From: Anaeromyxobacter terrae
GTDB lineage: Bacteria; Myxococcota; Myxococcia; Myxococcales; Anaeromyxobacteraceae
Direction of reading: 5' to 3'
Length of the DNA: 64,000 bases
Assembly: GCF_022690685.1 (NCBI RefSeq)
Contig: NZ_JALCYY010000007.1
Span: 62,001-126,000, forward strand
This document shows positions 1 to 64,000 of the stretch, in pieces. Both the position numbers and the translations under genes were made by a program. A model generated the notes under the pieces. That model ran no database searches. It was given only the letters and a program-made list of their open reading frames with translations, and was not told where the DNA came from. Each line of letters opens with the position of its first letter. Within the stretch, counting starts at the first letter, position 1.

Positions 1-98
1 CGCGCGCCGATCTTCGCCACGTACTCCTGCCGGAGCGCATCGAGCTCCGCACGCAAGGACTGCGACTGCTTTGCTGACAAGGTCACCCGTTCCCCCAT
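1..98 (-). CDS. Partial protein, N-terminus only (possibly helical, Hpt-like)
   Basis: Reading leftward from an ATG at 98 gives an open frame running off the left edge. It begins MGERVTLSAKQSQ and continues as a charged, leucine-spaced stretch ending near YVAKIGAR. The pattern looks like an amphipathic helix of the kind that starts histidine-phosphotransfer or coiled-coil proteins, but 32 residues are too few to name a family. The start is weak because no strong ribosome-binding site is visible upstream. The 265 bases between it and the next gene show nothing I can support. Confidence 0.35.
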   Translation of the reverse strand, partial: MGERVTLSAKQSQSLRAELDALRQEYVAKIGA

Positions 99-363
99 CC
101 CCGCGGTGCCGCCGCGAGCCTCGTGATCTGTGCGCTCGTTGTCATGAGCGGGTCACGAAGGCTTCCGGGCGAAGCCGGCGGTGTGCGGGAGGAGCGCGGC
201 GCGCGGGAGCTCGCGCCGTTATGTCCTGCTTGCAGAGGCGGCCGTTCCAGTCGATGACTGGAGACTTCCAGTCGGGCTCGAGTGACCCGTTGGACGCGCC
301 CGCCAGCGGACCCTCGGCCACCTGGGCCAACGCCCCGGTGACCGACAGCCCGTGTACTCGGGC

Positions 364-666
364 TCAGTGGGCGGAAGCGGACTCGCCCTCGCCAGGCAGC
401 ACCTCGCGGAGCCCGTCGACCGGTACCGAGAGCACGACGGCGTCGCCGACCGACTGGATGAGTCGGATCGGGATCTCGACCGTCCCGGCGTGGAACATCG
501 TCCGCGACGCGCCCAGCTGGTCGGCGACGTCCTTTCGCAGCTTCACCCGGAGCGACTCCACGCTCCACGCGTCGCTGTCCAGGAAGAGCGCTGCGATCTC
601 GCCGACCGCCCGCCCGTCCGCGCCGATGACCGTCCGTCCCCGCAGGTTCTCGTCAGATAGCCGCAT
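364..666 (-). CDS. PRC-barrel domain protein
   Basis: The product is 100 residues and begins MRLSDENLRGRTVIG. Residues 1-75 fit a PRC-barrel: an opening RTVIGADGRAVGEI strand-turn, then a central stretch on a residue-side metal or protein surface (DVADQLGASRTMFHAGTVEIP), then a closing VVLSVPVDGL strand. PRC-barrels occur in RimM, photosynthetic reaction centres and many small stand-alone stress or RNA-related proteins; the stand-alone type has no single known role. The ATG at 666 is preceded by AAAGAGAG. The far longer open frame upstream is a high-GC artefact. The neighbour upstream (770-1069) runs in the same direction. Confidence 0.75.
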   Translation of the reverse strand: MRLSDENLRGRTVIGADGRAVGEIAALFLDSDAWSVESLRVKLRKDVADQLGASRTMFHAGTVEIPIRLIQSVGDAVVLSVPVDGLREVLPGEGESASAH

Positions 667-769
667 GCCGCTGCTCTCTTTCCAGTTTCCTGGAAGGTAA
701 GGCTCCCCTGGCGAGCAGACGGCGCCGACTACGGGGCTCGCGTGACGGCTCGGCCTCGTCGACCTGTCC

Positions 770-1069
770 TCACGTACGATGGTCGGCGCGCGTCGCTGCC
801 GCGATCTTCGTGAAGAAGGCGGTGAACCCCACCGCGATGCCGACCACCGCCCCCACGACGAGCATCCACTGCACCGAGTGCCCCAGCCAGCGGTCGAGCC
901 CATAGCCGAGGAGCGTGAAGACCGCGACGGAGGCGAGCAGCGTGCTCGACGCGGCCATGTACGGCTCGGCCTTCCGGTACCCCGCCGCGAGGCTCGAGAG
1001 CCCGTGCGCGGGGTCCGCCGCACCACCACCGCCCGGCTCGCCGGTCGGCTCGCGCGCTCGCTGTGCCAT
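770..1069 (-). CDS. AtpZ/AtpI-like small membrane protein (ATPase_gene1 family)
   Basis: A 99-residue protein with a Gly-rich N-terminal tail (1-28), then two predicted membrane helices at about 38-57 and 66-88 linked by the short loop GYGLDRWLGHS. This helix-GxxLDxxxG-helix layout is typical of the AtpI/AtpZ family usually encoded beside F0F1-ATP synthase, where members assist c-ring assembly or act as Mg/Ca transporters. No ATP synthase gene is in this window, so the partner is unknown. The ATG at 1069 follows GGGGAGAG at good spacing. The 270 bases to the next gene presumably carry divergent promoters, but I cannot place boxes with confidence. Confidence 0.7.
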   Translation of the reverse strand: MAQRAREPTGEPGGGGAADPAHGLSSLAAGYRKAEPYMAASSTLLASVAVFTLLGYGLDRWLGHSVQWMLVVGAVVGIAVGFTAFFTKIAAATRADHRT

Positions 1070-1339
1070 TCGGCTCTCCCCTCTCGACCCTTTCGACGTG
1101 GACGTCGGCGGAGCGGTTCAGAGGCGCGGAGTCGGACGCGGCTCGGCGCAGGAGCCGGATCGCCGAGGAGGACGTCACCGCTCGGTCGAGAAGAACGTAA
1201 CGGGCGCGACCTTCCCGCGCGCGATTGTCCCGCCCCATCGCTCCGACGAACCCGACGATCGCACGGCCTGTCTAACGCCCCTCGGGTCCAATAGAGGGCC
1301 CGGGGCATCCGAACCTGCTACACAGCCGGTAGAGGTTCC

Positions 1340-4300
1340 ATGCCCGACCGCAAGTCCGTACCGCCCCATCCGAGCGACGAGCATGAAGCCGACTGGCGCG
1401 CTCGGGAAGGCGAGCGTCTCCTCATCGTGGGCGTCGGCGCCTCGGCAGGCGGCCTCGAGGCGTTCGAGCGCTTCCTCGGCCAGCTCCCGTCGGACAGCGG
1501 GCTGGCGTACGTCCTCGTCCAGCACCTCTCTCCCGAGCACGAGAGCAGCCTCGTCGACATCCTGTCCCGCGCCACGAAGCTTCCGGTGGAGACCGCGCGC
1601 GAAGGGCAGCGCATCGAGCGCGACCACGTGTACGTCATCCCACCGGGGACGGGCCTCAGCGTCGAGGGCGGCGCCCTGCGCCTCGTCCCGGCGGAGTCGA
1701 AGGGCACTCGCCTGCTGGTGAACGCGTTCCTGACGTCGCTCGCGGAGGACCAGCGTGAGAACGCCGTCGGCGTCGTGCTCTCCGGAACCGGCTCCGACGG
1801 CGCGCTCGGCATCGCCGCCGTGAGGCGACACGGGGGCAGGACGTTCGCGCAGCTCCCCGGCGACGCGCGGTACGAGAGCATGCCTGCCGCCGCGATCGCG
1901 ACGGGGATGGTGGAGCAGGTCCTCCCAGCGAGCGAGATCCCGGCGGCGCTCGCCGAGCTCGCCGCCGAGCGACGGCGCCACCCGCCCGAGAGCGTGCGGG
2001 GCGAGGCGGAGGGGCTCCACCGGGCCCTCGAGGTGATCGGGCGGACGACCGGCCACGACTTCAGCCGGTACAAGCGCAGCACGATCCTCCGCCGGTTCCA
2101 CCGGCGCATGGGAGCGACCGGGACTGCCACCGTCCGTGACTACGCCACCCTGCTCGAGGGCAACGCCGACGAGGTCCGCCGCCTCGCCGAGGACCTGACC
2201 ATCAACGTGACGAGCTTCTTCCGCGACGAGGGGCCGTTCCGGATCCTCGAGCAGATCGTGGTCCCCGACCTCCTGAAGCGGCGTGCCGCCGACGGGATCC
2301 GCGTCTGGGTGCCGGCCTGCTCCTCCGGAGAGGAGGCCTACTCGCTCGCGATGCTGCTCTGCGAGGGCTGCGGCGAGCTCCAGCGTCCGCCGCAGCTCCA
2401 GGTCTTCGCGACGGACATCGACGCGTCCGCCCTCGCGGAGGCGCGGCGAGGCCAGTACACGAGCGTCGTCGAGCGGCAGGTGAGCCCCGCGCGGCTGGAG
2501 CGGTTCTTCACGAGGCGCGGGGACTCGTACACGGTCACGAAGCCCCTCCGCGACCTCTGCATCTTCACGGAGCACGATCTCGTCAAGGATCCGCCGTTCT
2601 CGCGGATGGACCTCGTGTCCTGCCGCAACCTGCTCATCTACCTGGAGCCCGACCTCCAGAAGCGAATCATCGGGCTCCTCCACTACGCGCTCCGGCCGGG
2701 CGGCTACCTGCTCCTCGGCAAGGCCGAGATGATCGACGCGCGCGAGCTGGAGCTGTTCGAGGCCGTGGACAAGACGGAGCGCGTGTTCCGGCGGCGCGAG
2801 GTGGATCGGCGTCCGGCGATCCTGCCTCCCGGGCGGCGGGCGCCTCCCCTCGAGCTGGCGCCGCCCGGCCGGCGGGTCGATCCCGAGGTGAAGAGCGCCG
2901 CCGATCGCTCGCGAAGGATCGTGCTCGAGGAGTACGCGCCGGCGTCGGTGGTGGTCGATGCGCGCGGCGAGATCCGGTACTACTGGGGGACGAAGCTGTC
3001 AGTCTTCCTGCCGCCCCGCGCCGGCGCACCCGCGACGAACCTGATGCACCTCGCCCGGCGTGAGCTCCGGGTCGAGCTCTCCGCCGCCCTCCACAACGCG
3101 GCGCGCCACGGGAAGGCGGTCACGTACAAGGACGTGGTGGTCGAGGCGGAGGGCGTCCAGCGTCGCCTGAACCTCGTCGTCCGGCCGCTCCCGCCCACGG
3201 ACCAGGATCCGGACGCGCTGTTCCTCGTCGTCTTCGAGGAGCTGCAGGCCTCTCCCATCGCGCACGGCACGCCGCTCGACGCGCCGACCCTGGAGCGCCA
3301 CCGGCAGCTGCAGCGCGATCTCGAGAGCACCCAGGAGCGGCTCCAGGTCACCATCGAGGAGCTCGAGAACGCGAACGAGGCGCTCCGCACGTCCAACGAG
3401 CAGCTGCAGTCCATGAACGAGGAGATGCACTCGTCCAACGAGGAGCTGCAGACCTCGCAGGAGGAGCTGCAGTCGGTGAACGAGGAGCTCAACACGCTGA
3501 ACAATGAGCTCAGCAAGAAGGTGGACGAGCTCGAGCTGCTCTACGGCGACCTCCAGAACCTGTTCCAGAGCACGCAGATCGCGACCATCTTCCTCGATCG
3601 CGAGTCCCGGATCTCGCGTTTCACGCCGGCGGCGACATCGGTCTTCCGGCTCGCCGACGGCGACGTGGGGAGGCCGCTCTCGGACTTCGCCGCGCTGTTC
3701 GACGCCCAGGACGTGCCCCAGGAGGTGCAGCGGGTCCTCGCGACGCTCGAGCCCGTCGAGCGCACGGTGGGCCTCGCGGAGGGAGGGCGCTGGTTCCTCA
3801 TGCGCATGAACCCGTACCGCACGCCGTCCAACGTCATCGCGGGCGTGGTGGTCTCCTTCATCGACGTCACGAGGCTGAAGGAGGCGGAGGCGGCCCTGCG
3901 GCAGGCCGTGGGGGAGCGGGAGCGAGCCGAGGCGGCCCTGCGGGACGCGGACCGACGGAAGGACGAGTTCCTCGCCGTCCTGTCCCACGAGCTGCGGAAC
4001 CCGCTCGCGCCCATCCGGAGCAGCCTCCACGTCCTCGAGCGCGCGCCCGCGGACACGGACGCGGCGGCGCGAGCGCACCAGATCATCGCTCGCCAGGTGG
4101 CGCACCTCGCGCGGCTCGTCGACGACCTGCTCGACGTGACGCGCATCGCGAACGGCAAGCTCCAGGTCGAACGCCGGCCGGTGGACCTCCGGGGCCTCTC
4201 GCAGCGCACGGCCGACGACCACCGGAGCCTCTTCACCTCGCGCGAGGTCGCGCTGGAGGTCGCGCTCCCGGACGAGCCCCTGTGGGTCGAAGGCGACGCG

Positions 4301-5077
4301 ACGCGCCTCGCGCAGGCGATCGGGAACCTGCTCCAGAACTCGGCCAAGTTCACCTCCGGCGGCGACTCGGTCCGGCTGTCACTCGACGCGGTGGATGGCT
4401 TTGCGGTGCTGCGCGTGCGTGACAACGGCATCGGCATCGAGCCTGCGATGGTCCCGCGCCTCTTCCAGCCGTTCGCGCAGGCCGACGCGACCCTCAATCG
4501 CCGCCTCGGCGGGCTCGGTCTCGGTCTCGCGCTCGTGAAGGGACTCGTCGAGACGCACGGCGGCACGGTCGAGGCGAGGAGCGGCGGCAAGGGCGCAGGC
4601 ACCGAGTTCATCGTGCGGCTGCCGCTCTCGGTGGCGCCCGCGAAGATCGAGGTCGCGCCGGCGCCACCTCCGCGCCCGCGCCGTGTGCTCGTCATCGAGG
4701 ACAACCTCGACGCCGCCGAGAGCCTGCAGCTCGCGCTGGAGATGGAGGGCCACGAGGTCTTCCTGGCGCACGACGGTCCGAAGGGGGTCGAGCGAGCCCG
4801 GGAGCTCACGCCCGACGTGGTGCTCTGCGACGTCGGGCTCCCGGGCATGGACGGCTACGCGGTGGCGAGGGCGCTCCGAGGCGAACCCGGCCTGCGGGAC
4901 ACCTTCGTCGTCGCGCTCACGGGATACGCCCTTCCAGAGGATCAGCGGCGCGCCGCGGAGGCGGGGTTCGACGCGCACCTGACCAAGCCCGCGACGGTCG
5001 AGGACCTCCAGGAGGCGATGGACCGTGCGCCGCGCCGGACGCCCCCGCGCGGCGCCGGCCCGGTCGCGACGAGGTGA
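1340..5077 (+). CDS. CheB-CheR-PAS-histidine kinase-receiver hybrid protein
   Basis: A 1245-residue multidomain signalling protein. A CheB methylesterase domain lies at about 28-205, with the catalytic-serine motif GASAGG near residue 32, VQHLSPEH and GTGSDGALG. A CheR methyltransferase domain follows at about 228-490 (NVTSFFRD, ACSSGEEAYS, SCRNLLIYL). Next come a PAS-like segment, a long coiled coil at about 655-730 built from repeated SNEELQ units, and a second PAS domain. The HisKA motif SHELRNP has H883, followed by a GHKL ATPase (DNGIGI, GLGLGLALVKGL) and a C-terminal receiver with phospho-acceptor D1164 and a TKP lysine. Such CheB/CheR-kinase fusions are found widely outside chemotaxis operons. 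No other chemotaxis gene is nearby, so a methylation-linked signalling role is inferred only. Confidence 0.93.
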   Translation: MPDRKSVPPHPSDEHEADWRAREGERLLIVGVGASAGGLEAFERFLGQLPSDSGLAYVLVQHLSPEHESSLVDILSRATKLPVETAREGQRIERDHVYVIPPGTGLSVEGGALRLVPAESKGTRLLVNAFLTSLAEDQRENAVGVVLSGTGSDGALGIAAVRRHGGRTFAQLPGDARYESMPAAAIATGMVEQVLPASEIPAALAELAAERRRHPPESVRGEAEGLHRALEVIGRTTGHDFSRYKRSTILRRFHRRMGATGTATVRDYATLLEGNADEVRRLAEDLTINVTSFFRDEGPFRILEQIVVPDLLKRRAADGIRVWVPACSSGEEAYSLAMLLCEGCGELQRPPQLQVFATDIDASALAEARRGQYTSVVERQVSPARLERFFTRRGDSYTVTKPLRDLCIFTEHDLVKDPPFSRMDLVSCRNLLIYLEPDLQKRIIGLLHYALRPGGYLLLGKAEMIDARELELFEAVDKTERVFRRREVDRRPAILPPGRRAPPLELAPPGRRVDPEVKSAADRSRRIVLEEYAPASVVVDARGEIRYYWGTKLSVFLPPRAGAPATNLMHLARRELRVELSAALHNAARHGKAVTYKDVVVEAEGVQRRLNLVVRPLPPTDQDPDALFLVVFEELQASPIAHGTPLDAPTLERHRQLQRDLESTQERLQVTIEELENANEALRTSNEQLQSMNEEMHSSNEELQTSQEELQSVNEELNTLNNELSKKVDELELLYGDLQNLFQSTQIATIFLDRESRISRFTPAATSVFRLADGDVGRPLSDFAALFDAQDVPQEVQRVLATLEPVERTVGLAEGGRWFLMRMNPYRTPSNVIAGVVVSFIDVTRLKEAEAALRQAVGERERAEAALRDADRRKDEFLAVLSHELRNPLAPIRSSLHVLERAPADTDAAARAHQIIARQVAHLARLVDDLLDVTRIANGKLQVERRPVDLRGLSQRTADDHRSLFTSREVALEVALPDEPLWVEGDATRLAQAIGNLLQNSAKFTSGGDSVRLSLDAVDGFAVLRVRDNGIGIEPAMVPRLFQPFAQADATLNRRLGGLGLGLALVKGLVETHGGTVEARSGGKGAGTEFIVRLPLSVAPAKIEVAPAPPPRPRRVLVIEDNLDAAESLQLALEMEGHEVFLAHDGPKGVERARELTPDVVLCDVGLPGMDGYAVARALRGEPGLRDTFVVALTGYALPEDQRRAAEAGFDAHLTKPATVEDLQEAMDRAPRRTPPRGAGPVATR

Positions 5078-5220
5078 CGCCGGTCACCGCAGCTCGCGCC
5101 CCGAACGTTGCGCACCCACCGTGTTCGACGATGTGCGCGGCGCGCGACTCGATCGAGGCACCCTGCCGCGCCCCACGCGCGATGACGACGCCGTGACCGG
5201 GGGCGGCGCAGGATCGCGCC

Positions 5221-6783
5221 ATGCGCGCACTGCTCGTGCAGGCCCGCTCGCCGCGCAGCTACTGGAGCTTCGAGCGAAGCCTTCCCTTCATCCGCAAGGC
5301 GGCGACGATGCCGCCGCTCGGGCTGGCCACGCTCGCGGCGCACCTGCCGCAGCACTGGGAGCTCCGGCTGCGGGACCTCGAGGTCGCCCCGCTCGACGAC
5401 GCCGACCTGCGCTGGGCGGACGCCGTCCTCGTGTCCGGGATGCTCGTGCAGGCGGAGTCGATGCGCGCGGTGCTCCTCCGGGCCCGCGCCCTCGGCCGGC
5501 GCACGGTCGCCGGTGGCGCGGGGCCGAGCCTCGTGCCCGAGCGCTTCCCGGAGGCCGATCACGTCTTCCGCGGAGAGGCCGAGGGTCGCCTGGAGCTCCT
5601 CGCGCGCGTCCTAGAAGGACGGGAGAAACCGGCGCCTCGACTCCTCTCGCCCGAGGGCGACGACCGGCCCGACCTCGAGCTCGCGCGCGTGCCCCGCTTC
5701 GATCTCCTCGACCTCCCACGCTACGCCAATCACGCCCTGCAGTACTCGCGCGGCTGCCCGTTCCGCTGCGAGTTCTGCGACATCATCGAGCTGTTCGGGC
5801 GCGTGCCGCGGGTGAAGTCGCCGGAGCAGGTCGTGGCGGAGCTCGACGCGCTCTACGCGCGCGGGGCACGCGGGGCGCTCTTCTTCGTGGACGACAACTT
5901 CGTCGGCAACCGGCGCGAGGTGGCCCGCCTGCTCCCGGTGCTCCGCGCCTGGCAGGAGCGGCACGGGTTCCCGTTCCAGCTCTGCACGGAGGCGAGCCTC
6001 GACCTCGCCAGCGCTCCGGAGCTCGTGGCCGAGATGGTCGCGGCCGGCTTCCAGGAGGTGTTCCTCGGGATCGAGACGCCCTCCGCCGCCGCGCTCGCGG
6101 AGACCGGCAAGAGCCAGAACCTCCGCATGCCCGCGGCCCGCGCCGTCGAGACGCTCACGCGCGCCGGGCTCGAGGTGTTCTCCGGCTTCATCGTGGGCTT
6201 CGACAGCGAGGGGCCGGACATCTTCGATCGACAGCTCGAGCTCATCTCCGGGCTCCCGGTCCCCAGGGCGATGGTCGGGCTGCTCGTCGCGATGCCAGGC
6301 ACGCGCCTCTGGCGGCGCCTCGAGCAGGAGGGCCGGCTGCGCGGCGACGGGAGCGGCGACGCCTTCGAGCGGCCGAACTTCGTGCCTGCCCAGGACGAGC
6401 GGGTCCTGCTCGCGGGATACCGCCGCCTCGTGGCGGCGCTCTACGCGCCGGAGCGCTACTACGCGCGGTGCGCCCTCGCCATCGACCAGCTGCCGCTCCG
6501 CCCCCGCGCCGCCGCGGACGCCGGCGCCGCCGAGGGCTCGCTCGCTGCGGTCGCACGGATCGCGTGGGGCATCGGCGTCCGCAGCCCGCGCCGCCTCCAG
6601 TTCTGGCGTCTCGTCGGACACGCGCTGCGGCGGGGCGCAGGCGCCCTCCCGCGCGCGCTGGCGCTCGCGGTGATCGGCGAGAGCCTCATCCCGTACACGT
6701 ACGACGTGGTCCTGCCGCGCCTCGACCGGTCACTCGCCGAGCTCGCGGCGGGCGACGCGACGCGCCCCTCCGCATCCGCCTAG
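5221..6783 (+). CDS. B12-binding radical SAM protein (DUF4070 type)
   Basis: A 520-residue protein. The N-terminal Rossmann-like cobalamin-binding region covers about 1-150 and includes PPLGLATLAAHLP and VAGGAGPS. The radical SAM core follows with C179-PFR-C183-EF-C186, which would bind the 4Fe-4S cluster. The C-terminal 150 residues resemble the DUF4070 extension seen in B12 radical SAM methylases such as the hopanoid C-2 methylase family. No hopanoid or bacteriochlorophyll gene is beside it, so the substrate is unknown. It lies 143 bases after the CheB/CheR kinase on the same strand and the next gene converges on it. The start was chosen at MRALLVQARSP, where family similarity begins. Confidence 0.88.
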   Translation: MRALLVQARSPRSYWSFERSLPFIRKAATMPPLGLATLAAHLPQHWELRLRDLEVAPLDDADLRWADAVLVSGMLVQAESMRAVLLRARALGRRTVAGGAGPSLVPERFPEADHVFRGEAEGRLELLARVLEGREKPAPRLLSPEGDDRPDLELARVPRFDLLDLPRYANHALQYSRGCPFRCEFCDIIELFGRVPRVKSPEQVVAELDALYARGARGALFFVDDNFVGNRREVARLLPVLRAWQERHGFPFQLCTEASLDLASAPELVAEMVAAGFQEVFLGIETPSAAALAETGKSQNLRMPAARAVETLTRAGLEVFSGFIVGFDSEGPDIFDRQLELISGLPVPRAMVGLLVAMPGTRLWRRLEQEGRLRGDGSGDAFERPNFVPAQDERVLLAGYRRLVAALYAPERYYARCALAIDQLPLRPRAAADAGAAEGSLAAVARIAWGIGVRSPRRLQFWRLVGHALRRGAGALPRALALAVIGESLIPYTYDVVLPRLDRSLAELAAGDATRPSASA

Positions 6784-6808
6784 GGACTCCGGTCGCCCTC
6801 TCCTCGCC

Positions 6809-7945
6809 TCACGACGAAGAGGGAGCAGCCAGGACGGCCAGGCGTGAGCCCGAGGCCGCCTCCGCGCCGCGCCGGCCGAGCGCGCGCAGGAACCGGTAGT
6901 GAGCCGCGATCGCGGCGCGGAGCGTCGGGTGCGTGTGGTGAGGCACGCCGTGCGCGCGGCACGCCGCCTCGACGCTCGCGACGAGCGCCGGATAGTGCAC
7001 GTGGCACACGTCCGGGAGGAGGTGGTGCTCGATCTGGAAGTTGAGCCCGCCGACGTACCAGCCGAGGAGCCGGTTCGAGGGCGCGAAGTCCACGGTGGCG
7101 CGCACCTGGTGCTCCGCCCAGCCGGTCGGCATCCGCTGGTCGCCGGACCGGGCGGCGTGGAACTCCGCCTCCGGCACCGCGTGCGCGAGCTGGAACACCG
7201 TCGACAGCACCACCCCCAGGGTGAGCGCGCCGAGCAGGAACAGGGGCGCGACCCAGCCGCTGCGGAAGACGAGCACCGGGACGACCACCGCCCAGGCGAG
7301 GAACACCGCCTTGCCGACGAGGAACGCGGCGAGCTCGCCGCGCCGCGGGCGCGGGAACGGGAGCTGCCCGATGCGGCCACGCGCGAGGTCGAGCACGTCG
7401 TCCACGAACCACCACTTCACCGCCAGCACGCCGTAGAGCAGCCAGCCATAGAGGTGCTGGTAGCGATGGAACGGGCGGAGCCGCTGCGACGGCGCGAGCC
7501 GGAGGAACGGCTCGGCGTCGATGTCCGCGTCCATCCCGTCGACGTTGGCGTAGGTGTGGTGGTGCACGTTGTGCTTGAAGCGCCAGAGGTACGAGCTCGC
7601 CCCGACGAAATCCAGCGCGAGCCCCCACGCACGGTTCACGCGCGCGGAGCGCGCGTAGGCGCCGTGGTTGGCGTCGTGCATGACGGAGAAGCCGATCCCC
7701 GCGGTCGCGAGCGCCACCGACACCGTCAGCGCCACCGCCAGCACGGGAGACGTGCCGCCGAGGAGCAGGAGCAGCGCGTAGGAGGCCGCGAACCAGCCCA
7801 GGATGACGCCCGTCTTCGCGTGCATCGCGCTGCCGCCCCAGCGTGCCAGGCCCGTGGCCTCGAGGTGCGCGCCGGCGCGGCGCTTCACCTCGGCGTGAAA
7901 GCCGTCGTCGCGGGGAAACCGGACGCGGGGAGGCGTGGAGTTCAT
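6809..7945 (-). CDS. Membrane fatty-acid (acyl-lipid/acyl-CoA) desaturase
   Basis: Encodes a 378-residue membrane di-iron desaturase. Three histidine boxes are visible: HDANHG, HNVHHHTY and the late box QIEHHLLPDVCHVHYP. Hydrophobic pairs lie before and after the second box (LLLLLGGTSPVLAVALTVSVALA; LVGKAVFLAWAVVVPVLVF). The family inserts double bonds into membrane fatty acids, and the QxxHH third box fits the front-end/acyl-lipid branch. It is followed on the far side of its start by the cold-shock gene, which suits a role in membrane fluidity, though co-regulation is not shown. I used the ATG at 7945; a GTG at 7972 would add nine residues and neither has a strong ribosome site. Confidence 0.9.
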   Translation of the reverse strand: MNSTPPRVRFPRDDGFHAEVKRRAGAHLEATGLARWGGSAMHAKTGVILGWFAASYALLLLLGGTSPVLAVALTVSVALATAGIGFSVMHDANHGAYARSARVNRAWGLALDFVGASSYLWRFKHNVHHHTYANVDGMDADIDAEPFLRLAPSQRLRPFHRYQHLYGWLLYGVLAVKWWFVDDVLDLARGRIGQLPFPRPRRGELAAFLVGKAVFLAWAVVVPVLVFRSGWVAPLFLLGALTLGVVLSTVFQLAHAVPEAEFHAARSGDQRMPTGWAEHQVRATVDFAPSNRLLGWYVGGLNFQIEHHLLPDVCHVHYPALVASVEAACRAHGVPHHTHPTLRAAIAAHYRFLRALGRRGAEAASGSRLAVLAAPSSS

Positions 7946-8170
7946 GCCCAGGATGTAGGCACCCCGAATCACGAAGATGTCACCGCGGACGGTGCAACCC
8001 GGAAATCGCCCGCGACCGACCGCAGGGGTCGAGGGCGAGGGCGGGTCCGGTCGAGGTCGCCGGCCCGCGAAGCGTGCTCACGGCGCGCGGGCGCGTGGAC
8101 GGCGCGCGGGCGCGTGGGACGAGGCTGACGATCCCCCGGGGTGCGCCGTTCGGCGCCGGCCTCCGGAACG

Positions 8171-8200
8171 TGAAAAGCCCGGCCTCGAGGAGGCCGGGCT
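8171..8200 (-). terminator. Rho-independent terminator of the cold-shock gene
   Basis: A perfect 11-bp stem, AGCCCGGCCTC (8176-8186) and GAGGCCGGGCT (8190-8200), with a three-base loop. Read on the minus strand the hairpin is followed by TTTT (8173-8176 on the plus strand are A). It lies 30 bases beyond the cold-shock stop codon. Confidence 0.9.
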
Positions 8201-8229
8201 CTCATTGCCTGAGGGTCGCGACGACGCGA

Positions 8230-8436
8230 CTAGGCGACCGGGCGGACGTTCGCCGCCTGCAGGCCCTTCGGGCCCTTCGTCACTTCGAACTCCACCTTCT
8301 GACCCTCGGCGAGGGAGCGGAACCCATCCGTCTGGATCGCGGTGTGGTGGCAGAAGACATCCTCGCCCCCGTCCGCCTGGGTGATGAAGCCGAAGCCCTT
8401 CGCGTCGTTGAACCACTTCACGGTACCGGCTGCCAT
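8230..8436 (-). CDS. Cold-shock domain protein (CspA family)
   Basis: A 68-residue single cold-shock domain. RNP1 is seen as KGFGFIT (residues 13-19) and RNP2 as DVFCHHTAI (26-34), with the usual [11 protein letters not shown] start and [14 protein letters not shown] end. Members bind single-stranded nucleic acid and act as RNA chaperones in cold or stationary phase. RNP2 normally reads VFVHFSAI, so CHH is a mild variant. Transcription appears to start well upstream, giving a hairpin-rich leader, and ends at the strong terminator just downstream. Confidence 0.97.
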
Positions 8437-8530
8437 TTGCTGTAGGTGCTCTTTTCTCTCTGTGAACGCGCGGCAGTGAGTGCCGCGCGAACCTTCTTCC
8501 CTCCCGGAGCGGGAGAGAAGGGATGTTGGT
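8437..8530 (-). promoter_or_regulatory. Structured 5' leader of the cold-shock mRNA
   Basis: Part of a 346-base gap between divergent genes (8437-8782). Two hairpins sit ahead of the cold-shock start. One is a perfect 9-bp stem at 8467-8475/8481-8489 with a 5-base loop. The second is at 8492-8521, with CTCCCG/CGGGAG as its core and a CCTTCT/AGAAGG outer stem around a bulge. Long folded leaders that alter translation with temperature are known for csp genes; that role here is inferred. A TATATC-like element near 8610 could be the promoter of either divergent gene. The rest of the gap shows nothing clear. Confidence 0.5.
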
Positions 8531-8782
8531 AGTCGAATCGCGCGAAGAAGTCGAGCCCGGGGCCCACAATGCCCGCGGCAGCCTGACGAGCGCGCGCGGG
8601 TGCGCGGTGATATACGATGGTTACCCGGCGAACGCGGCCGGCCCTCCACGCCGCCGTGAGCGACACGGCGGGATCTCACCCGCGCCACCCTTTCGTCCCC
8701 CGACGTGCCCCCTGCGCGCCCCCTCGTGCGCGTGTCGCGAGGCGTGTGCGAGCGCGTGGACCTCGACTGGAAAGAGCCGAAC

Positions 8783-9730
8783 ATGAGCAGTCTCGAGAAC
8801 GGAATGCTGGTGCAGCACGCCTCGCTGGGGGTCGGCAAGATCGTCGCGCTCGAGCAGAAGGCGGTGCATGTGTTCTTCGCGACGAGCGACGCGCGGTTCG
8901 CGACGAAGCTGAGGCTGCCGATGGCCCTGCCGCTCCTCACCCCCGCCACGAGCCCGAACGCCTGGCTCTCCGCGCTGTCCGGCTTCGCGCTCGACGCGAA
9001 GACCGGCCGGTACGGCCGCGCCGGCGCGTGGCTCTCCCACGCCGACGCCGTGGCGCGCTTCGTCGAGTCGTTCCCGCAGGGGTTCGCGGACCCGAAGTAC
9101 GTCGGGGCCGGCAAGGAGCGGGGAGAGCCGCGTGCGAGCAAATGGCGCCGGGCCCACGAGATGTTCGTCGAGACGCTCGGGAACGGCGAAGGTGAGCGGC
9201 TCCTCGCGGCGGGCGACCTCGGCGGACTCGTCGAGCGGACGCTCCGGATCGAGCGGCACGTGCGCACGCTGCACCGGGACACGGAGAGGACGTCGCTCGA
9301 GGAGGGCCTGAAGGATCCGGCCGCGGCGCACGCGTTCTTCGCTGCGCTGTTCGAGCTCCTGGCGACGGCCACGCCCGAGCAGTCCCGGTTCGAGGCGCTC
9401 GCCGCCGCGGTCGCGACGCTCGTGCCGGGCGCGGCGCAGGAGTCCCTCTGGCCGATCGTCACGCTCCTGCCGTTCGTCGCGCGGCCGGATCTCCACATGC
9501 TGCTCCGCCCCCGCTTCGCCTGCGACGTGGCGCAGCGGCTCGGGCTCGAGCTCGCCTACGACGCCGTGCCCAACTGGTCCACCTACTCCGCCCTCCTCGG
9601 CTCGGCCGAACTGCTCCTCGAGAAGCTCCGGCCGCTCGGCGCGCGCGACCACGTCGACGTCGAGGCGTTCATGCACGTGAGCACGGCGAAGCCACCCCGC
9701 CCGCGCGCGCAGCCGGAGCTCGTGACGTGA
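8783..9730 (+). CDS. Unknown protein with DUF3553/CarD-like N-terminal barrel
   Basis: A 315-residue soluble protein of unknown function. Residues 5-32 ([30 protein letters not shown], given here as two halves: [16 protein letters not shown] then [14 protein letters not shown]) have the strand-turn-strand pattern of the small SH3-like DUF3553 or CarD-type barrels that contact DNA or RNA polymerase. The remaining 270 residues are helical with no motif I recognise. The start is the ATG at 8783, with GGAAAGAG seven bases ahead, not the longer frame from 8705. A tiny gene follows after 37 bases in the same direction. Confidence 0.7.
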
Positions 9731-9767
9731 GCGGCCGAACGGACCCGGGTCGAAGGGAGTCGAGATC

Positions 9768-10010
9768 ATGAAGGTGACGGCGTTCCTCGCTGCGGTGCAG
9801 AGACAGCTCGTCGATGCGTTCCGGACGGGCGCGCCCTGGACGCGGTCGGCGTGGTGCCGCAGCCAGCGGCGCCACCTGAGCGTCCCCGGCGGCTCGGTGG
9901 TGTGGGTCCGCGGCGACGCGCTGCCGTGGGCGGAGTGGGGCGCCCGCCGCGGCTACTTCGAGGTCCAGTACATGGACGGGCTGCCCTACCTCCGCGCCCG
10001 CGGAGCCTGA
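9768..10010 (+). CDS. Small protein of unknown function
   Basis: An 80-residue protein beginning MKVTAFLAAVQRQ, Trp- and Arg-rich, with no recognised domain. The ATG follows GGGAG at eight bases. It is short and soluble (SAWCRSQRRHLS, VVWVRGDALPWAEWG). It sits 37 bases behind the DUF3553-like gene, so the two may be co-transcribed. The 123 bases after it, up to the converging thiolase gene, show no convincing terminator. Confidence 0.55.
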   Translation: MKVTAFLAAVQRQLVDAFRTGAPWTRSAWCRSQRRHLSVPGGSVVWVRGDALPWAEWGARRGYFEVQYMDGLPYLRARGA

Positions 10011-10133
10011 GCCGCGATCGATCGGCGGCCGCGGCCTGCAGCGAACCCATCCTGCTCGTGACCGGGGTCTCGCTGCCGGCGGCCGCCTCAGCGTGAACAG
10101 GGGCCCGACGCCGCCCTCCTCGCGGAGCCCGTT

Positions 10134-11321
10134 CTAGCGCTCCACCACCATCGCGATCCCCTGCCCCACGCCGATGCACATCGACGCGAGCCCGAGCTGC
10201 TTTCCGGTGCGGCGCAGGCCGTGCGCCAGCGTCGTGAGGATCCGCGCCCCGGAGCAGCCGAGCGGGTGACCGAGCGCGATCGCGCCGCCGCTCGCGTTGA
10301 CGCGGGGGTCCTCCGCGTCGAGCCCCCAGCCGGCGAGCACCGCGAGCGACTGCGCCGCGAACGCCTCGTTCAGCTCGATGAGCTCGACGTCGCGCATCGT
10401 CGCCCGGGCGCGCTCGAGCGCCTTGCGCGCGGCCGGCACCGGGCCGATGCCCATGACCCGCGGCGGGACGCCCGCGACCGCTACGGAGCGTACGCGGACG
10501 AGAGGCTCGAGCCCGTGCGCCTGCGCGTACTCGCGAGACGTGACGAGGACCGCGGCGGCGCCGTCGTTGAGCGGGCTCGAGTTCCCCGCCGTGACGGTCC
10601 CGCCGGCGCGGAAGGCGGGCGCGAGGCCCGAGAGCCGCTCGAGCGAAGTGTCGCGCCGGGGACACTCGTCCGCCTCCGCGGCGCCTCTCCCGAGTGGCAC
10701 CGCCACGAGCTCCGCCCGGAAGTGGCCCGCGTCGATCGCGGCCACCGCCTTGCGGTGGCTCGCGAGCGCGAAGCGGTCCTGGGCGTCGCGCCCGATTGAG
10801 AGCTCGGAGGCGAGGTTCTCGGCGGTCTGACCGAGCGACTCCGTGTGCCCGAGCGCCTCCATGCGCGGGTTCACGAAGCGCCAGCCGAGCGCGGTGTCGT
10901 ACGCGGTGACGTTGCCGCGCGGCAGCGCCCGCTCCGGCTTGGGCATCGCCCACGGGGCTCGCGACATCGACTCGACGCCGCCGCCGACGTAGACGTGGGC
11001 CTCTCCCGCGAGCACCGCCCGCACCGAAGCAGCGATCGCCTCGAGGCCGGACCCGCACAGCCGGTTCACGGTGCAGCCGGCGACGTGGTCCGGAAAGCCC
11101 GCGAGCAGCGCGCTCATGCGGGCGACGTTGCGGTTGTCCTCGCCCGCCTGGTTCGCGCAGCCGAGGTAGACGTCCTCGACCTCCGTGGCCGGCACGCCGG
11201 TGCGCGCGACGAGCGCCTTCAGGACGACGGCGGCGAGGTCGTCGGGACGGACCGCGCCGAGCATGCCGCCGTGCCGGCCGATCGGCGTGCGGACCGCATC
11301 GATGATCCAGGCTTCCGTCAT
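10134..11321 (-). CDS. pcaF: Acetyl-CoA acyltransferase, 3-oxoadipyl-CoA thiolase (PcaF/PaaJ) type
   Basis: A 395-residue thiolase. The acyl-accepting cysteine is C89 in NRLCGSG; NEAFAAQ and [11 protein letters not shown] near residue 350 and the late CIGVGQG supply the other catalytic residues. [16 protein letters not shown] and GWRFVNPRM match the PcaF/PaaJ branch, which splits 3-oxoadipyl-CoA into succinyl-CoA and acetyl-CoA, better than the general acetoacetyl-CoA branch. This is from family recall; a tree would settle it. No aromatic ring-cleavage gene is nearby. The only matching partner is the CatI/CatJ CoA-transferase 13 kb to the right. The ATG at 11321 follows GAGGAG. It diverges from the arginine uptake operon. 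Confidence 0.9.
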
Positions 11322-11800
11322 GTCGATCTCCTCGCTGCCTCGCAGCCGAGGCCTCTCGGCCGATCGAGCCGGAGGCGTGGTTGGGTGCTCATCTACATCG
11401 ATCCGCGCGGCGGGAGCGAGCGCCGCTCCGCGCCCTCGGGTGATACCTCGTTTCAGCCCGCGGTTCGTTCCTTGATCCAGGTCGACCGACGACAGACTCG
11501 GCTGCGCGCCGGCGCGCAGCCTCGTTCCATTGGCTGAGGCGCGCGCAAATTTCAACCGCAAATGTCGCGCATGCGCGGGTAAAGTTTGCGCCAACAACGA
11601 GAGAGCAGAACCAATCATATTTCCGAGCGGTAGGGGACTTCGACCTGGCCGGGCTTTCCCGGACCGCGATGGACGGCTGTATCCAGACGAGGCCGTCGGC
11701 GACCGGGCCAGGCTCGCCGGCCCACCTCGCGCAGGAGCGGGCTCGCAAGCCCGTCGAGACCGTGTCGCAGTAATAGTTCCTTAATTGCCTGAGGATTGAC
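11322..11800. other. 479-base intergenic region between divergent thiolase and ABC-transporter genes
   Basis: No gene is supported here. The centre (about 11530-11640) is less GC-rich than its surroundings and holds the first copy of a repeated regulatory module (11493-11556). The right end carries TTCCTTAATTGCC shortly before the transporter start, a plausible promoter segment with GAGG as ribosome site. Short open frames in it lack ribosome sites and homology. Confidence 0.6.
11493..11556 (+). promoter_or_regulatory. Conserved regulatory module, copy A
   Basis: CAGACTCGGCT (11493-11503), ATTGGCT (11529-11535) and CAAATTTCAAC (11546-11556). The order and spacing match copies B (15802) and C (16971): first box to last box is 53 bases here and 52 in both others, and ATTGGCT lies 17 bases ahead of the last box in A and C. 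The outer boxes form inverted AGAYT/AATYT half-sites about five helical turns apart, as expected for an Lrp-type octamer. It probably serves the transporter operon, 245 bases downstream. Confidence 0.6.
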
Positions 11801-12562
11801 ATGAGACCGTCACGCCTGCTGCTCGCCTCGATGCTCGTGCTCCTCGCCTCCTCCGCCGAGGCTCGGACCCTCGATGACATCAAGAAGAACGGCAAGATCG
11901 TCATCGCGACCGAAGGCGCGTTCCCGCCCTTCAACTTCTTCCGCGGGCCCGTCCTCACCGGGTTCGAGGTGGACCTGGCAGAGGCGATGGCGAAGAGGAT
12001 GGGGGTCGCCATCGAATGGCGGGCGCTCTCGTTCGACGCGCTGCTGGCCGGACTCCGCCAGGACCGCTGGGACCTCGTCATCGCGTCCTTCGGCATCACC
12101 GAGGAGCGATCGAAGGCGGTCACCTTCACGAACCCTCACTACTGCTCTGGCGGGATCGTGGTGTCGAAGGATCCCGCCATTCGCACGCCGGCCGACCTCG
12201 TCGGGAAGACCGTCGCCGTCCAGACGGGGAGCACCTACCTCGAGAACGTGTCGAAGCTCACGGGCCTGAAGGAGGTGAAGAACTTTCCCAAGGACACGGA
12301 CTGCCGCTCGGCGCTCGTGAACGGCCGGGTCGACGCGTGGGTCACCGACCGGTTCGTCGCCAAGGCAGCGCTCGCCTCGAGCGCCTCGGCGGGCCTCAGG
12401 GCGGGCGACTTCGTCTTCGTGGAGCGCATCGCCTGTGCGGTGAAGCAGGGGAACGCCTCGCTTGCACAGGCCGTGAATGAGGCCCTCGCGGGGCTCATGG
12501 CCGACGGCACCTACGAGGCGATCTCGAGGAAGTGGATGAACGAGGACATCCGCTGCCGGTGA
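11801..12562 (+). CDS. Amino-acid ABC transporter substrate-binding protein
   Basis: A 253-residue periplasmic binding protein of the PAAT (SBP_bac_3) family. A signal peptide covers about 1-22 (RLLLASMLVLLASSAEA). The mature protein starts with the typical LDDIKKNGKIVIATEGAFPPFNF, followed by FDALLAGLRQDRWDLVIASFGIT and DAWVTDR. Such proteins capture basic or polar amino acids and pass them to the permease. The downstream arginase and ornithine genes point to arginine or ornithine as ligand, by inference. The ATG has GAGG seven bases ahead. It is the first gene of an operon with the permease, ATPase and porin genes. Confidence 0.93.
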   Translation: MRPSRLLLASMLVLLASSAEARTLDDIKKNGKIVIATEGAFPPFNFFRGPVLTGFEVDLAEAMAKRMGVAIEWRALSFDALLAGLRQDRWDLVIASFGITEERSKAVTFTNPHYCSGGIVVSKDPAIRTPADLVGKTVAVQTGSTYLENVSKLTGLKEVKNFPKDTDCRSALVNGRVDAWVTDRFVAKAALASSASAGLRAGDFVFVERIACAVKQGNASLAQAVNEALAGLMADGTYEAISRKWMNEDIRCR

Positions 12563-12595
12563 CCCGGCTTCTTCGCCGCCTGCCGGAGCCCCGCC

Positions 12596-13387
12596 ATGAC
12601 GTCCCTCGTCCTCGCCGCCTGGCCGGATAGCTGGTCGCGTGAGCAGCGGTGCAGCGCGACCATGATCGCCGCGGGCGTCGTGCTCGTGCTCTTCATGTGG
12701 CTCCTCGCGACTCCGCTCGCGGCGATGCCCGAGCCGGTCGGCCCCGCGGCCCAGCAGTTCGCGGAGGGCTCCCGGGTCACCGTCGAGCTCACGCTCGTCT
12801 CGGGGCTGCTCGGCGTCCTCTTCGGCGTGCTGGCCGCGGTCGGGAAGCTGGCGCGCTTCGCGCCCCTGCGCTGGGCCGCCAGCTTCTACATCTGGGCGAT
12901 CCGCGGCACGCCGCTCCTCGTCCAGATGCTGTTCGTGTTTCTCGCGCTGCCGATGATCGCGCCGGGCCTGGCGCTGTCGGACTTCAACTCCGCGGCGCTC
13001 GCGCTCGCCTTCAACGTGGGCGCGTACAACGCGGAGGCGATCCGGGCCGGGATCCTGGCGGTGCCGAAGGGGCAGACGGAGGCGTCGAGATCGCTGGGGC
13101 TCTCGCCGTTCCAGACCTTCCGAGACGTGGTGTTCCCGCAGAGCTTCAAGATCGCGCTGCCCCCGCTCGTGAACAACATCGTCGCGCTGCTCAAGGACTC
13201 GTCGCTCGCGTACGTCATCGGCGTGGTCGAGCTCTCCAACGTCGGCAACCGGGTGCAGGCGGCGACGTTCCAGCCGGTCCCGGTGTTCGTCGCGACGGCC
13301 AGCATCTACCTCATCCTCACCACCGTGCTGACGCAGATCTCGGGCGCGATCGAGGCCCGGCTCGACGTCGAGCAGCGGCAGCACTGA
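12596..13387 (+). CDS. Amino-acid ABC transporter permease
   Basis: A 263-residue inner-membrane permease of the HisMQ family. Hydrophobic segments lie near 20-42, 62-85, 95-125, 188-212 and 232-255. The EAA loop that contacts the ATPase is visible as ASRSLGLSPFQTFRDVVFPQ near residues 160-180. A single permease gene suggests a homodimer. It lies 33 bases after the binding protein and 12 bases before the ATPase gene. The first 20 residues (MTSLVLAAWPDSWSREQRC) are unusual for the family and a downstream start at MIAAGVVLVL (12662) is possible. Confidence 0.92.
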   Translation: MTSLVLAAWPDSWSREQRCSATMIAAGVVLVLFMWLLATPLAAMPEPVGPAAQQFAEGSRVTVELTLVSGLLGVLFGVLAAVGKLARFAPLRWAASFYIWAIRGTPLLVQMLFVFLALPMIAPGLALSDFNSAALALAFNVGAYNAEAIRAGILAVPKGQTEASRSLGLSPFQTFRDVVFPQSFKIALPPLVNNIVALLKDSSLAYVIGVVELSNVGNRVQAATFQPVPVFVATASIYLILTTVLTQISGAIEARLDVEQRQH

Positions 13388-13399
13388 CCCGAGCGAACG

Positions 13400-14200
13400 A
13401 TGTCACACTCAACCCCGCAGGCAATCGGCGCGGTGCGCGCGCCGCTCCCCAACCCCGCTCTGGTCCGCGAGCCGCTCATCCGCGCGGAGGGCGTGAACAA
13501 GCACTTCGGCGTGGCGCACGTCCTCCGGGACGTGACCACCCGCTTCTTCCAGAGCGAGGTGGCGGTGATCATCGGCGCCTCCGGCTCGGGCAAGTCCACC
13601 TTCCTGCGCACCCTGAATCGGCTCGAGGCGCACGACTCGGGGCGGATCGTGGTCGACGGGATCGAGCTGAACGACGCGGTGACGAACCTCGACGCCATCC
13701 GACGCGAGGTGGGGATGGTATTCCAGCAGTTCAACCTCTTCCCGCACCTCACGGTGCTCGACAACGTCACGCTCGCGCCGCGCCGCGTGCGCGGGGTGAG
13801 GCGTGAAGAGGCAGACGCGGCGGCGATGGAGCTGCTCACGCGGGTGGGCCTGGAGGACCACGCGCACAAGCACCCCTTCGCGCTCTCGGGCGGCCAGCAG
13901 CAGCGCGTCGCGATCGCGCGGTCGCTGGCGATGAGCCCGCGAGTGCTGCTCTTCGACGAGCCCACGAGCGCGCTCGACCCCGAGATGATCGGAGAGGTCC
14001 TGGACGTGATGAAGGACCTCGCCCGCTCCGGCATGACGATGATCGTGGTCACCCACGAGATGAGCTTCGCGCGTGAGGTGGGCGACCGGATCGTGTTCTT
14101 CGACCACGGGCGCATCCTGCAGGAGGCGCCACCTGACCAGTTCTTCGAAGGGCAGCAGAACGAGCGGATCCGGGCCTTTCTCGGCCAGATCGTGCACTGA
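13400..14200 (+). CDS. Amino-acid ABC transporter ATP-binding protein
   Basis: A 266-residue GlnQ/HisP-type ATPase with all hallmarks: Walker A GASGSGKST near residue 55, Q-loop VFQQFNLFPH, signature LSGGQQQR, Walker B VLLFDEPTSALDP and the switch histidine in VVTHEM. It drives uptake through the permease encoded 12 bases upstream. The N-terminal 27 residues (through NPALVREPL) extend beyond the family core and may be a start-site overcall. The porin gene follows after 37 bases, so import across both membranes seems to be encoded as one unit. Confidence 0.95.
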   Translation: MSHSTPQAIGAVRAPLPNPALVREPLIRAEGVNKHFGVAHVLRDVTTRFFQSEVAVIIGASGSGKSTFLRTLNRLEAHDSGRIVVDGIELNDAVTNLDAIRREVGMVFQQFNLFPHLTVLDNVTLAPRRVRGVRREEADAAAMELLTRVGLEDHAHKHPFALSGGQQQRVAIARSLAMSPRVLLFDEPTSALDPEMIGEVLDVMKDLARSGMTMIVVTHEMSFAREVGDRIVFFDHGRILQEAPPDQFFEGQQNERIRAFLGQIVH

Positions 14201-14237
14201 CTGCGCGCGGCGGCGCGCGCGAGAGGAGACGAGCCAC

Positions 14238-15698
14238 ATGAATCGCATCGTTATCGGTGTCACCGCAGCGGCGCTGCTGCTCGCCGGCGGATCGGCCTCG
14301 GCCCAGGCGAAGGTGAGCGAGACGGAGGAGCTGCGCGCCGAGGTGAAGCGGCTCTCGGACGAGGTCGCCGCGATGAAGGCGAAGCTGGCGAAGGGCGCGG
14401 CCGTGCCGGCCTCGTTGACCGTGGCCCCTGCGGCGGCCGCGACGGCGGCGGCCACCGAGGCGGTCGCCGAGCGGATCGAGCTCCTCGAGATCAAGCAGAA
14501 GGACGCGGTGGTCGCGGGCGACATCCCGGGAGCCTTCCGCGTCCCCGGGACCGAGCTCTCGCTGCGCCTGTACGGGTTCGCCGAGCTGAACTGGGTGCAC
14601 GACTTCGGCGCCGACAACTCGGACCAGGACTACTCGACCTTCGCGCCGTACATGCCGCTCGAGGGCACGGCGGAGGGCAACCGCAAGAACCGCGACTACC
14701 TCACTGGGCGCACCTCGCGGCTCGGCATCGAGGCGGCCACGCCGACCCGGTTCGGCGCACTAGGCGTGAAGCTCGAAGGCGACTTCAACAACGAGCCGCG
14801 CACCGGCAACTCCGCCACGTACGGCGACGCGCGCAACGTCTTCACGCAGCAGTCGACCAACAGCTATGGCTTCCGCCTGCGCCACCTGTACGGCCAGGTC
14901 GGCGGGCTCCTCGTCGGGCAGACGTGGTCGACCTTCATGGACGTCGACAACTACCCCGAAACGACCGACTTCAACGGGCCAATCGGCGCGACCTTCATCC
15001 GCCAGCCGCAGATCCGGTTCGCGTACGGGACGGCGGGCTGGGGCACCTTCACGGCCGCGCTCGAGAACTCGTCGTCGTACGTGCTCGACGAGACCGGCGC
15101 GGTGTTCGGCTCGAGCCTCTCGCGCGTTCCGGACGCGATCGTTCGCTGGGACAAGGGGTTCGACTGGGGCGCGGTGAGCCTCCGCGGGATCACGCAGGAG
15201 CTGCGGTTCGACGACGGCGACGGCACGAAGGCGGCCAAGCGCGGGTGGGGCGCCGCGGCGAGCGCGTCGTTCAAGGTGCGGGGGGCCGACTTTCTCGCGC
15301 TGCAGGTCACGGGCGGCGACGGCATCGGCCGCTACCTGAACTACATCGAGGGCGCCATCTACGACAGCGCGACCGACGCGATCCGCGTCGAGCGCGCGGT
15401 CGGCGCGATCGCCGGCTACCAGCTCAAGGCGACCGACTGGGTCCGCGTGAACTTCGTCTACGGCATGACCCGGAACTTCGACAACGCCTACACGCGGCTC
15501 GCCGCCGCGAGCGGTCTCGACGCGGGCCGCTTCGGCGTGAACCGCACCGTCCAGCAGGCGCACGTGGGCCCGATCTTCACGCCGGTGAAGGGCATCGACC
15601 TCGGCCTCGAGGGCATCTGGGCGCAGCGGAAGACGCTCGCGGGCGAGAAGGGCGAGGACGTACGCGTGAACTTCTCCGCGAAGTACTACATCAACTGA
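14238..15698 (+). CDS. Outer-membrane porin, DcaP-like
   Basis: A 486-residue outer-membrane protein. A signal peptide covers about 1-24 (VTAAALLLAGGSASAQA), then a coiled-coil segment at 27-50 (SETEELRAEVKRLSDEVAAM), an Ala-rich linker and a barrel from about residue 105 (LSLRLYGFAELNWVHDFG) to the C-terminal YIN. A short coiled coil before the barrel is typical of trimeric DcaP-family porins, which admit acidic or dipeptide-like solutes. It follows the ATPase gene by 37 bases, with GAGAGGAG ahead of the ATG at 14238, and probably supplies the substrate to the periplasmic binding protein. A GC-rich hairpin follows the stop. Confidence 0.88.
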   Translation: MNRIVIGVTAAALLLAGGSASAQAKVSETEELRAEVKRLSDEVAAMKAKLAKGAAVPASLTVAPAAAATAAATEAVAERIELLEIKQKDAVVAGDIPGAFRVPGTELSLRLYGFAELNWVHDFGADNSDQDYSTFAPYMPLEGTAEGNRKNRDYLTGRTSRLGIEAATPTRFGALGVKLEGDFNNEPRTGNSATYGDARNVFTQQSTNSYGFRLRHLYGQVGGLLVGQTWSTFMDVDNYPETTDFNGPIGATFIRQPQIRFAYGTAGWGTFTAALENSSSYVLDETGAVFGSSLSRVPDAIVRWDKGFDWGAVSLRGITQELRFDDGDGTKAAKRGWGAAASASFKVRGADFLALQVTGGDGIGRYLNYIEGAIYDSATDAIRVERAVGAIAGYQLKATDWVRVNFVYGMTRNFDNAYTRLAAASGLDAGRFGVNRTVQQAHVGPIFTPVKGIDLGLEGIWAQRKTLAGEKGEDVRVNFSAKYYIN

Positions 15699-15726
15699 GA
15701 CGAGCAGCCCGCGCGGGGAGCGGTCG

Positions 15727-15768
15727 GCGGGGGCGGGGCGGCGCGGCGCCTCGCCCCCGCTCCGTTTC
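15727..15768 (+). terminator. Probable terminator after the uptake operon
   Basis: GCGGGGGCG (15727-15735) pairs with CGCCCCCGC (15752-15760) around a 16-base loop, followed by TCCGTTTCG. The U-run is short, so this may be a weak or Rho-assisted terminator. It sits 29 bases past the porin stop. Confidence 0.5.
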
Positions 15769-15801
15769 GCGACGTCGGGCGCGCCCGCTGGAGCGGCGCG
15801 G

Positions 15802-15864
15802 CAGATTCGGCTTCAGCGCGCGCGGGAGGCCGGGTGTCGTGCTGCGAGCGCGCCAATCTTCGAC
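15802..15864 (+). promoter_or_regulatory. Conserved regulatory module, copy B (arginase promoter)
   Basis: CAGATTCGGCT (15802-15812) and CAATCTTCGAC (15854-15864), 52 bases apart start to start and identical in both boxes to copy C. The middle ATTGGCT box of A and C is only partly kept (TCGTGCT). An ATTGG occurs later at 15893. The module ends 90 bases before the arginase start. Confidence 0.65.
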
Positions 15865-15954
15865 CGTACGTGTCGTCGCTCCCCGGCTATCCATTGGTCA
15901 CGTCCGGCCGGCCGGGTGCCAATCGACGATTGGTCGGCCGATGGAGAGGAATCG

Positions 15955-16935
15955 ATGAGATCGGTTGCAGGCGGGCCAAGTGCCCATGAGCCCGTCCACG
16001 CCGCTCGCCGCGGGTCGCTCGTGGAGTTCTCCCGGGTCGCCCTCATCGGGGCTCCGACCGACGTGGGCGCCGGCGCGCGCGGCGGCTCGATGGGCCCCGA
16101 GGCCCTCCGCGTCGCGGGGCTGCAGGACGCGCTGGAGTCGCTCGGGCTCACCGTCGTCGATCGCGGGGACGTGGCCGGCCCGAGGAACCCGGTGAAGCCG
16201 CCGAGGGAGGGCTACCGTCACCTCGACGAGGTGGCGGCGTGGTGCCATGCGGTCCGTGAGGCGGTCGGCGCGGCGCTCGACATGGGCGAGCTACCGCTCG
16301 TCCTCGGCGGCGATCACTCGCTCGCCATCGGCTCCATCGCCGCCGTGGCCCGGTGGTGCCGGCGCCGCGGGAAGGGGCTGTACGTGCTGTGGCTCGACGC
16401 GCACGCCGACTACAACGTCCCGGCCACCTCACCGTCGGGGAACATCCACGGGATGCCCGCCGCGGTCATCTCGGGGCACGGGCACCCGAAGCTCCTGGCC
16501 CTCGGCGACGCGTGTCCCATCGTTGCGCCCGCCTCGATCGTGCAGATCGGCGTGCGCTCGGTGGACGCCCACGAGAAGGCGCTCGTCGTCCGGAACGGCT
16601 CGGTGACGTTCGACATGCGCCAGGTCGACGAGCTCGGGATGCGGCGGATCATGGAGCGCGCGCTCGAGCGCGTGGTCCGCGAGGACGCCCACCTGCACGT
16701 CAGCTTCGACGTCGACTTCCTCGACCCGGCCATCGCTCCTGGCGTCGCCACGGTGGTGCCGGGCGGCCCGAATTACCGCGAGGCGCAGCTCTGCATGGAG
16801 ATGCTGCACGACTCGGGGCGGGTGGGCTCCGTCGACGTGGTCGAGCTGAACCCCGCGGCGGACGAGAAGAACCGCTCCGCACGGCTCGCGGTCGAGCTCG
16901 TGCAGAGCCTCTTCGGCAAGCGGATCCTGGCGTGA
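15955..16935 (+). CDS. rocF: Arginase
   Basis: A 326-residue ureohydrolase that converts arginine to ornithine and urea. The two-manganese ligands are visible: H121 in GGDHSLAIG, D148, H150 and D152 in DAHADYN, D252 and D254 in SFDVDFLDP. The ending VVELNPAADEKNR...LVQSLFGK is the arginase rather than agmatinase form, which usually reads DVVEV.P. The ATG at 15955 follows GGAGAGGA; the frame could extend 13 codons upstream but without a ribosome site. The next gene encodes ornithine aminotransferase, so the product is used directly. Confidence 0.94.
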   Translation: MRSVAGGPSAHEPVHAARRGSLVEFSRVALIGAPTDVGAGARGGSMGPEALRVAGLQDALESLGLTVVDRGDVAGPRNPVKPPREGYRHLDEVAAWCHAVREAVGAALDMGELPLVLGGDHSLAIGSIAAVARWCRRRGKGLYVLWLDAHADYNVPATSPSGNIHGMPAAVISGHGHPKLLALGDACPIVAPASIVQIGVRSVDAHEKALVVRNGSVTFDMRQVDELGMRRIMERALERVVREDAHLHVSFDVDFLDPAIAPGVATVVPGGPNYREAQLCMEMLHDSGRVGSVDVVELNPAADEKNRSARLAVELVQSLFGKRILA

Positions 16936-16970
16936 CGCCCCTTCGCGAGACGCCACGCCGCGGCGCGCGA

Positions 16971-17033
16971 CAGATTCGGCTCGGATTGCCGCCGACGCGA
17001 GTGTGATTGGCTGCGCTGGAGGCAATCTTCGAC
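16971..17033 (+). promoter_or_regulatory. Conserved regulatory module, copy C (ornithine aminotransferase promoter)
   Basis: CAGATTCGGCT (16971-16981), ATTGGCT (17006-17012) and CAATCTTCGAC (17023-17033). The outer boxes are identical to copy B with the same 52-base spacing. The module lies between arginase and ornithine aminotransferase, ending 60 bases before the latter, so this gene probably has its own promoter. Confidence 0.65.
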
Positions 17034-17093
17034 AGCCGATGCCGGCGCGTTTTCGATAGTCATTGCCGAGACCGTCTCAAGAGGAGGACGCGG

Positions 17094-18329
17094 ATGAAGC
17101 CCATGGAGCTCGAGAAGCGGTACTGCCCCCAGAACTACCGTCCGTTGCCCGTGACGCTCGTGCGGGGCGAGGGCGCGTGGGTGTGGGACGACGGCGGCCG
17201 GAAGTACCTGGACATGATGAGCGCCTACTCCGCGGTGAGCCACGGCCACTCGCATCCCCGGCTGGTGAAGGTCCTCCAGGAGCAGGCGGCGAAGCTCGCC
17301 ATCGTCTCGCGCGCCTTCCACTCGGACACGCTCGGCCCCTTCCTCGCGACCCTGTGCGCCCGTACCGGGTTCGAGCAGGCGTTGCCGATGAACACCGGAG
17401 CCGAGGCGGTGGAGACCGCGATCAAGGCCGCGCGGCGCTGGGGACACCAGGTGAAGGGCATCCCGGAGGGCGAGGCCGAGATCGTCGTCGCGAGGGGGAA
17501 CTTCCACGGCCGCACGACGACGATCGTCGGGTTCTCCTCCGAGCCGGAGTACCGCCGCGGCTTCGGCCCCTTCGCTCCGGGGTTCCGCGCAGTGCCGTTC
17601 GGCGACGCGCGCGCGATGGCGGCGGCGGTGAACGAGCGCACCTGCGCCGTGCTGGTCGAGCCGATCCAGGGTGAGTCGGGCATCGTCGTGCCGCCGCAGG
17701 GATGGCTGCGCGAGGTCCGCCAGCTGTGCGACGAACGCAACGCGCTGCTCGTCCTCGATGAGATCCAGTCGGGGCTCGGGCGTACCGGGCGGTGGTTCGC
17801 CTTCGAGCACGAGCGCATCCGGCCGGACGGGCTCATCCTCGGGAAGGCGCTCGGGGGCGGGCTCCTGCCCGTGTCCGCTTTCTGCGCCGACCGCGAGGTG
17901 ATGGACGTCTTCGGCCCGGGGAGCCACGGCTCGACGTTCGGCGGGAATGCGCTCGCCGCCGCCGTCGGGCTCGAGGCGCTCAAGGTGCTCGACGAGGAGA
18001 AGCTGGTGGAGCGGAGCGCGTCCGGGGGGGCGTACATGCTCGAGCGGCTGCGCGCGATGCGGTCCCCGGCGCTGAAGGAGGTGCGCGGGCGAGGCCTCTG
18101 GGTCGGGGTCGAGCTCGATCCCGCGCGCGCCGACGCGCGCGACGTCTGCGAGCGCCTCGCCATGCTCGGCGTCCTCACGAAGGAGACGCACGACACCGTG
18201 ATCCGGCTCGCGCCCCCGCTGGTGGTGAACACGACGGAGCTCGACTGGGCGCTCGATCGGCTCCAGTCGGTCCTGGACGAGCTCGCGCCGCGGAGGACGA
18301 CGCGGTCCACCGTGGCAGGAAACGGCTAG
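17094..18329 (+). CDS. rocD: Ornithine aminotransferase
   Basis: A 411-residue class III PLP aminotransferase. The PLP lysine is K251 in LGKALGGG; MNTGAEAVETAIK and DEIQSGLGRTG are characteristic of the ornithine branch. It moves the delta-amino group of ornithine to 2-oxoglutarate, giving glutamate semialdehyde. Position between arginase and P5C dehydrogenase makes the assignment firm. The start at 17094 has GAGGAGGA seven bases ahead. The C-terminal tail after LDELAPRR is unlike the family and may be disordered. Confidence 0.94.
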   Translation: MKPMELEKRYCPQNYRPLPVTLVRGEGAWVWDDGGRKYLDMMSAYSAVSHGHSHPRLVKVLQEQAAKLAIVSRAFHSDTLGPFLATLCARTGFEQALPMNTGAEAVETAIKAARRWGHQVKGIPEGEAEIVVARGNFHGRTTTIVGFSSEPEYRRGFGPFAPGFRAVPFGDARAMAAAVNERTCAVLVEPIQGESGIVVPPQGWLREVRQLCDERNALLVLDEIQSGLGRTGRWFAFEHERIRPDGLILGKALGGGLLPVSAFCADREVMDVFGPGSHGSTFGGNALAAAVGLEALKVLDEEKLVERSASGGAYMLERLRAMRSPALKEVRGRGLWVGVELDPARADARDVCERLAMLGVLTKETHDTVIRLAPPLVVNTTELDWALDRLQSVLDELAPRRTTRSTVAGNG

Positions 18330-18462
18330 CGGGAGCGCAGCGGCGCGGCTGCCTTTTCCGCGCACCCAGGATCCAGATCCGAACGGCTCACGCGGGCGCC
18401 GCGGAGGGCGCCGCCGTCCGCCCTTGGCGCAGGCGCATGCAATGGCAATGGAGGAGAAACCC

Positions 18463-20100
<1,638 letters not shown>

Positions 20101-20102
20101 CC

Positions 20103-23057
20103 ATGGCATCGCGCGCCCTCGAGTTGCTGGACCAGGCCGGCGAGAACCTCCGCTGGCTCGAGGAGAAGCTCCCGTCGCTGTTCAGCGGCACGCTCCGGGC
20201 GGACGGCGACGCCATCTCGGCGCTCGCGATCGGGCTCGGCCGGCTCCGGAGCGACCGGCAGCTCGTGCTCGCCGACCGAGCCCACGAGCTCATCCTGGCG
20301 AAGCTCGACGTCCCCGGCTCGATCTTCGAGACGCTGCGCCAGATCCAGGACCGGGACATCTCGCGGGCGGAGATCTCCCACTCTCGCGTTGCGGTGCCCG
20401 GCAACGAGCGCGCGCTCGAGCTCCAGCGCTACGTGTTCGATCGGAAACCGGACGCGCTCGTCCGGCAGGCGGGCGCGCCGGGCATGCCGGAGCGCGTTCG
20501 CCGGGACGTCCTCGCCGCGCTCTCGGACCTGGACCCGGCGCTCGGGCCGGAGGCGCAGGAAGAGCTCCTCCGCGTCCTGTGGCTCAACGATCCGCGCTAC
20601 GTCCACGCCGCGCCGCCGCCGGAGGTGGCGCGGATGCTGCGGCTGCTGCACCAGGGGCGGTCGAACGCGGGCTTCTTCCTCGGCGTGGAGCCGCCGGAAG
20701 ACGGGGACGCCGAGCCGAACGAGGTGAACATCCTGTTCGCGGTGGAGAGCCCGCCGCCGCGCGACCACCTCACCCAGCTGGTGGAGGTCCTCCACGGGCT
20801 CGACCTCGGCGTGCGCCGTTTGCTCGCGATGACGGTCAGCACCGGTGGCCACCCGTTCTTCCTGGGCAGCTTCCACGTGGCGCACCGGCGCGGCGCTCCC
20901 CTGCGGGAGGGCACCGAGCTCTTCTGGAGGCTGCGGCGGCTCCTCTACAACACGCAGATCCTCGCGACCGAGTCGGCCGCCTACCAGGACTTCGTGCTCA
21001 CGGGGGTGATGAACGGCGAGGAGGCCTCGCTCGTCAACGCCTTCATCGGCTTCTGCCACACGAACTGCGCTCACAACCAGCCCCACCGCTACACGCTCGA
21101 AGACGTGGTGCGCGCCTTCCGCTCCCACCCGGACATGGCGCTCCGGCTCGTGCGGCTCTTCGAGGCGCGCTTCGACCCGAACGTCGCGGACCGTGAGGCG
21201 CGTTACGCCGCGGAGCTGGAGGGGGTCGAGCGGGAGGTCCACGCCTACAACACCGGCCACCGGCAGCTCGACGACTTCCGCCGGACGCTCTTCCGGACCG
21301 CGCTCGTGTTCGTGCGCCGGACGCTCAAGACCAACTTCTTCGTGGCGGAGAAGCACGCGCTCGCGTTCCGGCTCGACCCGGCCTATCTCGACGACCTCGG
21401 CCCGACGTTCACCGGCGACCTTCCGCAGCAGCCACCCTTCCGCGTCACGTTCTTCTTCGGCCGCAGCGGGCTCGGCTACCACATCGGGTTTGCCGACATC
21501 GCGCGTGGAGGGTGGCGCACCGTCTTCGCCAAGACCCGCGACGACTACGTCACCGTGGCAAACACGATCTTCCGCGAGAACTACGTCCTCGCCCACACCC
21601 AGCACCTGAAGAACAAGGACATCTACGAGGGCGGGTCGAAGATGGTGTGCGTCCTCCACGCGAGCGACGTGGAGACCCGAGAGCAGCTCGTCCAGCGGCT
21701 GCACAAGCTGCAGTGGGAGTTCGCGAACGCGTTCCTCGACGTCTTCGTCACGGAGGGCGGCAGGCCGAAGGATGCGCGGGTGGTGGACTACTACGGGGAG
21801 GAGGAGCCCATCGAGCTCGGCCCCGACGAGAACATGCACGACGAGATGATCGAGGCGATCGCCGAGCTCTCGGTCCGCCGCGGCTACGTGCTCGGAAGCG
21901 GCATCATGTCGAGCAAGAGGGTGGGCATCAACCACAAGCAGTACGGCGTGACCTCGCTCGGCATCGTGACCTTCGCCGAGATCGCCATGCGCGAGCAGGG
22001 CGTCGACATCCGCCGCGACCCGTTCACCGTGAAGCTCTCCGGTGGCCCGAACGGCGACGTCGCCGGGAACGGGCTGCGCTTGCTCCTCGAGCGGTGCCCG
22101 CGCGCGAGCATCAGGCTCATCGTGGACGGGACGGCGGCGCTCTTCGATCCGGCGGGGCTCGATCGCGAGGCCCTGCGGCAGATCGTGCTGCGCGCCGACG
22201 CGGACGCGTTCGACCCCGCGCGCCTCTCGCCGGGAGGGTTCGTCCTCTACCGCAGCGCGCGCCGGACCGAGGGCCTGCGCGATCTGTTCCGCCGCGTCGA
22301 GCAGACCGCGTCCGGTCCGCAGGAGGACTGGGTGACGGTCGACGAGTTCCACAAGGAGTTCGACGGGCTGCTGTTCGAGGTGCAGGCGGACCTCTTCATC
22401 CCGGCGGGCGGGCGGCCCGAGACCATCGACGGGGACAACTGGCGCCGGTTCCTCGGACCCGACGGGAAGCCGTCCGCGCGCGTCATCGTCGAGGGCGCGA
22501 ACTCGTTCCTCACGCCCGAGGCCCGCCTGCGGCTCCAGGAGACCGGCGCCGTGGTGCTCCGCGACGCGTCCGCCAACAAGTGCGGCGTCATCTCGTCGTC
22601 ATACGAGATCATCGGCAACCTGCTCTTCTCCGCCGCCGAGTTCCTGGAGCACAAGGAGAGGTACGTCCGGGACGTGCTCGAGATCCTCGAGCGGCGCGCC
22701 GCGGACGAGGCGCGGCTCATCATGCGCCGGCATCGGGAGGGGGCGGGCAACCGCAGCTTCACCGAGATCTCCGACGCGGTGAGCCTCGAGATCAACGCGA
22801 ACAAGGCCCGCCTCTTCGCCTTCTTCCAGTCGCGGCCCGAGCTCGCCGGACGCCCGCTCTACCGCAAGGCGCTCCTCGCGCACCTGCCGCGCCTCGTCCG
22901 CGAGACCCCTCCCCTTCGCGATCGCATCGATCGCCTGCCGCCCAAGTACCGCTCGGCCATCCTCGCGGCGGAGATCGGCGCGGCCATGGTCTACCGGCGT
23001 TCGCTCGAGCCCGACTTCGCGGCGGCGCTCGAGGACTACGTGTCCGGGATGGTCTGA
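20103..23057 (+). CDS. NAD-specific glutamate dehydrogenase, large (about 110 kDa) type
   Basis: A 984-residue protein, between the usual 450-residue hexameric enzymes and the 1600-residue bacterial type, and similar in size to the GDH-115 class. The catalytic domain spans about 440-800: GLGYHIGFADIARGGWR, HLKNKDIYEGGSKMV and the dinucleotide-binding SGGPNGDVAGNGLRLLLE. The enzyme oxidatively deaminates glutamate to 2-oxoglutarate and ammonium, completing arginine degradation. The N-terminal 440 residues probably carry regulatory domains. It begins two bases after pruA on the same strand and is the last gene of the arginine block; the Lrp gene converges on it. Confidence 0.93.
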   Translation: MASRALELLDQAGENLRWLEEKLPSLFSGTLRADGDAISALAIGLGRLRSDRQLVLADRAHELILAKLDVPGSIFETLRQIQDRDISRAEISHSRVAVPGNERALELQRYVFDRKPDALVRQAGAPGMPERVRRDVLAALSDLDPALGPEAQEELLRVLWLNDPRYVHAAPPPEVARMLRLLHQGRSNAGFFLGVEPPEDGDAEPNEVNILFAVESPPPRDHLTQLVEVLHGLDLGVRRLLAMTVSTGGHPFFLGSFHVAHRRGAPLREGTELFWRLRRLLYNTQILATESAAYQDFVLTGVMNGEEASLVNAFIGFCHTNCAHNQPHRYTLEDVVRAFRSHPDMALRLVRLFEARFDPNVADREARYAAELEGVEREVHAYNTGHRQLDDFRRTLFRTALVFVRRTLKTNFFVAEKHALAFRLDPAYLDDLGPTFTGDLPQQPPFRVTFFFGRSGLGYHIGFADIARGGWRTVFAKTRDDYVTVANTIFRENYVLAHTQHLKNKDIYEGGSKMVCVLHASDVETREQLVQRLHKLQWEFANAFLDVFVTEGGRPKDARVVDYYGEEEPIELGPDENMHDEMIEAIAELSVRRGYVLGSGIMSSKRVGINHKQYGVTSLGIVTFAEIAMREQGVDIRRDPFTVKLSGGPNGDVAGNGLRLLLERCPRASIRLIVDGTAALFDPAGLDREALRQIVLRADADAFDPARLSPGGFVLYRSARRTEGLRDLFRRVEQTASGPQEDWVTVDEFHKEFDGLLFEVQADLFIPAGGRPETIDGDNWRRFLGPDGKPSARVIVEGANSFLTPEARLRLQETGAVVLRDASANKCGVISSSYEIIGNLLFSAAEFLEHKERYVRDVLEILERRAADEARLIMRRHREGAGNRSFTEISDAVSLEINANKARLFAFFQSRPELAGRPLYRKALLAHLPRLVRETPPLRDRIDRLPPKYRSAILAAEIGAAMVYRRSLEPDFAAALEDYVSGMV

Positions 23058-23124
23058 CGGGCGCTGCCCCGAGGCTGATGCCCGCTGCGGCGCGCGCTGG
23101 GGTCCGCGCGCTCGCGCCGGCGAC

Positions 23125-23625
23125 TCACCCCTCGTCGGCGGCCGTGACCGGGTACCCGCCGAACTCGCGGACGGGGCTCAGCACGATGCTCGTCGAGATG
23201 CGGGCAACCGGGAGCCTCGGATCGTCGATCCAGGAGGCCGTCAGCTCGCGATAGCGATCGAGGCTGGGGCAGACGATGCGCGCGACGTAGTCGATCTGCC
23301 CGCTCACCAGGTAGCAGTCGATGACCTCCGGGCAGGCGCGGAGCACCTTGTCGAACGCCGCCTGGGCGGCCTGGGTCTGGTCGCGGAGCGTGATCTCCGC
23401 GAAGAAGGTCGTCTGCCCGGAGACCGCCTTGAAGTCGACGATCGCCATGTAGCGCCGGATGTAGCTCTCGCGCTCGAGCCGGTTCACCCGCTCGAGGCAA
23501 GGCCGGGGCGAGAGGCCCACCAGCTCGGAGAGCCGCTGGTTCGTGATGCGGCCGTCGCTCTGCAGGATGGTGAGGATCTTCGCGTCGATCTGATCCAGCT
23601 TCCGCGACTTCGTGCCGTCAGCCAT
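23125..23625 (-). CDS. Lrp/AsnC family transcriptional regulator
   Basis: A 166-residue regulator. The helix-turn-helix is at about 10-55 (LDQIDAKILTILQSDGRITNQRLSELVGLS), and an RAM effector domain follows at about 70-150 (FFAEITLRDQ, CYLVSGQIDYVARIV). Family members bind amino acids and wrap DNA as octamers. Its ATG overlaps the stop of the class III aminotransferase gene by eight bases, placing it last in the catIJ-containing operon. It is a good candidate to bind the repeated 63-bp module upstream of the transporter, rocF and rocD genes, but this is inference; a second Lrp gene lies at 37755. Confidence 0.95.
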   Translation of the reverse strand: MADGTKSRKLDQIDAKILTILQSDGRITNQRLSELVGLSPRPCLERVNRLERESYIRRYMAIVDFKAVSGQTTFFAEITLRDQTQAAQAAFDKVLRACPEVIDCYLVSGQIDYVARIVCPSLDRYRELTASWIDDPRLPVARISTSIVLSPVREFGGYPVTAADEG

Positions 23626-24973
23626 GGCGCACCCTCTCGACCGCCTGATTCAGCGCCACCGTGAACCGCTCCGTCAAGTCGTCGATTTCGGAATCGCTGA
23701 TCACGAACGGCGGAGCGAGGCAGCAGACGTCGCCGTCGACGCCATTCGCCTGCCCGACGTTCGTCCAGGTCATGAGCCCGGCGCGCAGCGCGGCGTCCGA
23801 GAGCGTCTCCGCGAACCTGAGCCTGCGCGGGAAGGGGGCGCGGGTGGCCTTGTCCGCGACGAGCTCGACGCCGGCCAGGAGCCCGCGCCCGCGAACGTCG
23901 CCCACGTACGGCAGCTCGCGGAGCGCCTCGAGGCGCGCGTGCAAGAGCGCGCCCATCCGCCGGCAGCGCTCGACGAGGCCGTGCCGCTCGACGTGGCGGA
24001 CCGCGGCGAGCCCGGCCGCCGCCAGCACCGGATGGTGGCTGAAGGTCTGCGCATGGAGCATCGCACCCGAGCCCTTCGCGATCGGGTCGATCACCCGACG
24101 CGAGGTGGCGACCGCGGAAAGGGGCGCGTAGCCGCCGGTGATCCCCTTGCCGAGGACCATGATGTCGGGAGCGACGCCGAACTGCTCGATGGCCCACCAG
24201 GTACCCGTCCGCCCGGCCCCCACCAGGACCTCGTCCGCGATGAAGAGGATCTCCCGCCGATCGCAGATCTCCCGGATGCGGCGGAAGTAGTCGCCGCGAG
24301 GGACCGAGTGTCCGGTCGAGCTCCCGCCGACGGGCTCTGCGATGAAGGCCGCCACCTGGTCCGCGCCCAGCTCGTCGAGCGCCACCTCGAGCACCGAGCC
24401 ATCGCAGACCGCGCAGGGCTCGCTCGGGACGCCGCCGCACCGGCAGCGATACGCGTACGGAGCCGGGATGCGGTGCACGTCGACGAGCCACTCGCGGTAG
24501 CAGGTCTTGTAGTGCTCGCGCGCCGAGGCAGAGAGCGCGAGCAGCGTGTTGCCGTGGTACGCGGGCGTGAGCGCGATGATCTTGTGCTTCGACGGCCGGC
24601 CGACCTCGACCCAGTGCTGCCGGGCCAGCTTGAGGGCCGCCTCCACCGCCTCGGAGCCGCTGCAGAGGAAGTAGAGCTTGTCGAGTGGCGGCGGCAAGAG
24701 CCGCGAGAGCTCCGCGGCGAGCGCCTCCACCGGCTCGGTGGTGAAGGCAGTGCCGTTCACGTAGGCGATCTGCGCGGCCTGCTCCGCCATCGCCTCGCCG
24801 ATCTCCCGGACGCCGTGCCCGAGGTTCGCGACGAACGCGCCGCCCGATGCGTCGAGGTAGCGCCGCCCCTCCGAGTCGACGAGCCACGCCCCCTCGCCAC
24901 GCACCACGAGCGGATAGCTCCGGCCGAGCTTCCGGTAGAAGACGTTCGACTCGGGATAGCGGAACGCGCTCAC
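23618..24973 (-). CDS. Class III aminotransferase, possible beta-amino acid transaminase
   Basis: A 451-residue PLP enzyme. The PLP lysine is K276 in VLGKGITGG, and CSGSEAVEAALKLARQ and IADEVLVGAGRTG are intact. The family includes omega- and beta-amino acid transaminases as well as DAPA and taurine aminotransferases, so substrate is not fixed by sequence. The insert YRCRCGGVPSEPCAVCDG carries four cysteines in a CxC...CxxC pattern and could bind metal. The start is the GTG at 24973, whose GTGA overlaps the catJ stop. In this operon, conversion of 3-aminoadipate to 3-oxoadipate, the CatI/CatJ substrate, is the proposed role. Confidence 0.88.
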   Translation of the reverse strand: MSAFRYPESNVFYRKLGRSYPLVVRGEGAWLVDSEGRRYLDASGGAFVANLGHGVREIGEAMAEQAAQIAYVNGTAFTTEPVEALAAELSRLLPPPLDKLYFLCSGSEAVEAALKLARQHWVEVGRPSKHKIIALTPAYHGNTLLALSASAREHYKTCYREWLVDVHRIPAPYAYRCRCGGVPSEPCAVCDGSVLEVALDELGADQVAAFIAEPVGGSSTGHSVPRGDYFRRIREICDRREILFIADEVLVGAGRTGTWWAIEQFGVAPDIMVLGKGITGGYAPLSAVATSRRVIDPIAKGSGAMLHAQTFSHHPVLAAAGLAAVRHVERHGLVERCRRMGALLHARLEALRELPYVGDVRGRGLLAGVELVADKATRAPFPRRLRFAETLSDAALRAGLMTWTNVGQANGVDGDVCCLAPPFVISDSEIDDLTERFTVALNQAVERVRHG

Positions 24974-25737
24974 GAGAGGTACAGCCCCCGCGGATCGAGG
25001 ACTTCCCGGAGCAGCCGGAGCTCCTCGCCCGTCGGTCCCGCCACGGTGTCGAGGGCGGCGCCCACGCGCAGCGGCCAGCCGACGCCGCGCTCCACGTCCT
25101 CGACGGCGACGCCGGGGTAGAGCGCGGTGAGGACCATCTCGCCGGTGGACGGATCGGACTCCAGGATGGCCTTGTCGGTGACCACCTTCACTGGGCCGGC
25201 GCCAGGCATCCCGAGCTCCCGGCGCGATCGCCCGTGGCTCCGCTGGCCGGGGCTCGTGACGAAGTCCACCTCCGCCGGGAACGAGCGCGCGCTGAGGCGG
25301 CTGATCACGAGCACGCGCCGGGCGTGGACGGCGATCTCGGGCGCGCCGCCGGCGCCTGGCAGGCGGACCTTCGGCTCGCGGTAGCTCCCGACCACGGTCG
25401 TGTTGATGTTTCCCCACCGGTCGATCTGCGCCCCGCCGAGGAAGCCCACCCCGACGCGGCCGTTCTGCAGGAACAGCTGGAACACGTCCGCCATCGGGCA
25501 GACCATGAGGCTGCCCGTGACGAGCGACGGATCGCCGATCGAGACCGGCAGCCGGTCCGGCGCCGCGCCTATGGCGCCGGACTCGTAGATGAGGACCAGG
25601 TTGGGAGCGTGCAGCGCGCGCGCGAGGTTGCACGCAAGGTTCGGCAGGCCGATGCCCACGAACGTCACCTCGCCGTCACGGAGCTCCCGGGCGGCGACCG
25701 CGGCCATCATCTCGGAAGGCGTGTAGTCAGTAGCCAT
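24970..25737 (-). CDS. catJ: 3-oxoadipate CoA-transferase subunit B (CatJ/GctB family)
   Basis: A 255-residue CoA-transferase subunit. The sequence TFVGIGLPNLACNLARALHAPN, LIYESGAIGA, GNINTTVVG and KVRLPGAGGAPEIA follow the CatJ/glutaconate CoA-transferase beta pattern. With subunit A it would move CoA from succinyl-CoA to 3-oxoadipate. It overlaps subunit A by 11 bases and the aminotransferase by four, so all three are translationally coupled. GGGGTGAG precedes the ATG. Glutaconate or another dicarboxylate is the main alternative substrate. Confidence 0.88.
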   Translation of the reverse strand: MATDYTPSEMMAAVAARELRDGEVTFVGIGLPNLACNLARALHAPNLVLIYESGAIGAAPDRLPVSIGDPSLVTGSLMVCPMADVFQLFLQNGRVGVGFLGGAQIDRWGNINTTVVGSYREPKVRLPGAGGAPEIAVHARRVLVISRLSARSFPAEVDFVTSPGQRSHGRSRRELGMPGAGPVKVVTDKAILESDPSTGEMVLTALYPGVAVEDVERGVGWPLRVGAALDTVAGPTGEELRLLREVLDPRGLYLS

Positions 25738-26632
25738 AGCTCACCCCGGCGCAGATCCGCGGGCGCGCCCCGAGCCGCTCCGCGAGGGCTGGCTGGCGCC
25801 GCATGTACTCGGCCCGGTCCGTCACCCCGTACACGTGCTCGTCGAGGTAGGCGCGGAGCCGGCCCGGGTCGCGCGAGATCTCCTCCCACGCGACATAGAA
25901 CTCGTTGTCGCGATCGTAGTGGCCCTGCGCGTACGACGGGTGACAGCCCCACGGCTCGACCACCACCGCGTCGACGATCAGGCCGGGGATGAGCGTGCGG
26001 TTGGGATCGGCGCGGATGACGCTCTCGTCGACGAGCTCCTCCACCACCACGATCACCCGCTTCGAGGCGAACGCCGCCTCCTTCTGCACGCCCATGAGGC
26101 CCCACACCTGGGCGTTGCCGTGGTGGTCGGCGCGCTGGGCGTGGACGATGGTGACGTCGGGGTTGAGCGCCGGGACCGCCGCCAGCGTCTCGCCGGTGAA
26201 CGGGCAGTTGACCGTCCGGATGAGCGGGTTCGCCGCGGGGAGGTCCGTGCCCATGTAGTTGCGCATCACGCCGAAGGGCAGCCGGGCAGCGCCCGCCGAG
26301 AGGCGCGTCACCATCCCGAAGTGGCTGTACTCCTCGAGCTCGAGCTCGGCCGGCCTCGCCTCGACCGCGCGGCGGAACGCGTGCAGCGAGCCGGCGCCGG
26401 GGTTGCCCGCCCAGGAGAAGATCAGCTTCCGGGCGCAGCCCGCGGCGATCATCTGGTCGTAGATCACGTCCGGCGTCAGCCGCGCGAGCGTCAACTCACG
26501 GCGCCGCTGTCGAATGACCTCGTGCGCGGCGGCGAAGCAGATGAGGTGGGTGAAGCCCTCGATGACGAGGGTGTCCCCGTCCCGGACGTGGGCGGCGATC
26601 GCGTCCTTCATCGTGACGACCTTCGAGTGCAT
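25727..26632 (-). CDS. catI: 3-oxoadipate CoA-transferase subunit A (CatI/GctA family)
   Basis: A 301-residue subunit with the whole-length CatI pattern: VIEGFTHLICFAAAHEVIRQ, GCARKLIFSWAGNPGAGSLH, NCPFTGETLAAVP, DVTIVHAQRAD, WGLMGVQKEAA and CHPSYAQGHYDRDN. CatI/CatJ enzymes of Pseudomonas are 3-oxoadipate CoA-transferases, distinct in sequence from PcaI/PcaJ and related to glutaconate CoA-transferase. No catechol or protocatechuate genes are in the window, so 3-oxoadipate must have another source if the assignment holds. The ATG at 26632 follows GAGGGTGA. The GntR gene ends 51 bases upstream. Confidence 0.88.
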   Translation of the reverse strand: MHSKVVTMKDAIAAHVRDGDTLVIEGFTHLICFAAAHEVIRQRRRELTLARLTPDVIYDQMIAAGCARKLIFSWAGNPGAGSLHAFRRAVEARPAELELEEYSHFGMVTRLSAGAARLPFGVMRNYMGTDLPAANPLIRTVNCPFTGETLAAVPALNPDVTIVHAQRADHHGNAQVWGLMGVQKEAAFASKRVIVVVEELVDESVIRADPNRTLIPGLIVDAVVVEPWGCHPSYAQGHYDRDNEFYVAWEEISRDPGRLRAYLDEHVYGVTDRAEYMRRQPALAERLGARPRICAGVSYGY

Positions 26633-26683
26633 GCGTCACCCTCGCGTGGCGCGGCCGGAGGCGCGTCCAGCCGCGGCGGTGGG

Positions 26684-27364
26684 CTACCGATCCAGCGCCG
26701 AGACCAGGAGCTCGGCGGCGCCGGTGAGGTGGCGCTCGAGCAGCTTCGCCGCCCGGTCGCCGTCGCGCGCGCGCAGCGCCGCGAAGAGCTTCCGGTGCTC
26801 GGCCTCGAACTCGCGACGGTGCTTCAGCATCAGGCCGTGGACGCGCCAGTAGCGATCCACGCGCCGCAGGAGGCCATCGATGAGCTCCCGCAGCCGCGGG
26901 CGGCTGTCGAGGTCGTAGACGAGGCGGTGGAAGTCGAGGTCGTACGAGCCCCAGGTGGCGTCGTCCCGCGCACGCTCCGTCAGCTTCAGGAGCTCCTCGG
27001 CTCGGGCGAGGGCCGCGTCCGTGAGCCGTGGGGCCGCGCGGCGCACCGCGGCGGTCTCTAGGATCGCGCGGATCTCGTAGATCTCCCGGATCTCGTCGGG
27101 GGTGTGCGCCGTCACCGTGGCGCCGTGGTTCGGCTGGTAGGTGACGAGGCCCTCCGACTGGAGCTGCCGGAGCGCCTCGCGCACCGGGATGTGGCTGACC
27201 TCGAGCTGGGCCGCGATCTCCTGCTGCGGGAGCGGGTCGTTGGCCTTCAGGTGCCCGCTGGTGATCGCCTCCCGGAGCACCTCCGCGACGAGCTCGTGGG
27301 TGGAGAGCCTACGCGAGGTGGGCAGGCGGTCGAGGATCCGATCGAGTTGCACGCCACCTGTCAT
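26684..27364 (-). CDS. GntR family regulator, FCD (FadR-like) type
   Basis: A 226-residue regulator. The winged helix-turn-helix is at about 18-85 (LRQLQSEGLVTYQPNHGATV), with the FCD effector domain at about 95-215 (YEIRAILETAAVRRAAPRL, DFHRLVYDLDSRPRL and a metal-ligand histidine in EHRKLFAALRARD). FCD regulators sense organic or amino acids and bind AT-rich palindromes. It lies inside the lysine-type catabolic operon, between the aldehyde dehydrogenase and catI, and a fitting palindrome sits in the divergent promoter at 29061. The start ATG at 27364 lacks a strong ribosome site. Confidence 0.93.
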   Translation of the reverse strand: MTGGVQLDRILDRLPTSRRLSTHELVAEVLREAITSGHLKANDPLPQQEIAAQLEVSHIPVREALRQLQSEGLVTYQPNHGATVTAHTPDEIREIYEIRAILETAAVRRAAPRLTDAALARAEELLKLTERARDDATWGSYDLDFHRLVYDLDSRPRLRELIDGLLRRVDRYWRVHGLMLKHRREFEAEHRKLFAALRARDGDRAAKLLERHLTGAAELLVSALDR

Positions 27365-27438
27365 AGAGCAGGCGGCGCGCGGTGTCCAAGGCCCGGGCGC
27401 CAGGTCGTGGGCGGCGGCGTCGAGCGCGCCTGCCGCGA

Positions 27439-29028
27439 TCATGCGCCCACCACCGTGCGGCTCTGTTCGCGCACGAACTGCTGCACGTACCAGGGTCCGC
27501 AGCCGCCCTTGCCGCTCGCGCCGCTGCCCTTCCAGCCGCAGAAGGGCTGAGCTCCGGGCCAGGCGCCGGTGGTGGCACCGGAGCGCTTGTTGACGTAGCA
27601 GACCCCCGCCTCCACCTCTTCGAAGAAGCGATCGACCTCCTCTCGCGCGCCGGAGAAGAGTCCGGCGGTCAGCCCGTACTCCACCTTGTTGGCCTCGGCG
27701 AGGGCCTCGTCGAAGCCACTCACCACGCCGACCGAGAGGAACGGTGCGAACAGCTCCTCCTCGAAGAGCCCGCTCCCGAGCGGCAGCTCCGCGATGGTCG
27801 GCGCGACGAAGTGGCCTCGATCGAACACGCCGCCCCGGAGCCGCTCGCCGCCGAGGAGGAGCCTGCCCTCGCGCGCGCCCTGCTCCACCGCGCGCTCCCA
27901 CCGCTTCACCGCGCGCTCGTTGATGACCGGGCCGAACCAGACGTCGCGCTGCGTGACGTCGCCCATCCGGATGGCGCGCGTCCGCTCGACGAGCCGCTCG
28001 GCGAACGACGCGGCGACGGAGCCGTAGACGTAGACGCGGCTCGTCGCGCTGCACTTCTGGTTCTGGAGGCCGAACGCCGAGCGCATCACGCCCTCGGCGG
28101 CGGCGTCGAGGTCGGCGCTGTCCGTGACGATGACGGCGTTCTTGCCGCCGAGCTCCAGCAGGCACGGCTTCACCCAGCGCTCCGAGAGGCCGTGGAAGAT
28201 GCGCATCCCGACGTCCTTCGAGCCGGTGAAGACGACGCCATCGATGAGCGGGTGGTGCCAGAGCGCGTCGCCCATCTCGCGACCGCGGCCGCTCAGGTAC
28301 TGGAACACGCCCGGCGGCACCCCGGCGTCGCGGTAGACGTCGTGCAGCGCGAGGCCGGTCCAGGGAGCGTCCTCGGCTGGCTTGTAGACGACGGCATTGC
28401 CGGTCATCAGCGCCGCCGAGGACATCCCGGTCGAGAGGGCGAGCGGGAAGTTGAATGGGGCGATGCAGGCGAAGACGCCGTAGGGGCGAAGCGTCTCGAC
28501 GTTGTGCTCGATCGGCGTCAACCGGGCCATGTCGCGGACGAAGCCGTCGTGCTCCTCCACCTGCTGACAGTAATAGTCGACGAGGTCGGCGGACTCCTCC
28601 GCGTCGCCCATCGCCTCGAGGCGGTTCTTCCCGACCTCGATGGCCATGATCGCCGCGAGCAGGAACTTCCGCTCGCGGATGAGCTCCGCCGCACGCCGCA
28701 GGATCCGCACGCGCTCCCGCCACGGCAGCGCGGCCCAGCGCCGCTGCTGCGTCTTCGCGGACCGCACCGCCCGGTCCACCTCGTCCGGGCCCGCCGCTGC
28801 GAACGTGCCGAGCACGACGCTCGTGTCGATGGGCGAGACGTCGACGATCGGCGGGCGGTCCGGACGGACGGGCTCGCCGTCGACGTGGAGCGGATGGGAC
28901 TGGCCCATCCGTGCGCGCACCTCGGCGAGCGCAGCGTCGAAGGCTCGGTGGAAGGCGTCGAGATCGACGTTCGCGGAGGTGTACGTGATCTTCTGCGGCT
29001 GATGCTGAGACGGAGCGCTGGTGGTCAT
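27439..29028 (-). CDS. Aldehyde dehydrogenase, P5CDH-like branch
   Basis: A 529-residue NAD(P)-dependent aldehyde dehydrogenase. The nucleophile is C326 in NQKCSATSR, with LELGGKNAVIV and the Asn motif APFNFPLALSTGM. The overall pattern resembles RocA/PutA-type P5C dehydrogenases. That fits a substrate with an amino group gamma to the aldehyde, such as 3-amino-6-oxohexanoate made from beta-lysine, which would cyclise like P5C. It diverges from kamA across a 111-base promoter region holding the GntR-type palindrome, and leads the minus-strand operon ALDH-GntR-catI-catJ-aminotransferase-Lrp. A role in other semialdehyde oxidation is possible. Confidence 0.9.
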   Translation of the reverse strand: MTTSAPSQHQPQKITYTSANVDLDAFHRAFDAALAEVRARMGQSHPLHVDGEPVRPDRPPIVDVSPIDTSVVLGTFAAAGPDEVDRAVRSAKTQQRRWAALPWRERVRILRRAAELIRERKFLLAAIMAIEVGKNRLEAMGDAEESADLVDYYCQQVEEHDGFVRDMARLTPIEHNVETLRPYGVFACIAPFNFPLALSTGMSSAALMTGNAVVYKPAEDAPWTGLALHDVYRDAGVPPGVFQYLSGRGREMGDALWHHPLIDGVVFTGSKDVGMRIFHGLSERWVKPCLLELGGKNAVIVTDSADLDAAAEGVMRSAFGLQNQKCSATSRVYVYGSVAASFAERLVERTRAIRMGDVTQRDVWFGPVINERAVKRWERAVEQGAREGRLLLGGERLRGGVFDRGHFVAPTIAELPLGSGLFEEELFAPFLSVGVVSGFDEALAEANKVEYGLTAGLFSGAREEVDRFFEEVEAGVCYVNKRSGATTGAWPGAQPFCGWKGSGASGKGGCGPWYVQQFVREQSRTVVGA

Positions 29029-29060
29029 CGCGGCCTCGGGGGTCAGCGGGCTTGCGAAAG

Positions 29061-29075
29061 AATATATAGTATATT
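29061..29075. promoter_or_regulatory. AT-rich palindrome, probable GntR operator
   Basis: AATATATAGTATATT has perfect 6-bp arms (AATATA and TATATT) around TAG. It is strikingly AT-rich for this genome and resembles FCD-type GntR operators. It lies 33 bases before the aldehyde dehydrogenase start and 65 before kamA, where it could control both directions. Confidence 0.6.
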
Positions 29076-29139
29076 ATCTCTGCCGAGCGCAAGCACGCCC
29101 GGCTCCTCGCGAGCCGTTTCACCCACCGTCGAGGTCGCC

Positions 29140-30546
29140 ATGCGGAGCACGATGAGCCCGGCCCTGGGGCCGGAGAAGGCCGAGCAGCCCCTCCTCTATG
29201 CCTATGCTCCGGCGCGCGAACGATCCGAGCCGGACTGGACCCGCATCCCCGGCTTCCGCGGCGTGAGCCGGGCCGAGTGGGAAGACGCCACCTGGCAGCG
29301 CCGGCACACGGTGAAGAGCGTGCGCGAGCTGAAGGGCGCGCTCGGAGCGCTCCTCCCCGACGATCTCGCCGAGGGCATCGCGCTCGATCAGGCGAGGCGG
29401 GCGACGATGTCGATCCTGATCCCGCCGCACATGCTGAACACGATGGACGTCGCGGAGCTGTGGAGCGATCCCGTGCGGCGCTACATGCTGCCCGCCCTGG
29501 CGGATCGGCGGGCGGACTGGCCCGACCACCCGAGGGCGTCGCGCGACAGCCTGCACGAGCACGACATGTGGGTCGCGGAGGGGCTCACCCACCGTTACCC
29601 TACGAAGGTCCTCGCGGAGCTCGTCGCGACGTGCCCGCAATATTGCGGTCACTGCACGCGGATGGACCTCGTGGGGAACGACGTGCCGGCGGTGACGAAG
29701 CTCCGGTTCGAGCTGCCGCAGCAGCGTCGATTCGGGGCGATGCTCGACTATCTCCGGAGGACACCGACGGTGCGGGACGTCGTGGTCTCCGGCGGAGACA
29801 TCGCGAACCTGCACATCACCCAGCTCGAGCCCTTCGTCAGCGCGCTGCTCGACATCCCGAGCATCCGCGACATTCGGCTCGCCTCGAAGGCCCTCGCCGG
29901 CCTGCCCCAGCACTACCTGCAGGACGACGTCCTCGCGGGCCTGGAGCGGCTCTCGAGGAAGGCGTTCGAGCGCGGCGTGGATCTCGCCATCCATACCCAC
30001 GTCAACACCGCCCAGCAGGTGACCCCGCTCCTCGCGAAGGCGACCCGGAAGCTGCTCGAGATGGGCTTCCGCGACGTGCGGAACCAGGGCGTGCTGCTAC
30101 GCGGCGTGAACGCTACGTCGAAGGATCTGCTGGACCTCTGCTTCGCGCTGCTCGATCACGCCAACGTCCTTCCGTACTACTTCTACATGTGCGACATGCT
30201 GCCGAACAGCGAGCACTGGCGCGTGGCGCTCTTCGAGGCGCAGCAGCTGCAGCACGACATCATGGGCTATCTGCCCGGCTTCGCGACGCCGCGTATCGTC
30301 TGCGACGTCCCGTTCGTCGGCAAACGCTGGGTCCACCAGGTCGCAGAGTACGACCGAGAGAAGGGCATCAGCCGCTGGACCAAGAATTACCTCACGCCCC
30401 TCGAGCGGGGCGACCCCGAGGCGATGCGCCGTCGGTACGACTACTACGACCCGATCTACACCCTCCCCGAGTCAGGGCAGGCCTGGTGGCGGCGGCAGGC
30501 GAGGGCTGGCGAGCACGCCGAGTCGCACGGCGCGCTGGACGCTTAG
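29140..30546 (+). CDS. kamA: KamA family radical SAM aminomutase (lysine 2,3-aminomutase-like)
   Basis: A 468-residue radical SAM/PLP protein. The cluster motif is C165-PQY-C169-GH-C172, preceded by the KamA-typical LTHRYPTKVLAELV. The probable PLP lysine is K395 in PFVGKRWV, at the place of the GGGGK lysine of classical KamA. The text after the cluster, TRMDLVGNDVPAVT, differs from the TRRR.AG of Clostridium and Bacillus enzymes, so this is a divergent branch and substrate (lysine, glutamate, ornithine) is not certain. Lysine to beta-lysine fits the neighbours best. GAGG precedes the ATG, and the next gene's ribosome site overlaps its stop. Confidence 0.87.
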   Translation: MRSTMSPALGPEKAEQPLLYAYAPARERSEPDWTRIPGFRGVSRAEWEDATWQRRHTVKSVRELKGALGALLPDDLAEGIALDQARRATMSILIPPHMLNTMDVAELWSDPVRRYMLPALADRRADWPDHPRASRDSLHEHDMWVAEGLTHRYPTKVLAELVATCPQYCGHCTRMDLVGNDVPAVTKLRFELPQQRRFGAMLDYLRRTPTVRDVVVSGGDIANLHITQLEPFVSALLDIPSIRDIRLASKALAGLPQHYLQDDVLAGLERLSRKAFERGVDLAIHTHVNTAQQVTPLLAKATRKLLEMGFRDVRNQGVLLRGVNATSKDLLDLCFALLDHANVLPYYFYMCDMLPNSEHWRVALFEAQQLQHDIMGYLPGFATPRIVCDVPFVGKRWVHQVAEYDREKGISRWTKNYLTPLERGDPEAMRRRYDYYDPIYTLPESGQAWWRRQARAGEHAESHGALDA

Positions 30547-30555
30547 GAGGCGCCG

Positions 30556-31881
30556 ATGGAGACCCGAAGCTACCCGCGCGTGGCGACGCCCCTCCCCGGC
30601 CCGAAGGGCAGGGCCATCATCGAGCGTGACGCTCAGTTCACGTCCACGTCGTACATCAAGGAGTATCCGCTCGTGATGAGCGGCGGCTCCGGCGCGATGG
30701 TCGAGGACGCCGACGGCAACCGGTTCATCGACTTCATGGCGGGGATCGCGGTCTCCGCGACCGGCTACAACCACCCGGAGGTCGTCGGCGCCGTGTGCCG
30801 GCAGGCGGAGCGGTTCTTCCACATCTGCGGGACGGACTTCTACTACGACGTCTTCGCCCGGCTCGCCGAGCGGCTGGCGCGGCTCGCGCCCGGCCCGAGC
30901 CGCAAGCGCGCGTTCCTGACCAACTCCGGCACCGAGGCCATCGAGGGCGCCATCAAGCTGGCGCGCTTCCACACGCGGCGGCCGGCGCTCATCGCCTTCC
31001 ACGGCGCGTTCCACGGCCGGAGCTACGGCGCGATGAGCCTCACCTCGAGCAAGGCGAAGCAGCACCAGCACTTCGGTCCCTTCCTGCCAGACGTGCACCA
31101 TGTGCCGTACTGCAACCCTTACCGCAGCTCTGCGAGCGATCCTGCGGAGTGCGTGCGCGCGACGATCCGCGCGATCGAAGAGGACCTCTTCACGCGGCAC
31201 GTGGCCCCGGAGGACGTCGCGGCCATCTTCGTCGAGCCTCTCCAGGGCGAGGGCGGCTACGTGGTCCCGCCGGACGGCTTCCTGCGCGCGCTGAGGCAGC
31301 TCTGCGATCGGCACGGGATACTGCTCGTCGCGGACGAGGTGCAGAGCGGCGTGGGCCGGACCGGCAAGATGTGGGCCTGCGAGTGGGAGGACGTCGAGCC
31401 GGACATCCTCGTCACGGCCAAGGGCCTGGGCTCTGGCATGCCGATCGGAGCCCTCGTCGCGAAGGACGCGGTCATGAGCTGGAAGGCGGGCTCACATGGG
31501 TCGACGTTCGGTGGGAACGCGGTCTCCTGTGCGGCGGCGCTTGCCACGCTCGACGTCGTGGAGCGGACGCTGCCCCGCGTGCGCGCCATGGGAGAGCGGA
31601 TGCTGTCCCGCGCGCGCCAGATCATGGACCGGTGCCCCATCGTCGGTGACGTGCGCGGGCGAGGACTGATGATCGGGGTCGAGCTCGTGAAGGACCGCCG
31701 AACGAAGGAGCCGCACGAGGACGCCATCGACCGGATCACGCAGCGCGCGTTCCGCAACGGGCTCCTGCTGCTCGCGTGCGGCAGGAGCACCTTCCGCCTC
31801 GCGCCCCCGCTCGTGCTCGACGAGTACGACGTGGACGTGGGCATGGACATCTTCGAGAAGTGCCTGCGGGAGGAGTCCTGA
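30556..31881 (+). CDS. Class III aminotransferase, GabT/ornithine-lysine omega type
   Basis: A 441-residue PLP aminotransferase. The PLP lysine is K289 in TAKGLGSGMP; NSGTEAIEGAIKLAR and ADEVQSGVGRTGKMWA follow the 4-aminobutyrate/omega-amino acid branch. It starts nine bases after the kamA stop with a TAGGAGG ribosome site formed partly by that stop, so it is coupled to kamA. Proposed role: remove the 6-amino group of beta-lysine to give 3-amino-6-oxohexanoate, by analogy with ornithine aminotransferase on a one-carbon shorter substrate. 4-Aminobutyrate transamination is the main alternative. Confidence 0.9.
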   Translation: METRSYPRVATPLPGPKGRAIIERDAQFTSTSYIKEYPLVMSGGSGAMVEDADGNRFIDFMAGIAVSATGYNHPEVVGAVCRQAERFFHICGTDFYYDVFARLAERLARLAPGPSRKRAFLTNSGTEAIEGAIKLARFHTRRPALIAFHGAFHGRSYGAMSLTSSKAKQHQHFGPFLPDVHHVPYCNPYRSSASDPAECVRATIRAIEEDLFTRHVAPEDVAAIFVEPLQGEGGYVVPPDGFLRALRQLCDRHGILLVADEVQSGVGRTGKMWACEWEDVEPDILVTAKGLGSGMPIGALVAKDAVMSWKAGSHGSTFGGNAVSCAAALATLDVVERTLPRVRAMGERMLSRARQIMDRCPIVGDVRGRGLMIGVELVKDRRTKEPHEDAIDRITQRAFRNGLLLLACGRSTFRLAPPLVLDEYDVDVGMDIFEKCLREES

Positions 31882-32051
31882 TCTACGGGCGGGCGAGCGG
31901 CGGGGCTCGCCGTGCGCGAGCTCCGCGCTCCCGTCCGGCAGCCGAGACGCGGCACGTCCGCTGCGACCGCGCCGCTTTCGAGCACGGCGCGCCACGGCGC
32001 GATCGTTCCGGCGACCCTTCCCCTGCCCGCTCGTGCGGCGTACAAGAGGCG

Positions 32052-32306
32052 ATGTCCGACGCGCGCAAGCAGTCGCTGTACTTCCCGGAGGAGATGCTCC
32101 AGCAGGTGCAGGAGGAGGCGATCCGGCAGGACCGATCGCTCTCCTGGATCGTGCAGCACGCGTGGCGGCTCGCGCGGGAGCGGATCTCGCGGCTGCCCAG
32201 CAGTGGCGTCGCCATGCCCGCCCCGTCACCGATCGTGGAGGCCGTGAGCGAGCTCGCGACCGGCGCGCCCGCCCAGTCTGCCTCCGGCGACGCGGCGAAG
32301 GGCTAG
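32052..32306 (+). CDS. Small myxobacterial regulatory protein, TIGR04563 type
   Basis: An 84-residue protein beginning MSDARKQSLYFPEEMLQQV and continuing QEEAIRQDRSLSWIVQHAWRLAR. This strand-helix-helix core matches the TIGR04563 family, known mainly in myxobacteria and resembling ribbon-helix-helix DNA-binding proteins. The C-terminal half is a low-complexity Ala/Pro tail. The ATG at 32052 follows AAGAGG. The acyltransferase gene begins seven bases after the stop, so they may be one transcript. Target DNA is unknown. Confidence 0.8.
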   Translation: MSDARKQSLYFPEEMLQQVQEEAIRQDRSLSWIVQHAWRLARERISRLPSSGVAMPAPSPIVEAVSELATGAPAQSASGDAAKG

Positions 32307-32313
32307 CGCGCGC

Positions 32314-33237
32314 GTGGCAGCCACCGGCTGGAAGCGCGTGCGCCGCGCCGCGCGCGCGGCGGTGATCCTCGCGTTCGTCCGCGCCCTGACGATCATGCCG
32401 CTCGGGCTCGGACTCGCGCTCGGCGGCGCGCTCGGCCGGCTCGCCTGGCACCTCTCCCCCCGGATGCGGCGCGAGATGCGGGCGAGCCTCGCCGCGGCCT
32501 TCCCGGCGAAGGACGACGCGGAGCGCGACGCCATCGCGCGCGCCAGCCTCGTGCACCTGGGCTGGCTCGGCGGCGAGGTGATCACGCTGCGGAGGTGGGC
32601 GCCGCGGATGGACGACTACGTCGAGGCGTCCGCCGAGGCGATCTCGACGCTGGAGCGCGCGCTGGCGCGGGGCAAGGGGATCATCCTCGTGCTCGGGCAC
32701 ATCGGGAACTGGGAGCTCACCTGCCGGCTCTCCCGGTACGTGCAGCCGAACGCCGCCATCGCGAAGCGAAGCTGGCACGCGAGCATCGACGCGCTGGCGG
32801 CGCGGGCCCGCGCCGAGCACGGCGTCGAGACCTTCTGGCGGGACGACCCGGCGACGGGCCGCGCCATGCTGAAGCTCTTCAAGCAGGGCGGCACGCTCGG
32901 CATCCTGATCGATCAGGACATCCGCGACGTGCAGAGCGTCTTCGTCCCGTTCTTCGGACGCGCCGCCGCGACCCCTCGCGCGCCGGCCGACCTCGCGCTG
33001 CGCTTCGGGGCGGCCGTCCTGGTCGTGACCTGCCATCGGCGCGGCGCGCGCCCGGGGGACGGTCACCGCCTCGAGGTGACGGAGGTCCCGTACGACCGAG
33101 AGCCCACGGATCGCGAGGCGGAGGTGGTCCGGCTCACCGGCGCGTGCGTCGCGCTGCAGGAGGAGGCCATCCGCCGTCATCCCGCCGAGTGGGTCTGGAT
33201 GCACCAGCGGTGGAAGTCGGCGCCGCCCAGCGCGTAG
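32314..33237 (+). CDS. Lysophospholipid/lipid A acyltransferase (LpxL/HtrB family)
   Basis: A 307-residue membrane-associated acyltransferase. A hydrophobic N-terminal segment (ILAFVRALTIMPLGLGLALGGAL) is followed by the catalytic H129-IGNW-E134 motif and by DQDIRDVQSVFVPFFGR, typical of the LpxL/HtrB group that adds secondary acyl chains to lipid A. No other lipid A gene is nearby; an acyl role in another lipid is possible. The start is a GTG seven bases after the TIGR04563 stop, without a strong ribosome site, which points to translational coupling. Confidence 0.87.
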   Translation: MAATGWKRVRRAARAAVILAFVRALTIMPLGLGLALGGALGRLAWHLSPRMRREMRASLAAAFPAKDDAERDAIARASLVHLGWLGGEVITLRRWAPRMDDYVEASAEAISTLERALARGKGIILVLGHIGNWELTCRLSRYVQPNAAIAKRSWHASIDALAARARAEHGVETFWRDDPATGRAMLKLFKQGGTLGILIDQDIRDVQSVFVPFFGRAAATPRAPADLALRFGAAVLVVTCHRRGARPGDGHRLEVTEVPYDREPTDREAEVVRLTGACVALQEEAIRRHPAEWVWMHQRWKSAPPSA

Positions 33238-33248
33238 GGGGCGCAGCT

Positions 33249-33548
33249 CTAGCTGTCCCCGGCCCTCGCCCCGCCGCCGTGGGGATCCACGCCGTCGTGG
33301 GCGTGCCGTTGATGGCGCATCAGCGCGTCGGCCAGGGACAGCGGCCCGGAGGCGACGTCGTCGTCGTCGATGACGATGACGTCAGGCGACGTGGGCGGGG
33401 GAAGATTCGCCGCCGCGACGACCAGCAGCGCGGCCGGGACGAGCTGCCGAAGCCAGCCGAGGATGGAGCGCGTCCGCCTCCCGGGCTGGACCACGATCAC
33501 GAGCTTCGGGGGTCTTGAATCCAGCCACTGCTCTCCGAGTGCGCTCAT
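33249..33548 (-). CDS. Small single-span membrane protein, unknown
   Basis: A 99-residue protein with a hydrophobic segment at about 32-48 (RQLVPAALLVVAAANLP) and an acidic run IDDDD after it. The C-terminus is His- and Gly-rich (HQRHAHDGVDPHGGG), perhaps metal-binding. GGAGGCAGTC precedes the ATG at good spacing, which supports translation. No family recognised. It is 11 bases from the end of the converging acyltransferase gene and downstream of the DegP-like gene on the same strand. Confidence 0.6.
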   Translation of the reverse strand: MSALGEQWLDSRPPKLVIVVQPGRRTRSILGWLRQLVPAALLVVAAANLPPPTSPDVIVIDDDDVASGPLSLADALMRHQRHAHDGVDPHGGGARAGDS

Positions 33549-33647
33549 GGACTGCCTCCGCCTCGCGGCCTGCGCGTCATCGGCGTCGGGCCCCGCGCAC
33601 CTCGCTCACCGGCTCCCGGCGGGCGGTGCGCGGGGCGTGCTCCCGGC

Positions 33648-35108
33648 TCAACCCAGGTCGATCGGAACGAAGATGCGCGCCTCACCCCGCTCCACGAGCA
33701 GGGCCACGTGCTTGTCGGCCTTCGCGGCGAGCCCCCGGAGCTGCTCCACGCTCGTGACCGGAGTGCCGTTCAGGGCGAGCACCACGTCGCCGGGCTGGAT
33801 GCCCGCGCGGGCGGCGGGACCCTGGACCTCTTCCACCACCGCCCCGCCCGTCACGCCCACCTGCTGCGCCTCCTCGGGGGTCAGCGGCCGGACCGCGAGA
33901 CCGAGCCGCCCGCGGGAGTCGTGCTCCGGCGTGGCCGCCGCGGTGGCGTCCTTCGCCTCCCCCACCTGGACCTCGAGCTCGCGCCGCCGGCGGTCGCGCC
34001 AGACCTCCAGCTTCGCGCGGGTTCCGGGCGGGAGATCGGCGATGCGCGGAGGAAGGTCGGACGAGCCGGAGACCTCCTTCCCGTCGAGCGCCAGGATGAC
34101 GTCGCCGGCCTTCAGGCCCGCCTTCGCCGCCGGGCTCCCGTTCTCGACGGAGCTCACCAGGGCGCCGCCGGGCTTCGGCAGCCCGAAGGACTCGCCCAGC
34201 GACTGGTCCACGTCCTGGACCGTCACGCCCAGCCGGCCGCGGGTGACCTTGCCGTGGGCGAGGAGCTGCTGCTCGACCTTCATCGCGACGTCGATCGGGA
34301 TGGCGAAGGACAGGCCCATGTAGCCGCCCGACTGCGAGTAGATCTGGGAGTTGATCCCGATGACGTCGCCCGCGGTGTCGAAGAGCGGGCCCCCCGAGTT
34401 GCCGGGGTTGACCGCCACGTCGGTCTGGAGGAACTGGACGTACCCCTCGCCGGGGAGCGAACGGGACTGCCCCGACACGATCCCGGCGGTCGCGCTGTTC
34501 TCGAAGCCGAAGGGTGAGCCGATGGCCAGGACCCACTGGCCGACGCGGGTCGGCGCGGGATCGCCGACCTTCACGGTGGGGAGGTCCTTCGCGTCGATCT
34601 TCAGCACCGCGACGTCGGTGGTCTTGTCGACGCCGATCACCTTCGCGGGGAACTCGCGCTTGTCGGTGAGCTTCACCTTCACCTCGCTGGCGCCGGCCAC
34701 CACGTGGGCGTTGGTGAGGATGACGCCGTCGGCCTTCACGATGAAGCCGGAGCCCAGGCCGCGCGTGAGCAGGTGGTCGCCGCCCTCGGGCGGGTGGAAG
34801 CGCCTGAAGAACGGGTAGAGGGGATCGTTCGGATCCAGCTGCCCGAAGGGCGAGCCCGCCGCGGCGGTCTTCAGCGTGCCGGTCGTGCTCACGTTCACGA
34901 CCGCCGGCCCGTACCGCTGCACGATGGCGCTGAAGTCCGGCAGCGCCGCGGCCGCGGCCGGCGCGGCGACGGGGACGGCCGGCGCGGGCTTCTCGACGCC
35001 GCCGGCCTCCGCGGAGGCCATCGCTCGGCCCCGGTACAGGTAGCCGCCGGCGAGCGCGGCGACGAGCGCGGCCGTCACGGCGGTGCCCTTGATGAGTCTG
35101 CGTGGCAT
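33648..35108 (-). CDS. degP: DegP/HtrA-like periplasmic serine protease
   Basis: A 486-residue protease. An N-terminal signal or anchor (GTAVTAALVAALAGGYLY) is followed by the trypsin-like domain with the triad H135 (TNAHVV), D165 (TTDVAVLKI) and S238 (GNSGGPL). Two PDZ domains occupy about 285-380 and 395-480. This is the DegP/DegQ layout for degrading or refolding damaged envelope proteins. The start at 35108 is preceded by GGAAGGAG. It follows a two-component pair on the same strand by 73 bases, which suggests that the pair senses envelope stress and controls it. Confidence 0.95.
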   Translation of the reverse strand: MPRRLIKGTAVTAALVAALAGGYLYRGRAMASAEAGGVEKPAPAVPVAAPAAAAALPDFSAIVQRYGPAVVNVSTTGTLKTAAAGSPFGQLDPNDPLYPFFRRFHPPEGGDHLLTRGLGSGFIVKADGVILTNAHVVAGASEVKVKLTDKREFPAKVIGVDKTTDVAVLKIDAKDLPTVKVGDPAPTRVGQWVLAIGSPFGFENSATAGIVSGQSRSLPGEGYVQFLQTDVAVNPGNSGGPLFDTAGDVIGINSQIYSQSGGYMGLSFAIPIDVAMKVEQQLLAHGKVTRGRLGVTVQDVDQSLGESFGLPKPGGALVSSVENGSPAAKAGLKAGDVILALDGKEVSGSSDLPPRIADLPPGTRAKLEVWRDRRRRELEVQVGEAKDATAAATPEHDSRGRLGLAVRPLTPEEAQQVGVTGGAVVEEVQGPAARAGIQPGDVVLALNGTPVTSVEQLRGLAAKADKHVALLVERGEARIFVPIDLG

Positions 35109-35181
35109 GTCTGCTCCTTCCATTCGCGCCCTTCTCTCGAGGGCTCGGCACGAACGGTAAGGGGCGAGGCTTAAGGGGCGC

Positions 35182-36555
35182 TTAAGGCCGGGCGTCCTCG
35201 CTGGGTACCGCCGGCAGCGCCGGGGAGCGCGCCGCGGGAGACGCGTCCGTCGCGGAACGGTCAGGGAAGTCGACGCGGACCGTGAGGCCACCGCCGGGCG
35301 TGTCGTGGAGCACGACGCGCGCCGCGTGGCGCTCCGCGATGGCCTTCACGATGGCGAGCCCCAGGCCGCTGCCGGTGTCCGAGCCGGCGCGGCGATAGAA
35401 GCGGTCGAAGACCCGTTCGCGCTCGTCCTCGGGGATGCCGGGCCCGCGGTCCGACACCTCGAGGAAGGGGCGATCGGCCTCCACGCCAGCGTCGACGTCG
35501 ACGCGCCCTCCCGCGGGCGAATGGCGGATCGCGTTCTCCACCAGGTTCGCGAGCAGCGTGCGAAGCGACGCCGGGTCTCCCCGCACGATCGCGTCCTCGG
35601 CGGCCCGCGCGGCGCCGAGATCGATCTGCTTCGCCTCCGCGAGGAGCGCGTGATCGGCGATCGCCTGCGCCACGAGCTCGGAGAGGCGCACCGGCTCGCC
35701 CGCGAGGTTCGCCTCGGCGTCGGGGCCCGTCCGCGCGAGCGTCAGGAGCTGCTGCACGACGTGCGTCATGCGCGAGAGGCCCGCGCGCAGCGCGGCGAGC
35801 GCCGTGGCGTGCTCCGCCGCGTCGGGGGCGCGCTCCACGAGCTGGACCTGGAGGTCGAGGGCGGCGAGCGGGGTCCGAAGCTCGTGCGCGGCGTCCGCGA
35901 CGAAGGCGCGCTGCGCGGTCAGGGCCGCGCCCAGTCGGCCGAGGAGCGCGTTGAGCGCGCGCACGAGCGGGACGGCCTCCTCCGGGGCGCCGGTCTCGGG
36001 GATCGGCTCGAGCGCCGCCGGAGTCCGCGACGCCACCTCGCCCGCCAGCCGGTTCAGCGGCGCCAGCGCGCGCCCGACGATGTGCCAGATCAGCAGGGCG
36101 AGCAGGGGCAGCATGAGGAGGACCGGCGCGAGCGTCCGCGACGCCGCGGCGACCGCCAGCTCCTGCCGCACGCGCACCGGCTGGGCGACCTGGATGACGA
36201 GGTCCGCCAGCTCGACGGAGTAGACGCGCCAGTCCCCGCTCCGCGCGCGCACCGTCGAGAACCCCAGCGCGGCGCTCTCCGGCAGGCCTGCGTCGAGCCT
36301 GGAGCGGTACAGCCTCCTGCCCTCGAGGTCCCAGATCTGGATGACGAAATCGAGCTCGGCGTCCCCTCCACCCACCACCGCGCCACCCAGGGGCGCCCGG
36401 TCGCGCAGCGTGAGGGCGATCTGGCGAAGGTGGTAGTCGGAGACGGCGTCGATCTCCTCGCGCGCCATCCGGTAGACGACGAGCGCGGCGGCGAGCGTGA
36501 CCGTCGCGACCGACGCGAGGAGCGCCACCAGCAGCCTCCGGCGGAGCGATCTCAC
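35182..36555 (-). CDS. Membrane sensor histidine kinase (QseC-like)
   Basis: A 457-residue kinase. Membrane helices lie at about 8-28 and 142-162, enclosing a periplasmic domain of about 110 residues. A HAMP-like linker follows (RALAPLNRLAGEVASR), then the phospho-acceptor H224 in AHELRTPLA and ATPase motifs NLVENAIRHS, DRGPGIP and GSGLGLAIVKAI. The start is a GTG at 36555 whose GTGA overlaps the regulator stop, so regulator and kinase are coupled. The DegP gene follows. The upstream extension to 36675 is an artefact inside the regulator gene. Confidence 0.94.
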   Translation of the reverse strand: MRSLRRRLLVALLASVATVTLAAALVVYRMAREEIDAVSDYHLRQIALTLRDRAPLGGAVVGGGDAELDFVIQIWDLEGRRLYRSRLDAGLPESAALGFSTVRARSGDWRVYSVELADLVIQVAQPVRVRQELAVAAASRTLAPVLLMLPLLALLIWHIVGRALAPLNRLAGEVASRTPAALEPIPETGAPEEAVPLVRALNALLGRLGAALTAQRAFVADAAHELRTPLAALDLQVQLVERAPDAAEHATALAALRAGLSRMTHVVQQLLTLARTGPDAEANLAGEPVRLSELVAQAIADHALLAEAKQIDLGAARAAEDAIVRGDPASLRTLLANLVENAIRHSPAGGRVDVDAGVEADRPFLEVSDRGPGIPEDERERVFDRFYRRAGSDTGSGLGLAIVKAIAERHAARVVLHDTPGGGLTVRVDFPDRSATDASPAARSPALPAVPSEDARP

Positions 36556-37214
36556 ATTCGCCTCGGGACCATGTAGCCCACCCCGCGCAGCGTCTTGATC
36601 CACTCGGCGCCCAGCTTGCGGCGCAGCGCGTGGACGTGGACCTCGACGGCGTTGCTCGCGACCTGCTCCTCCCACCCGTAGAGCCGCTCCTCGAGCCGCG
36701 CGCGGGAGATGGGCCGGCCCGGGTGCTCGAGCAGCGCCTGCAGCAGGGCGAACTCGCGGGCCGACAGCGCGACGGGCGCGCCGGCGAGGAAGACCTCGTG
36801 CGAGGCGGGGTTCAGCGTGAGGGGGCCGTGCTCGACGAGGGGTTCCGCGCGTCCGCTGCTGCGGCGCTGGACCGCCCGGACGCGCGCCGCCAGCTCGTCG
36901 AGATCGAACGGCTTCACCAGGTAGTCGTCGGCCCCCGCGTCGAGCCCCGCCACACGCTGCGAGACCGCGTCCTGGGCCGTGATGATGACGACGGGTACGC
37001 CGCGGCCGCGCCGGCGCAGGTCCCGGAGCACGTCCAGGCCTCCCTTGCCCGGCAGGCCCAGATCGAGGAGGACGACGTCGTACGGCTCGCCTGCCAGCGC
37101 GAGATCGGCCTCGGCTCCGTCCCGGACCCAGTCCACGGCGTGCCCGAGCTGCCGGAGCCCGCGCCGGACCCCGTCGCCCAGCATCGCATCGTCTTCGACC
37201 ACGAGGACGCGCAC
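36552..37214 (-). CDS. OmpR-family response regulator
   Basis: A 220-residue regulator. The receiver has phospho-acceptor D51 in VVLLDLGLPG, and K101 in LVKPF; the winged-helix output domain at about 125-218 includes REFALLQALLEHPGR and VHALRRKLG. It is nearest the QseB/BasR branch. The start is a GTG at 37214 with GATGAG ahead. It heads the regulator-kinase-DegP set on the minus strand. Confidence 0.94.
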   Translation of the reverse strand: MRVLVVEDDAMLGDGVRRGLRQLGHAVDWVRDGAEADLALAGEPYDVVLLDLGLPGKGGLDVLRDLRRRGRGVPVVIITAQDAVSQRVAGLDAGADDYLVKPFDLDELAARVRAVQRRSSGRAEPLVEHGPLTLNPASHEVFLAGAPVALSAREFALLQALLEHPGRPISRARLEERLYGWEEQVASNAVEVHVHALRRKLGAEWIKTLRGVGYMVPRRM

Positions 37215-37264
37215 CGGCTCATCATAGCCAGCGACGATCCCGGGGAGACGGGCGAGTGCGGCGT

Positions 37265-37594
37265 CTACCGAGGTGCGACGCGCGCGCGGCTCGGGCAGAG
37301 CGCCGAGACGACGTGGTGCCCGCGGCGCCGCGTGACGTAGGTCTCGCCGCGGCCGACGACGTGGTCCTCGGGGTCGCCTTCGCACGTGACGAGCAGCTCG
37401 CCCTCGAGGCAGGTGACCGCCACCGGAGCCGATCCGACCCGGACGCTCCGCGCGTCCGTGAGCTCCAGCCTCAGCTCGAGCGGCGCGCTGGGGGCGCTTC
37501 GCGAGGAGAGCTGCTGCTCCCACGCTCGCCCCCACGTCCACTCCCACATCCTAGGGTTCAGTCGTGCAATCGCCGTCGCCCGTGCAGCCTTCAT
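37265..37594 (-). CDS. DUF2917 family protein
   Basis: A 109-residue protein. The core at about 40-100 has the DUF2917 cupin-like pattern: a strand, VTCLEGELLVTCEGDPEDHVVGRGE as two strands around the GD.EDH turn, then a closing strand. Function is unknown. The same domain is fused to a kinase at 42274-43251, where the turn reads GDREDHVLEPGD. GGAGGAG sits ahead of the ATG. The gene is divergent from the Lrp regulator at 37755 across 160 bases that contain AT-rich sequence. Confidence 0.75.
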   Translation of the reverse strand: MKAARATAIARLNPRMWEWTWGRAWEQQLSSRSAPSAPLELRLELTDARSVRVGSAPVAVTCLEGELLVTCEGDPEDHVVGRGETYVTRRRGHHVVSALCPSRARVAPR

Positions 37595-37754
37595 CGCCGT
37601 CTCCTCCGCAAGGAACCGGGACGATGATGCGGCGAGTCATCGAGGGAACACCATTCCGTTATATCGGCCGAAACCTTCCTGAATGATGCTGCGACAACTC
37701 GCCTCCAGAATCTGATTAGGCGGCGAGCCGAGACGGCGGCTAAAATGGAAAGCG

Positions 37755-38231
37755 ATGGCCCGAACCCCGTGGAATCTCGACGAGATCGACCTGAAGATTC
37801 TGAAGTTCCTCCAGGTGAACAACCGAATTTCCAATCAGGAGCTCGCCGGGAAGATCGGGCTGTCGCCGCCCGCCTGCCTTGCGCGTTGCCGCCGGCTCCG
37901 CGAGCAGGGCGTCATCAAGGGGGACGTCTCCCTGGTCGATCCTGCCGCACTCGGGTACAGCGTGTTCGTCCTGATGCGGATCGCGCTCGAGCGTCCCCGC
38001 GAGGACCTGCTGGCCGCTTTCGAGAAGAAGGTCCGGGACTTGCCCGAGGTGCTGCAGTGCTGGACGGTGACGGGTGACGTGGACTTCGTGCTGCTCGTCT
38101 GCGCGGCCTCGATCGAGGACTACCAGCGCTTCGCCCGGACGGTCGTCGCCGCCGAGCACAACATCAAGAGCTACGCGAGCGACGTGATCCTCTCGACGAC
38201 GAAATCCAGTTTCGCCTTGCCGATCCCCTGA
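37755..38231 (+). CDS. Lrp/AsnC family transcriptional regulator
   Basis: A 158-residue regulator with an N-terminal helix-turn-helix (LDEIDLKILKFLQVNNRISN, LAGKIGLSPPACLARCRRL) and an RAM domain (FVLMRIALERP, CWTVTGDVDFVLLVCA). It stands alone, divergent from the DUF2917 gene. CAGAATCTGATT, which holds inverted AATC/GATT half-sites, lies about 40 bases upstream of its start and may be an autoregulatory site. It shares the family of the regulator at 23125 and could also control the amino-acid island. Confidence 0.93.
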   Translation: MARTPWNLDEIDLKILKFLQVNNRISNQELAGKIGLSPPACLARCRRLREQGVIKGDVSLVDPAALGYSVFVLMRIALERPREDLLAAFEKKVRDLPEVLQCWTVTGDVDFVLLVCAASIEDYQRFARTVVAAEHNIKSYASDVILSTTKSSFALPIP

Positions 38232-38374
38232 GGAGGCGGCGCCCCGCGCAGCCGGGCCTCTCGCGCGCGCCCGCTCGACCCTTCGCTCGAGTCGACTGGT
38301 GGCGCGGCGCGGGGACCGCTATCAAACCGCGGGCTCCGTGGTGCCAGGGCACCGCGACTCCGGGGAGCTGAGCG

Positions 38375-40051
38375 GTGGAGGTTGGCGATCAGAGCTGCAA
38401 GTTCGTCGCGCGGCTGACCCTCCTCTCCAAGGTGGGCGCGCTGGCCGCGACCCTCGACTACGAGGAGGCGCTCTCCGCGGTCGCGCGGCTGTCGATCCCG
38501 GAGCTCGCCGACTGGTGCATCGTCGACGTCGTCGAGGAGCGCGAGGTCCGCCGGATGGAGGTCGCGCACCGGGATCCCAGCCGGGCGCCGCTCGCCGCAG
38601 CGCTGCGCGGCTTCCCGCTCGATCACGCCGCCCGGCGCCGGCTCCCGGCGACGCGGGCGCTGCAGTCGGGCCGCCCCGTGCTCATCCCGGACTACGGCGA
38701 CGACACGCTGCGAGCTGAGACGGAGGGTGAGTACCTCGCGCTCGCCCTGCAGCTCGGGGTTCGCTCCGTGCTCGTGGTGCCGGTCACCCTCTCGAGCTCG
38801 CTCGCGACCATGACCTTCCTCACCACGTCCGAGTCCGGGCGGAGGTACGGAGAGGAGGACGTCGCGCTCGCGGAGGAGCTCGTGAGGCGCGCCGCGCAGG
38901 TCGTCGAGAATGCGCGGGTGCACCAGAAGCTCCGGCGGACCGAGGAGCGGATCCGCGTCGCCCTCGCCCATTCCGACATCACCCTCTTCGAGCGTGACCT
39001 CGGGCTGCGTTATCGCTGGCTGTACAACCCGCCCTTCGGCTACCCCGCCGCCGAGATGCTGGGGCGGACCAACGCCGAGCTCATCCCGCCGGGCGAGGCC
39101 GCACGCATGGACGCGCTCGACCGCGTGGTCCTCCGGACCGGCGAGCGCGTCCAGGAGGAGCTGCAGGTCTCCGACCGGCGAGGCGGAGTGCACCACATGC
39201 TGGTCTCGGAGGAGCCGCTGCGCGACGCCTCGGGCGCGATCGTGGGCATCACCGGAGCGGCCAAGGACATCACCGATCAGCAGCGCGCACAGGAGCAGCT
39301 CGCGCGGGCGCTCGTCTTCCGCGAGCAGATGATGGGGGTCCTTGGCCACGACCTGCGGAACCCGCTCGGCGCGGTGCGCGCGCTCGTCTCGCTCCTCCTG
39401 CGGCGCGAGGATCTCGCGAAGAACGTGCGCGAGAGCCTCGAGGAGATCGACCGCGCGGGAGCGCGCATGCTCGAGCTCATCGGGACGCTCCTCGACTTCA
39501 CCCACAGCCGCTTCAAGGGCGGCATGCCGATCGCGCCGGTGCGGACGGACCTGCACGCCCTGTGTCGCGGCGTCGTCTCCGAGCTGCTGGCCGCCGAGCC
39601 GGGCCGGACGATCGAGCTCGACCTGGAAGGAGACGGGCACGGCACCTGGGATCCGGGGCGGATGGCGCAGGTCGTGTCGAACCTCGTGGCGAACGCGCTC
39701 GAGCACGGCGCGAGGCACGGCTCGGTGCGACTCTCGGTCGGCGGCGACGAGGAGGAGGTGATCCTCCAGGTGCTGAACCAGGGACCCACCATTCCCCCCG
39801 AGCTCATGGCCGTGCTGTTCGAGCCCTTCTGCCGCGGCCCGGCCCGGCGGGAGGGCGCTCACGCCCGGGGGCTCGGGCTCGGCCTCTACATCGTCAGCCA
39901 GATCGTGACCGCGCACGGCGGGGCGGTCGGCGTGGAGTCCTCGTCCGAGCGCGGGACGACGTTCACGGTGCGTATACCAAGGACGAGCGGCGTATCCCTG
40001 GCCGAAGCTCACCGGGCGGCCTGGGACGAGGGAGCGGTGACGGGCGCGTGA
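38375..40051 (+). CDS. GAF-PAS sensor histidine kinase, soluble
   Basis: A 558-residue kinase without membrane helices. A GAF domain covers about 20-180 (SVLVVPVTLSSSLATMTFLTT), a PAS domain about 190-305 (NPPFGYPAAEMLGRTNAELIP, GITGAAKDITDQ), then the phospho-acceptor H325 in GHDLRNP and ATPase motifs NLVANALEHG and GLGLGLYIVSQIV. No receiver is attached. The start is a GTG at 38375 behind GGGGAG. Its last 43 bases overlap the converging MFS gene. Confidence 0.92.
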   Translation: MEVGDQSCKFVARLTLLSKVGALAATLDYEEALSAVARLSIPELADWCIVDVVEEREVRRMEVAHRDPSRAPLAAALRGFPLDHAARRRLPATRALQSGRPVLIPDYGDDTLRAETEGEYLALALQLGVRSVLVVPVTLSSSLATMTFLTTSESGRRYGEEDVALAEELVRRAAQVVENARVHQKLRRTEERIRVALAHSDITLFERDLGLRYRWLYNPPFGYPAAEMLGRTNAELIPPGEAARMDALDRVVLRTGERVQEELQVSDRRGGVHHMLVSEEPLRDASGAIVGITGAAKDITDQQRAQEQLARALVFREQMMGVLGHDLRNPLGAVRALVSLLLRREDLAKNVRESLEEIDRAGARMLELIGTLLDFTHSRFKGGMPIAPVRTDLHALCRGVVSELLAAEPGRTIELDLEGDGHGTWDPGRMAQVVSNLVANALEHGARHGSVRLSVGGDEEEVILQVLNQGPTIPPELMAVLFEPFCRGPARREGAHARGLGLGLYIVSQIVTAHGGAVGVESSSERGTTFTVRIPRTSGVSLAEAHRAAWDEGAVTGA

Positions 40052-41277
40052 CGGCGGTCCGCCGAGAGCTCCTCCGCTCCCGCGTCGCGACCACGAACTC
40101 GCAGCTCCAGGAGCCACAGCAGGCCGGGCACGATGGCGGCCAGCGCCAGGGCGAGCCACGCCACGCGATCCATCCCCGCGAGCCGGCCGCCGGGGAGCTG
40201 CTGGAGCATGCTCGAGGCGAGCAACGCCCCGGTCGCCGATCCCAGGTGCTGGACGACCGACTGCGCCGACATGAAGCGCGCGCGCTCCTCCGGCGCGGGC
40301 ACCCGGCTCGTGAGCGCCTGCATCGGCACCATGCGGAAGCTGCTCGCGGCCATGAAGGCCACGAAGAGCGCCAGCGCCTGCGGCGCGCGGCCGGGAAAGA
40401 CGAAGGCGGCGAGCACCACGCCGACGTAGAGCGCGGTCCCTCCTGCCATGGTGACCGCGGCTCCGGCCCGATCGGCGAGGCGACCCGCGATGCGCATCAC
40501 CGCGAAGCTCACCACGCCCCCCGCGATGAAGAGGAGGCCGAGGCGCTCGCGCGGGTAACCGAGGTTGAACTGCCAGTAGGCGGCGATGTTCGGGACGAGG
40601 GCGAACTGCGCGGTCATCACGGCCGCGGTGGCGGCCAGCGCGAGCGCGACGGTGGGGCGCCGCAGGAGCTCGCCCGGGCTCGAGGAGGTCCTCGAGCGCG
40701 CCCCGAGGTGGAGCCGCAACGGCGGCAGGACGGCGACGGCGGTCGCGGCGAGCCCTGCCCCGAGCGCCGCCACCGCGAAGAACGGCAATCTCCAGCCACC
40801 GATCCTCGCGAGCTCCAGGCCCGCCGGCACGCCCAGCACCGACGCCAGGGCGAAGGCGCCCATGACGGCCCCCATGGCGCGGCCGCGCCGTTCGGGCGGC
40901 ACCACGTCCGAGACCACCGCGAGCGACAGCGACGTCGCCGGGCCGCCGAAGGCGCCGGCGAGGAGCCGCGCTGCCAGCATCGACTCGAGGCTCGTGGCGA
41001 ACGCGCCGGCCGCCGTCCCGACCACGAGCCCGGCGAGCACCACGCCGAGCGCCTTGCGGCGGTCGAATCGATCGAGGACCAGCGCGCCCACGATCCCGGT
41101 GAGCGCCGCCGCGGCCGTGTAGCTCGCGCCGACCAGGCCGAGCTTCGCGTTTGGGATGCCGAGGGCCCGCGCGAAGTCGGGCCCGAGCGGCATCACCATC
41201 ATGAAGTCGAGCACGTTGACGAACTGGATCGCGCCGATCACGAGGAGGAGCCGGCGCTCGGTGAGTCCTTGCCGCAT
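40009..41277 (-). CDS. MFS drug-type transporter
   Basis: A 422-residue inner-membrane transporter with about twelve hydrophobic segments. The first helices carry LDFMMVMPLGPDFAR and the loop 2-3 motif DRFDRRKALG, typical of drug:proton exporters (DHA1-like). The C-terminal 35 residues are hydrophilic. The start ATG at 41277 lies two bases after the predicted start of a sigma-54 transcript (promoter 41290-41305), which makes the message nearly leaderless; no ribosome site is seen. It belongs to the proposed sigma-54 efflux regulon. Substrate is unknown. Confidence 0.92.
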   Translation of the reverse strand: MRQGLTERRLLLVIGAIQFVNVLDFMMVMPLGPDFARALGIPNAKLGLVGASYTAAAALTGIVGALVLDRFDRRKALGVVLAGLVVGTAAGAFATSLESMLAARLLAGAFGGPATSLSLAVVSDVVPPERRGRAMGAVMGAFALASVLGVPAGLELARIGGWRLPFFAVAALGAGLAATAVAVLPPLRLHLGARSRTSSSPGELLRRPTVALALAATAAVMTAQFALVPNIAAYWQFNLGYPRERLGLLFIAGGVVSFAVMRIAGRLADRAGAAVTMAGGTALYVGVVLAAFVFPGRAPQALALFVAFMAASSFRMVPMQALTSRVPAPEERARFMSAQSVVQHLGSATGALLASSMLQQLPGGRLAGMDRVAWLALALAAIVPGLLWLLELRVRGRDAGAEELSADRRHAPVTAPSSQAAR

Positions 41278-41289
41278 GGGGGACGGTAT

Positions 41290-41305
41290 TGCAGCCCACG
41301 GGCCA
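41290..41305 (-). promoter_or_regulatory. Sigma-54 promoter (MFS gene)
   Basis: TGGCCCGTGGGCTGCA on the minus strand has GG and GC separated by 10 bases, as required for -24/-12 elements. It predicts transcription from about 41279. Confidence 0.75.
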
Positions 41306-41411
41306 GGCTCCCACGTGGCTCCTCGACGGCTCGGGTCGGCTGCGTGGCGCGGGCTTCGCGCTCACGCCACCCTCGCCGGGGCGCGAGCGGCGCGCCCACA
41401 TTGAGCGGTCC

Positions 41412-41426
41412 GCTCAGGACCTGAGC
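41412..41426 (-). promoter_or_regulatory. Activator palindrome 1 (upstream of MFS gene)
   Basis: GCTCAGGACCTGAGC, perfect 7-bp arms around one base, inside the last codons of PPK2. Its centre is about 140 bases above the predicted MFS transcript start. One of five such sites. Confidence 0.65.
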
Positions 41427-42217
41427 TTCTTCAGCTCCTTCTCCAGTCGTCGCGCCTGGGCCTTCTCGTGGACGCGCGCCTCCATCCACTCTCCATGTCG
41501 CGCGAGCCGATCGGTGACGATGCGCAGCACCCGCTCGCGCGCGTACCACTTGCGGTCCGCCGGGACGAGGTGCCACCGCGCCCTCGGCGTGTCGGTGCGC
41601 GCGAACATGTCGTCCACCGCGTCGACGTACTCGTCCCAGCGCTTCCGGGCGCGCACGTCGGCGTCGGCGAGCTTCCACTGCTTGTAGGGGTCCCTCAGCC
41701 GCTCCTCGAACCGGCGCAGCTGCTCGTCCTTGCTGATGCCGAGGAAGATCTTGACGACGTCGACCCCGTCGTCGACGAGCGAGCGCTCGAACTCGTTGAT
41801 CTCGCGATAGGCGCGCTTCCACTCGGCCTTCTTCGCGAGCCCGTCCACGCGCTCCACGAGCACCCGGCCGTACCAGGTCCGGTCGAACACGGTGAGGGTC
41901 CCCGGGAGCGGCAGCTCGCGCCAGAAGCGATACAGCCAGTGCCGCCCCTGCTCGTCCGCCGCCGGCGGGCCGATGGGGACGACGCGGACGCCTCGTGGAT
42001 CGACCGCCTCGGTGAGCCGCCGGATGGCGCCGCCCTTCCCGGCCGCGTCGAACCCTTCGAGCGCGACGATCGCGCGCCGGCGGGCGTGGAACATGCCCTG
42101 CTGGATGAGCAGCATGCGGCGCTGCAACTCCTCCAGCCGGCGCTCGTAGAGCTCCTTCGACGCGACCGCCGGGAACTCGTCCTTCGCGAGGAGACGGGAC
42201 AGCGACGGATGGGCCAT
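41414..42217 (-). CDS. ppk2: Polyphosphate kinase 2 family protein
   Basis: A 267-residue PPK2. The Walker A is GFDAAGKGG with K61. FDRTWYGRVLVERVDG is the conserved lid-side motif and FLGISKDEQLRRFEERL follows. PPK2 enzymes use polyphosphate to phosphorylate nucleotides; one-domain forms such as this act on ADP/GDP or AMP depending on class, which I cannot fix by eye. The C-terminal 30 residues form a charged helix. It lies between the MFS and DUF2917-kinase genes on the same strand, and its 3' end carries an activator palindrome for the MFS gene. Confidence 0.94.
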   Translation of the reverse strand: MAHPSLSRLLAKDEFPAVASKELYERRLEELQRRMLLIQQGMFHARRRAIVALEGFDAAGKGGAIRRLTEAVDPRGVRVVPIGPPAADEQGRHWLYRFWRELPLPGTLTVFDRTWYGRVLVERVDGLAKKAEWKRAYREINEFERSLVDDGVDVVKIFLGISKDEQLRRFEERLRDPYKQWKLADADVRARKRWDEYVDAVDDMFARTDTPRARWHLVPADRKWYARERVLRIVTDRLARHGEWMEARVHEKAQARRLEKELKKLRS

Positions 42218-42273
42218 CGGAACCCTCGGAGAGCTCCGTCGAGCCTACCAGCCGCGGTCCGGCCTGGCCGCGC

Positions 42274-43251
42274 TCAGGCGGATTGTGGGAGGGCCGTGGC
42301 GCTCGCGTCGGGAGCGACCCGGCCGGGCAGGATCGCCCTGACCGTGGTCCCCCTCCCCGGCTCGCTCTCGTACTGCAGGGAGCCGCCGTGATCCGCGATC
42401 ACCGCGCGCGCCAGCACCACGCCGAGCCCGGTGCCGTCCTCGCGCGTGGTGAAGAACGGGGTGCCGAGCCGCGCGAGGGTCTCGGAGGACATGCCGCGGC
42501 CCGTGTCGCGGACGGCGATCTCCGCCGCGTCACCCGTCTGGCGCACCTCGACCACCACCTCCCCGCCCGGCGGCGTGGCCTCGATCGCGTTCGCGACGAG
42601 GTTGAGGAGCGCCTCCTTGAGCCGGCGCGGGTCGCCGTCGACCGTGGCTTCCCCCCGCGCGCGGAGCCGGACCCGCGCCTCGCCCGCCAGCGCCGAGAGC
42701 GCGAGCAGTGCGTCGGCGACGACCGGCCCGAGCGCGACGCGCGGCGGCCTCGCGTCCTCGCGAGGCCGGGCCGACGAGAGGAAGCGCCGCAGGATCTCCT
42801 GCATCCGCGCGACCTCGCGCTCGATGAACACCAGGCGCTCGTGCGCGGGGGCCTCCGCCGGATTGCGCAGCCCGAGCTGCACGAGCGCCTTCACGCCGGC
42901 GAGCGGGTTCTTGAGCTCGTGCGCGACCTCGACGCCGAGCGGCTCGAGCTCTCCGGCGCGCTGGGGCGCCTCGTCTGCCCCCCGAGCGAGGACGCGGAGC
43001 CCCTCGCGCACCGAGATCGTCGCGGCGGTGAAGGCCCACGCCACCGCGAGCCCGCCGCGCGGCAGGACCAGCTCGTCACCGGGCTCGAGCACGTGGTCCT
43101 CGCGATCGCCGCCCCGCGTGACGAGCACCGTCCCGCGCTCGGCGCGCACGACCACGGCGACCCGCCGGCGCGGCAGCTTCAGGGTCGCGTTCTCCGCGAG
43201 ATCCCAGCTCTCGCGGGGGGGCTTCTGGGTCGTCCGGTTCCTCGTGGCCAT
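42274..43251 (-). CDS. DUF2917-histidine kinase fusion
   Basis: A 325-residue soluble kinase. Residues 15-85 form a DUF2917 domain (VVRAERGTVLVTRGGDREDHVLEPGDELVLP). The kinase core follows with H111 in VAHELKNPL, NLVANAIEATPPGGE, DTGRGM and GTGLGVVLARAVI. The core is closely similar to that of the membrane kinase at 52468-53787, including the unusual GVKALVQLGLRNPAEA run, so one arose by duplication and domain exchange. It follows the RND pump gene by 117 bases and is the last gene of that operon. It may sense pump-related state and phosphorylate the same NtrC-type regulator; this is inference. Confidence 0.88.
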   Translation of the reverse strand: MATRNRTTQKPPRESWDLAENATLKLPRRRVAVVVRAERGTVLVTRGGDREDHVLEPGDELVLPRGGLAVAWAFTAATISVREGLRVLARGADEAPQRAGELEPLGVEVAHELKNPLAGVKALVQLGLRNPAEAPAHERLVFIEREVARMQEILRRFLSSARPREDARPPRVALGPVVADALLALSALAGEARVRLRARGEATVDGDPRRLKEALLNLVANAIEATPPGGEVVVEVRQTGDAAEIAVRDTGRGMSSETLARLGTPFFTTREDGTGLGVVLARAVIADHGGSLQYESEPGRGTTVRAILPGRVAPDASATALPQSA

Positions 43252-43368
43252 GTCAGCTTCCTTTCGCCTCTGACCGCTCCTCCGCGGCGGGAGGGATCAT
43301 TCGCCGGAGACCCGCGGCCCGCACCGCGCGACCTTGCACTCCGGGCGGGCACGGATGCACGGGCCCAT

Positions 43369-46300
43369 CTAGAACTCGGGCTCCGGCCGCTGCGGACCGC
43401 CCTCCGCGCCCTGGTAGGCGGCGCGGAGCGGCCCGTCCGGCGGATCGAGCTCCGCCTGCGGCTCGAGCGCGCTGCGCTCCGGGACGCGGCCCTCGGCGCG
43501 GTGATCCCGGGCGATGAGCAGGTAGATGGCGGGCACGAAGAAGAGCGTGAACGCCGTTCCGATCGTCATGCCCGCGACGAGCACGAGGCCGATGCTGTTG
43601 CGCGCCTGGGCGCCGGGGCCGCTCACGAGCGTCAGCGGGAAGTGGCCGAAGACCGTCGCGACGCTGGTCATGAGGATGGGCCGGAGCCGCGTGACCGCCG
43701 CGCCCTGGACCGCCTCGAGCTTCGAGAGCCCCTGCTCCTGCAGCTTGTTCGCGAACTCGACGATGAGGATGCCGTTCTTCGCGACGAGGCCGACGAGGGT
43801 GACGAGGCCGACCTGCGAGTAGACGTTGAGCGTCGTCGTCCAGCCGTCCGTGAAGAACCGGAGGGTCGGGTTCGGCATCTTGAGGAACATCATGACGAGC
43901 GCGCCGAACATGCCGAGCGGCACGGAGCCGGCCAGGATCACGAACGGATCGCGGAAGCTGTTGAACTGCGCGGCGAGCACCAGGAAGATGAGCACCACCG
44001 CGAGGAGGAACGCCGGCAGGAACTTGTTCCCCTCGGTGCGGAGCTGGCGCGACTCGCCCGTGTAGTCGAGCTTGTAGTTCGCGGGGAGGATCTTCGCGGC
44101 CTCCCCCTCCAGGTACCCGAGCGCCTGGTCGAGGGGGCGGATCGCGACGCCGCTGATCTTCACGGCGTTGAGCTGCTGGAAGCGGTTGAGCGACCGCGGG
44201 GTGACCGAGTCCCGCAGGCTCGCGATGGACGCGAGCGAGACGAGCTGCCCACCCGGGCCGGTGACGTAGACGTCCTTCAGCTGCTCCGGGTTCAGGCGCT
44301 CCGAGCGGAGGATCTGCGGGATGACCTTGTAGCTCCGCCCGTCGATGCTGAAGCGGTTCACGTAGTTCCCTCCGACCGCCGACGCGAGATCGCGCCCGAC
44401 CGTCTGGAGATCGAGACCCAGCTCCGCCACCTTGTTGCGATCGAGCTCGATCTCCGTCGACGGCTGATCGATCTTCACGTCGAGGAGCGGCGGGAACGCG
44501 AACATCCCGCTCGCCGTCGCCTTCTCCTGGAGCTTCTTCGCGAAGTCCAGGATCTCGGAGCTCTCCGCGGTCGAGGCGATGACGAACTCGACCGGGAACT
44601 GGCCGCCGCCGGGGAGCGCGGGAGGCAGGATCGGGAACGCCTGGATGCCGGGGATGGCCGCGACCTTCTGCTGGATCTGCGGGAGGAGCTCGAACGCCGA
44701 CCGCTTGCGGTCCTCCCACGGCTTGAAGACGGCACCCCAGAAGCCGTTGTTCGGGAAGGTGACCTGGAACGTGAACTGCGACTCCGGGAACGACATCACG
44801 CTCTCGTTCACCTTGTGCACCGACGGCACGAGCTGGTCGAGCGTCGAGTTCGCGGGCGTGTTGACGACGCCGAAGATGTAGCCCTGGTCCTCCGTCGGGG
44901 CGAGCTCCTTGGGCGCCTGCGTGAACATCGCGAGCGCGAGGAGGCTCACCACGATCCACGCCGTGTAGATGGAGCCGCGGGACCGCAGCGCTAGCTCGAG
45001 GTGGCGCGCGTAGATCGCCTTCAGGCGATCGAAGCCGCGGTTGATGCGCCCCGCGAGCCCGCGCTCCTCGCCCCCGCCGCGGAGCAGGTACGCGGACATC
45101 ACCGGCGAGAGCGTCAGCGCCACGACGCCCGAGATGGTGACGGCGCCGGCGAGCGTGAGCGCGAACTCCCGGAACAGCGCGCCGGTGAGCCCGCCCTGGA
45201 AGGCGATCGGCGTGTACACCGCGGCGAGCGTGATGGTCATCGCGATGATGGGCCCGACGAGCTCGCGCGCGCCGCGGAGCGCCGCGTCGACGGGTCTCAT
45301 CCCATCGCGCAGGTGGCGCTCGACGTTCTCCACCACGACGATGGCGTCGTCCACCACGAGGCCCACCGAGAGCACGATCGCGAGCAGCGTCAGGAGGTTC
45401 AGGGTGAACCCGAAGGCCTGCATCAGGAACACCGCCCCGATGAGCGACACCGGGATCGCGACCACCGGCACGAGCACCGAGCGCAGCGAGCCGAGGAACA
45501 GGAAGATGACGATCACGACGATGAGCAGCGTCTCGGCGAGCGTCCGCTCCACCTCGGTGATGGCGTCCCGGACGTAGGTGGTGGCGTCGAAGGCGATGCG
45601 GGCCTGGATCTGGTCCGGGATCTCCTTCTGCAGGGAGTCGAGCTCCACGCGCACGCGCTTGATGACGTCGAGCGAGTTCGCGTTCGGCAGGGCCCAGATC
45701 CCGATGAAGACCGCCGTCTGCCCGCTGAAGTTGGTGAGGGCGTCGTAGTCCTCCGCGCCGAGCACCACGTCGGCGACGTCGCCGAGCCGCACGACCGCGC
45801 CGCCCTGCTCGCGGATGGGGAGCTGCTGGAACTCCCGGGGCGACCTGAGGTCGGTGTTGGCGGTGAGGTTGACCTGGACGAGCGAGCCCTTCGTCTGGCC
45901 GACCGCGGCCTGGTAGTTGTTCCGCGAGAGCGCCTCCCGGATCTGGGCCGGGCTGACGTTCAGGGCCGCCATGCGGTCCGGCTTCAGCCAGATCCGCATC
46001 GCGAAGGTGCGGGCGCCCAGGATGTCGGCGCGCTGCACGCCCTCGACCGCGGAGAGCCGCGGCTGGACGACGCGGACGAGGTAGTCGGTGATCTCGTTCT
46101 GCTTGAGGGCGCTCGAGGCGAAGGAGAGGTACGCGGAGGCGAGCGCGCTGTCGGCGGACTCGATGGTGATGATCGGGACCTCCGCCTCGGGCGGGAGATC
46201 GCCGCGCACCTGGTCGACCTTGGAGCCGATCTCCGAGAGCGCCTTGGTCGCGTCGTAGTTGAGGCGCAGCCGCGCCCGGATGATGGAGACGTTCTGCTTG

Positions 46301-46551
46301 CTCTCGGACTCGATGTAGTCGATGCCGTCCGCCGCCGCGATCACGCGCTCGAGCGGCGTGGTGATGAACCCGCGCACCAGCGACGCGCTCGCCCCGACGT
46401 AGTTGGTGGTGACGATGATCTGCGCGTTCTCGCTGCGCGGGTACTGCCGGGCGTTGATCGTCCGGATCGCCTGGAGCCCCGCGATGACGATGACGAGGCT
46501 GACGACGATCGCGATGACGGGGCGGCGGATGAAGAGATCGGTGAACTTCAT
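43369..46551 (-). CDS. RND efflux pump, inner-membrane subunit (HAE1/AcrB type)
   Basis: A 1060-residue proton-driven exporter. Twelve membrane helices are arranged as in AcrB, with the proton-relay pair in GLVVDDAIVVVEN and the partner lysine in LVAKNGILIVEF. Large periplasmic loops follow helices 1 and 7. The hydrophilic end after HRAEGRVP is longer than usual. It starts 15 bases after the adaptor gene on the same strand and would form a tripartite pump with the adaptor and the TolC-like protein at 47868. Substrates are not predictable from sequence. Confidence 0.97.
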   Translation of the reverse strand: MKFTDLFIRRPVIAIVVSLVIVIAGLQAIRTINARQYPRSENAQIIVTTNYVGASASLVRGFITTPLERVIAAADGIDYIESESKQNVSIIRARLRLNYDATKALSEIGSKVDQVRGDLPPEAEVPIITIESADSALASAYLSFASSALKQNEITDYLVRVVQPRLSAVEGVQRADILGARTFAMRIWLKPDRMAALNVSPAQIREALSRNNYQAAVGQTKGSLVQVNLTANTDLRSPREFQQLPIREQGGAVVRLGDVADVVLGAEDYDALTNFSGQTAVFIGIWALPNANSLDVIKRVRVELDSLQKEIPDQIQARIAFDATTYVRDAITEVERTLAETLLIVVIVIFLFLGSLRSVLVPVVAIPVSLIGAVFLMQAFGFTLNLLTLLAIVLSVGLVVDDAIVVVENVERHLRDGMRPVDAALRGARELVGPIIAMTITLAAVYTPIAFQGGLTGALFREFALTLAGAVTISGVVALTLSPVMSAYLLRGGGEERGLAGRINRGFDRLKAIYARHLELALRSRGSIYTAWIVVSLLALAMFTQAPKELAPTEDQGYIFGVVNTPANSTLDQLVPSVHKVNESVMSFPESQFTFQVTFPNNGFWGAVFKPWEDRKRSAFELLPQIQQKVAAIPGIQAFPILPPALPGGGQFPVEFVIASTAESSEILDFAKKLQEKATASGMFAFPPLLDVKIDQPSTEIELDRNKVAELGLDLQTVGRDLASAVGGNYVNRFSIDGRSYKVIPQILRSERLNPEQLKDVYVTGPGGQLVSLASIASLRDSVTPRSLNRFQQLNAVKISGVAIRPLDQALGYLEGEAAKILPANYKLDYTGESRQLRTEGNKFLPAFLLAVVLIFLVLAAQFNSFRDPFVILAGSVPLGMFGALVMMFLKMPNPTLRFFTDGWTTTLNVYSQVGLVTLVGLVAKNGILIVEFANKLQEQGLSKLEAVQGAAVTRLRPILMTSVATVFGHFPLTLVSGPGAQARNSIGLVLVAGMTIGTAFTLFFVPAIYLLIARDHRAEGRVPERSALEPQAELDPPDGPLRAAYQGAEGGPQRPEPEF

Positions 46552-46566
46552 GAGGTGGCCTCCGGC

Positions 46567-47703
46567 TCACTCTTCGGTCGGCTTCGGCGCGAGCTGCGCG
46601 TCCGGTGCCAGGGAGTTGTTCACGGCGACCGAGGCGCCGTTGCGCAGCTTGAACGCCCCGCTGCTCACGACGGCCTCTCCCGCCTTCAGCCCGGAGGCGA
46701 CGGCGACGACGTCTCCCCGCCGCTCCCCGGTGCGGACGAACTTCTGGCGGGCGACGGTGGTCGTCTTGCCCGCGGCATCCTTCTTCTCCTCGATCGCGAA
46801 CACCGAGTCGCCATAGGGCGCGAAGATCACCGCGGTCGCGGGGATGACGAGCACGGGCCGCTTCTCCGAGGAGAGCACCTGCACGTTCGCGAACATGCCG
46901 GGGCGCAGCCGGCCGTCCCGGTTCTCGAACGTCGCGCGCACGCGGACGTTGCGCGTGGCCGGGTCGACCTCGGGGTTGATGGTGGTGATCTCGCCGTCCC
47001 ACGCCGCGCCGTGGAAGGCGTCGACCTGGATGCGCGCCCGCTCGCCCGGCTTCAGCTCCGCGAGCGCCTGCTGGGGCAGCCAGAAGTCCGCGTAGATCGG
47101 GCTCACCGACTGAAGCGACGCGATGGGGGTCCCGGGCGAGACGACCTGGCCCAGCTCGACCTGACGGATCGCGATGCGCCCATCGAACGGGGCGCGGATG
47201 GTCTTCTTGGCGATGGTCGCCCGGAGGTTCGCGACCGTCGCGTCCGTCTGCTTCGCGCGCGCCTCGGCGGCGTCGAGATCGGCCTGCGCGTTGGCCTCGC
47301 CGTGGCGCAGCTGCTCCGCGCGCTTCAGGCTCACCCGCGCGAGCGACGCGTCGGCGACGGCCGCGGCGAGCTGCGCCTCCTCGGCGGAGGTGTCGAGCTT
47401 CACGAGCACCTGGCCGCGCTTCACCGCTGACCCCGACTCGAACGAGATCTCGCGGATGGTCCCTGGGAGCTCCGCGCCAAGGATCACGCCGCGCATCGCC
47501 ACGAGGGATCCGATGGCGGCCCGCGTCCCCTCCCACTGGGCGGCCTCGACCTTGGCCGAGGTGACGGCCTCCGGAGGCGGCGCGAACGACTCGCTCGCCC
47601 TGACCATGGTGACGATCTGGCCGGCTTTCACACCGACGAGGACGCCCACCACGACGACCAAACCGACGATGACCAGAATCCACTGCGTACGCTTGCTCTT
47701 CAT
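46567..47703 (-). CDS. RND efflux periplasmic adaptor (membrane-fusion protein)
   Basis: A 378-residue adaptor. A single membrane anchor lies at about 8-26 (WILVIVGLVVVVGVLVGV). The lipoyl-like halves and a helical hairpin follow (AEEAQLAAAVADASLARV, LRHGEANAQADLDAAEARA), then the beta-barrel and membrane-proximal domains with GVTVV-type strands. It links the RND pump to the outer-membrane channel. The ATG at 47703 has GGGAGAG ahead. A sigma-54 promoter at 47738-47753 and an activator palindrome at 47826 sit in its 164-base upstream gap. Confidence 0.95.
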   Translation of the reverse strand: MKSKRTQWILVIVGLVVVVGVLVGVKAGQIVTMVRASESFAPPPEAVTSAKVEAAQWEGTRAAIGSLVAMRGVILGAELPGTIREISFESGSAVKRGQVLVKLDTSAEEAQLAAAVADASLARVSLKRAEQLRHGEANAQADLDAAEARAKQTDATVANLRATIAKKTIRAPFDGRIAIRQVELGQVVSPGTPIASLQSVSPIYADFWLPQQALAELKPGERARIQVDAFHGAAWDGEITTINPEVDPATRNVRVRATFENRDGRLRPGMFANVQVLSSEKRPVLVIPATAVIFAPYGDSVFAIEEKKDAAGKTTTVARQKFVRTGERRGDVVAVASGLKAGEAVVSSGAFKLRNGASVAVNNSLAPDAQLAPKPTEE

Positions 47704-47737
47704 GCACTCTCCCGAAGGTCAGGTACGAACCGAAACG

Positions 47738-47753
47738 TGCAGCCGCCGGGCCA
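47738..47753 (-). promoter_or_regulatory. Sigma-54 promoter (RND operon)
   Basis: TGGCCCGGCGGCTGCA on the minus strand with correct GG-N10-GC spacing. Predicted start is about 47727, giving a 24-base leader that contains the adaptor ribosome site. Confidence 0.8.
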
Positions 47754-47825
47754 CGCGCGGACCGCGGCTTTGCCAGCGCGACTTCCCGGCTCGCCGGCGG
47801 GCCACCCGGCCAGGCTGAGCGGATC

Positions 47826-47840
47826 GCTCAAGCCGTGAGC
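47826..47840 (-). promoter_or_regulatory. Activator palindrome 2 (upstream of RND operon)
   Basis: GCTCAAGCCGTGAGC, arms GCTCA/TGAGC, preceded by GCGGATC. Centre about 106 bases above the predicted transcript start. Confidence 0.7.
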
Positions 47841-47867
47841 AGCGCGTGCCGCCCGGGACGGCGCGCC

Positions 47868-49172
47868 TCACGGCGCTCCCCTGGCCGGAGGCTCGAGGAG
47901 GCTCTCGCCCGCCGCGACCCGCAGCTGCGCGCGCGAGTTGACGAGATCGGCGTCCGCCTGGATGCGCGCGGCGTCGGCGCTGAACGCGTCGCGCTGCGCC
48001 TGGAGGAGGTCGAGCTGCGTCGCGGCGCCCGCCTGGTATCGCTCCAGCGCGAGGTCCGCCGCCCGCGTGCCGACCTCCGCCTGGACGCGCGCGGACCGGC
48101 TCCGCGCGATGTTCGTCCGGACCGTCATCCAAGCCCGGTGGATGTCGTCGCGCGCCGCGAGCCGCGCGCGCTCCTCCCGCGCCCGCGCCGCGTCTGCCGC
48201 CGCGTCCTGCGCGCGGATGCCCGCGAAGTTGGTGAGGTCGAGGGACCAGCTCAGGCCGACCACCGCCTGCCAGTAGGCGTCCCGACCGGCGAGGCCCTCG
48301 GCGCTCGTCACCCGCTCGGTGACGCTCGCGCTCAGGCTGGGGACGAGGGTGAGGCGCTGCGCCCGGGCCTGCTGCTCGGAGGCCGCGCGGCTCTGCATCG
48401 CCGCGGCGAGCGCAGGGATGGCCTCGTCGGGCACCTGGAACCGCTCGAGTGGTGGCTCCTCGTGGAGGTCGTCGACGAGCGCCCTGTCGGCGTCCAGCTC
48501 GGGGGTGAGGCCGGTGAGGGACTGGAGCGAGCGCGCCGCGAGCGAGACCTGGAGCTCGGCGCTCGCGAGCTGCTGCACGTTGCGCTCGACCTCGGCCCGG
48601 GCGCGATCCACGTCGAGGAGGCCGCTCGTGCCGGCCTGGTGCCGCTCGTCGGCGATCCGGAGGCTCGCCCTCGCCACGTCGAGCGCCCGGCGCGAGGCTC
48701 CGACGAGGGCGGCGTTCGCCACGAGCTGGTAGTAGCCCTGGGACACGAGCGCCTGGACGCGGAGCTCCGTGGAGGCCGCCTGCGTCGCCGAGGCGCGCGC
48801 GTCGGTCCGGGCCGCCCGGATCCGCGCGAAGCTCGCGAGGTCGACGAGCGGGACGTCGAGCGTGGCGGTGCCGTCGAGCTGATCCTTCGGCGTGATCGTG
48901 ACGATCTCGGGGGGGCCTCCTCCCGGCGCCGGCAGCTGCAGCGTCGTGTCGAACTGGTTGCGGGCGTACTGTCCGTGCAGCGACAGGCGCGGCAGCGCGC
49001 GGCCGAGCGAGACGTCCGCCTCGGCGCCGAGCTGCCTGCGGACGGCGCGCGCCTCCGCGTTGTCCGTGCTGCTCGTCCGCGCGCCGCGCAGGAACTCCTC
49101 GAGCGGCTGGAGCGCGCTCGCCCGCCCTGCCACCCCGAGCCAGAGCGCCGCGAGCAAGACCTTCACCGGCAT
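47868..49172 (-). CDS. TolC-family outer-membrane efflux protein
   Basis: A 434-residue outer-membrane channel. A signal peptide covers about 1-20 (VLLAALWLGVAGRASA). Two homologous helical halves follow, the first with LGRALPRLSLHGQYARNQF and TSGLLDVDRARAEVE, the second with LVPSLSASVTERV and GAATQLDLLQAQRDAFSADAARI, the duplicated TolC pattern. The start ATG at 49172 follows GGGAGGAG. It completes the tripartite pump. It may be read through from the outer-membrane barrel gene 214 bases upstream, because no sigma-54 element was found directly before it. Confidence 0.94.
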   Translation of the reverse strand: MPVKVLLAALWLGVAGRASALQPLEEFLRGARTSSTDNAEARAVRRQLGAEADVSLGRALPRLSLHGQYARNQFDTTLQLPAPGGGPPEIVTITPKDQLDGTATLDVPLVDLASFARIRAARTDARASATQAASTELRVQALVSQGYYQLVANAALVGASRRALDVARASLRIADERHQAGTSGLLDVDRARAEVERNVQQLASAELQVSLAARSLQSLTGLTPELDADRALVDDLHEEPPLERFQVPDEAIPALAAAMQSRAASEQQARAQRLTLVPSLSASVTERVTSAEGLAGRDAYWQAVVGLSWSLDLTNFAGIRAQDAAADAARAREERARLAARDDIHRAWMTVRTNIARSRSARVQAEVGTRAADLALERYQAGAATQLDLLQAQRDAFSADAARIQADADLVNSRAQLRVAAGESLLEPPARGAP

Positions 49173-49309
49173 GACGACTCCTCCCACGCGACCGCCCCGC
49201 GATCGCAGCCTTCGCCGCGCGCCCGTCGCGCTCCGCGACGACCGCCGGCGGAAGCTGCGGCGCCGTCGTGTCGCGCGCGCTTCCGTGAGTTGAAGAGAGA
49301 TGAAGGCCG

Positions 49310-49341
49310 GGAGGGCCCCGGCGACCGGGCCAGGGCCCTCC
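49310..49341. repeat. Intergenic hairpin between barrel and TolC-like genes
   Basis: GGAGGGCCC (49310-49318) and GGGCCCTCC (49333-49341) form a perfect 9-bp stem with a 14-base loop. No T-run follows on either strand, so it may be a processing or stability element rather than a full terminator. Confidence 0.4.
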
Positions 49342-49386
49342 TCGGTCCGCGGTCCGCGCGGCGCGCGGTCCGCGGCCCCTTCCGCG

Positions 49387-50007
49387 TCAGAACTCGTACC
49401 CGATGGACGCACCGACCGACCACCGCTCCATGCTCACCGGGGCCTGGCTCGGCGCGAGCGGGAGGTCCTCGTTGAAGCTCGTACGGTAGGTGAACCGCGC
49501 GTCGAGGAGGAAGCGGTCGTAGCCGAACGTGATCCCTCCGCCGAACGGGACGACGCCGATGTCGTCCGTGTCCTTCTGACCCGGCGCGGCGTCCCGGAGC
49601 GACAGGTGGCTGAAGCCGATGCCGCCGAAGGCGAAGGGCTCGACGAGCCAGGCGCCCGCGGCGTACGGGTACTGGAGCCGCAGCACGGCCTCGGCGCCGT
49701 TCGTCAGGAGGTCGGAGCCCGACCCGGTGGCCTTGAGGGCGGAGCCGACGTAGCCCACCTCGGCGCCGACGAAGGAGCGGCTACCGATCCCGAGGCGGGC
49801 ATCCCAGGTCCCGCCGACGTCGAAGCGGTCCTTCACCGCGCGCTCCTTGAAGTCGGTGACTCCGCCTCCGAAGAGGACGTACTCGCCCAGCGGCGTCAGG
49901 AGCCCGTCGGACCCGGCGGCTCGCCAGCCCTGGGCGCTCCCGATCCCCGGCGCGGCAGCGACGAGCAGCCCCGCGATGAACGCGAACCTCGATCTCTCAG
50001 CACGCAT
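49387..50007 (-). CDS. Outer-membrane beta-barrel protein
   Basis: A 206-residue protein. A signal peptide covers about 1-25 (FAFIAGLLVAAAPGIGSAQG). Alternating strands follow (SFVGAEVGYVGSALKATG, PFGGGITFGYDRFLLDARFTYR), ending in SVGASIGYEF with the C-terminal Phe typical of outer-membrane barrels. This is the OmpX/OmpW-size porin-like group with no known ligand. It has its own sigma-54 promoter (50085) and activator palindrome (50184), and is followed by the TolC-like gene. An upstream frame extension to 50127 would run through the promoter and is rejected. Confidence 0.87.
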   Translation of the reverse strand: MRAERSRFAFIAGLLVAAAPGIGSAQGWRAAGSDGLLTPLGEYVLFGGGVTDFKERAVKDRFDVGGTWDARLGIGSRSFVGAEVGYVGSALKATGSGSDLLTNGAEAVLRLQYPYAAGAWLVEPFAFGGIGFSHLSLRDAAPGQKDTDDIGVVPFGGGITFGYDRFLLDARFTYRTSFNEDLPLAPSQAPVSMERWSVGASIGYEF

Positions 50008-50084
50008 CTCCCATCTTCCTTCTCCGGCGATCGCCGGCGCTGTCCTGCGTTGAAGCGTCGGCCTCGCCGACACCCGGACACCGT

Positions 50085-50100
50085 TGCAGCCCGCGGGCCA
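50085..50100 (-). promoter_or_regulatory. Sigma-54 promoter (outer-membrane barrel gene)
   Basis: TGGCCCGCGGGCTGCA on the minus strand, GG-N10-GC. Predicted start about 50074. Confidence 0.8.
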
Positions 50101-50183
50101 CGCCATCCACCCGCGGGAAAGGCCCAATCTCGCGCGGTGCGGACGCTCCGCTCACGACGGCTGCGCAGCGGCGGGTGCAGATC

Positions 50184-50198
50184 GCTCAAGCCCTGAGC
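50184..50198 (-). promoter_or_regulatory. Activator palindrome 3 (upstream of barrel gene)
   Basis: GCTCAAGCCCTGAGC preceded by GCAGATC. Centre about 117 bases above the predicted transcript start. Confidence 0.7.
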
Positions 50199-50331
50199 AC
50201 GCACGCGCGCTCGCGACGCCGCCGCTCGACACGCAGGCGCGCCGAGGCCGCGAGCGGATCGCCCGCGACCTCGGCGCGTGGAGAGGTGAGGATGGAGCGG
50301 AGTCGACGCGCCACGCGCCGCCCGCGAACGC

Positions 50332-50901
50332 TCAGGCGCCGGCGCCCGTCCCAGCGAGCCGCGTGCGGCGCGCGTCGCGAGGGATGCCGGCGGCGAGCCC
50401 TGCCACGACGGCAGCCGCCAGGATGACCCCCGAGCCGGCGGCCTCGGGCTTGACGGTCATGAGGGCCAGGATCCCGAGCCCGATCGCGATCCTCACCCGG
50501 AGTGATGCCGTGAGCGCGGCGCTCCCCCGGGCGTCCCGGAACGCGCTCGAGAGCGCCGTCCCGCTCTCGCCGGCGAGCGCGGCGCGGAGCCGCCGCATCG
50601 CGCGCCCCGTCACGCCGCCCCCCGCGATGGCCATCCCGACCATGCCCAGGAAGGCGCCGAGGATCCAGGGCTGGCGTCCCCAGGCCGTCGCCATCATCCA
50701 CGCGCCGGAGGCGAGCGCCGTGATCATCGCCGCCGGGCCGAGGCGCCGGGGCACCGCGTGCAGGCGGAGCCAGACGCCGGCGTCGCCCGGAGTCTCCGCC
50801 CGCCGGAGGCCTCCGAGCGCGACGGCCTCGATGCCGAGCGCGACGTAGACGCCGACACCGCCGAGGACGTGGACGAACACCAGGATCGAGTACGTGCTCA
50901 T
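50332..50901 (-). CDS. Small polytopic membrane protein (DUF2269-like), unknown
   Basis: A 189-residue protein with four or five membrane helices: ILVFVHVLGGVGVYVALGIEAVAL, AAMITALASGAWMMATAW, ILGAFLGMVGMAIAGGGVTG, VRIAIGLGILALMTV and GVILAAAVVAGLAAG. The first helix and the LHAVPRRLGP loop resemble the DUF2269 group of predicted integral membrane proteins, with no known role. Its sigma-54 promoter (50931) and activator palindrome (51021) place it in the efflux regulon. The start ATG at 50901 is 19 bases from the predicted transcript start. Confidence 0.8.
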   Translation of the reverse strand: MSTYSILVFVHVLGGVGVYVALGIEAVALGGLRRAETPGDAGVWLRLHAVPRRLGPAAMITALASGAWMMATAWGRQPWILGAFLGMVGMAIAGGGVTGRAMRRLRAALAGESGTALSSAFRDARGSAALTASLRVRIAIGLGILALMTVKPEAAGSGVILAAAVVAGLAAGIPRDARRTRLAGTGAGA

Positions 50902-50930
50902 GGGGGCACCGCCTTTCCTGCGCACCCCGC

Positions 50931-50946
50931 TGCACGCGGCGGGCCA
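50931..50946 (-). promoter_or_regulatory. Sigma-54 promoter (small membrane-protein gene)
   Basis: TGGCCCGCCGCGTGCA on the minus strand, GG-N10-GC. Predicted start about 50920. Confidence 0.75.
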
Positions 50947-51020
50947 CGCTCGCGGTGCGCAGGCTCGGGCGCGCTCCGCGGAAGACACCGCCAGTGGCAC
51001 CGGCGGCGGGCGCGCGGATC

Positions 51021-51035
51021 GCTCCATCCCTGAGC
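51021..51035 (-). promoter_or_regulatory. Activator palindrome 4 (upstream of membrane-protein gene)
   Basis: GCTCCATCCCTGAGC, four of five arm bases paired, preceded by GCGGATC as in copy 2. Centre about 108 bases above the predicted start. Confidence 0.6.
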
Positions 51036-51068
51036 ACCCGCCGCTCGGGCGAGGCGCGGCCGGCGCCG

Positions 51069-52493
51069 TCAGCTCGCGGCGCCAGCGCCGAAGTCGGCCG
51101 CGATCTCGTAACGGCGGAGGCGCTCGGTGAGCGTGTTGCGGCTGATGCCGAGCCGGCGGGCGGCCTCGGACTGGTTGCCGCGGACCGCGGTCATCGTCCG
51201 TGCGATGACGCTCCGCTCGAGCGCGTCGAGCTGCTCTCGCAGGGTCTGGGCGCCCGCCTCCGCGCGGTCCCCGCCGTTCCGTGGCGCGAGGGACTCCGCG
51301 GACGCTGGCTCCGCGGACGCTGGCTCCGCGGACGCTGGCTCCGCGGACGTGGTCCCGGCGAGCCCGCCCGGCCCGATCTCGCCGCCGCCGCTCAGCGCCA
51401 CCATGCGCGCCACCACGTTCTCGAGCTGGCGCACGTTGCCCGGCCAGTCGGCGGCCACGAGCCGCTCGACGAGCGCGGGAGCGAGGCGGACCTCCTCGGC
51501 CCCGAACCGCTCCGCGTAGCGGTGCGCGAACTCGTGCGCGAGCGCCGGGATGTCCTCCCGCCGCTCGCGCAGCGGCGGGACCACGAGCTCGACGACGGCC
51601 AGACGGTAATAGAGGTCCTCGCGGAAGCGGCCGGCGTGGATCTCGGCGAGGAGATCGCGGTTGGTGCACGCGACGATGCGCACGTCCACCTTCTCGACGC
51701 GCCCCGAGCCGACCGGCTGGATCTCGCCGTCCTGCAGCGCCCGCAGGAGCTTCGCCTGGATGGCGAGGGGCAGCTCGCCCACCTCGTCGAGGACGAGCGT
51801 GCCCCGGTTCGCCTCGGCGAAGAACCCAGGGCGCGCCTGGGTGGCGCCGGTGAAGGCGCCGCGGGTGTGACCGAAGAGCTCCGCCTCGGCCAGCTCCGCC
51901 GGGATCGCGCTGCAGTTGAAGCGGACCAGCGGGCCCTCGGCGCGCCGGCTCTGGGCGTGCAGCAGGGAGCCGATGAGCTCCTTGCCCGTGCCGGTCTCGC
52001 CGCGCACGAGGACGGTGATCTCCTTCGCCGCCACGCGCGAGGTCGCGTCGAGGAGGTGGCGCATGACCGCCGACTCGCAGACGACGCGCCGCCCGATGGC
52101 ATGCTCCGCGGTGAGCTGGCGGTTCCGCTGCCGCAGCCCGCGCGCCTCGACGGCGCGCTCGAGCGCGACGAGCATCTCGTCCACGTCGAACGGCTTCGTG
52201 ACGTACTCGTACGCGCCCGCCTTGATGGCGCGGACGGCGAGCCGCTCCGAGCCGTGCGCGGTCAGCAGGATCACCGGCAGGCTCTCGTCCCGCTCGCGGA
52301 CGGCGCGCAGGAGGTCCATCCCGTCCATCTCGGGCATGGAGAAGTCCGTCACCACGGCGTCGGCGCGATCGACGAGCTCGAGGGCCTCGGCGCCGGAGCG
52401 CGCGACGAGCGGCTCCCAGCCGCGCCCCTGGACGAGCTCCCGAAGCGCGACGCGCACCGAGGGCTCGTCATCGACGAGCAGCACACGCGGCAT
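51069..52493 (-). CDS. NtrC-family sigma-54 response regulator
   Basis: A 474-residue activator. The receiver has D50 (VVTDFSMPE) and K100 (VTKPF). The central AAA+ domain has Walker A GETGTGKE, the sigma-54 contact loop GAFTGA, Walker B GTLVLDEVGE and RFREDLYYRL. A Fis-type helix-turn-helix closes the protein (RRLGISRNTLTERLRRY). The linker at about 383-400 is a repeated SAEPA tract. Its start overlaps the sensor kinase end by 26 bases, so they form an operon. It is the obvious candidate to bind the five palindromes and activate the five sigma-54 promoters described here. Confidence 0.96.
   Translation of the reverse strand: MPRVLLVDDEPSVRVALRELVQGRGWEPLVARSGAEALELVDRADAVVTDFSMPEMDGMDLLRAVRERDESLPVILLTAHGSERLAVRAIKAGAYEYVTKPFDVDEMLVALERAVEARGLRQRNRQLTAEHAIGRRVVCESAVMRHLLDATSRVAAKEITVLVRGETGTGKELIGSLLHAQSRRAEGPLVRFNCSAIPAELAEAELFGHTRGAFTGATQARPGFFAEANRGTLVLDEVGELPLAIQAKLLRALQDGEIQPVGSGRVEKVDVRIVACTNRDLLAEIHAGRFREDLYYRLAVVELVVPPLRERREDIPALAHEFAHRYAERFGAEEVRLAPALVERLVAADWPGNVRQLENVVARMVALSGGGEIGPGGLAGTTSAEPASAEPASAEPASAESLAPRNGGDRAEAGAQTLREQLDALERSVIARTMTAVRGNQSEAARRLGISRNTLTERLRRYEIAADFGAGAAS
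51301..51345 (-). repeat. 15-bp tandem repeat, three copies, in the activator linker
   Basis: Unit GACGCTGGCTCCGCG repeated exactly at 51301, 51316 and 51331, with partial copies on both sides. It is in frame and encodes the SAEPA units between the AAA+ and DNA-binding domains. Confidence 0.95.
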
Positions 52494-53787
52494 CGCACGC
52501 CCCCGTGGCCACGCGCGGCAGCGTGACCTTGACGCGGGTTCCCTTGCCCGGCTCGCTCTCGTAGCGCAGCGACCCGCCGTGCTGCGCGATCACCGAGCGC
52601 GCGAGCACGACACCGAGGCCGGTGCCGTCGTCGCGGGTGGTGAAGAACGGCGTGCCGATGTGCCTCAGCGTCTCGGCGGCCATCCCGCGGCCGTTGTCGC
52701 GGACCACGATCTCCGCGTCGTCGCCGGCCGGCCGCACCTCGACCACCACCTCCCCGCCCGGCGGCGTGGCCTCGATGGCGTTCGCCACGAGGTTGAGGAG
52801 CGCCTCCTTGAGGCGACGCGGATCGGCCTCGAGCGTGGCGTCTCCCTGCGCGTACAGCCGGACGCGCGCGTCGTCGGCGCGCGCCGACAGCACGACGAGC
52901 GCGTCCGAGACGAGCGGCCCGAGCTCCACCCGACGCGGCGTGACCGCCTGCAACGGGCGCGTGAACGACAGGTAGTTGTGGAGGATCTCCTGCATCCGCG
53001 TGACCTCGCGCTCCACGATCTCGAGCCGCTCGTGCGAGGACGCCTCGGCCGGGTTTCGCAGGCCGAGCTGGACGAGCGCCTTCACGCCGGTGAGCGGGTT
53101 CTTGAGCTCGTGCGCCACCTTCGAGCCGATCTGCTCGAGGCTCTGGGCGCGAGCGAGCGCGTCGGCGGCCATCTCCTTGCGCGCGCGGGCGAACGCGTCA
53201 CGCCGCTTGCGCGCGCGCGCATGGACCGGCGCGAGCAGGAGGCCGATGCCCAGGACGCTCATCAGCGTCAGGAAGGCGTAGGCCGGGCTCGCGAGCTCCG
53301 GCCCGGCGAGGGAGCGCGGGAGGAGAGCGATGACGCCCACCTCGAGGGCGGTCGCGCCCAGGAGGAGCCGCGTCTGCGGGCGGTCGCCGACCGCGGACAC
53401 GGCGGCGACGTACGCCCCCATGATGGTGAGGAGCAGCGGGCTGTGGATGCCTCCGGTGACGGCCACCGCCACGCCCGTGGTGAGGAAGAAGCACGCCTGC
53501 GAGGCGACGACGAGCCAGGCGAGCTGGTCGACGTCGGCGTTGACGCAGAGCTTGATGTCGCGCTTCCGCCAGGTGAGGTAGTTGGCCTTCTGGACTGCCG
53601 CGGCGAGGGCGAGGATCGCGATCCTCCCCGCGGGGTAGCTGGTCGCCGCCAGCACGGCGACGGCGACCAGGTGGAAGACGACGGGGAGCAGGTCCTCGCT
53701 GGGCCAGCGCACGCCTCCGCGGACGGACGGCATCGCTCCGGCCGACCGGGGCGCCAGAGGGGGTTGCAGGCGGGCGTACCCGAGCAT
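52468..53787 (-). CDS. Polytopic membrane sensor histidine kinase, partner of the NtrC-type regulator
   Basis: A 439-residue kinase. Six hydrophobic segments lie in the first half (LLPVVFHLVAVAVLAATSYP, ACFFLTTGVAVAVTGG, LLLTIMGAYVAAVSAVG, FLTLMSVLGIGLLLAPV among them). The phospho-acceptor is in KVAHELKNPL, followed by NLVANAIEATPPGGE, DNGRGM and GTGLGVVLARSVI. The core is nearly the same as that of the DUF2917 kinase. I chose the ATG at 53787 because a sigma-54 promoter (53803) predicts transcription from about 53792; the ATG at 53733 is an alternative and the frame opens at 53838. Confidence 0.88.
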   Translation of the reverse strand: MLGYARLQPPLAPRSAGAMPSVRGGVRWPSEDLLPVVFHLVAVAVLAATSYPAGRIAILALAAAVQKANYLTWRKRDIKLCVNADVDQLAWLVVASQACFFLTTGVAVAVTGGIHSPLLLTIMGAYVAAVSAVGDRPQTRLLLGATALEVGVIALLPRSLAGPELASPAYAFLTLMSVLGIGLLLAPVHARARKRRDAFARARKEMAADALARAQSLEQIGSKVAHELKNPLTGVKALVQLGLRNPAEASSHERLEIVEREVTRMQEILHNYLSFTRPLQAVTPRRVELGPLVSDALVVLSARADDARVRLYAQGDATLEADPRRLKEALLNLVANAIEATPPGGEVVVEVRPAGDDAEIVVRDNGRGMAAETLRHIGTPFFTTRDDGTGLGVVLARSVIAQHGGSLRYESEPGKGTRVKVTLPRVATGACDAACAARR

Positions 53788-53802
53788 CGTGCTCGTTCCC
53801 TC

Positions 53803-53818
53803 CGCAAGTTCCGGGCCG
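53803..53818 (-). promoter_or_regulatory. Sigma-54 promoter (kinase-regulator operon)
   Basis: CGGCCCGGAACTTGCG on the minus strand has GG-N10-GC and a full TTGC -12 element. Predicted start about 53792, inside the longest open frame, which bears on start choice. Confidence 0.65.
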
Positions 53819-53913
53819 GACGTGAGGACTCGCTCCATCCCCAGGCTTTAACGGGGACGAGGGCGCGCTACCCGCCTCGTGCCCAACGGGGATCTCTCGA
53901 GCTCGCGCAGATC

Positions 53914-53928
53914 GCTCAAGACCTGAGC
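53914..53928 (-). promoter_or_regulatory. Activator palindrome 5 (upstream of kinase-regulator operon)
   Basis: GCTCAAGACCTGAGC preceded by GCAGATC. Centre about 129 bases above the predicted start, which implies autoregulation. It also lies 110 bases before the hibernation-factor gene on the other strand, where no good sigma-54 promoter was found. Confidence 0.7.
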
Positions 53929-54040
53929 AGCCGGAAAGGACACATTCACGAACCCGAGGTGTCGGCGCGAGATTAGGTCATGTTCGAGGAGCCGTGGCCG
54001 GGCTAGACCGGAGCCACGGAGGGGAAACGGAGGTGACGAC

Positions 54041-54403
54041 GTGTACATCGACGTGAGAGCGCGTGGTTTCTCCATCACCCCTGGCCTGCGCGGCTCCATC
54101 GAGCGGCGACTCGCGTTCGCGCTCGACCGGTACGCACAGCGAATCGCGCGGGTGCGGGTCGTGGTCGGCGATCTGAACGGGCCGAAGGGCGGCGAGGACA
54201 AGTTCTGCCGGGTCGAAGTCCGGCTCCGCGGCGCGCGCACGGTGCGCGCGACCGCGGTCGACGGGGACGCGTACGCGGCGATCGGCGCCGCGGCGCACCG
54301 CGCCGGACGCGCCGTCGCGCGTGCCCTGGCGCGAGAGCGGACGACGATGCTCGAGCTCCTGTGGCTCGCGCGAACGCTCGAGCGGAGCCCGTCCGCAGCG
54401 TGA
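54041..54403 (+). CDS. hpf: Ribosome hibernation promoting factor family protein
   Basis: A 120-residue protein with the HPF/RaiA fold: YIDVRARGFSITPGLRGSIERRLAFAL, RVRVVVGDLNGPKGGEDKFCRVEVRL and DAYAAIGAAAHRAGRAVARALAR. Short-form members bind the 30S subunit and block translation in stationary phase. The GTG start follows GGAGGTGA. In many bacteria hpf sits next to rpoN; here it is beside the sigma-54 activator system. The C-terminal extension of about 20 residues is hydrophobic and unusual. Confidence 0.85.
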   Translation: MYIDVRARGFSITPGLRGSIERRLAFALDRYAQRIARVRVVVGDLNGPKGGEDKFCRVEVRLRGARTVRATAVDGDAYAAIGAAAHRAGRAVARALARERTTMLELLWLARTLERSPSAA

Positions 54404-54466
54404 ACCCGAGGCGCCCTCTTCCTCGCGCCGCGAGGGAGGGGGCGCCGGCGTCCCGAGGAGGTGAAC

Positions 54467-55096
54467 GTGAAGTCGTTGCAAGCGTGCTTCGAGGCGAACC
54501 GCGCCTGGGCGGCGAGGATGCGCGAGCGCGAGCCGGGCTTCTTCGAGCGGCTCCTCCACGCGCAGAAGCCGGAGCTCCTGTGGATCGGCTGCTCCGACAG
54601 CCGCCTCCCTCCCGATCAGGTGGTGGGCCGCCTGCCGGGCGAGATCTTCGTCCACCGCAACGTGGCGAACGTGGTGGTGCACACCGACGTGAACTGCCTC
54701 TCGGTGCTTCAGTACGGGATCGAGGTCCTCGGGGTGAGGCACGTCATCGTGTGCGGGCACTACGGCTGTGGCGGCGTGAAGGCCGCCATGGAGCGGACGC
54801 CGCTCGGGCTCATCGACAACTGGCTGCGGCACATCCGCGACGTGTACCTCGTGAACCGCGTGGAGCTCGACGCGATCGCCGGCGCGAAGGCGCGCGAGGA
54901 CCGGCTGTGCGAGCTCAACGTCGCCGCGCAGGTCGCGAACGTCTGCCACACCACCATCGTGCAGGGCGCGTGGGCGCGCGGGCAGCCGCTCACGGTGCAC
55001 GGCTGGGTCTACGACCTCTCCGACGGGCTGCTCCGCGACCTCGACCTCGCCGTCGATCGAGCGGACCAGATCCCGCCCATGTTCCGGGTCCGCTGA
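54467..55096 (+). CDS. can: Beta-class carbonic anhydrase
   Basis: A 209-residue enzyme interconverting CO2 and bicarbonate. Zinc ligands are C42 in GCSDSR, H98 and C101 in CGHYGCGG; D44 and R46 form the catalytic pair. Length and the ending DLSDGLLRDL are normal for the Can/CynT branch. I chose the GTG at 54467, with GAGGAGGTGAAC ahead, over the GTG two codons earlier. It follows hpf by 63 bases. Confidence 0.96.
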   Translation: MKSLQACFEANRAWAARMREREPGFFERLLHAQKPELLWIGCSDSRLPPDQVVGRLPGEIFVHRNVANVVVHTDVNCLSVLQYGIEVLGVRHVIVCGHYGCGGVKAAMERTPLGLIDNWLRHIRDVYLVNRVELDAIAGAKAREDRLCELNVAAQVANVCHTTIVQGAWARGQPLTVHGWVYDLSDGLLRDLDLAVDRADQIPPMFRVR

Positions 55097-55102
55097 GGCG
55101 AC

Positions 55103-55594
55103 CTATCCGGGCTCCGCCGCCGGCTCCGCGCGCAGGCGGCGGTACGCGAGGAGCATGGCGACGCGCCAGCGCACGATCATCCCGAACGCGAGCAGGAAGA
55201 AGAGCGCGCCCGTCTGCACCTGCGTCACGACCTGCTCGATGTAGACGCGGAGCACGAACCGCACCGCGACGAGCCCGAGCAGGATCCAGAGGAACGCGCT
55301 CGAGCGCTGCATCACGACGGCGTCGCCGCTCCGGACGAGCCGCGAGGTGCGGGAGAGCGGGTACGAGAACACGAGCGCCCCGGCCGCGAAGGCGGCGCTC
55401 GCGTAGCTCCACGGCACGCGCGCGGCGGGCGCGAGGAACATGAGGAACCCGGTGCTCATCCCGAGCGGAGGGATGACGATCTTCCGGGTCGAGATGGGGC
55501 TCCTCGTCTCGCGCATCCGCCAGCCGATCATCACGGCGGCGCCGGCGAGCGAGACGAGGACGACGACGGCGGTGGGGAGGTGGCCGAGGGGCAT
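55103..55594 (-). CDS. ccdC: CcdC-like membrane protein
   Basis: A 163-residue protein with about four membrane helices and the motif RKIVIPPLGMSTGFLMF, seen in the CcdC family. Bacillus CcdC is encoded with cytochrome c maturation genes but its role is unclear. No cytochrome genes lie here. The stop is six bases from the end of the converging carbonic anhydrase gene. Confidence 0.8.
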   Translation of the reverse strand: MPLGHLPTAVVVLVSLAGAAVMIGWRMRETRSPISTRKIVIPPLGMSTGFLMFLAPAARVPWSYASAAFAAGALVFSYPLSRTSRLVRSGDAVVMQRSSAFLWILLGLVAVRFVLRVYIEQVVTQVQTGALFFLLAFGMIVRWRVAMLLAYRRLRAEPAAEPG

Positions 55595-55706
55595 CGGGGT
55601 TCCGTTGCGCCGGACGAGGCGCGTCGCGTGGCGGGAGAGGATACAGCGGGTCGCCAGCGGGAGGGGACCGTCCGGGCGGACGTGGGCCCGCCGCGAACGG
55701 GTCGGC

Positions 55707-56048
55707 TCAGGTGCGCTCGCGCACCATCGACAGGAGCATCTTGAACCGCTCCGTCGCCTTCACCGCGTGCGGCACGCCCGCCGGCATGAGCACCGTCTCG
55801 CCCGCGCTCGCCGCGACGCGCTCGCCGCCGATGGTCAGCTCGACCGCGCCGTCGAGGACCTGCACGAACGCGTCGAAGGGCGCCGTGTGCTCCGACAGCT
55901 CCTGCCCGGCGTCGAACGCGAACAGCGTGATCGAGCCACCCGGCGCCTTCGCGAGCGTCCGGCTCACGACGGAGCCGGCCACGTACTCCACCTGCTGCTC
56001 GAGCCTGACCGCCTTCGCCCGCGGCAGCTCGCTCTTGAGGACGTTCAT
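55707..56048 (-). CDS. Cupin domain protein
   Basis: A 113-residue single cupin. Motif 1 region reads LFAFDAGQELSEHTAPFDAFVQVLDG and motif 2 GETVLMPAGVPHAVKA, giving two possible metal-ligand histidines (SEHT, PHAV). Small cupins of this kind often are sensors or isomerase-like; function is unknown. It stands alone between the CcdC-like and cysteine-pathway genes. Confidence 0.88.
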   Translation of the reverse strand: MNVLKSELPRAKAVRLEQQVEYVAGSVVSRTLAKAPGGSITLFAFDAGQELSEHTAPFDAFVQVLDGAVELTIGGERVAASAGETVLMPAGVPHAVKATERFKMLLSMVRERT

Positions 56049-56189
56049 GCGGCCTCGTCATTGCGAAGGCCCTGCCAGCGCGCAAGCCCCGTGAAATCGG
56101 GCTCATCCACCGACGGGCGGCTCCGTCACCGTCGTTTCGGTACCGACATCCCGGTGGCCCCCGCGGCCAGGCGAGCGAGCGGTCTCGTC

Positions 56190-57581
56190 TCACCGCCCGA
56201 GCTGGCGGCGAAGGTGCCCGAGCACGTCCATCCGGGTGACGAGCCCCACGAACGCGCCACCATCGAGGACGATCGGCACGAGCCCCGCGGCGAACATCGG
56301 CATGAGATCCGCGAGCGGCGTCGCCGGGGTGACCGTCTCGAGCCGCACCGTCATCACGTCCCGCACCGGGAGGGAGAGCCGGAGCTCGTCGTCGAGGGTC
56401 GCGAAGAGCAGGTCCGACTCGTCCACGATGCCGACGATCCGCCCCGCCTCGACCACCGGGAGCTGGGAGACGTCGTTCGCCTTCATCCGGTTGAGCGCGA
56501 CGAGCAGCGGGTCGCCCGGGCCGACCGTCACGACGGCGCGGTCGGCGAAGCGGCGCGTCACGAGGTCCGTGAGATCGCCGACGAGCGGCCGCGGCGAGAG
56601 CCCCTGGTCGAGCATCCAGAGGTCGTCGAACATCTTCGACAGGTACTTGTTGCCCGAGTCGCAGACGAGCGTGCACACGCGCTTCGGGCGGTCCTGCTCG
56701 CGACAGTAGCGGAGCGCGGCCGCGAGGAGAGTGCCCGTGGAGGAGCCCGCGAGGACCCCCTCCGCGCGCAGGAGCTCCCGCGCGGTCTCGAGGCTCTCGC
56801 GATCCGGGATCCGGTACGCCTTCCGGACCCGGGACAGATCGGCGATGGGCGGGATGAAGTCCTCCCCGATGCCCTCGACGAGCCAGCTCCCCGCCTCCCC
56901 GATGGTCCCGGTCTCGACGAAGCCGGCGAGCACCGAGCCCTCGGGATCCGCGAGCACCATCTCGCAGCCGGGCACCGCGCGAGCGAGGTGGCGGGAGAGC
57001 CCGGTGAGCGTCCCGCCCGAGCCGACTCCGCAGACCATCGCGTCGAGCCGGCCGCCGAGCTGCTCCACGATCTCGGGGCCCGTCGTGGCCTCGTGCGCGG
57101 CCGGGTTCGCAGGGTTCCCGAACTGGTTCACGTAGAACGCGCCCGCCTCGCGCGCGATCCGCTCCGCGAGATCCTGGTAGTACTCCGGGTGACCCTTCCC
57201 GACGTCGGAGCGGGTCAACACGATCTCCGCCCCGAGCGCCTTGAGGTGGAGGATCTTCTCGCGGCTCATCTTGTCCGGGATGACGAGCGTGAGCCGGTAG
57301 CCACGCTGCGCCGCGACCAGAGCGAGCCCGAGGCCGGTGTTCCCCGCCGTCGCCTCGACGAGGTGCCGGCGATCCGGGCCGAGCTGACCCTCGCGCTCCG
57401 CCGCCGCGATCATCGAGAGCCCGATGCGGTCCTTGATCGAGCCCCCCGGGTTCGCGCTCTCGAGCTTCAGGAAGAGCTCGCACGGGCCCGTGTCGAGGCT
57501 GCGCACGCGCATCATCGGCGTATGCCCGATGAGCGCGAGCGCGCCGTACGCGGGACTGGAGGCAGGGGCGGAGGCGGTCAT
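56190..57581 (-). CDS. cbs: Cystathionine beta-synthase (PLP domain plus two CBS domains)
   Basis: A 463-residue enzyme. The PLP lysine is K50 in NPGGSIKDR; TAGNTGLGLA and GVGSGGTLTG bind substrate and phosphate. A tandem CBS pair follows from about 335 (VSQLPVVEAGRIVGIVDESDLLF, DVMTVRLETVTPATPLAD). It condenses serine and homocysteine to cystathionine, or acts as a cysteine synthase-like enzyme. CBS pairs usually bind adenosyl ligands. The ATG at 57581 follows GAGGAG at a slightly long spacing. No cystathionine lyase gene is adjacent. Confidence 0.92.
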   Translation of the reverse strand: MTASAPASSPAYGALALIGHTPMMRVRSLDTGPCELFLKLESANPGGSIKDRIGLSMIAAAEREGQLGPDRRHLVEATAGNTGLGLALVAAQRGYRLTLVIPDKMSREKILHLKALGAEIVLTRSDVGKGHPEYYQDLAERIAREAGAFYVNQFGNPANPAAHEATTGPEIVEQLGGRLDAMVCGVGSGGTLTGLSRHLARAVPGCEMVLADPEGSVLAGFVETGTIGEAGSWLVEGIGEDFIPPIADLSRVRKAYRIPDRESLETARELLRAEGVLAGSSTGTLLAAALRYCREQDRPKRVCTLVCDSGNKYLSKMFDDLWMLDQGLSPRPLVGDLTDLVTRRFADRAVVTVGPGDPLLVALNRMKANDVSQLPVVEAGRIVGIVDESDLLFATLDDELRLSLPVRDVMTVRLETVTPATPLADLMPMFAAGLVPIVLDGGAFVGLVTRMDVLGHLRRQLGR

Positions 57582-57872
57582 CGGGTCGGCTCCTCGGGGT
57601 CCGGTCTCCACGTCGGCAGGTCCGGGTTGCGCATCATACCGTGGGAGATCAGCGGGTGCCCGCTGCCTCCACGACGTGTCGGGGCTCACCCCGGGCGCGA
57701 GCCGGGGCGGCCCCCGGCACCGGCCGCGCGCGAGGGGCCCACCCGAACAGCCCGACCCGCCCGACCCGGCCGGCGCGCGGGGCGCGGGGGTAGCGTTCTC
57801 TCGAGGATGCCGGGCGGCGGTCCTCCGCGCGCGGAGGCGCCCCTGGACGGCGGCAGGCGAAGGAGGCGCGCC

Positions 57873-59276
57873 ATGATGTTCCAGGACAGGGAGCAGGCGG
57901 GGCGGCTGCTCGCGGACAAGCTCGAGCGCCTCCGCGCCGAGCGGCCCGTGGTGCTCGGGCTCACGCGGGGGGGCGTGCCGGTCGCCTTCGAGGTGGCGCG
58001 CGCGCTCGACGCTCCGCTCGACGTCGTGGTGGTCCGCAAGATCGGCGCGCCGGGCTCCCCCGAGTACGCCATCGGCGCCGTCGCCGAAGGCGGCGCGGTG
58101 TTCGTACGGCGGGAGGCGCTCCGCGAGCTGGGCCTCGGCGAGGAGGACGTCGCGGAGCTGGCGGAGCGGGAGGCGATCGAGCTCGCCCGCCGCGTCCAGC
58201 GCTACCGCGGCGACCGGCCGCCGGCGGAGCTCCAGGGACGCACGGCCATCGTGGTGGACGACGGCGTCGCGACCGGCGCCACCGCCCGCGCCGCGGCCCG
58301 CGCCGCGAGGCAGCGCGGCGCCGCGCGCGTGCTGCTCGCCGCGCCGGTCGTCGCCGCGGCGTCGGTGGCCGAGCTGCGCGCGGACTTCGACGAGGTGATC
58401 GCCGTCGCGCTCCCCGATCCCTTCTACGCCGTGGGCGCCTGGTACGAGCGGTTCGAGCAGGTGTCCGACGAGCAGGTGCTGAAGAGCCTGAGGCGCGCGC
58501 GCGGCGAGCCGGCGGAGGGCGAGGTCGGCGAGCTCTGGAACGGAGAGTGGACCGGGCCTGCGGGCGCGGCCGATCCGCCCGCGCCCGAGGCCGAGATCCT
58601 GGCGATCCCATTCGACGGCCCGCCCAGCGGTCCCGGGGTCCTCGAGGGGGAGCTCGTGATCCCCGAGAGCGCCCGGGGGCTCGTCCTCTTCATCCACGGG
58701 AGCGGCTCGACGCGGCGGAGCCCCCGCAACCAGCTCGTCGCGCGCGCCCTGCGGCGCGCCGGCCTCGCCACGCTGCTCTTCGATCTGCTCACGCCCGCCG
58801 AGGCGGCCGAGGACGAGGTGACGACCGAGCTCCGGTTCGACATCGAGCTGCTCACCGGCCGCGTCGTCGCGGCGACGCGCTTCATCAGCGCCCTGCCCCG
58901 CGTGCGGGGCCTGCGCCTCGGCTACTTCGGCGCGAGCACCGGCGCCGCCGCCGCGCTCGCCGCGGCCGCGGCCCTCCCCGAGCTCGTCGCCGCGGTCGTG
59001 TCGCGCGGCGGGCGCCCGGACCTCACGCCCGTCGCGCTGCTCGAGCAGGTCCGGGCGCCGGTGCTCCTCGTCGTCGGCAGCAGGGACGACACCGTCCTGC
59101 GGCTCAACCGGTCGGTCCTCCTGCATCTCCACGCCGCCGAGCTGACCGTGGTGCCGGGCGCGAGCCACCTGTTCGAGGAGCCCGGTGCGCTCGAGTCGGT
59201 GGCCCGGCTGGCGGCACGCTGGTTCGATCGTCGCTTCTCGGCGCCGGCGGCGCTCTGGCCGCGGCCGCTCGCCTGA
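57873..59276 (+). CDS. Phosphoribosyltransferase-alpha/beta hydrolase fusion
   Basis: A 467-residue two-domain protein. Residues 1-220 form a phosphoribosyltransferase with the PRPP loop IVVDDGVATGATA. Residues 245-465 form a dienelactone-hydrolase-like domain with the nucleophile in GASTG, an aspartate in GSRDDTV and a histidine in GASHLFEEPG. The fusion is known from other bacteria but has no assigned reaction. The ATG at 57873 follows AAGGAGG; the next codon is also ATG. The divergent cbs gene is 291 bases away across an intergenic stretch in which I see no clear site. Confidence 0.9.
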   Translation: MMFQDREQAGRLLADKLERLRAERPVVLGLTRGGVPVAFEVARALDAPLDVVVVRKIGAPGSPEYAIGAVAEGGAVFVRREALRELGLGEEDVAELAEREAIELARRVQRYRGDRPPAELQGRTAIVVDDGVATGATARAAARAARQRGAARVLLAAPVVAAASVAELRADFDEVIAVALPDPFYAVGAWYERFEQVSDEQVLKSLRRARGEPAEGEVGELWNGEWTGPAGAADPPAPEAEILAIPFDGPPSGPGVLEGELVIPESARGLVLFIHGSGSTRRSPRNQLVARALRRAGLATLLFDLLTPAEAAEDEVTTELRFDIELLTGRVVAATRFISALPRVRGLRLGYFGASTGAAAALAAAAALPELVAAVVSRGGRPDLTPVALLEQVRAPVLLVVGSRDDTVLRLNRSVLLHLHAAELTVVPGASHLFEEPGALESVARLAARWFDRRFSAPAALWPRPLA

Positions 59277-59294
59277 ACGCGAAGGAGGGTCGTC

Positions 59295-59852
59295 ATGCGC
59301 AAAGCGGTCCCGTTCCTCGACGTCCCCGTCCACCGGGTCATGACCCCGCGGCCGGCGACGATCGGCCCCGAGGACTCCCTGGGTGACGCGGCCGGCGTGA
59401 TGGTGGAGGGCGGGTTCCGCCACCTGCCAGTCGTCGACCCGGACGGCGCGGTGGTCGGGATGCTCTCCGAGCGCGATCTCCGCGCTCGGCTCGGGACCGA
59501 GCTCGAGCGCTTCGCGGACGCCGCGCGCGACCTCCTCTCCGAGGAGGTCGAGGGCACGCTGCGCCCCGATCCGATCACGATCCCGAGCACCGCGACGGTG
59601 CGGGACGCGCTCGAGATCCTCGCCGACGAGCGCATCGGCGCGCTGCCGGTCCTGGACGGGGAGCGGCTCGTGGGGATCCTCTCGTACCTCGACCTGCTCG
59701 TGTACCTGCGCGGGGAGGCTCCTCCAGCGCCGGCCCGGGAGGTCGAGGCGCCGCAGCGCCAGCGACGGTCCCCCTCGCGAAAGCCGCCCGTACGCAAGCC
59801 GCCCTCGCGCCGGACCGGCGCTCGCGGTGGCCGCCGCCGCGCGGCGCGCTGA
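59295..59852 (+). CDS. CBS-domain pair protein with basic tail
   Basis: A 185-residue protein. Two CBS repeats cover about 12-65 (VMTPRPATIGPEDSLGDAAG, HLPVVDPDGAVVGMLSERDL) and 90-142 (TATVRDALEILADERIGALPVLDGERLVGIL). The C-terminal 45 residues are very basic (RKPPVRKPPSRRTGARGGRRR) and could bind nucleic acid. CBS pairs bind adenine nucleotides. It starts 18 bases after the fusion gene and is probably in the same transcript. Confidence 0.9.
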   Translation: MRKAVPFLDVPVHRVMTPRPATIGPEDSLGDAAGVMVEGGFRHLPVVDPDGAVVGMLSERDLRARLGTELERFADAARDLLSEEVEGTLRPDPITIPSTATVRDALEILADERIGALPVLDGERLVGILSYLDLLVYLRGEAPPAPAREVEAPQRQRRSPSRKPPVRKPPSRRTGARGGRRRAAR

Positions 59853-60065
59853 GGACCGGTGGGGGCGCGCGGCGCCCCTGGTGCGGCACGATGCCGCTAC
59901 GCCTCGATCGGTTGCCCCGCGATCGAGGGCTTTCGTCCGGGCTCCCGCCGCGGTTGGATCAGCTCCGGGGGCCTCACATGACCACGCTCGCGGTCGTCTC
60001 GTTCGTCGTGCTCGTCGCGGTCGCGACGGTGCACGCCGTGATGCCGGCGCGGACCCGGGCGCCGG

Positions 60066-60833
60066 TCAGCGGATCGCGTACGTCACGGACACGCTCGCGC
60101 CGATCTCGAGCTCGCCCGGCGTGACCGGCGCACCGTCCGCCGCCACGATCGCCTCCGCCCGGTACTTCGCGAGCGGGATCGGCCGCTCGGCGCCAGCCTC
60201 CTCGATCGCCACCACCGCTCCGAGCGACACCCCCGCCGCCCTGGCCATCGCCTCCGCCTTTCCGCGAGCGGCGGCGACCGCGCGCGCGAGCGCCTCCTGA
60301 CGCTGGGGGGCCGGATCGTCGCGCTCGAAGGTGAGGCCGCGCAGCGAGTTCGAGCCCGCGGCGACCACGCGCTCCAGGATCTGGCCGAGCTTCGCGAGGT
60401 CGCGCACGGTCACGCGGACCTCGTCGACCACCGTGTAGCCGGTGATGTCGCGCGGCTTCCCGTCCACCCAGGGACGCTCCACCTGCACGTCGTGCCGCGT
60501 CGTCTGGACGTCCTTCTCGGCGACCCCGGCCTTCGCGAGCGCGTCGATCATGCGGCGCATCTTCGTCGAGGCGTCCGCGACCGTCGGCGCGAGGGTCTTG
60601 CCGGTCGCCTCCACCCCGGCGAGCACGACCGCGACGTCGGGCCGGACCATCACCCTGCCCTCCCCGTTCACGCGGAGCGTCCGGTCGAGGACCCGGCCCT
60701 CGGCGGCGGGCGAGGCGGCGAGCCTCGACTCCGCGACGGCGGGCGGGGCGACGGGGTTCGGAGCCGCGGCGGCGCGCGTGGCGCAGCCGAGCGGGACGAG
60801 CAGGAGGAGGCCGAGGGTGCGGATCGTCGACAT
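60066..60833 (-). CDS. SIMPL-domain (DUF541) lipoprotein
   Basis: A 255-residue secreted protein. The N-terminus MSTIRTLGLLLLVPLGC has a lipobox-like PLGC, so C17 is probably lipidated. The SIMPL domain spans about 70-250 (VNGEGRVMVRPDVAVVLAGVE, TRHDVQVERPWVDGKPRDITGYTV, LARAVAAARGKAEAMARAAGV). Family members sit in the periplasm or outer membrane, with poorly known roles in stress. The start ATG at 60833 was preferred to the upstream frame for the signal sequence. No partner gene adjacent. Confidence 0.9.
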   Translation of the reverse strand: MSTIRTLGLLLLVPLGCATRAAAAPNPVAPPAVAESRLAASPAAEGRVLDRTLRVNGEGRVMVRPDVAVVLAGVEATGKTLAPTVADASTKMRRMIDALAKAGVAEKDVQTTRHDVQVERPWVDGKPRDITGYTVVDEVRVTVRDLAKLGQILERVVAAGSNSLRGLTFERDDPAPQRQEALARAVAAARGKAEAMARAAGVSLGAVVAIEEAGAERPIPLAKYRAEAIVAADGAPVTPGELEIGASVSVTYAIR

Positions 60834-60976
60834 GGCTGCGTTACATACCCCGGCTCCGCTCAGCGCGGACGCTCCGTGGGGCCGCCGTGAGGGGTAGGTC
60901 GAAGAATGCACTCCCCACACTCCCCGCATGGGCGCGCGCTGGCGGGGTCGCTCTCGCCTAGGATGCGCCCCTTCCG

Positions 60977-61345
60977 ATGGCCGACGGCTGCCCGATCCTC
61001 GTCGTCGACGACGACACCGACCTGCGGGAGACGCTCGGGGAGCTGCTCCAGGAAGAGGGCTACGACGCGCACCTGTGCGAGAACGGGCGCGTCGCGCTCG
61101 ACCTGCTGCGCGGCGGCGAGCGCCCCGCGCTCATCCTCCTCGATCTCATGATGCCGGAGATGAACGGCTGGCAGTTCCGCGAGGAGCAGCTTCGCGACGC
61201 CCAGCTCGCAGAGATCCCGGTCATCGTCATGACGGCGAGTCGCGGTTTCGACGCGCACCCGATCACCGCCTCCGAGATCCTGTACAAGCCCGTCGGGCTC
61301 GGCGATCTCATCCAGGCGGTCGAGCGCAACGCCCGCCCGGTCTGA
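60977..61345 (+). CDS. Single-domain response regulator
   Basis: A 122-residue receiver without output domain. The acidic pocket is DDD near residue 11, the phospho-acceptor D56 is in LILLDLMMP, and T86 (VMTAS) and K104 (LYKPVG) are in place. Such stand-alone receivers act as phosphorelay intermediates or bind target proteins. No kinase is next to it. Confidence 0.94.
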   Translation: MADGCPILVVDDDTDLRETLGELLQEEGYDAHLCENGRVALDLLRGGERPALILLDLMMPEMNGWQFREEQLRDAQLAEIPVIVMTASRGFDAHPITASEILYKPVGLGDLIQAVERNARPV

Positions 61346-61454
61346 ACGGCCGATCGTTCCGGGGGCGCAGCTCACGGTCTCGCCCCGGCGAGCGAAGCGA
61401 GCCCGCCGGCGCAGCCCCCGTGTGATCGACCCGCCGTGCTATGAAGCCGCCCGC

Positions 61455-62225
61455 ATGGTCGAGCCGGGCCTCCCCCAGATCGCGATCCTCACCCTGCTCG
61501 CGCTCGTCGCGGGCGTCGTCGACGCGATCGCCGGCGGCGGGGGCCTGCTCACCGTCCCCGCGATCCTCTGGGCCGGCCTGCCGCCGCACCTCGCCCTCGG
61601 CACCAACAAGGGCCAGTCGGTGTTCGGCTCGTTCGCGGCGCTCGTCCGCTTCACGCGCGGCGGGCTCGTGGACGGCCGCCGGGCGCGCATCACGTTCCCG
61701 CTGGGGCTCGCCGGCTCCCTCGGCGGCGCGGCGCTGGTCCTCGCGACGCCGCCCTCCGCCCTCCGGCCCATCGTCGTCGCGCTGCTCGCCTTCGCCGCCC
61801 TCTTCGTCGGCCTGCGCCGGGGGCCGCGACCCGGGCTCGAGGACGCCCCTGCGCCCCGGAACGCTGCGCTCCTCGCGGGCGTGATCGCCCTCGCCATCGG
61901 GGCCTACGACGGCTTCTTCGGGCCCGGCACGGGCACGTTCCTCATCGTCGCCTTCGTGGCGCTGCTCGGGGACGGGCTCGCCCACGCCTCGGCGAGCGCC
62001 AAGGTCGTGAACTTCGCCTCGAACCTCGCGGCGGTCGCGCTCTTCGCCTCCCGCGGGGTCGTCGTCTGGCGCGTCGCCCTTCCCATGGCCGCGGCGCAGC
62101 TCGCCGGCGGCTGGGTGGGCGCGCACCTCGCCATTCGCCGCGGGGACGCCCTCATCCGGCGGGTGGTGGTGGCGGTGGCGCTCGTCCTAGCCGCCAAGCT
62201 CGCCTGGGACATGCGCGGTCCATGA
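61455..62225 (+). CDS. TSUP (TauE/SafE) family permease
   Basis: A 256-residue membrane protein with about eight helices and the family motifs VAGVVDAIAGGGGLLTVPAIL and LGTNKGQSVFGSFAALVRF, repeated in the second half as GAYDGFFGPGTGTFLIVAFV. TSUP proteins move sulfonates, sulfite or organic anions. I used the ATG at 61455 (MVEPGLPQ); the frame opens 11 codons earlier. The CoA-transferase gene follows after 84 bases. Confidence 0.92.
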   Translation: MVEPGLPQIAILTLLALVAGVVDAIAGGGGLLTVPAILWAGLPPHLALGTNKGQSVFGSFAALVRFTRGGLVDGRRARITFPLGLAGSLGGAALVLATPPSALRPIVVALLAFAALFVGLRRGPRPGLEDAPAPRNAALLAGVIALAIGAYDGFFGPGTGTFLIVAFVALLGDGLAHASASAKVVNFASNLAAVALFASRGVVVWRVALPMAAAQLAGGWVGAHLAIRRGDALIRRVVVAVALVLAAKLAWDMRGP

Positions 62226-62309
62226 CGTGACGCGGCGAGCCTCCCCCGCGCGAGGCGCCCTTGCTACACTGCCTGCGGCGAAACGCCCCTTCCAGGAGGA
62301 TGCCGCGCG

Positions 62310-63584
62310 ATGAGCCGAACCGTCTCGGCCGAGGAAGCCGTCTCCGTCGTCAAGTCGGGCGATCGCGTCTTCATCCACAGCGTCGCCGCCGCGCCGCAGC
62401 GCCTCGTGGACGCGCTCACGGCACGCGCGGGCGAGCTGCGCGTGGTGGAGATCGTGTCGCTGCACACGGAGGGGCGCGCTCCGTACGTCGCGCCCGAGCA
62501 CGCGAAGAGCTTCCGCGTGAACGCGCTGTTCGTCGGCGCCAACTATCGCGCGGCGGTCGAGGAGGGGCGGGCCGACTACCTGCCGGTCTTCCTCTCCGAG
62601 GTGCCGAAGCTCTTCCGCTCCGGCGTGCTCCCGCTCGACGTCGCGCTCGTGCACGTCTCGCCGCCCGATCGCCACGGCTTCTGCTCGCTGGGCGTGTCGG
62701 TGGACGTCACGCGCGCCGCGGTGCAGACCGCCCGCACCGTCATCGCGCAGGTGAACCCGCGCATGCCGCGCACGCACGGCGACGGCCTCATCCACGTCGA
62801 CGCGATCGACTACCTCGTCGAGGTCGACGAGCCGATCCACGAGCTGCCGGCGCACGAGCTCACCGAGGCGGAGCACGCCATCGGGCGCCACTGCGCCGAG
62901 CTCGTCGAGGACGGCGCGACCTTGCAGCTCGGGATCGGCGCCATCCCGCAGGCGACCTTCGCCTACCTCGGCGATCACCAGCGGCTCGGCATCCACACCG
63001 AGATGCTCTCCGACGGCATCGTGGACCTCGTCGAGAAGGGCGTGATCACCGGCGAGGCGAAGCGCGTCCACCCGGGCAAGATCGTCGGCGGGTTCGCGGT
63101 CGGCACCCGCAAGCTCTACGACTTCCTCCACGACAACCCGCTCGTCGCGATGCTCGACATCGCCTACGTGAACGACACCGCGGTCATCCGCCGGAACCCC
63201 AGGGTCACCGCGATCAACAGCGCCATCGAGGTGGACCTCACCGGTCAGGTGTGCGCCGACTCCATCGGCGACCGGCAGTACTCGGGCGTGGGCGGACAGA
63301 TGGACTTCATCCGCGGCGCGGCCCTGTCCGACGGCGGCAAGCCCATCATCGCCCTGCGCTCGACCACCTCGGCGGGCGAGCCGCGCATCGTCTCGTACCT
63401 CAAGCCCGGCGCCGGCGTCGTGACCACCCGCGCGCACGTGCACTACGTCGTGACGGAGCACGGGATCGCCGATCTCTTCGGCAAGAACCTGCGCCAGCGC
63501 GCGGCGGCGCTCATCGCGATCGCCCACCCGGCGCACCGGGATGCGCTGGCGGCCGAGGCCCGCCGCCGCTTCGGCAGCTGGTGA
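62310..63584 (+). CDS. 4-hydroxybutyrate/acetyl-CoA hydrolase-transferase family CoA-transferase
   Basis: A 424-residue enzyme. The covalent glutamate is E231 in IHTEMLSDG. LQLGIGAIPQATFAYLG, VDLTGQVCADSIG and YSGVGGQMDFIRGA are typical of the 4-hydroxybutyrate, butyryl and propionyl CoA:acetate CoA-transferase group. The substrate cannot be fixed by eye. It follows AGGAGG before the ATG. It is separate from the CatI/CatJ pair, which belongs to another CoA-transferase family. Confidence 0.94.
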   Translation: MSRTVSAEEAVSVVKSGDRVFIHSVAAAPQRLVDALTARAGELRVVEIVSLHTEGRAPYVAPEHAKSFRVNALFVGANYRAAVEEGRADYLPVFLSEVPKLFRSGVLPLDVALVHVSPPDRHGFCSLGVSVDVTRAAVQTARTVIAQVNPRMPRTHGDGLIHVDAIDYLVEVDEPIHELPAHELTEAEHAIGRHCAELVEDGATLQLGIGAIPQATFAYLGDHQRLGIHTEMLSDGIVDLVEKGVITGEAKRVHPGKIVGGFAVGTRKLYDFLHDNPLVAMLDIAYVNDTAVIRRNPRVTAINSAIEVDLTGQVCADSIGDRQYSGVGGQMDFIRGAALSDGGKPIIALRSTTSAGEPRIVSYLKPGAGVVTTRAHVHYVVTEHGIADLFGKNLRQRAAALIAIAHPAHRDALAAEARRRFGSW

Positions 63585-63776
63585 CCCGGCGGGCCGAGCG
63601 CCCGCCCTCGAGATCTCACGCACCCGTCGCCGGCGCGTCACGCGCTGCGCGCACCATGTCGGCGTGGGGGCAGGCCCGGACGCGGCGTCCCGGTTGCGGC
63701 CAGTCCGGAGAGTACAAATTTTCTCAATCACCACGAAGGGCACGTCGACGCGCGAGCGTCCAGAGGGAGCGAGGCG

Positions 63777-64000
63777 ATGCCAGGCTCTTGCACGTTCCTC
63801 CGCGAGGTGGAGGGCGGCCGGACGGTGATCCGCCTGTCCGGCGTCTTCGATCGCGCCTCCGCCGCGGAGCTGGCGGAGCGGCTCGAGGTCGAGGCGGGAG
63901 ACGAGGTGGTGCTCGACTTCAGCCTGATCCGGGAGTTCGCCGATCTCGGCGTGGCCGCGCTCGCCCACGAGCTCGCCGGTGGGGACCGGCGCCTGCTGCT
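63777..64000 (+). CDS. STAS-domain protein, partial at right edge
   Basis: A partial frame of 74 codons starting MPGSCTFLREVEGGRTVIRL. Strand-helix order (SGVFDRASAAELAERLE, DEVVLDFSLIREFADLGVAAL) matches anti-sigma-factor antagonists. The usual phospho-acceptor motif DSSGL reads ADLGV here, so regulation by serine phosphorylation may be lost. AGAGGGAG precedes the ATG. The 192 bases upstream contain an AT-rich stretch (TACAAATTTTCTC) that may be a promoter. Confidence 0.75.
   Translation, partial: MPGSCTFLREVEGGRTVIRLSGVFDRASAAELAERLEVEAGDEVVLDFSLIREFADLGVAALAHELAGGDRRLL

Follow-up and report, generated by a model that had tools for sequence, protein, structure and literature searches.

Why does a gene for a KamA-type aminomutase stand beside genes for a CoA-transferase of the aromatic type? 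PcaIJ/CatIJ CoA-transferases and PcaF thiolases normally end the breakdown of aromatic compounds. The window analysed here, a 64,000-nucleotide stretch of Anaeromyxobacter terrae DNA, was read in the initial annotation as encoding a route from beta-lysine to 3-oxoadipate. All of the genes named there were found in place. On the forward strand, kamA (29140-30546) encodes a KamA-family radical SAM aminomutase and is followed by AT1 (30556-31881), a class III omega-aminotransferase. On the reverse strand lie a P5CDH-like aldehyde dehydrogenase (ALDH, 27439-29028, Pfam Aldedh), a GntR/FCD regulator (26684-27364, Pfam GntR and FCD), CoA-transferase subunit A (25727-26632, Pfam CoA_trans), subunit B with a YESG motif (24970-25737, identified by Pfam), the class III aminotransferase AT2 (23618-24973) and an Lrp/AsnC regulator (23125-23625, profile and Pfam searches). 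The PcaF-like thiolase (10134-11321, reverse strand) is about 12 kb from the cluster.

We consider it likely from these sequences that the cluster encodes an oxidative lysine route through beta-lysine, 3-aminoadipate and 3-oxoadipate to succinyl-CoA and acetyl-CoA. KamA would convert L-lysine to beta-lysine (3,6-diaminohexanoate), and AT1 would take the amino group off its far end (C6), yielding 3-amino-6-oxohexanoate. This aldehyde would be oxidized by ALDH to 3-aminoadipate, from which AT2, as a beta-transaminase, would take the C3 amino group to leave 3-oxoadipate. The CoA-transferase would then form 3-oxoadipyl-CoA, and the thiolase would cleave it to succinyl-CoA and acetyl-CoA. The route is supported by the presence and conserved clustering of the genes, by co-occurrence, by the relationship of the CoA-transferase and the thiolase to proteins of pca operons, by the catalytic residues and by the lack of intradiol dioxygenase and PaaA/PaaC matches in the window's genome; its substrates, step order and regulation are our predictions. 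The ornithine set reported next door was also found, with arginase, ornithine aminotransferase and P5CDH. Because a separate ornithine aminotransferase and P5CDH are present in the window, the handling of ornithine does not require AT1 or ALDH. The long frame after the neighbouring P5CDH was taken by eye for an NAD-glutamate dehydrogenase.

CoA-transferase, thiolase and the aromatic alternative

CoA-transferase subunit A is 54-56% identical to the proteins in the PcaI position of five pca operons. The YESG sequence of subunit B, which we take to be the nucleophile motif, was kept in 20/20 rows, two of them from pca operons. In the subunit A tree, the group associated with the lysine genes held 20 of 21 rows (including G013 and G026, whose gene context is incomplete) with support of 93/94, which is not strong; support for the corresponding subunit B group was 82/82, likewise not strong. 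In the myxobacterial genome G110, both subunits fell inside the pca clade (support 100/99 and 98/97; subunit A at 66-71% identity), and the CoA-transferase genes sit between those of ALDH and AT1. By its tree position, G110 is an independent recruitment of a pca-type CoA-transferase into the cluster.

The thiolase scored 510 bits with TIGR02430, below the cut-off of 597. A search of its own genome gave one match at E<=1e-100, so that it is the only thiolase there so close in sequence. Its catalytic Cys, His and Cys were present in 40/40 rows; its place in the tree was unsure (branch 0.85, with a "long branches meet" warning).

This kinship could also mean that the CoA-transferase and thiolase end an aromatic pathway (catIJ/pcaF) and lie near lysine genes by chance, and 2/27 myxobacterial subunit A genes (G096 and G147) are indeed near an intradiol dioxygenase. 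However, in line with the initial annotation, which saw no ring-cleavage gene here, neither PF00775 (intradiol dioxygenase) nor PF05138 (PaaA/PaaC) had a match in the whole genome of the window, and the aminotransferases remain linked to the CoA-transferase in two phyla. We find the aromatic explanation scarcely credible. PF00775 is not missing from every genome, with matches in 25/35 of those searched; these matches were mostly weak and in operon-holding Myxococcaceae. Because the Elusimicrobia G196, G197, G199 and G200 carry genes of the PaaA/PaaC type, PaaJ is a possible identity of their thiolase.

The aminomutase and the amino-group steps

Curated models recognized these enzymes unevenly. 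Of the earlier gene labels, that of AT1 exceeded a family cut-off, whereas KamA, thiolase, ALDH and AT2 stayed below theirs. The best-scoring model for KamA was TIGR03820, at 166 bits (cut-off 525), and no Pfam family was found in it at E 0.001. Both by sequence and by predicted fold, the closest solved structure was lysine 2,3-aminomutase 2A5H (mean pLDDT 77 for the KamA prediction; 56-65 for the other four protein models). The KamA clade was aligned in 120 rows, some of them near-copies. C165, C169 and C172 of the CX3CX2C cluster and R174 were identical in 120/120 rows; the counterpart of R174 in 2A5H is R134, the carboxylate-binding arginine. D352 and D389, aligned with D293 and D330 of 2A5H, were equally invariant; in 2A5H, this pair of residues binds the side-chain amine of lysine. 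K395 was also invariant; it stands one residue off K337 of 2A5H, which we take to be the PLP-binding lysine, at the alignment end. The residue after RGVN, A325, varies in the clade (A, D, S, T, G, N), and it was ruled out as the equivalent of D293 because the alignment numbering pairs D293 with D352. Relatives of the same clade with 64-71% identity adjoin Kdd in 8/80 loci or KamD in 7/80, in Actinobacteria, and one member with 60% identity adjoins vioC/vioD. We predict from these features that the window KamA is a lysine 2,3-aminomutase.

The low TIGR03820 score, together with the omega-aminotransferase family of AT1, would suit another order, in which AT1 and ALDH act first to turn lysine into 2-aminoadipate and the KamA-like protein is a 2-aminoadipate 2,3-aminomutase giving 3-aminoadipate, the rest being the same. 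Three points make this order very improbable: the two conserved aspartates would repel a carboxylate, clade members adjoin KamD/Kdd, and the glutamate 2,3-aminomutase model is weaker on KamA (120 vs 166 bits). Glutamate 2,3-aminomutase carries Lys and Asn at those two aspartate positions.

AT1 reached 604 bits with PRK05769 (cut-off 552), and its closest solved structure, 7vno, is labelled in its deposition as a hypothetical 4-aminobutyrate aminotransferase. Its PLP lysine motif was present in 19/19 rows; that of AT2 was present in 16/18, the other two being truncated at contig ends. For ALDH, the best NCBIfam was P5CDH (PRK03137), at 411 bits against a cut-off of 648, and the piperidine-6-carboxylate dehydrogenase model gave 261 bits (cut-off 730). 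The protein is 30% identical to the adjacent P5CDH, and its catalytic Glu and Cys were aligned in 39/39 rows. A simple-pattern count found both ALDH motifs in only 4/17 rows and failed to find the Cys of the thiolase in three; in the alignments these residues were present in all rows. ALDH has relatives on plasmids of haloarchaea, Rhodococcus and Caballeronia; no matching cluster was seen around them.

The substrate of AT2 bears on the order of the later steps. Activation could precede the second transamination, with 3-aminoadipate converted to 3-aminoadipyl-CoA and then to 3-oxoadipyl-CoA by an AT2 that works on the CoA ester. There is a precedent in Kat, a HemL-like aminotransferase in the lysine route of lysine-fermenting metagenomes, which according to PMC3149608 acts only on CoA esters. 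However, the best models for AT2 were PRK07483 (458 bits, below the cut-off of 485) and PRK06917, the protein shares 39% identity with the aminotransferase encoded in the kamA operon of Bacillus velezensis, and the kin of the CoA-transferase stand in operons annotated for 3-oxoadipate. We regard activation before transamination as unlikely and keep 3-aminoadipate as the predicted substrate of AT2.

Conservation of the cluster and the canonical lysine genes

A gene-neighbourhood search, proposed as a check in the initial annotation, showed that AT2, ALDH, AT1 and both CoA-transferase subunits recur together elsewhere in Myxococcota and in Elusimicrobiota. Subunit A was found in 27/195 Myxococcota genomes (E<=1e-60). 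In 19 of these 27, the order AT2-ALDH-AT1-subunit A-subunit B-thiolase forms a single strand-uniform run, and no beta-oxidation gene was found inside it. Two aminotransferases, an aldehyde dehydrogenase, a 3-oxoadipate-type CoA-transferase and a thiolase fit the degradation of a C6 acid aminated at C3 and C6. Beta-lysine, the predicted KamA product, would fit this description.

KamA itself adjoins the cluster at two Elusimicrobia loci as well as in the window. A KamA-clade gene accompanies the six-gene operon in all 19 genomes, which counts for little because 87 Myxococcaceae genomes carry this clade. For the same reason, the co-occurrence of KamA and CoA-transferase across Myxococcota (24/27 vs 76/168) was set aside as a test. 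Among 198 Elusimicrobiota genomes, the CoA-transferase was found in 10 (E<=1e-60), the KamA clade in 12 (E<=1e-150) and both in 8 (Fisher P 4e-10, uncorrected for kinship, which inflates all co-occurrence counts here). In a ninth CoA-transferase genome, KamA is truncated at a contig end. AT2 and AT1 lie beside subunit A in 9/10 of the CoA-transferase genomes of this phylum. Genome G047 has the cluster at 70-83% identity and no KamA of the window clade; two other genes of the KamA family are present in G047, as in the window's genome. A KamA-DUF4274-aminotransferase-P5CDH run in Deinococcus radiodurans (L176, L184) was not counted as a separate instance of the cluster, since the ALDH in it has the score of a true P5CDH.

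The absence of kamDE, kdd and kce had been used as an argument for the new route. It holds within the window, where none of the cluster genes encodes KamDE, Kdd or Kce, but it fails at the genome level, where the genes are present on other contigs, kce only as a Kce-like gene. KamD is on contig C66 with KamE and the Kce-like protein (370 bits vs a cut-off of 382) beside it, Kdd is on C61, and a classical KamA above the TIGR03820 cut-off is on C84. With this set in the same genome, the product of the window KamA could go there (KamD is also present in 16/19 of the genomes with the six-gene operon), and the window KamA might simply feed canonical KamDE/Kdd/Kce fermentation, the neighbouring genes being unrelated. 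The distribution of the genes makes this highly unlikely. KamD occurs in 20/24 members of the window's family and window-type KamA in only 1/24, and the genome has its classical KamA elsewhere. Moreover, G090-G092, G110, G013, G199 and G200 (completeness of the last two being uncertain) have window-type KamA and cluster genes with no KamD/Kdd match; among them, G092 is a one-contig genome with KamA and the six-gene operon. Because KamD is general in the family and window-type KamA is not, the cluster would be an extra, patchy route.

Relation to known routes and putative regulation

The cluster resembles the Bacillus kamA (yod) operon in having KamA, a class III aminotransferase related to AT2 and a two-subunit CoA-transferase. 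However, Bacillus-type operons carry the N-acetyltransferase AblB and a protein of a peptidase family, which we take to be a deacetylase, where the window has AT1 and ALDH; no beta-lysine N-acetyltransferase or deacetylase was found among the eight cluster genes. The A subunits of the two CoA-transferases are barely alike (20 bits). In Pseudomonas B4, an acetylated beta-lysine route has a thiolytic end giving acetyl-CoA. The predicted product of the window is succinyl-CoA, in contrast to 4-aminobutyrate in the acetylated route. Canonical lysine fermentation (KamA, KamDE, Kdd, Kce and Kal, with the Kat variant) shares the start from lysine with KamA, but KamDE, Kdd and Kce lie outside the cluster, and KamD/Kdd were not found in several cluster genomes. 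The end of the beta-ketoadipate pathway is similar, with CoA-transferase and thiolase homologues at 47-56% identity to the window proteins, and the Myxococcaceae order of these three genes is that of Sinorhizobium meliloti pSymB, whereas two aminotransferases and an aldehyde dehydrogenase replace the ring-cleavage genes. The lysine 6-aminotransferase/piperideine-6-carboxylate dehydrogenase route, which runs via 2-aminoadipate, likewise has omega-transamination followed by aldehyde oxidation, but the amino acid predicted here is beta-lysine.

Among the papers listed in an open-access library, including PMC6522883, PMC9854754, PMC9007349 and PMC3149608, none was found to describe a lysine route from beta-lysine to 3-oxoadipate. 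Nothing there joined beta-lysine, an aminomutase and 3-oxoadipate, nothing was found on 3-aminoadipate, and matches under its other names, including those in PMC9854754, were unrelated to the route. The gene content is best explained by a new form of lysine catabolism that starts, like known ones, with an aminomutase. On balance, we lean towards an undescribed lysine pathway, patchy in at least Myxococcota and Elusimicrobiota and with a partial relative in Gemmatimonadota, which would lead beta-lysine to beta-ketoadipate enzymes through 3-aminoadipate as a new central metabolite and, in the window's organism, would run beside the fermentative set and draw oxidatively on the beta-lysine pool that both share. 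If so, bacteria would have an added route for the complete consumption of lysine. It would explain why aminotransferases stand beside CoA-transferases of the pca type where a genome has no gene for intradiol ring cleavage, and would correct automatic annotations that assign these genes to aromatic degradation or to the use of ornithine. The operon occurs in Myxococcaceae, a family that includes laboratory strains, where the route could be tested directly. Enzymes that make and use 3-aminoadipate would be of interest for lysine-to-adipate chemistry.

A motif search placed a putative operator at 29055-29077, in the divergent promoter between ALDH and kamA, with the motif ATATATNNTATAT at 29062-29074. 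The motif is the sole match in the window and gave 0 matches in 100 shuffles. Of 243 loci, only three had it: L085, which represents the window itself, and L125 and L005, in both of which it lies in the divergent promoter. GntR probably controls the cluster through this AT-rich palindrome. The L125 and L005 clusters contain GntR relatives of 70% and 72% identity, respectively, the L005 copy being truncated at a contig end.

Layout of the cluster and its proposed chemistry

Two transcription units lie back to back at about 29.1 kb of the window (64 kb, 72% G+C); the genome, 5.65 Mb in size, belongs to the Myxococcota order that includes the Myxococcaceae. The rightward unit is kamA-AT1, an aminomutase gene (29140-30546, +) followed by an aminotransferase gene (30556-31881, +). 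The leftward unit carries an aldehyde dehydrogenase (ALDH, 27439-29028, -), GntR (26684-27364, -), two CoA-transferase subunits (CoA-T A, 25727-26632, -; CoA-T B, 24970-25737, -), a second aminotransferase (AT2, 23618-24973, -) and Lrp (23125-23625, -). Family scans returned the same gene names as the initial annotation, mostly under the curated NCBIfam cut-offs. The ornithine pathway said to lie next door is indeed a separate arginine/ornithine gene set adjoining Lrp. This arginine-use operon (11801-23057) contains a polar amino acid ABC transporter with a porin, arginase with ornithine aminotransferase, P5CDH, and a long frame at 20103-23057, taken by eye for a probable NAD-glutamate dehydrogenase. 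Elsewhere in the window, 1340-5077 encodes a single 1245-residue protein with CheB, CheR, PAS, histidine kinase and receiver domains, and 5221-6783 a B12-binding radical SAM protein with DUF4070.

A set of two aminotransferases and an ALDH that leads up to a 3-oxoadipate-type CoA-transferase and thiolase, without beta-oxidation genes between, requires a C6 acid aminated at C3 and C6; this acid is beta-lysine, the KamA product. We infer the substrates of all steps, from lysine through beta-lysine, 3-aminoadipate and 3-oxoadipate to succinyl-CoA and acetyl-CoA. The Pseudomonas B4 route is a known relative. No account of beta-lysine conversion to 3-oxoadipate was found in an open-access library; subscription journals fall mostly outside that scope, so the novelty of the route is provisional.

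In the window, ATATATNNTATAT has a single match, which lies between ALDH and kamA in the 20-base stretch of highest AT content in all 64 kb; 100 shuffles gave no match. Among 243 loci it was present in three: the window's own (L085), L125 of genome G047 (between AT1 and ALDH) and L005 of Gemmatimonadetes (between GntR and kamA). In these clusters the GntR gene adjoins the site or is one gene off, and the GntR proteins of L125 and L005 are 70-72% identical to that of the window. ATATATNNTATAT is probably the GntR operator, which would join kamA, AT1, ALDH and GntR into one regulon.

KamA and its probable substrate

The structure nearest to the window KamA, by sequence and predicted fold alike, is lysine 2,3-aminomutase 2A5H, whose R134, D293 and D330 align with R174, D352 and D389. 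These residues and the three cluster cysteines were identical in 120 of 120 rows of the KamA-clade alignment (rows of at least 60% identity, near-copies among them). In lysine 2,3-aminomutase the two aspartates hold the side-chain amine of the substrate, positions at which glutamate 2,3-aminomutase has Lys and Asn. Named KamA-clade loci numbered at least 585; among the 80 best, Kdd-family neighbours were found in 8 and KamD-family neighbours in 7, by clustering and maps, with one representative of each identified, plus one KamE. A 60% relative of the window KamA adjoins vioC and vioD in an apparent tuberactinomycin-type cluster; such clusters need beta-lysine. The kept residues, the Kdd/KamD neighbours and the vioC/vioD relative make lysine the most likely substrate.

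In Myxococcaceae loci (L007-L013, L015, L017-L019, L047 and others), a gene of the same KamA clade precedes a second KamA-family gene, about 30% identical, mostly with a large gene in front of the pair; in L015 this large gene has a Ser/Thr kinase score. The available stretches of these loci contain no gene of the lysine cluster. On a Klebsiella plasmid (L178) and a Streptomyces plasmid (L174), a KamA-family gene has a member of the class I tRNA-ligase family close by, and each locus also encodes an MFS transporter; this set looks like small-molecule biosynthesis.

Recurrence of the cluster

The neighbourhood search proposed in the initial annotation, for kamA with catIJ-type genes and two aminotransferases, found that the linkage of AT2, ALDH, AT1 and CoA-T A/B recurs in Myxococcota and Elusimicrobia. 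Across the same top 80 KamA-clade loci (of 585 or more), many of which end at contig borders, neighbours were counted when at least one of AT1, AT2, CoA-T A, CoA-T B and GntR lay within 10 kb at 57% identity or more. Ten loci had such neighbours and the remaining 70 had none: L005, with GntR and AT1, and nine from Elusimicrobia (L033, L034, L035, L042, L052, L053, L062, L073, L076). L062 and L076 carry AT2-ALDH-AT1-CoA-T A-CoA-T B-KamA as one run. In 198 Elusimicrobia genomes, evenly drawn from a larger set, CoA-T A occurred in 10 (E <= 1e-60), the KamA clade in 12 (E <= 1e-150) and both in 8 (Fisher P = 4e-10, kinship ignored). In a ninth CoA-T A genome (G328), KamA is truncated at a contig border. 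Nine of the 10 have AT2 and AT1 alongside CoA-T A, and 8 have ALDH there.

CoA-T A was present in 27 of 195 Myxococcota genomes (E <= 1e-60), and all 27 neighbourhoods were inspected. The run AT2-ALDH-AT1-CoA-T A-CoA-T B-thiolase was found in 19; the window and G047 have five of these genes, the thiolase not among them. The order in G110 is AT2-ALDH-CoA-T A-CoA-T B-AT1, with AT2 cut at the contig end. Four cluster genes run up to a contig end in G071, AT1 is 8 kb from CoA-T A in G013, and CoA-T A sits on a 4 kb contig in G026. In G096 and G147 it lies near an intradiol dioxygenase, and these were taken as aromatic operons. The G047 cluster (L125, 5.9-12.8 kb) is 70-83% identical to that of the window and lacks kamA. 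A Deinococcus radiodurans plasmid (L176, 4153-10972) has a row of CoA transferase, KamA, DUF4274, an AT1-like aminotransferase (49% identical) and P5CDH, possibly a parallel arrangement.

CoA-transferase, thiolase and genomic context

CoA-T A is 54-56% identical to its counterparts in five pca operons. In three of these (Sinorhizobium meliloti pSymB, near pobA and pcaQ; Azospirillum lipoferum, with pcaD, pcaC, pcaH and pcaG; Phyllobacterium), CoA-T B and then pcaF follow. The S. meliloti pcaIJF genes have reportedly been characterised genetically. A tree of 32 rows covered 11 of the 19 genomes with the six-gene run. In it, 20 of 21 cluster rows grouped together, with support that is not strong for CoA-T A (93/94) and 82/82 for CoA-T B. 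The 21st, from G110, is placed within the pca clade (100/99 for A, 98/97 for B); its CoA-T A shares 66-71% identity with proteins of pca operons, yet sits between ALDH and AT1. Neither KamD nor Kdd had a match in G110, and PF00775 matched there only below threshold. The same cluster looks to have independently captured a 3-oxoadipate CoA-transferase in G110, and no other single argument speaks as well for the 3-oxoadipate step. The thiolase of the window (10134-11321, -), the only such gene in its genome at E <= 1e-100, groups with Myxococcaceae operon thiolases against PcaF (100/100), on a long branch that carries a tree warning.

The claim that ring-cleavage genes are missing holds genome-wide for intradiol dioxygenase (PF00775) and PaaA/PaaC (PF05138), neither of which had a match. 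Some PF00775 match was found in 25 of 35 genomes searched, and many operon-bearing Myxococcaceae have weak ones elsewhere. The claimed absence of kamDE, kdd and kce fails at this scale: KamD, KamE, a Kce-like protein (contig C66) and Kdd (C61) were found, and contig C84 encodes another KamA over the TIGR03820 cut-off. In the window's family (24 genomes), KamD is present in 20, the window's KamA clade in 1 and its CoA-T A in 2; the fermentative set therefore seems long established in the family, and the window cluster seems to have been added to it. Among family members of at least 90% completeness, G047 alone has no KamD match; its two other KamA-family genes could supply beta-lysine. Neither KamD nor Kdd was found in 7 of the 27 Myxococcota CoA-T A genomes, the one-contig genome G092 among them.

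Perret et al. 2011 (PMC3149608) report a CoA-ester beta-transaminase from lysine fermentation. According to PMC6522883, B. subtilis KamA acts in vitro on lysine, its role in the cell is undetermined, and YodT is uncharacterised. Two Bacillus-type kamA operons encode an aminotransferase 39% identical to AT2, a CoA-transferase different in kind from that of the window, AblB (a putative acetyltransferase of beta-lysine) and a protein from a peptidase family.

Follow-up and report, generated by a model that had tools for sequence, protein, structure and literature searches.

The window analysed here, a stretch of 64,000 nucleotides from Anaeromyxobacter terrae, contains a gene for a 325-residue protein in which a DUF2917 domain precedes a histidine kinase core. 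On the same strand lies a cluster coding for an RND efflux pump, its outer-membrane components and a two-component system (Table 1). A Pfam profile search of the fused open reading frame matches DUF2917 at residues 16-70 (E 4.6e-9; 35.9 bits for a cut-off of 25.5), HisKA at residues 109-164 (E 1.4e-8) and HATPase_c at residues 206-309 (E 3.4e-28). The initial annotation had read residues 15-85 as DUF2917 linked directly to a kinase core, and had reported a second, stand-alone copy of the domain in the window; the profile scores agree with both statements. In all, four DUF2917 matches above cut-off are found in the 5.65 Mb draft genome. The DUF2917 part of the fused protein carries the family-wide pattern G..T...D..D..L (alignments A1 and A5), as G40, T45, D49, D52 and L55. 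On the kinase side, all five sequence boxes (H, N, G1, F, G2) are intact. No membrane segment was found in the 325 residues and the protein, expected to be cytoplasmic, has no domain besides DUF2917 and the kinase core. No response-regulator gene was found adjoining the fused gene.

Table 1. Features of the pump region and of the fused gene (positions in the window).
Feature	Position	Strand	Basis and remarks
DUF2917 gene, stand-alone	37265..37594	(-)	Pfam, 39.2 bits; divergent from Lrp/AsnC gene 37755-38231
Sigma-54-like site TGGCCCGTGGGCTGCA	41290..41305	(-)	13 nt upstream of called start of MFS gene 40009-41277
DUF2917-histidine kinase	42274..43251	(-)	Pfam; orthologues in G005 and G007; 325 aa, soluble
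HATPase_c	42325..42636	(-)	Pfam, sequence; residues 206-309; N box NLVANAIEA, G1 DTGRGM, F box FFTT, G2 GTGLG
HisKA	42760..42927	(-)	Pfam, sequence; residues 109-164; phospho-acceptor H111 in VAHELKNP
Variable linker of the fused kinase	42937..42999	(-)	Alignment, dN/dS; residues 85-105
DUF2917 domain	43000..43206	(-)	Residues 16-84 (Pfam match 16-70); predicted cupin barrel
Block GTGCATCCGTGCCCGCCCGGAGTGCAA	43334..43360	(-)	Upstream of kinase gene; largely conserved in three species (by eye)
RND pump (ACR_tran)	43369..46551	(-)	Pfam
Membrane fusion protein, MFP (HlyD_D23)	46567..47703	(-)	Pfam
Sigma-54-like site TGGCCCGGCGGCTGCA	47738..47753	(-)	Before MFP-RND(-kinase) genes
Outer membrane efflux protein, OEP	47868..49412	(-)	Pfam; start codon uncertain
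Outer-membrane beta-barrel protein, OMP	49387..50010	(-)	Pfam, weak match
Sigma-54-like site TGGCCCGCGGGCTGCA	50085..50100	(-)	Upstream of OMP gene
Small membrane protein	50332..50901	(-)	Sequence; no Pfam match
Sigma-54-like site TGGCCCGCCGCGTGCA	50931..50946	(-)	Near variant; upstream of small membrane protein gene
NtrC-type response regulator	51069..52493	(-)	Pfam, sequence; Response_reg, Sigma54_activat, HTH_8; GAFTGA loop
Membrane histidine kinase	52468..53838	(-)	Core about 70% identical to DUF2917 kinase

The regulator of the cluster has the receiver, sigma-54 activator domain, Fis-type HTH and GAFTGA motif of the NtrC type, and the adjacent membrane kinase is probably its cognate kinase. 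This membrane kinase, whose core is NtrB/AtoS-like, resembles the fused kinase in its catalytic part but has a hydrophobic, membrane-type N-terminal region where the latter has DUF2917. A protein similar to the small membrane protein of the cluster is encoded directly after the RND gene in a related genome (G002; L079 9722-10297).

A gap of 117 nt separates the end of the RND gene from the start of the fused gene. Similar spacing is seen in one relative (G005); in another (G007), the two genes are interrupted by a MocR gene that is read in the opposite direction. The interval between the RND and kinase genes showed neither an intrinsic terminator nor a sigma-70 promoter pattern. Co-transcription of the fused kinase with the pump therefore appears possible in two species and would be excluded in G007 by the intervening gene, so that the kinase can be placed at the end of the RND operon, as first proposed, in two species only. 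The conserved block about 110 nt upstream of the fused kinase is kept even in G007, despite the different neighbouring gene; it may be a control element of its own, operator or promoter.

Conservation and origin of the fusion

Among the nine genomes of the genus that were searched, full-length orthologues of the fused gene occur in G005 (83% identical) and G007 (71% identical); the remaining ones match the kinase core only, without DUF2917. A DUF2917 kinase is thus found after the RND gene in three of the nine, counting that of the window (G000). These three genomes share with G002, G004 and G006 the gene order membrane kinase, NtrC-type regulator, OEP, MFP, RND; the OMP gene is matched in the same three and in G006 only. 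From substitution counts in the three-species comparison, dN/dS is 0.26-0.31 for DUF2917, while the kinase has 0.44-0.53 and the linker 0.58-1.7. The fused DUF2917, with dN/dS about 0.3, appears to be under purifying selection, and the values for the two parts indicate that both halves of the fusion are maintained. Recurrence in three species, together with this selection, rules out a chance joining or the sequencing artefact that the initial annotation had kept in mind.

The fused core is 67-72% identical to that of the membrane kinase of the cluster, with a nearly identical H-box helix. A third group of paralogues consists of soluble histidine kinase cores devoid of any sensor (G000:C88:57381-58052, L050; G007 L051; G006 L044; G004 L045; G002 L046; G001 L047). 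These sensor-less cores are closely related to the cluster kinases, and no NtrC homologue was found nearby in the two loci checked. The kinase-core tree does not distinguish whether the fusion drew on the membrane kinase or on a sensor-less core. On the DUF2917 side, the fused domains and three stand-alone genes, one in each of G000, G005 and G007, form one clade (support 100/99). Within the nine genomes covered by the phylogeny, the fusion thus seems to have originated by gene duplication and fusion inside one small clade. A search by domain architecture, suggested with the initial annotation, recovers the fusion in the three species but finds none beyond the genus among 195 genomes of the phylum or the Burkholderiaceae matches listed. 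The long frames that were read among the Burkholderiaceae and phylum matches were upstream frame extensions, EamA fusions or, in one case (L151), a frame running through masked bases.

Sigma-54-like sites around the pump cluster

The pump operon had been described as sigma-54-controlled. Within the window, the canonical pattern TGGCAC-N5-TTGCW has no match below 2 mismatches and, with mismatches allowed, is not enriched (10 found vs 11.6 expected). A variant in which GG-N10-GC is retained, TGGCCCG-N4-CTGCA, precedes the MFP and OMP genes, and a near variant precedes the gene of the small membrane protein; relatives have counterparts at the same genes. No such site was found directly upstream of the fused kinase gene. 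What stands of the original description is therefore a set of conserved sigma-54-like sites, not a canonical promoter and not one proper to the kinase.

Genome-wide (5.65 Mb), the strict variant occurs five times. Three of these sites are in the cluster, one is on contig C62, 55 nt ahead of the start of a stand-alone DUF2917 gene (G000:C62:45209-45224; L004, L168), and the fifth precedes a gene on C99 assigned from its sequence as NAD(P)-binding. The total is not enriched, since the reversed control yields 4 sites. With one base left free (TGGCNCG-N4-CTGCA), 5 sites are counted in 5.65 Mb vs 32 for the reversed control. The same form gives 10 sites in G007, of which three are in the cluster and one precedes that genome's own stand-alone DUF2917 gene (G007:C1:3805877; L027), and seven in G005, of which three are in the cluster region. 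No clear motif was found upstream of the stand-alone DUF2917 gene of G005. The weight of the motif resides in its clustering and in its position before a related DUF2917 gene, not in its total count. In the stand-alone DUF2917 genes of G000 (C62) and G007, the motif is about 45-55 nt before the start. The stand-alone DUF2917 gene of the window is outside the sigma-54-like set; it is the only case divergent from an Lrp/AsnC gene among the 60 myxobacterial loci described below.

Predicted fold and possible function of the fused kinase

The domain-only alignment of 49 DUF2917 relatives was used for structure prediction and gave an all-beta model with a pLDDT of 90.6; an earlier model from three full-length sequences (pLDDT 50.8) was set aside. 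Foldseek ranks small cupins at the top (HP0902, 5j4f, E 6e-4; 3fjs; TM1112), and in VIA-align PpnP, 3fjs, HP0902 and other barrels reach Z about 10, with nearly the whole model covered. A small cupin barrel is therefore the confidently predicted fold of DUF2917. The double-stranded beta-helix would be common to DUF2917, HP0902, TM1112/DUF861, PpnP and the Cupin_2 domains of XRE regulators. However, small single-barrel cupins are only 9-22% identical to the fused domain, and Pfam Cupin_2 stays below cut-off in two DUF2917 relatives (about 16 vs 27.2 bits) and has no listed match in the fused protein. The metal ligands of cupins (HxH...E and the second-motif His) are also missing, as there is no HxH in residues 16-45 and the second-motif position is occupied by A69. 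The fused domain can thus be called cupin-like without being a metal cupin. Within the family, conservation is highest in the GD..D loop. In a profile search of solved structures, designed Pizza repeat proteins had low E-values, but these match only one 22-residue strand pattern and were disregarded.

The cupin fold frequently binds small molecules. Some cupins, however, serve as dimerisation domains, as do those of CENP-C/Mif2, which are among the structural matches of the model. The initial annotation had considered DUF2917 a sensory domain. This agrees with its N-terminal input position and with the predicted barrel, but a ligand-sensing role is not proven thereby, because of the part that cupins also play in dimerisation. 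In the literature searched, we found no paper joining cupin domains with sensor kinases.

We would put at about even the chance that the fused protein is a soluble second kinase/phosphatase for the NtrC-type regulator of the pump, its cupin-like DUF2917 input reporting a cytoplasmic signal. The joining of DUF2917 to a core paralogous to the cluster's own sensor kinase would have produced a soluble histidine kinase. The likeliest partner to be bound by DUF2917 would be either an export-linked small molecule or the stand-alone DUF2917 protein of the same predicted regulon, and binding would shift the kinase/phosphatase balance. We infer that the core then acts on the regulator also targeted by the membrane kinase, which would drive the RND operon, the outer-membrane genes and the unlinked DUF2917 gene through the sigma-54-like promoters. 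With two kinases acting on one regulator, one input to the pump regulon would come from the membrane (outer) and the other from the cytoplasm (inner). Feedback from pump state or substrate had been suggested at the outset. Feedback by the exported compound is plausible and a reasonable idea in view of the DUF2917 domain in input position, the cupin model, the sigma-54-like sites and the kinase paralogy; sensing of pump state is not indicated, since the fused protein has no membrane segment. Several observations run against this second-input reading. The other close paralogue of the fused core is the sensor-less one (L050, L051), no sigma-54-like site directly precedes the fused gene, the stand-alone DUF2917 gene of G005 lacks a clear motif upstream, and in G007 the fused kinase cannot share a transcript with the pump. 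A further observation of this kind concerns position H+7, which may matter for partner choice: two of the three fusions have Ala there, and the membrane kinases have Thr. Because a sensor-less paralogue exists and the core tree indicates no source, the partner of the fused kinase is not fixed.

A rather unlikely alternative, though one to be weighed seriously, is that DUF2917 is not a ligand sensor but a dimerisation or protein-docking domain pairing the kinase with itself or with a stand-alone DUF2917 protein, the signal then being protein levels. The missing metal ligands and the match to the CENP-C/Mif2 cupins fit this proposal, as does the absence of any other domain in the cytoplasmic kinase, and the fused domain and the stand-alone DUF2917 of the regulon are sister copies in the same three genomes. 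However, the GD..D loop is family-wide, even in short stand-alone proteins, which suggests a common site beyond packing, and the DHp domain of the kinase dimerises on its own. If instead the fused kinase were an orphan serving another response regulator, its site by the RND operon would be a by-product of local duplication. We regard this as quite unlikely: the near-identity of the H-box helix with that of the cluster kinase, the conserved neighbourhood in three species and the cluster's promoter motif before a related DUF2917 gene all argue against it, even though no regulator gene adjoins the fused kinase, there are several paralogous cores, some of them sensor-less and located in other parts of the genome with no NtrC homologue nearby, and the G007 gene is set apart from the operon. 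Finally, the fact that in the genomes searched the fusion is confined to three species, all of a single genus, could point to a recent accident in which DUF2917 has no special function. The dN/dS of the domain, lower than that of the kinase from which it is separated by a fast-evolving linker, makes this hardly credible.

All the evidence presented here is sequence-based, the fold being a prediction. The kinase fusion provides the DUF2917 family with an assayable output, and a phosphorylation readout with candidate compounds could reveal the ligand.

DUF2917 in other genomes

Within the phylum, 56 of 195 genomes carry DUF2917, as do 234 of 299 Burkholderiaceae genomes, but only 4 of 369 genomes sampled across the class. 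The surveys of loci took the best-scoring ones first. In myxobacteria, the DUF2917 gene is divergent from a regulator gene in 53 of 60 loci (45 MocR, 7 LysR, 1 Lrp), and five of the seven exceptions are either the fused genes of G000 and G005 or stand-alone members of the sister clade. Divergence from MocR or LysR is seen in 43 of 58 Burkholderiaceae loci, a set picked by score and hence biased. The typical PF11142 domain shares with the fused one the GD..DHVL motif and an above-cut-off score. However, nearly all copies examined stand alone by MocR or LysR genes, whereas the fused copy is carried by a kinase in a sigma-54-type context. It appears, from these comparisons, that the Anaeromyxobacter clade shifted DUF2917 to a kinase and to sigma-54-like control.

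DUF2917 also occurs at the N-terminus of EamA exporters, which are of two subtypes, in Archangium, Hyalangium and relatives (L056, L061, L065, L075, L085, L162, L163) and in Polyangium (L088-L091). As in the fused kinase, it stands at the N-terminus of a larger protein with a link to export, but here the output is a transporter, not a kinase, and each fusion gene is divergent from a MocR regulator gene. From the survey of loci, DUF2917 therefore accompanies regulators and exporters in two phyla, which suggests that it belongs to modules controlling small-molecule export. The initial annotation knew of no role for DUF2917; the association with MocR/LysR and EamA in Myxococcota and Burkholderiaceae narrows the possibilities. 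Tentatively, and with less than even confidence, it can be proposed that DUF2917 is a metal-free cupin sensing one class of intracellular export substrate, for instance an amino compound, with MocR/LysR regulators, EamA exporters and the kinase as three outputs. If true, export control would have a general input domain that had so far gone unrecognised. The predicted fold, the MocR/LysR link and the EamA fusions offer concrete leads to a function in export control for a domain that is common in Burkholderiaceae and frequent in myxobacteria, yet barely mentioned in the literature searched.

In a Geobacter strain, the DUF2917 gene GSU3506 is 17-fold up, with no role assigned (PMC6520446). A group of MocR regulators has been linked to a membrane-protein family of unknown function, and the pairing of MocR genes with divergent partner genes follows a genomic logic similar to that of the MocR-DUF2917 pairs; DUF2917 itself is absent from the full text of that study (PMC4944035). 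In Cystobacterineae (e.g., L009, L065, L162), the MocR-DUF2917 intergenic region repeatedly reads NCTGHN or similar in frame, and such regions hint at a conserved MocR operator, AAYTGYACNGGNCAYAAY.
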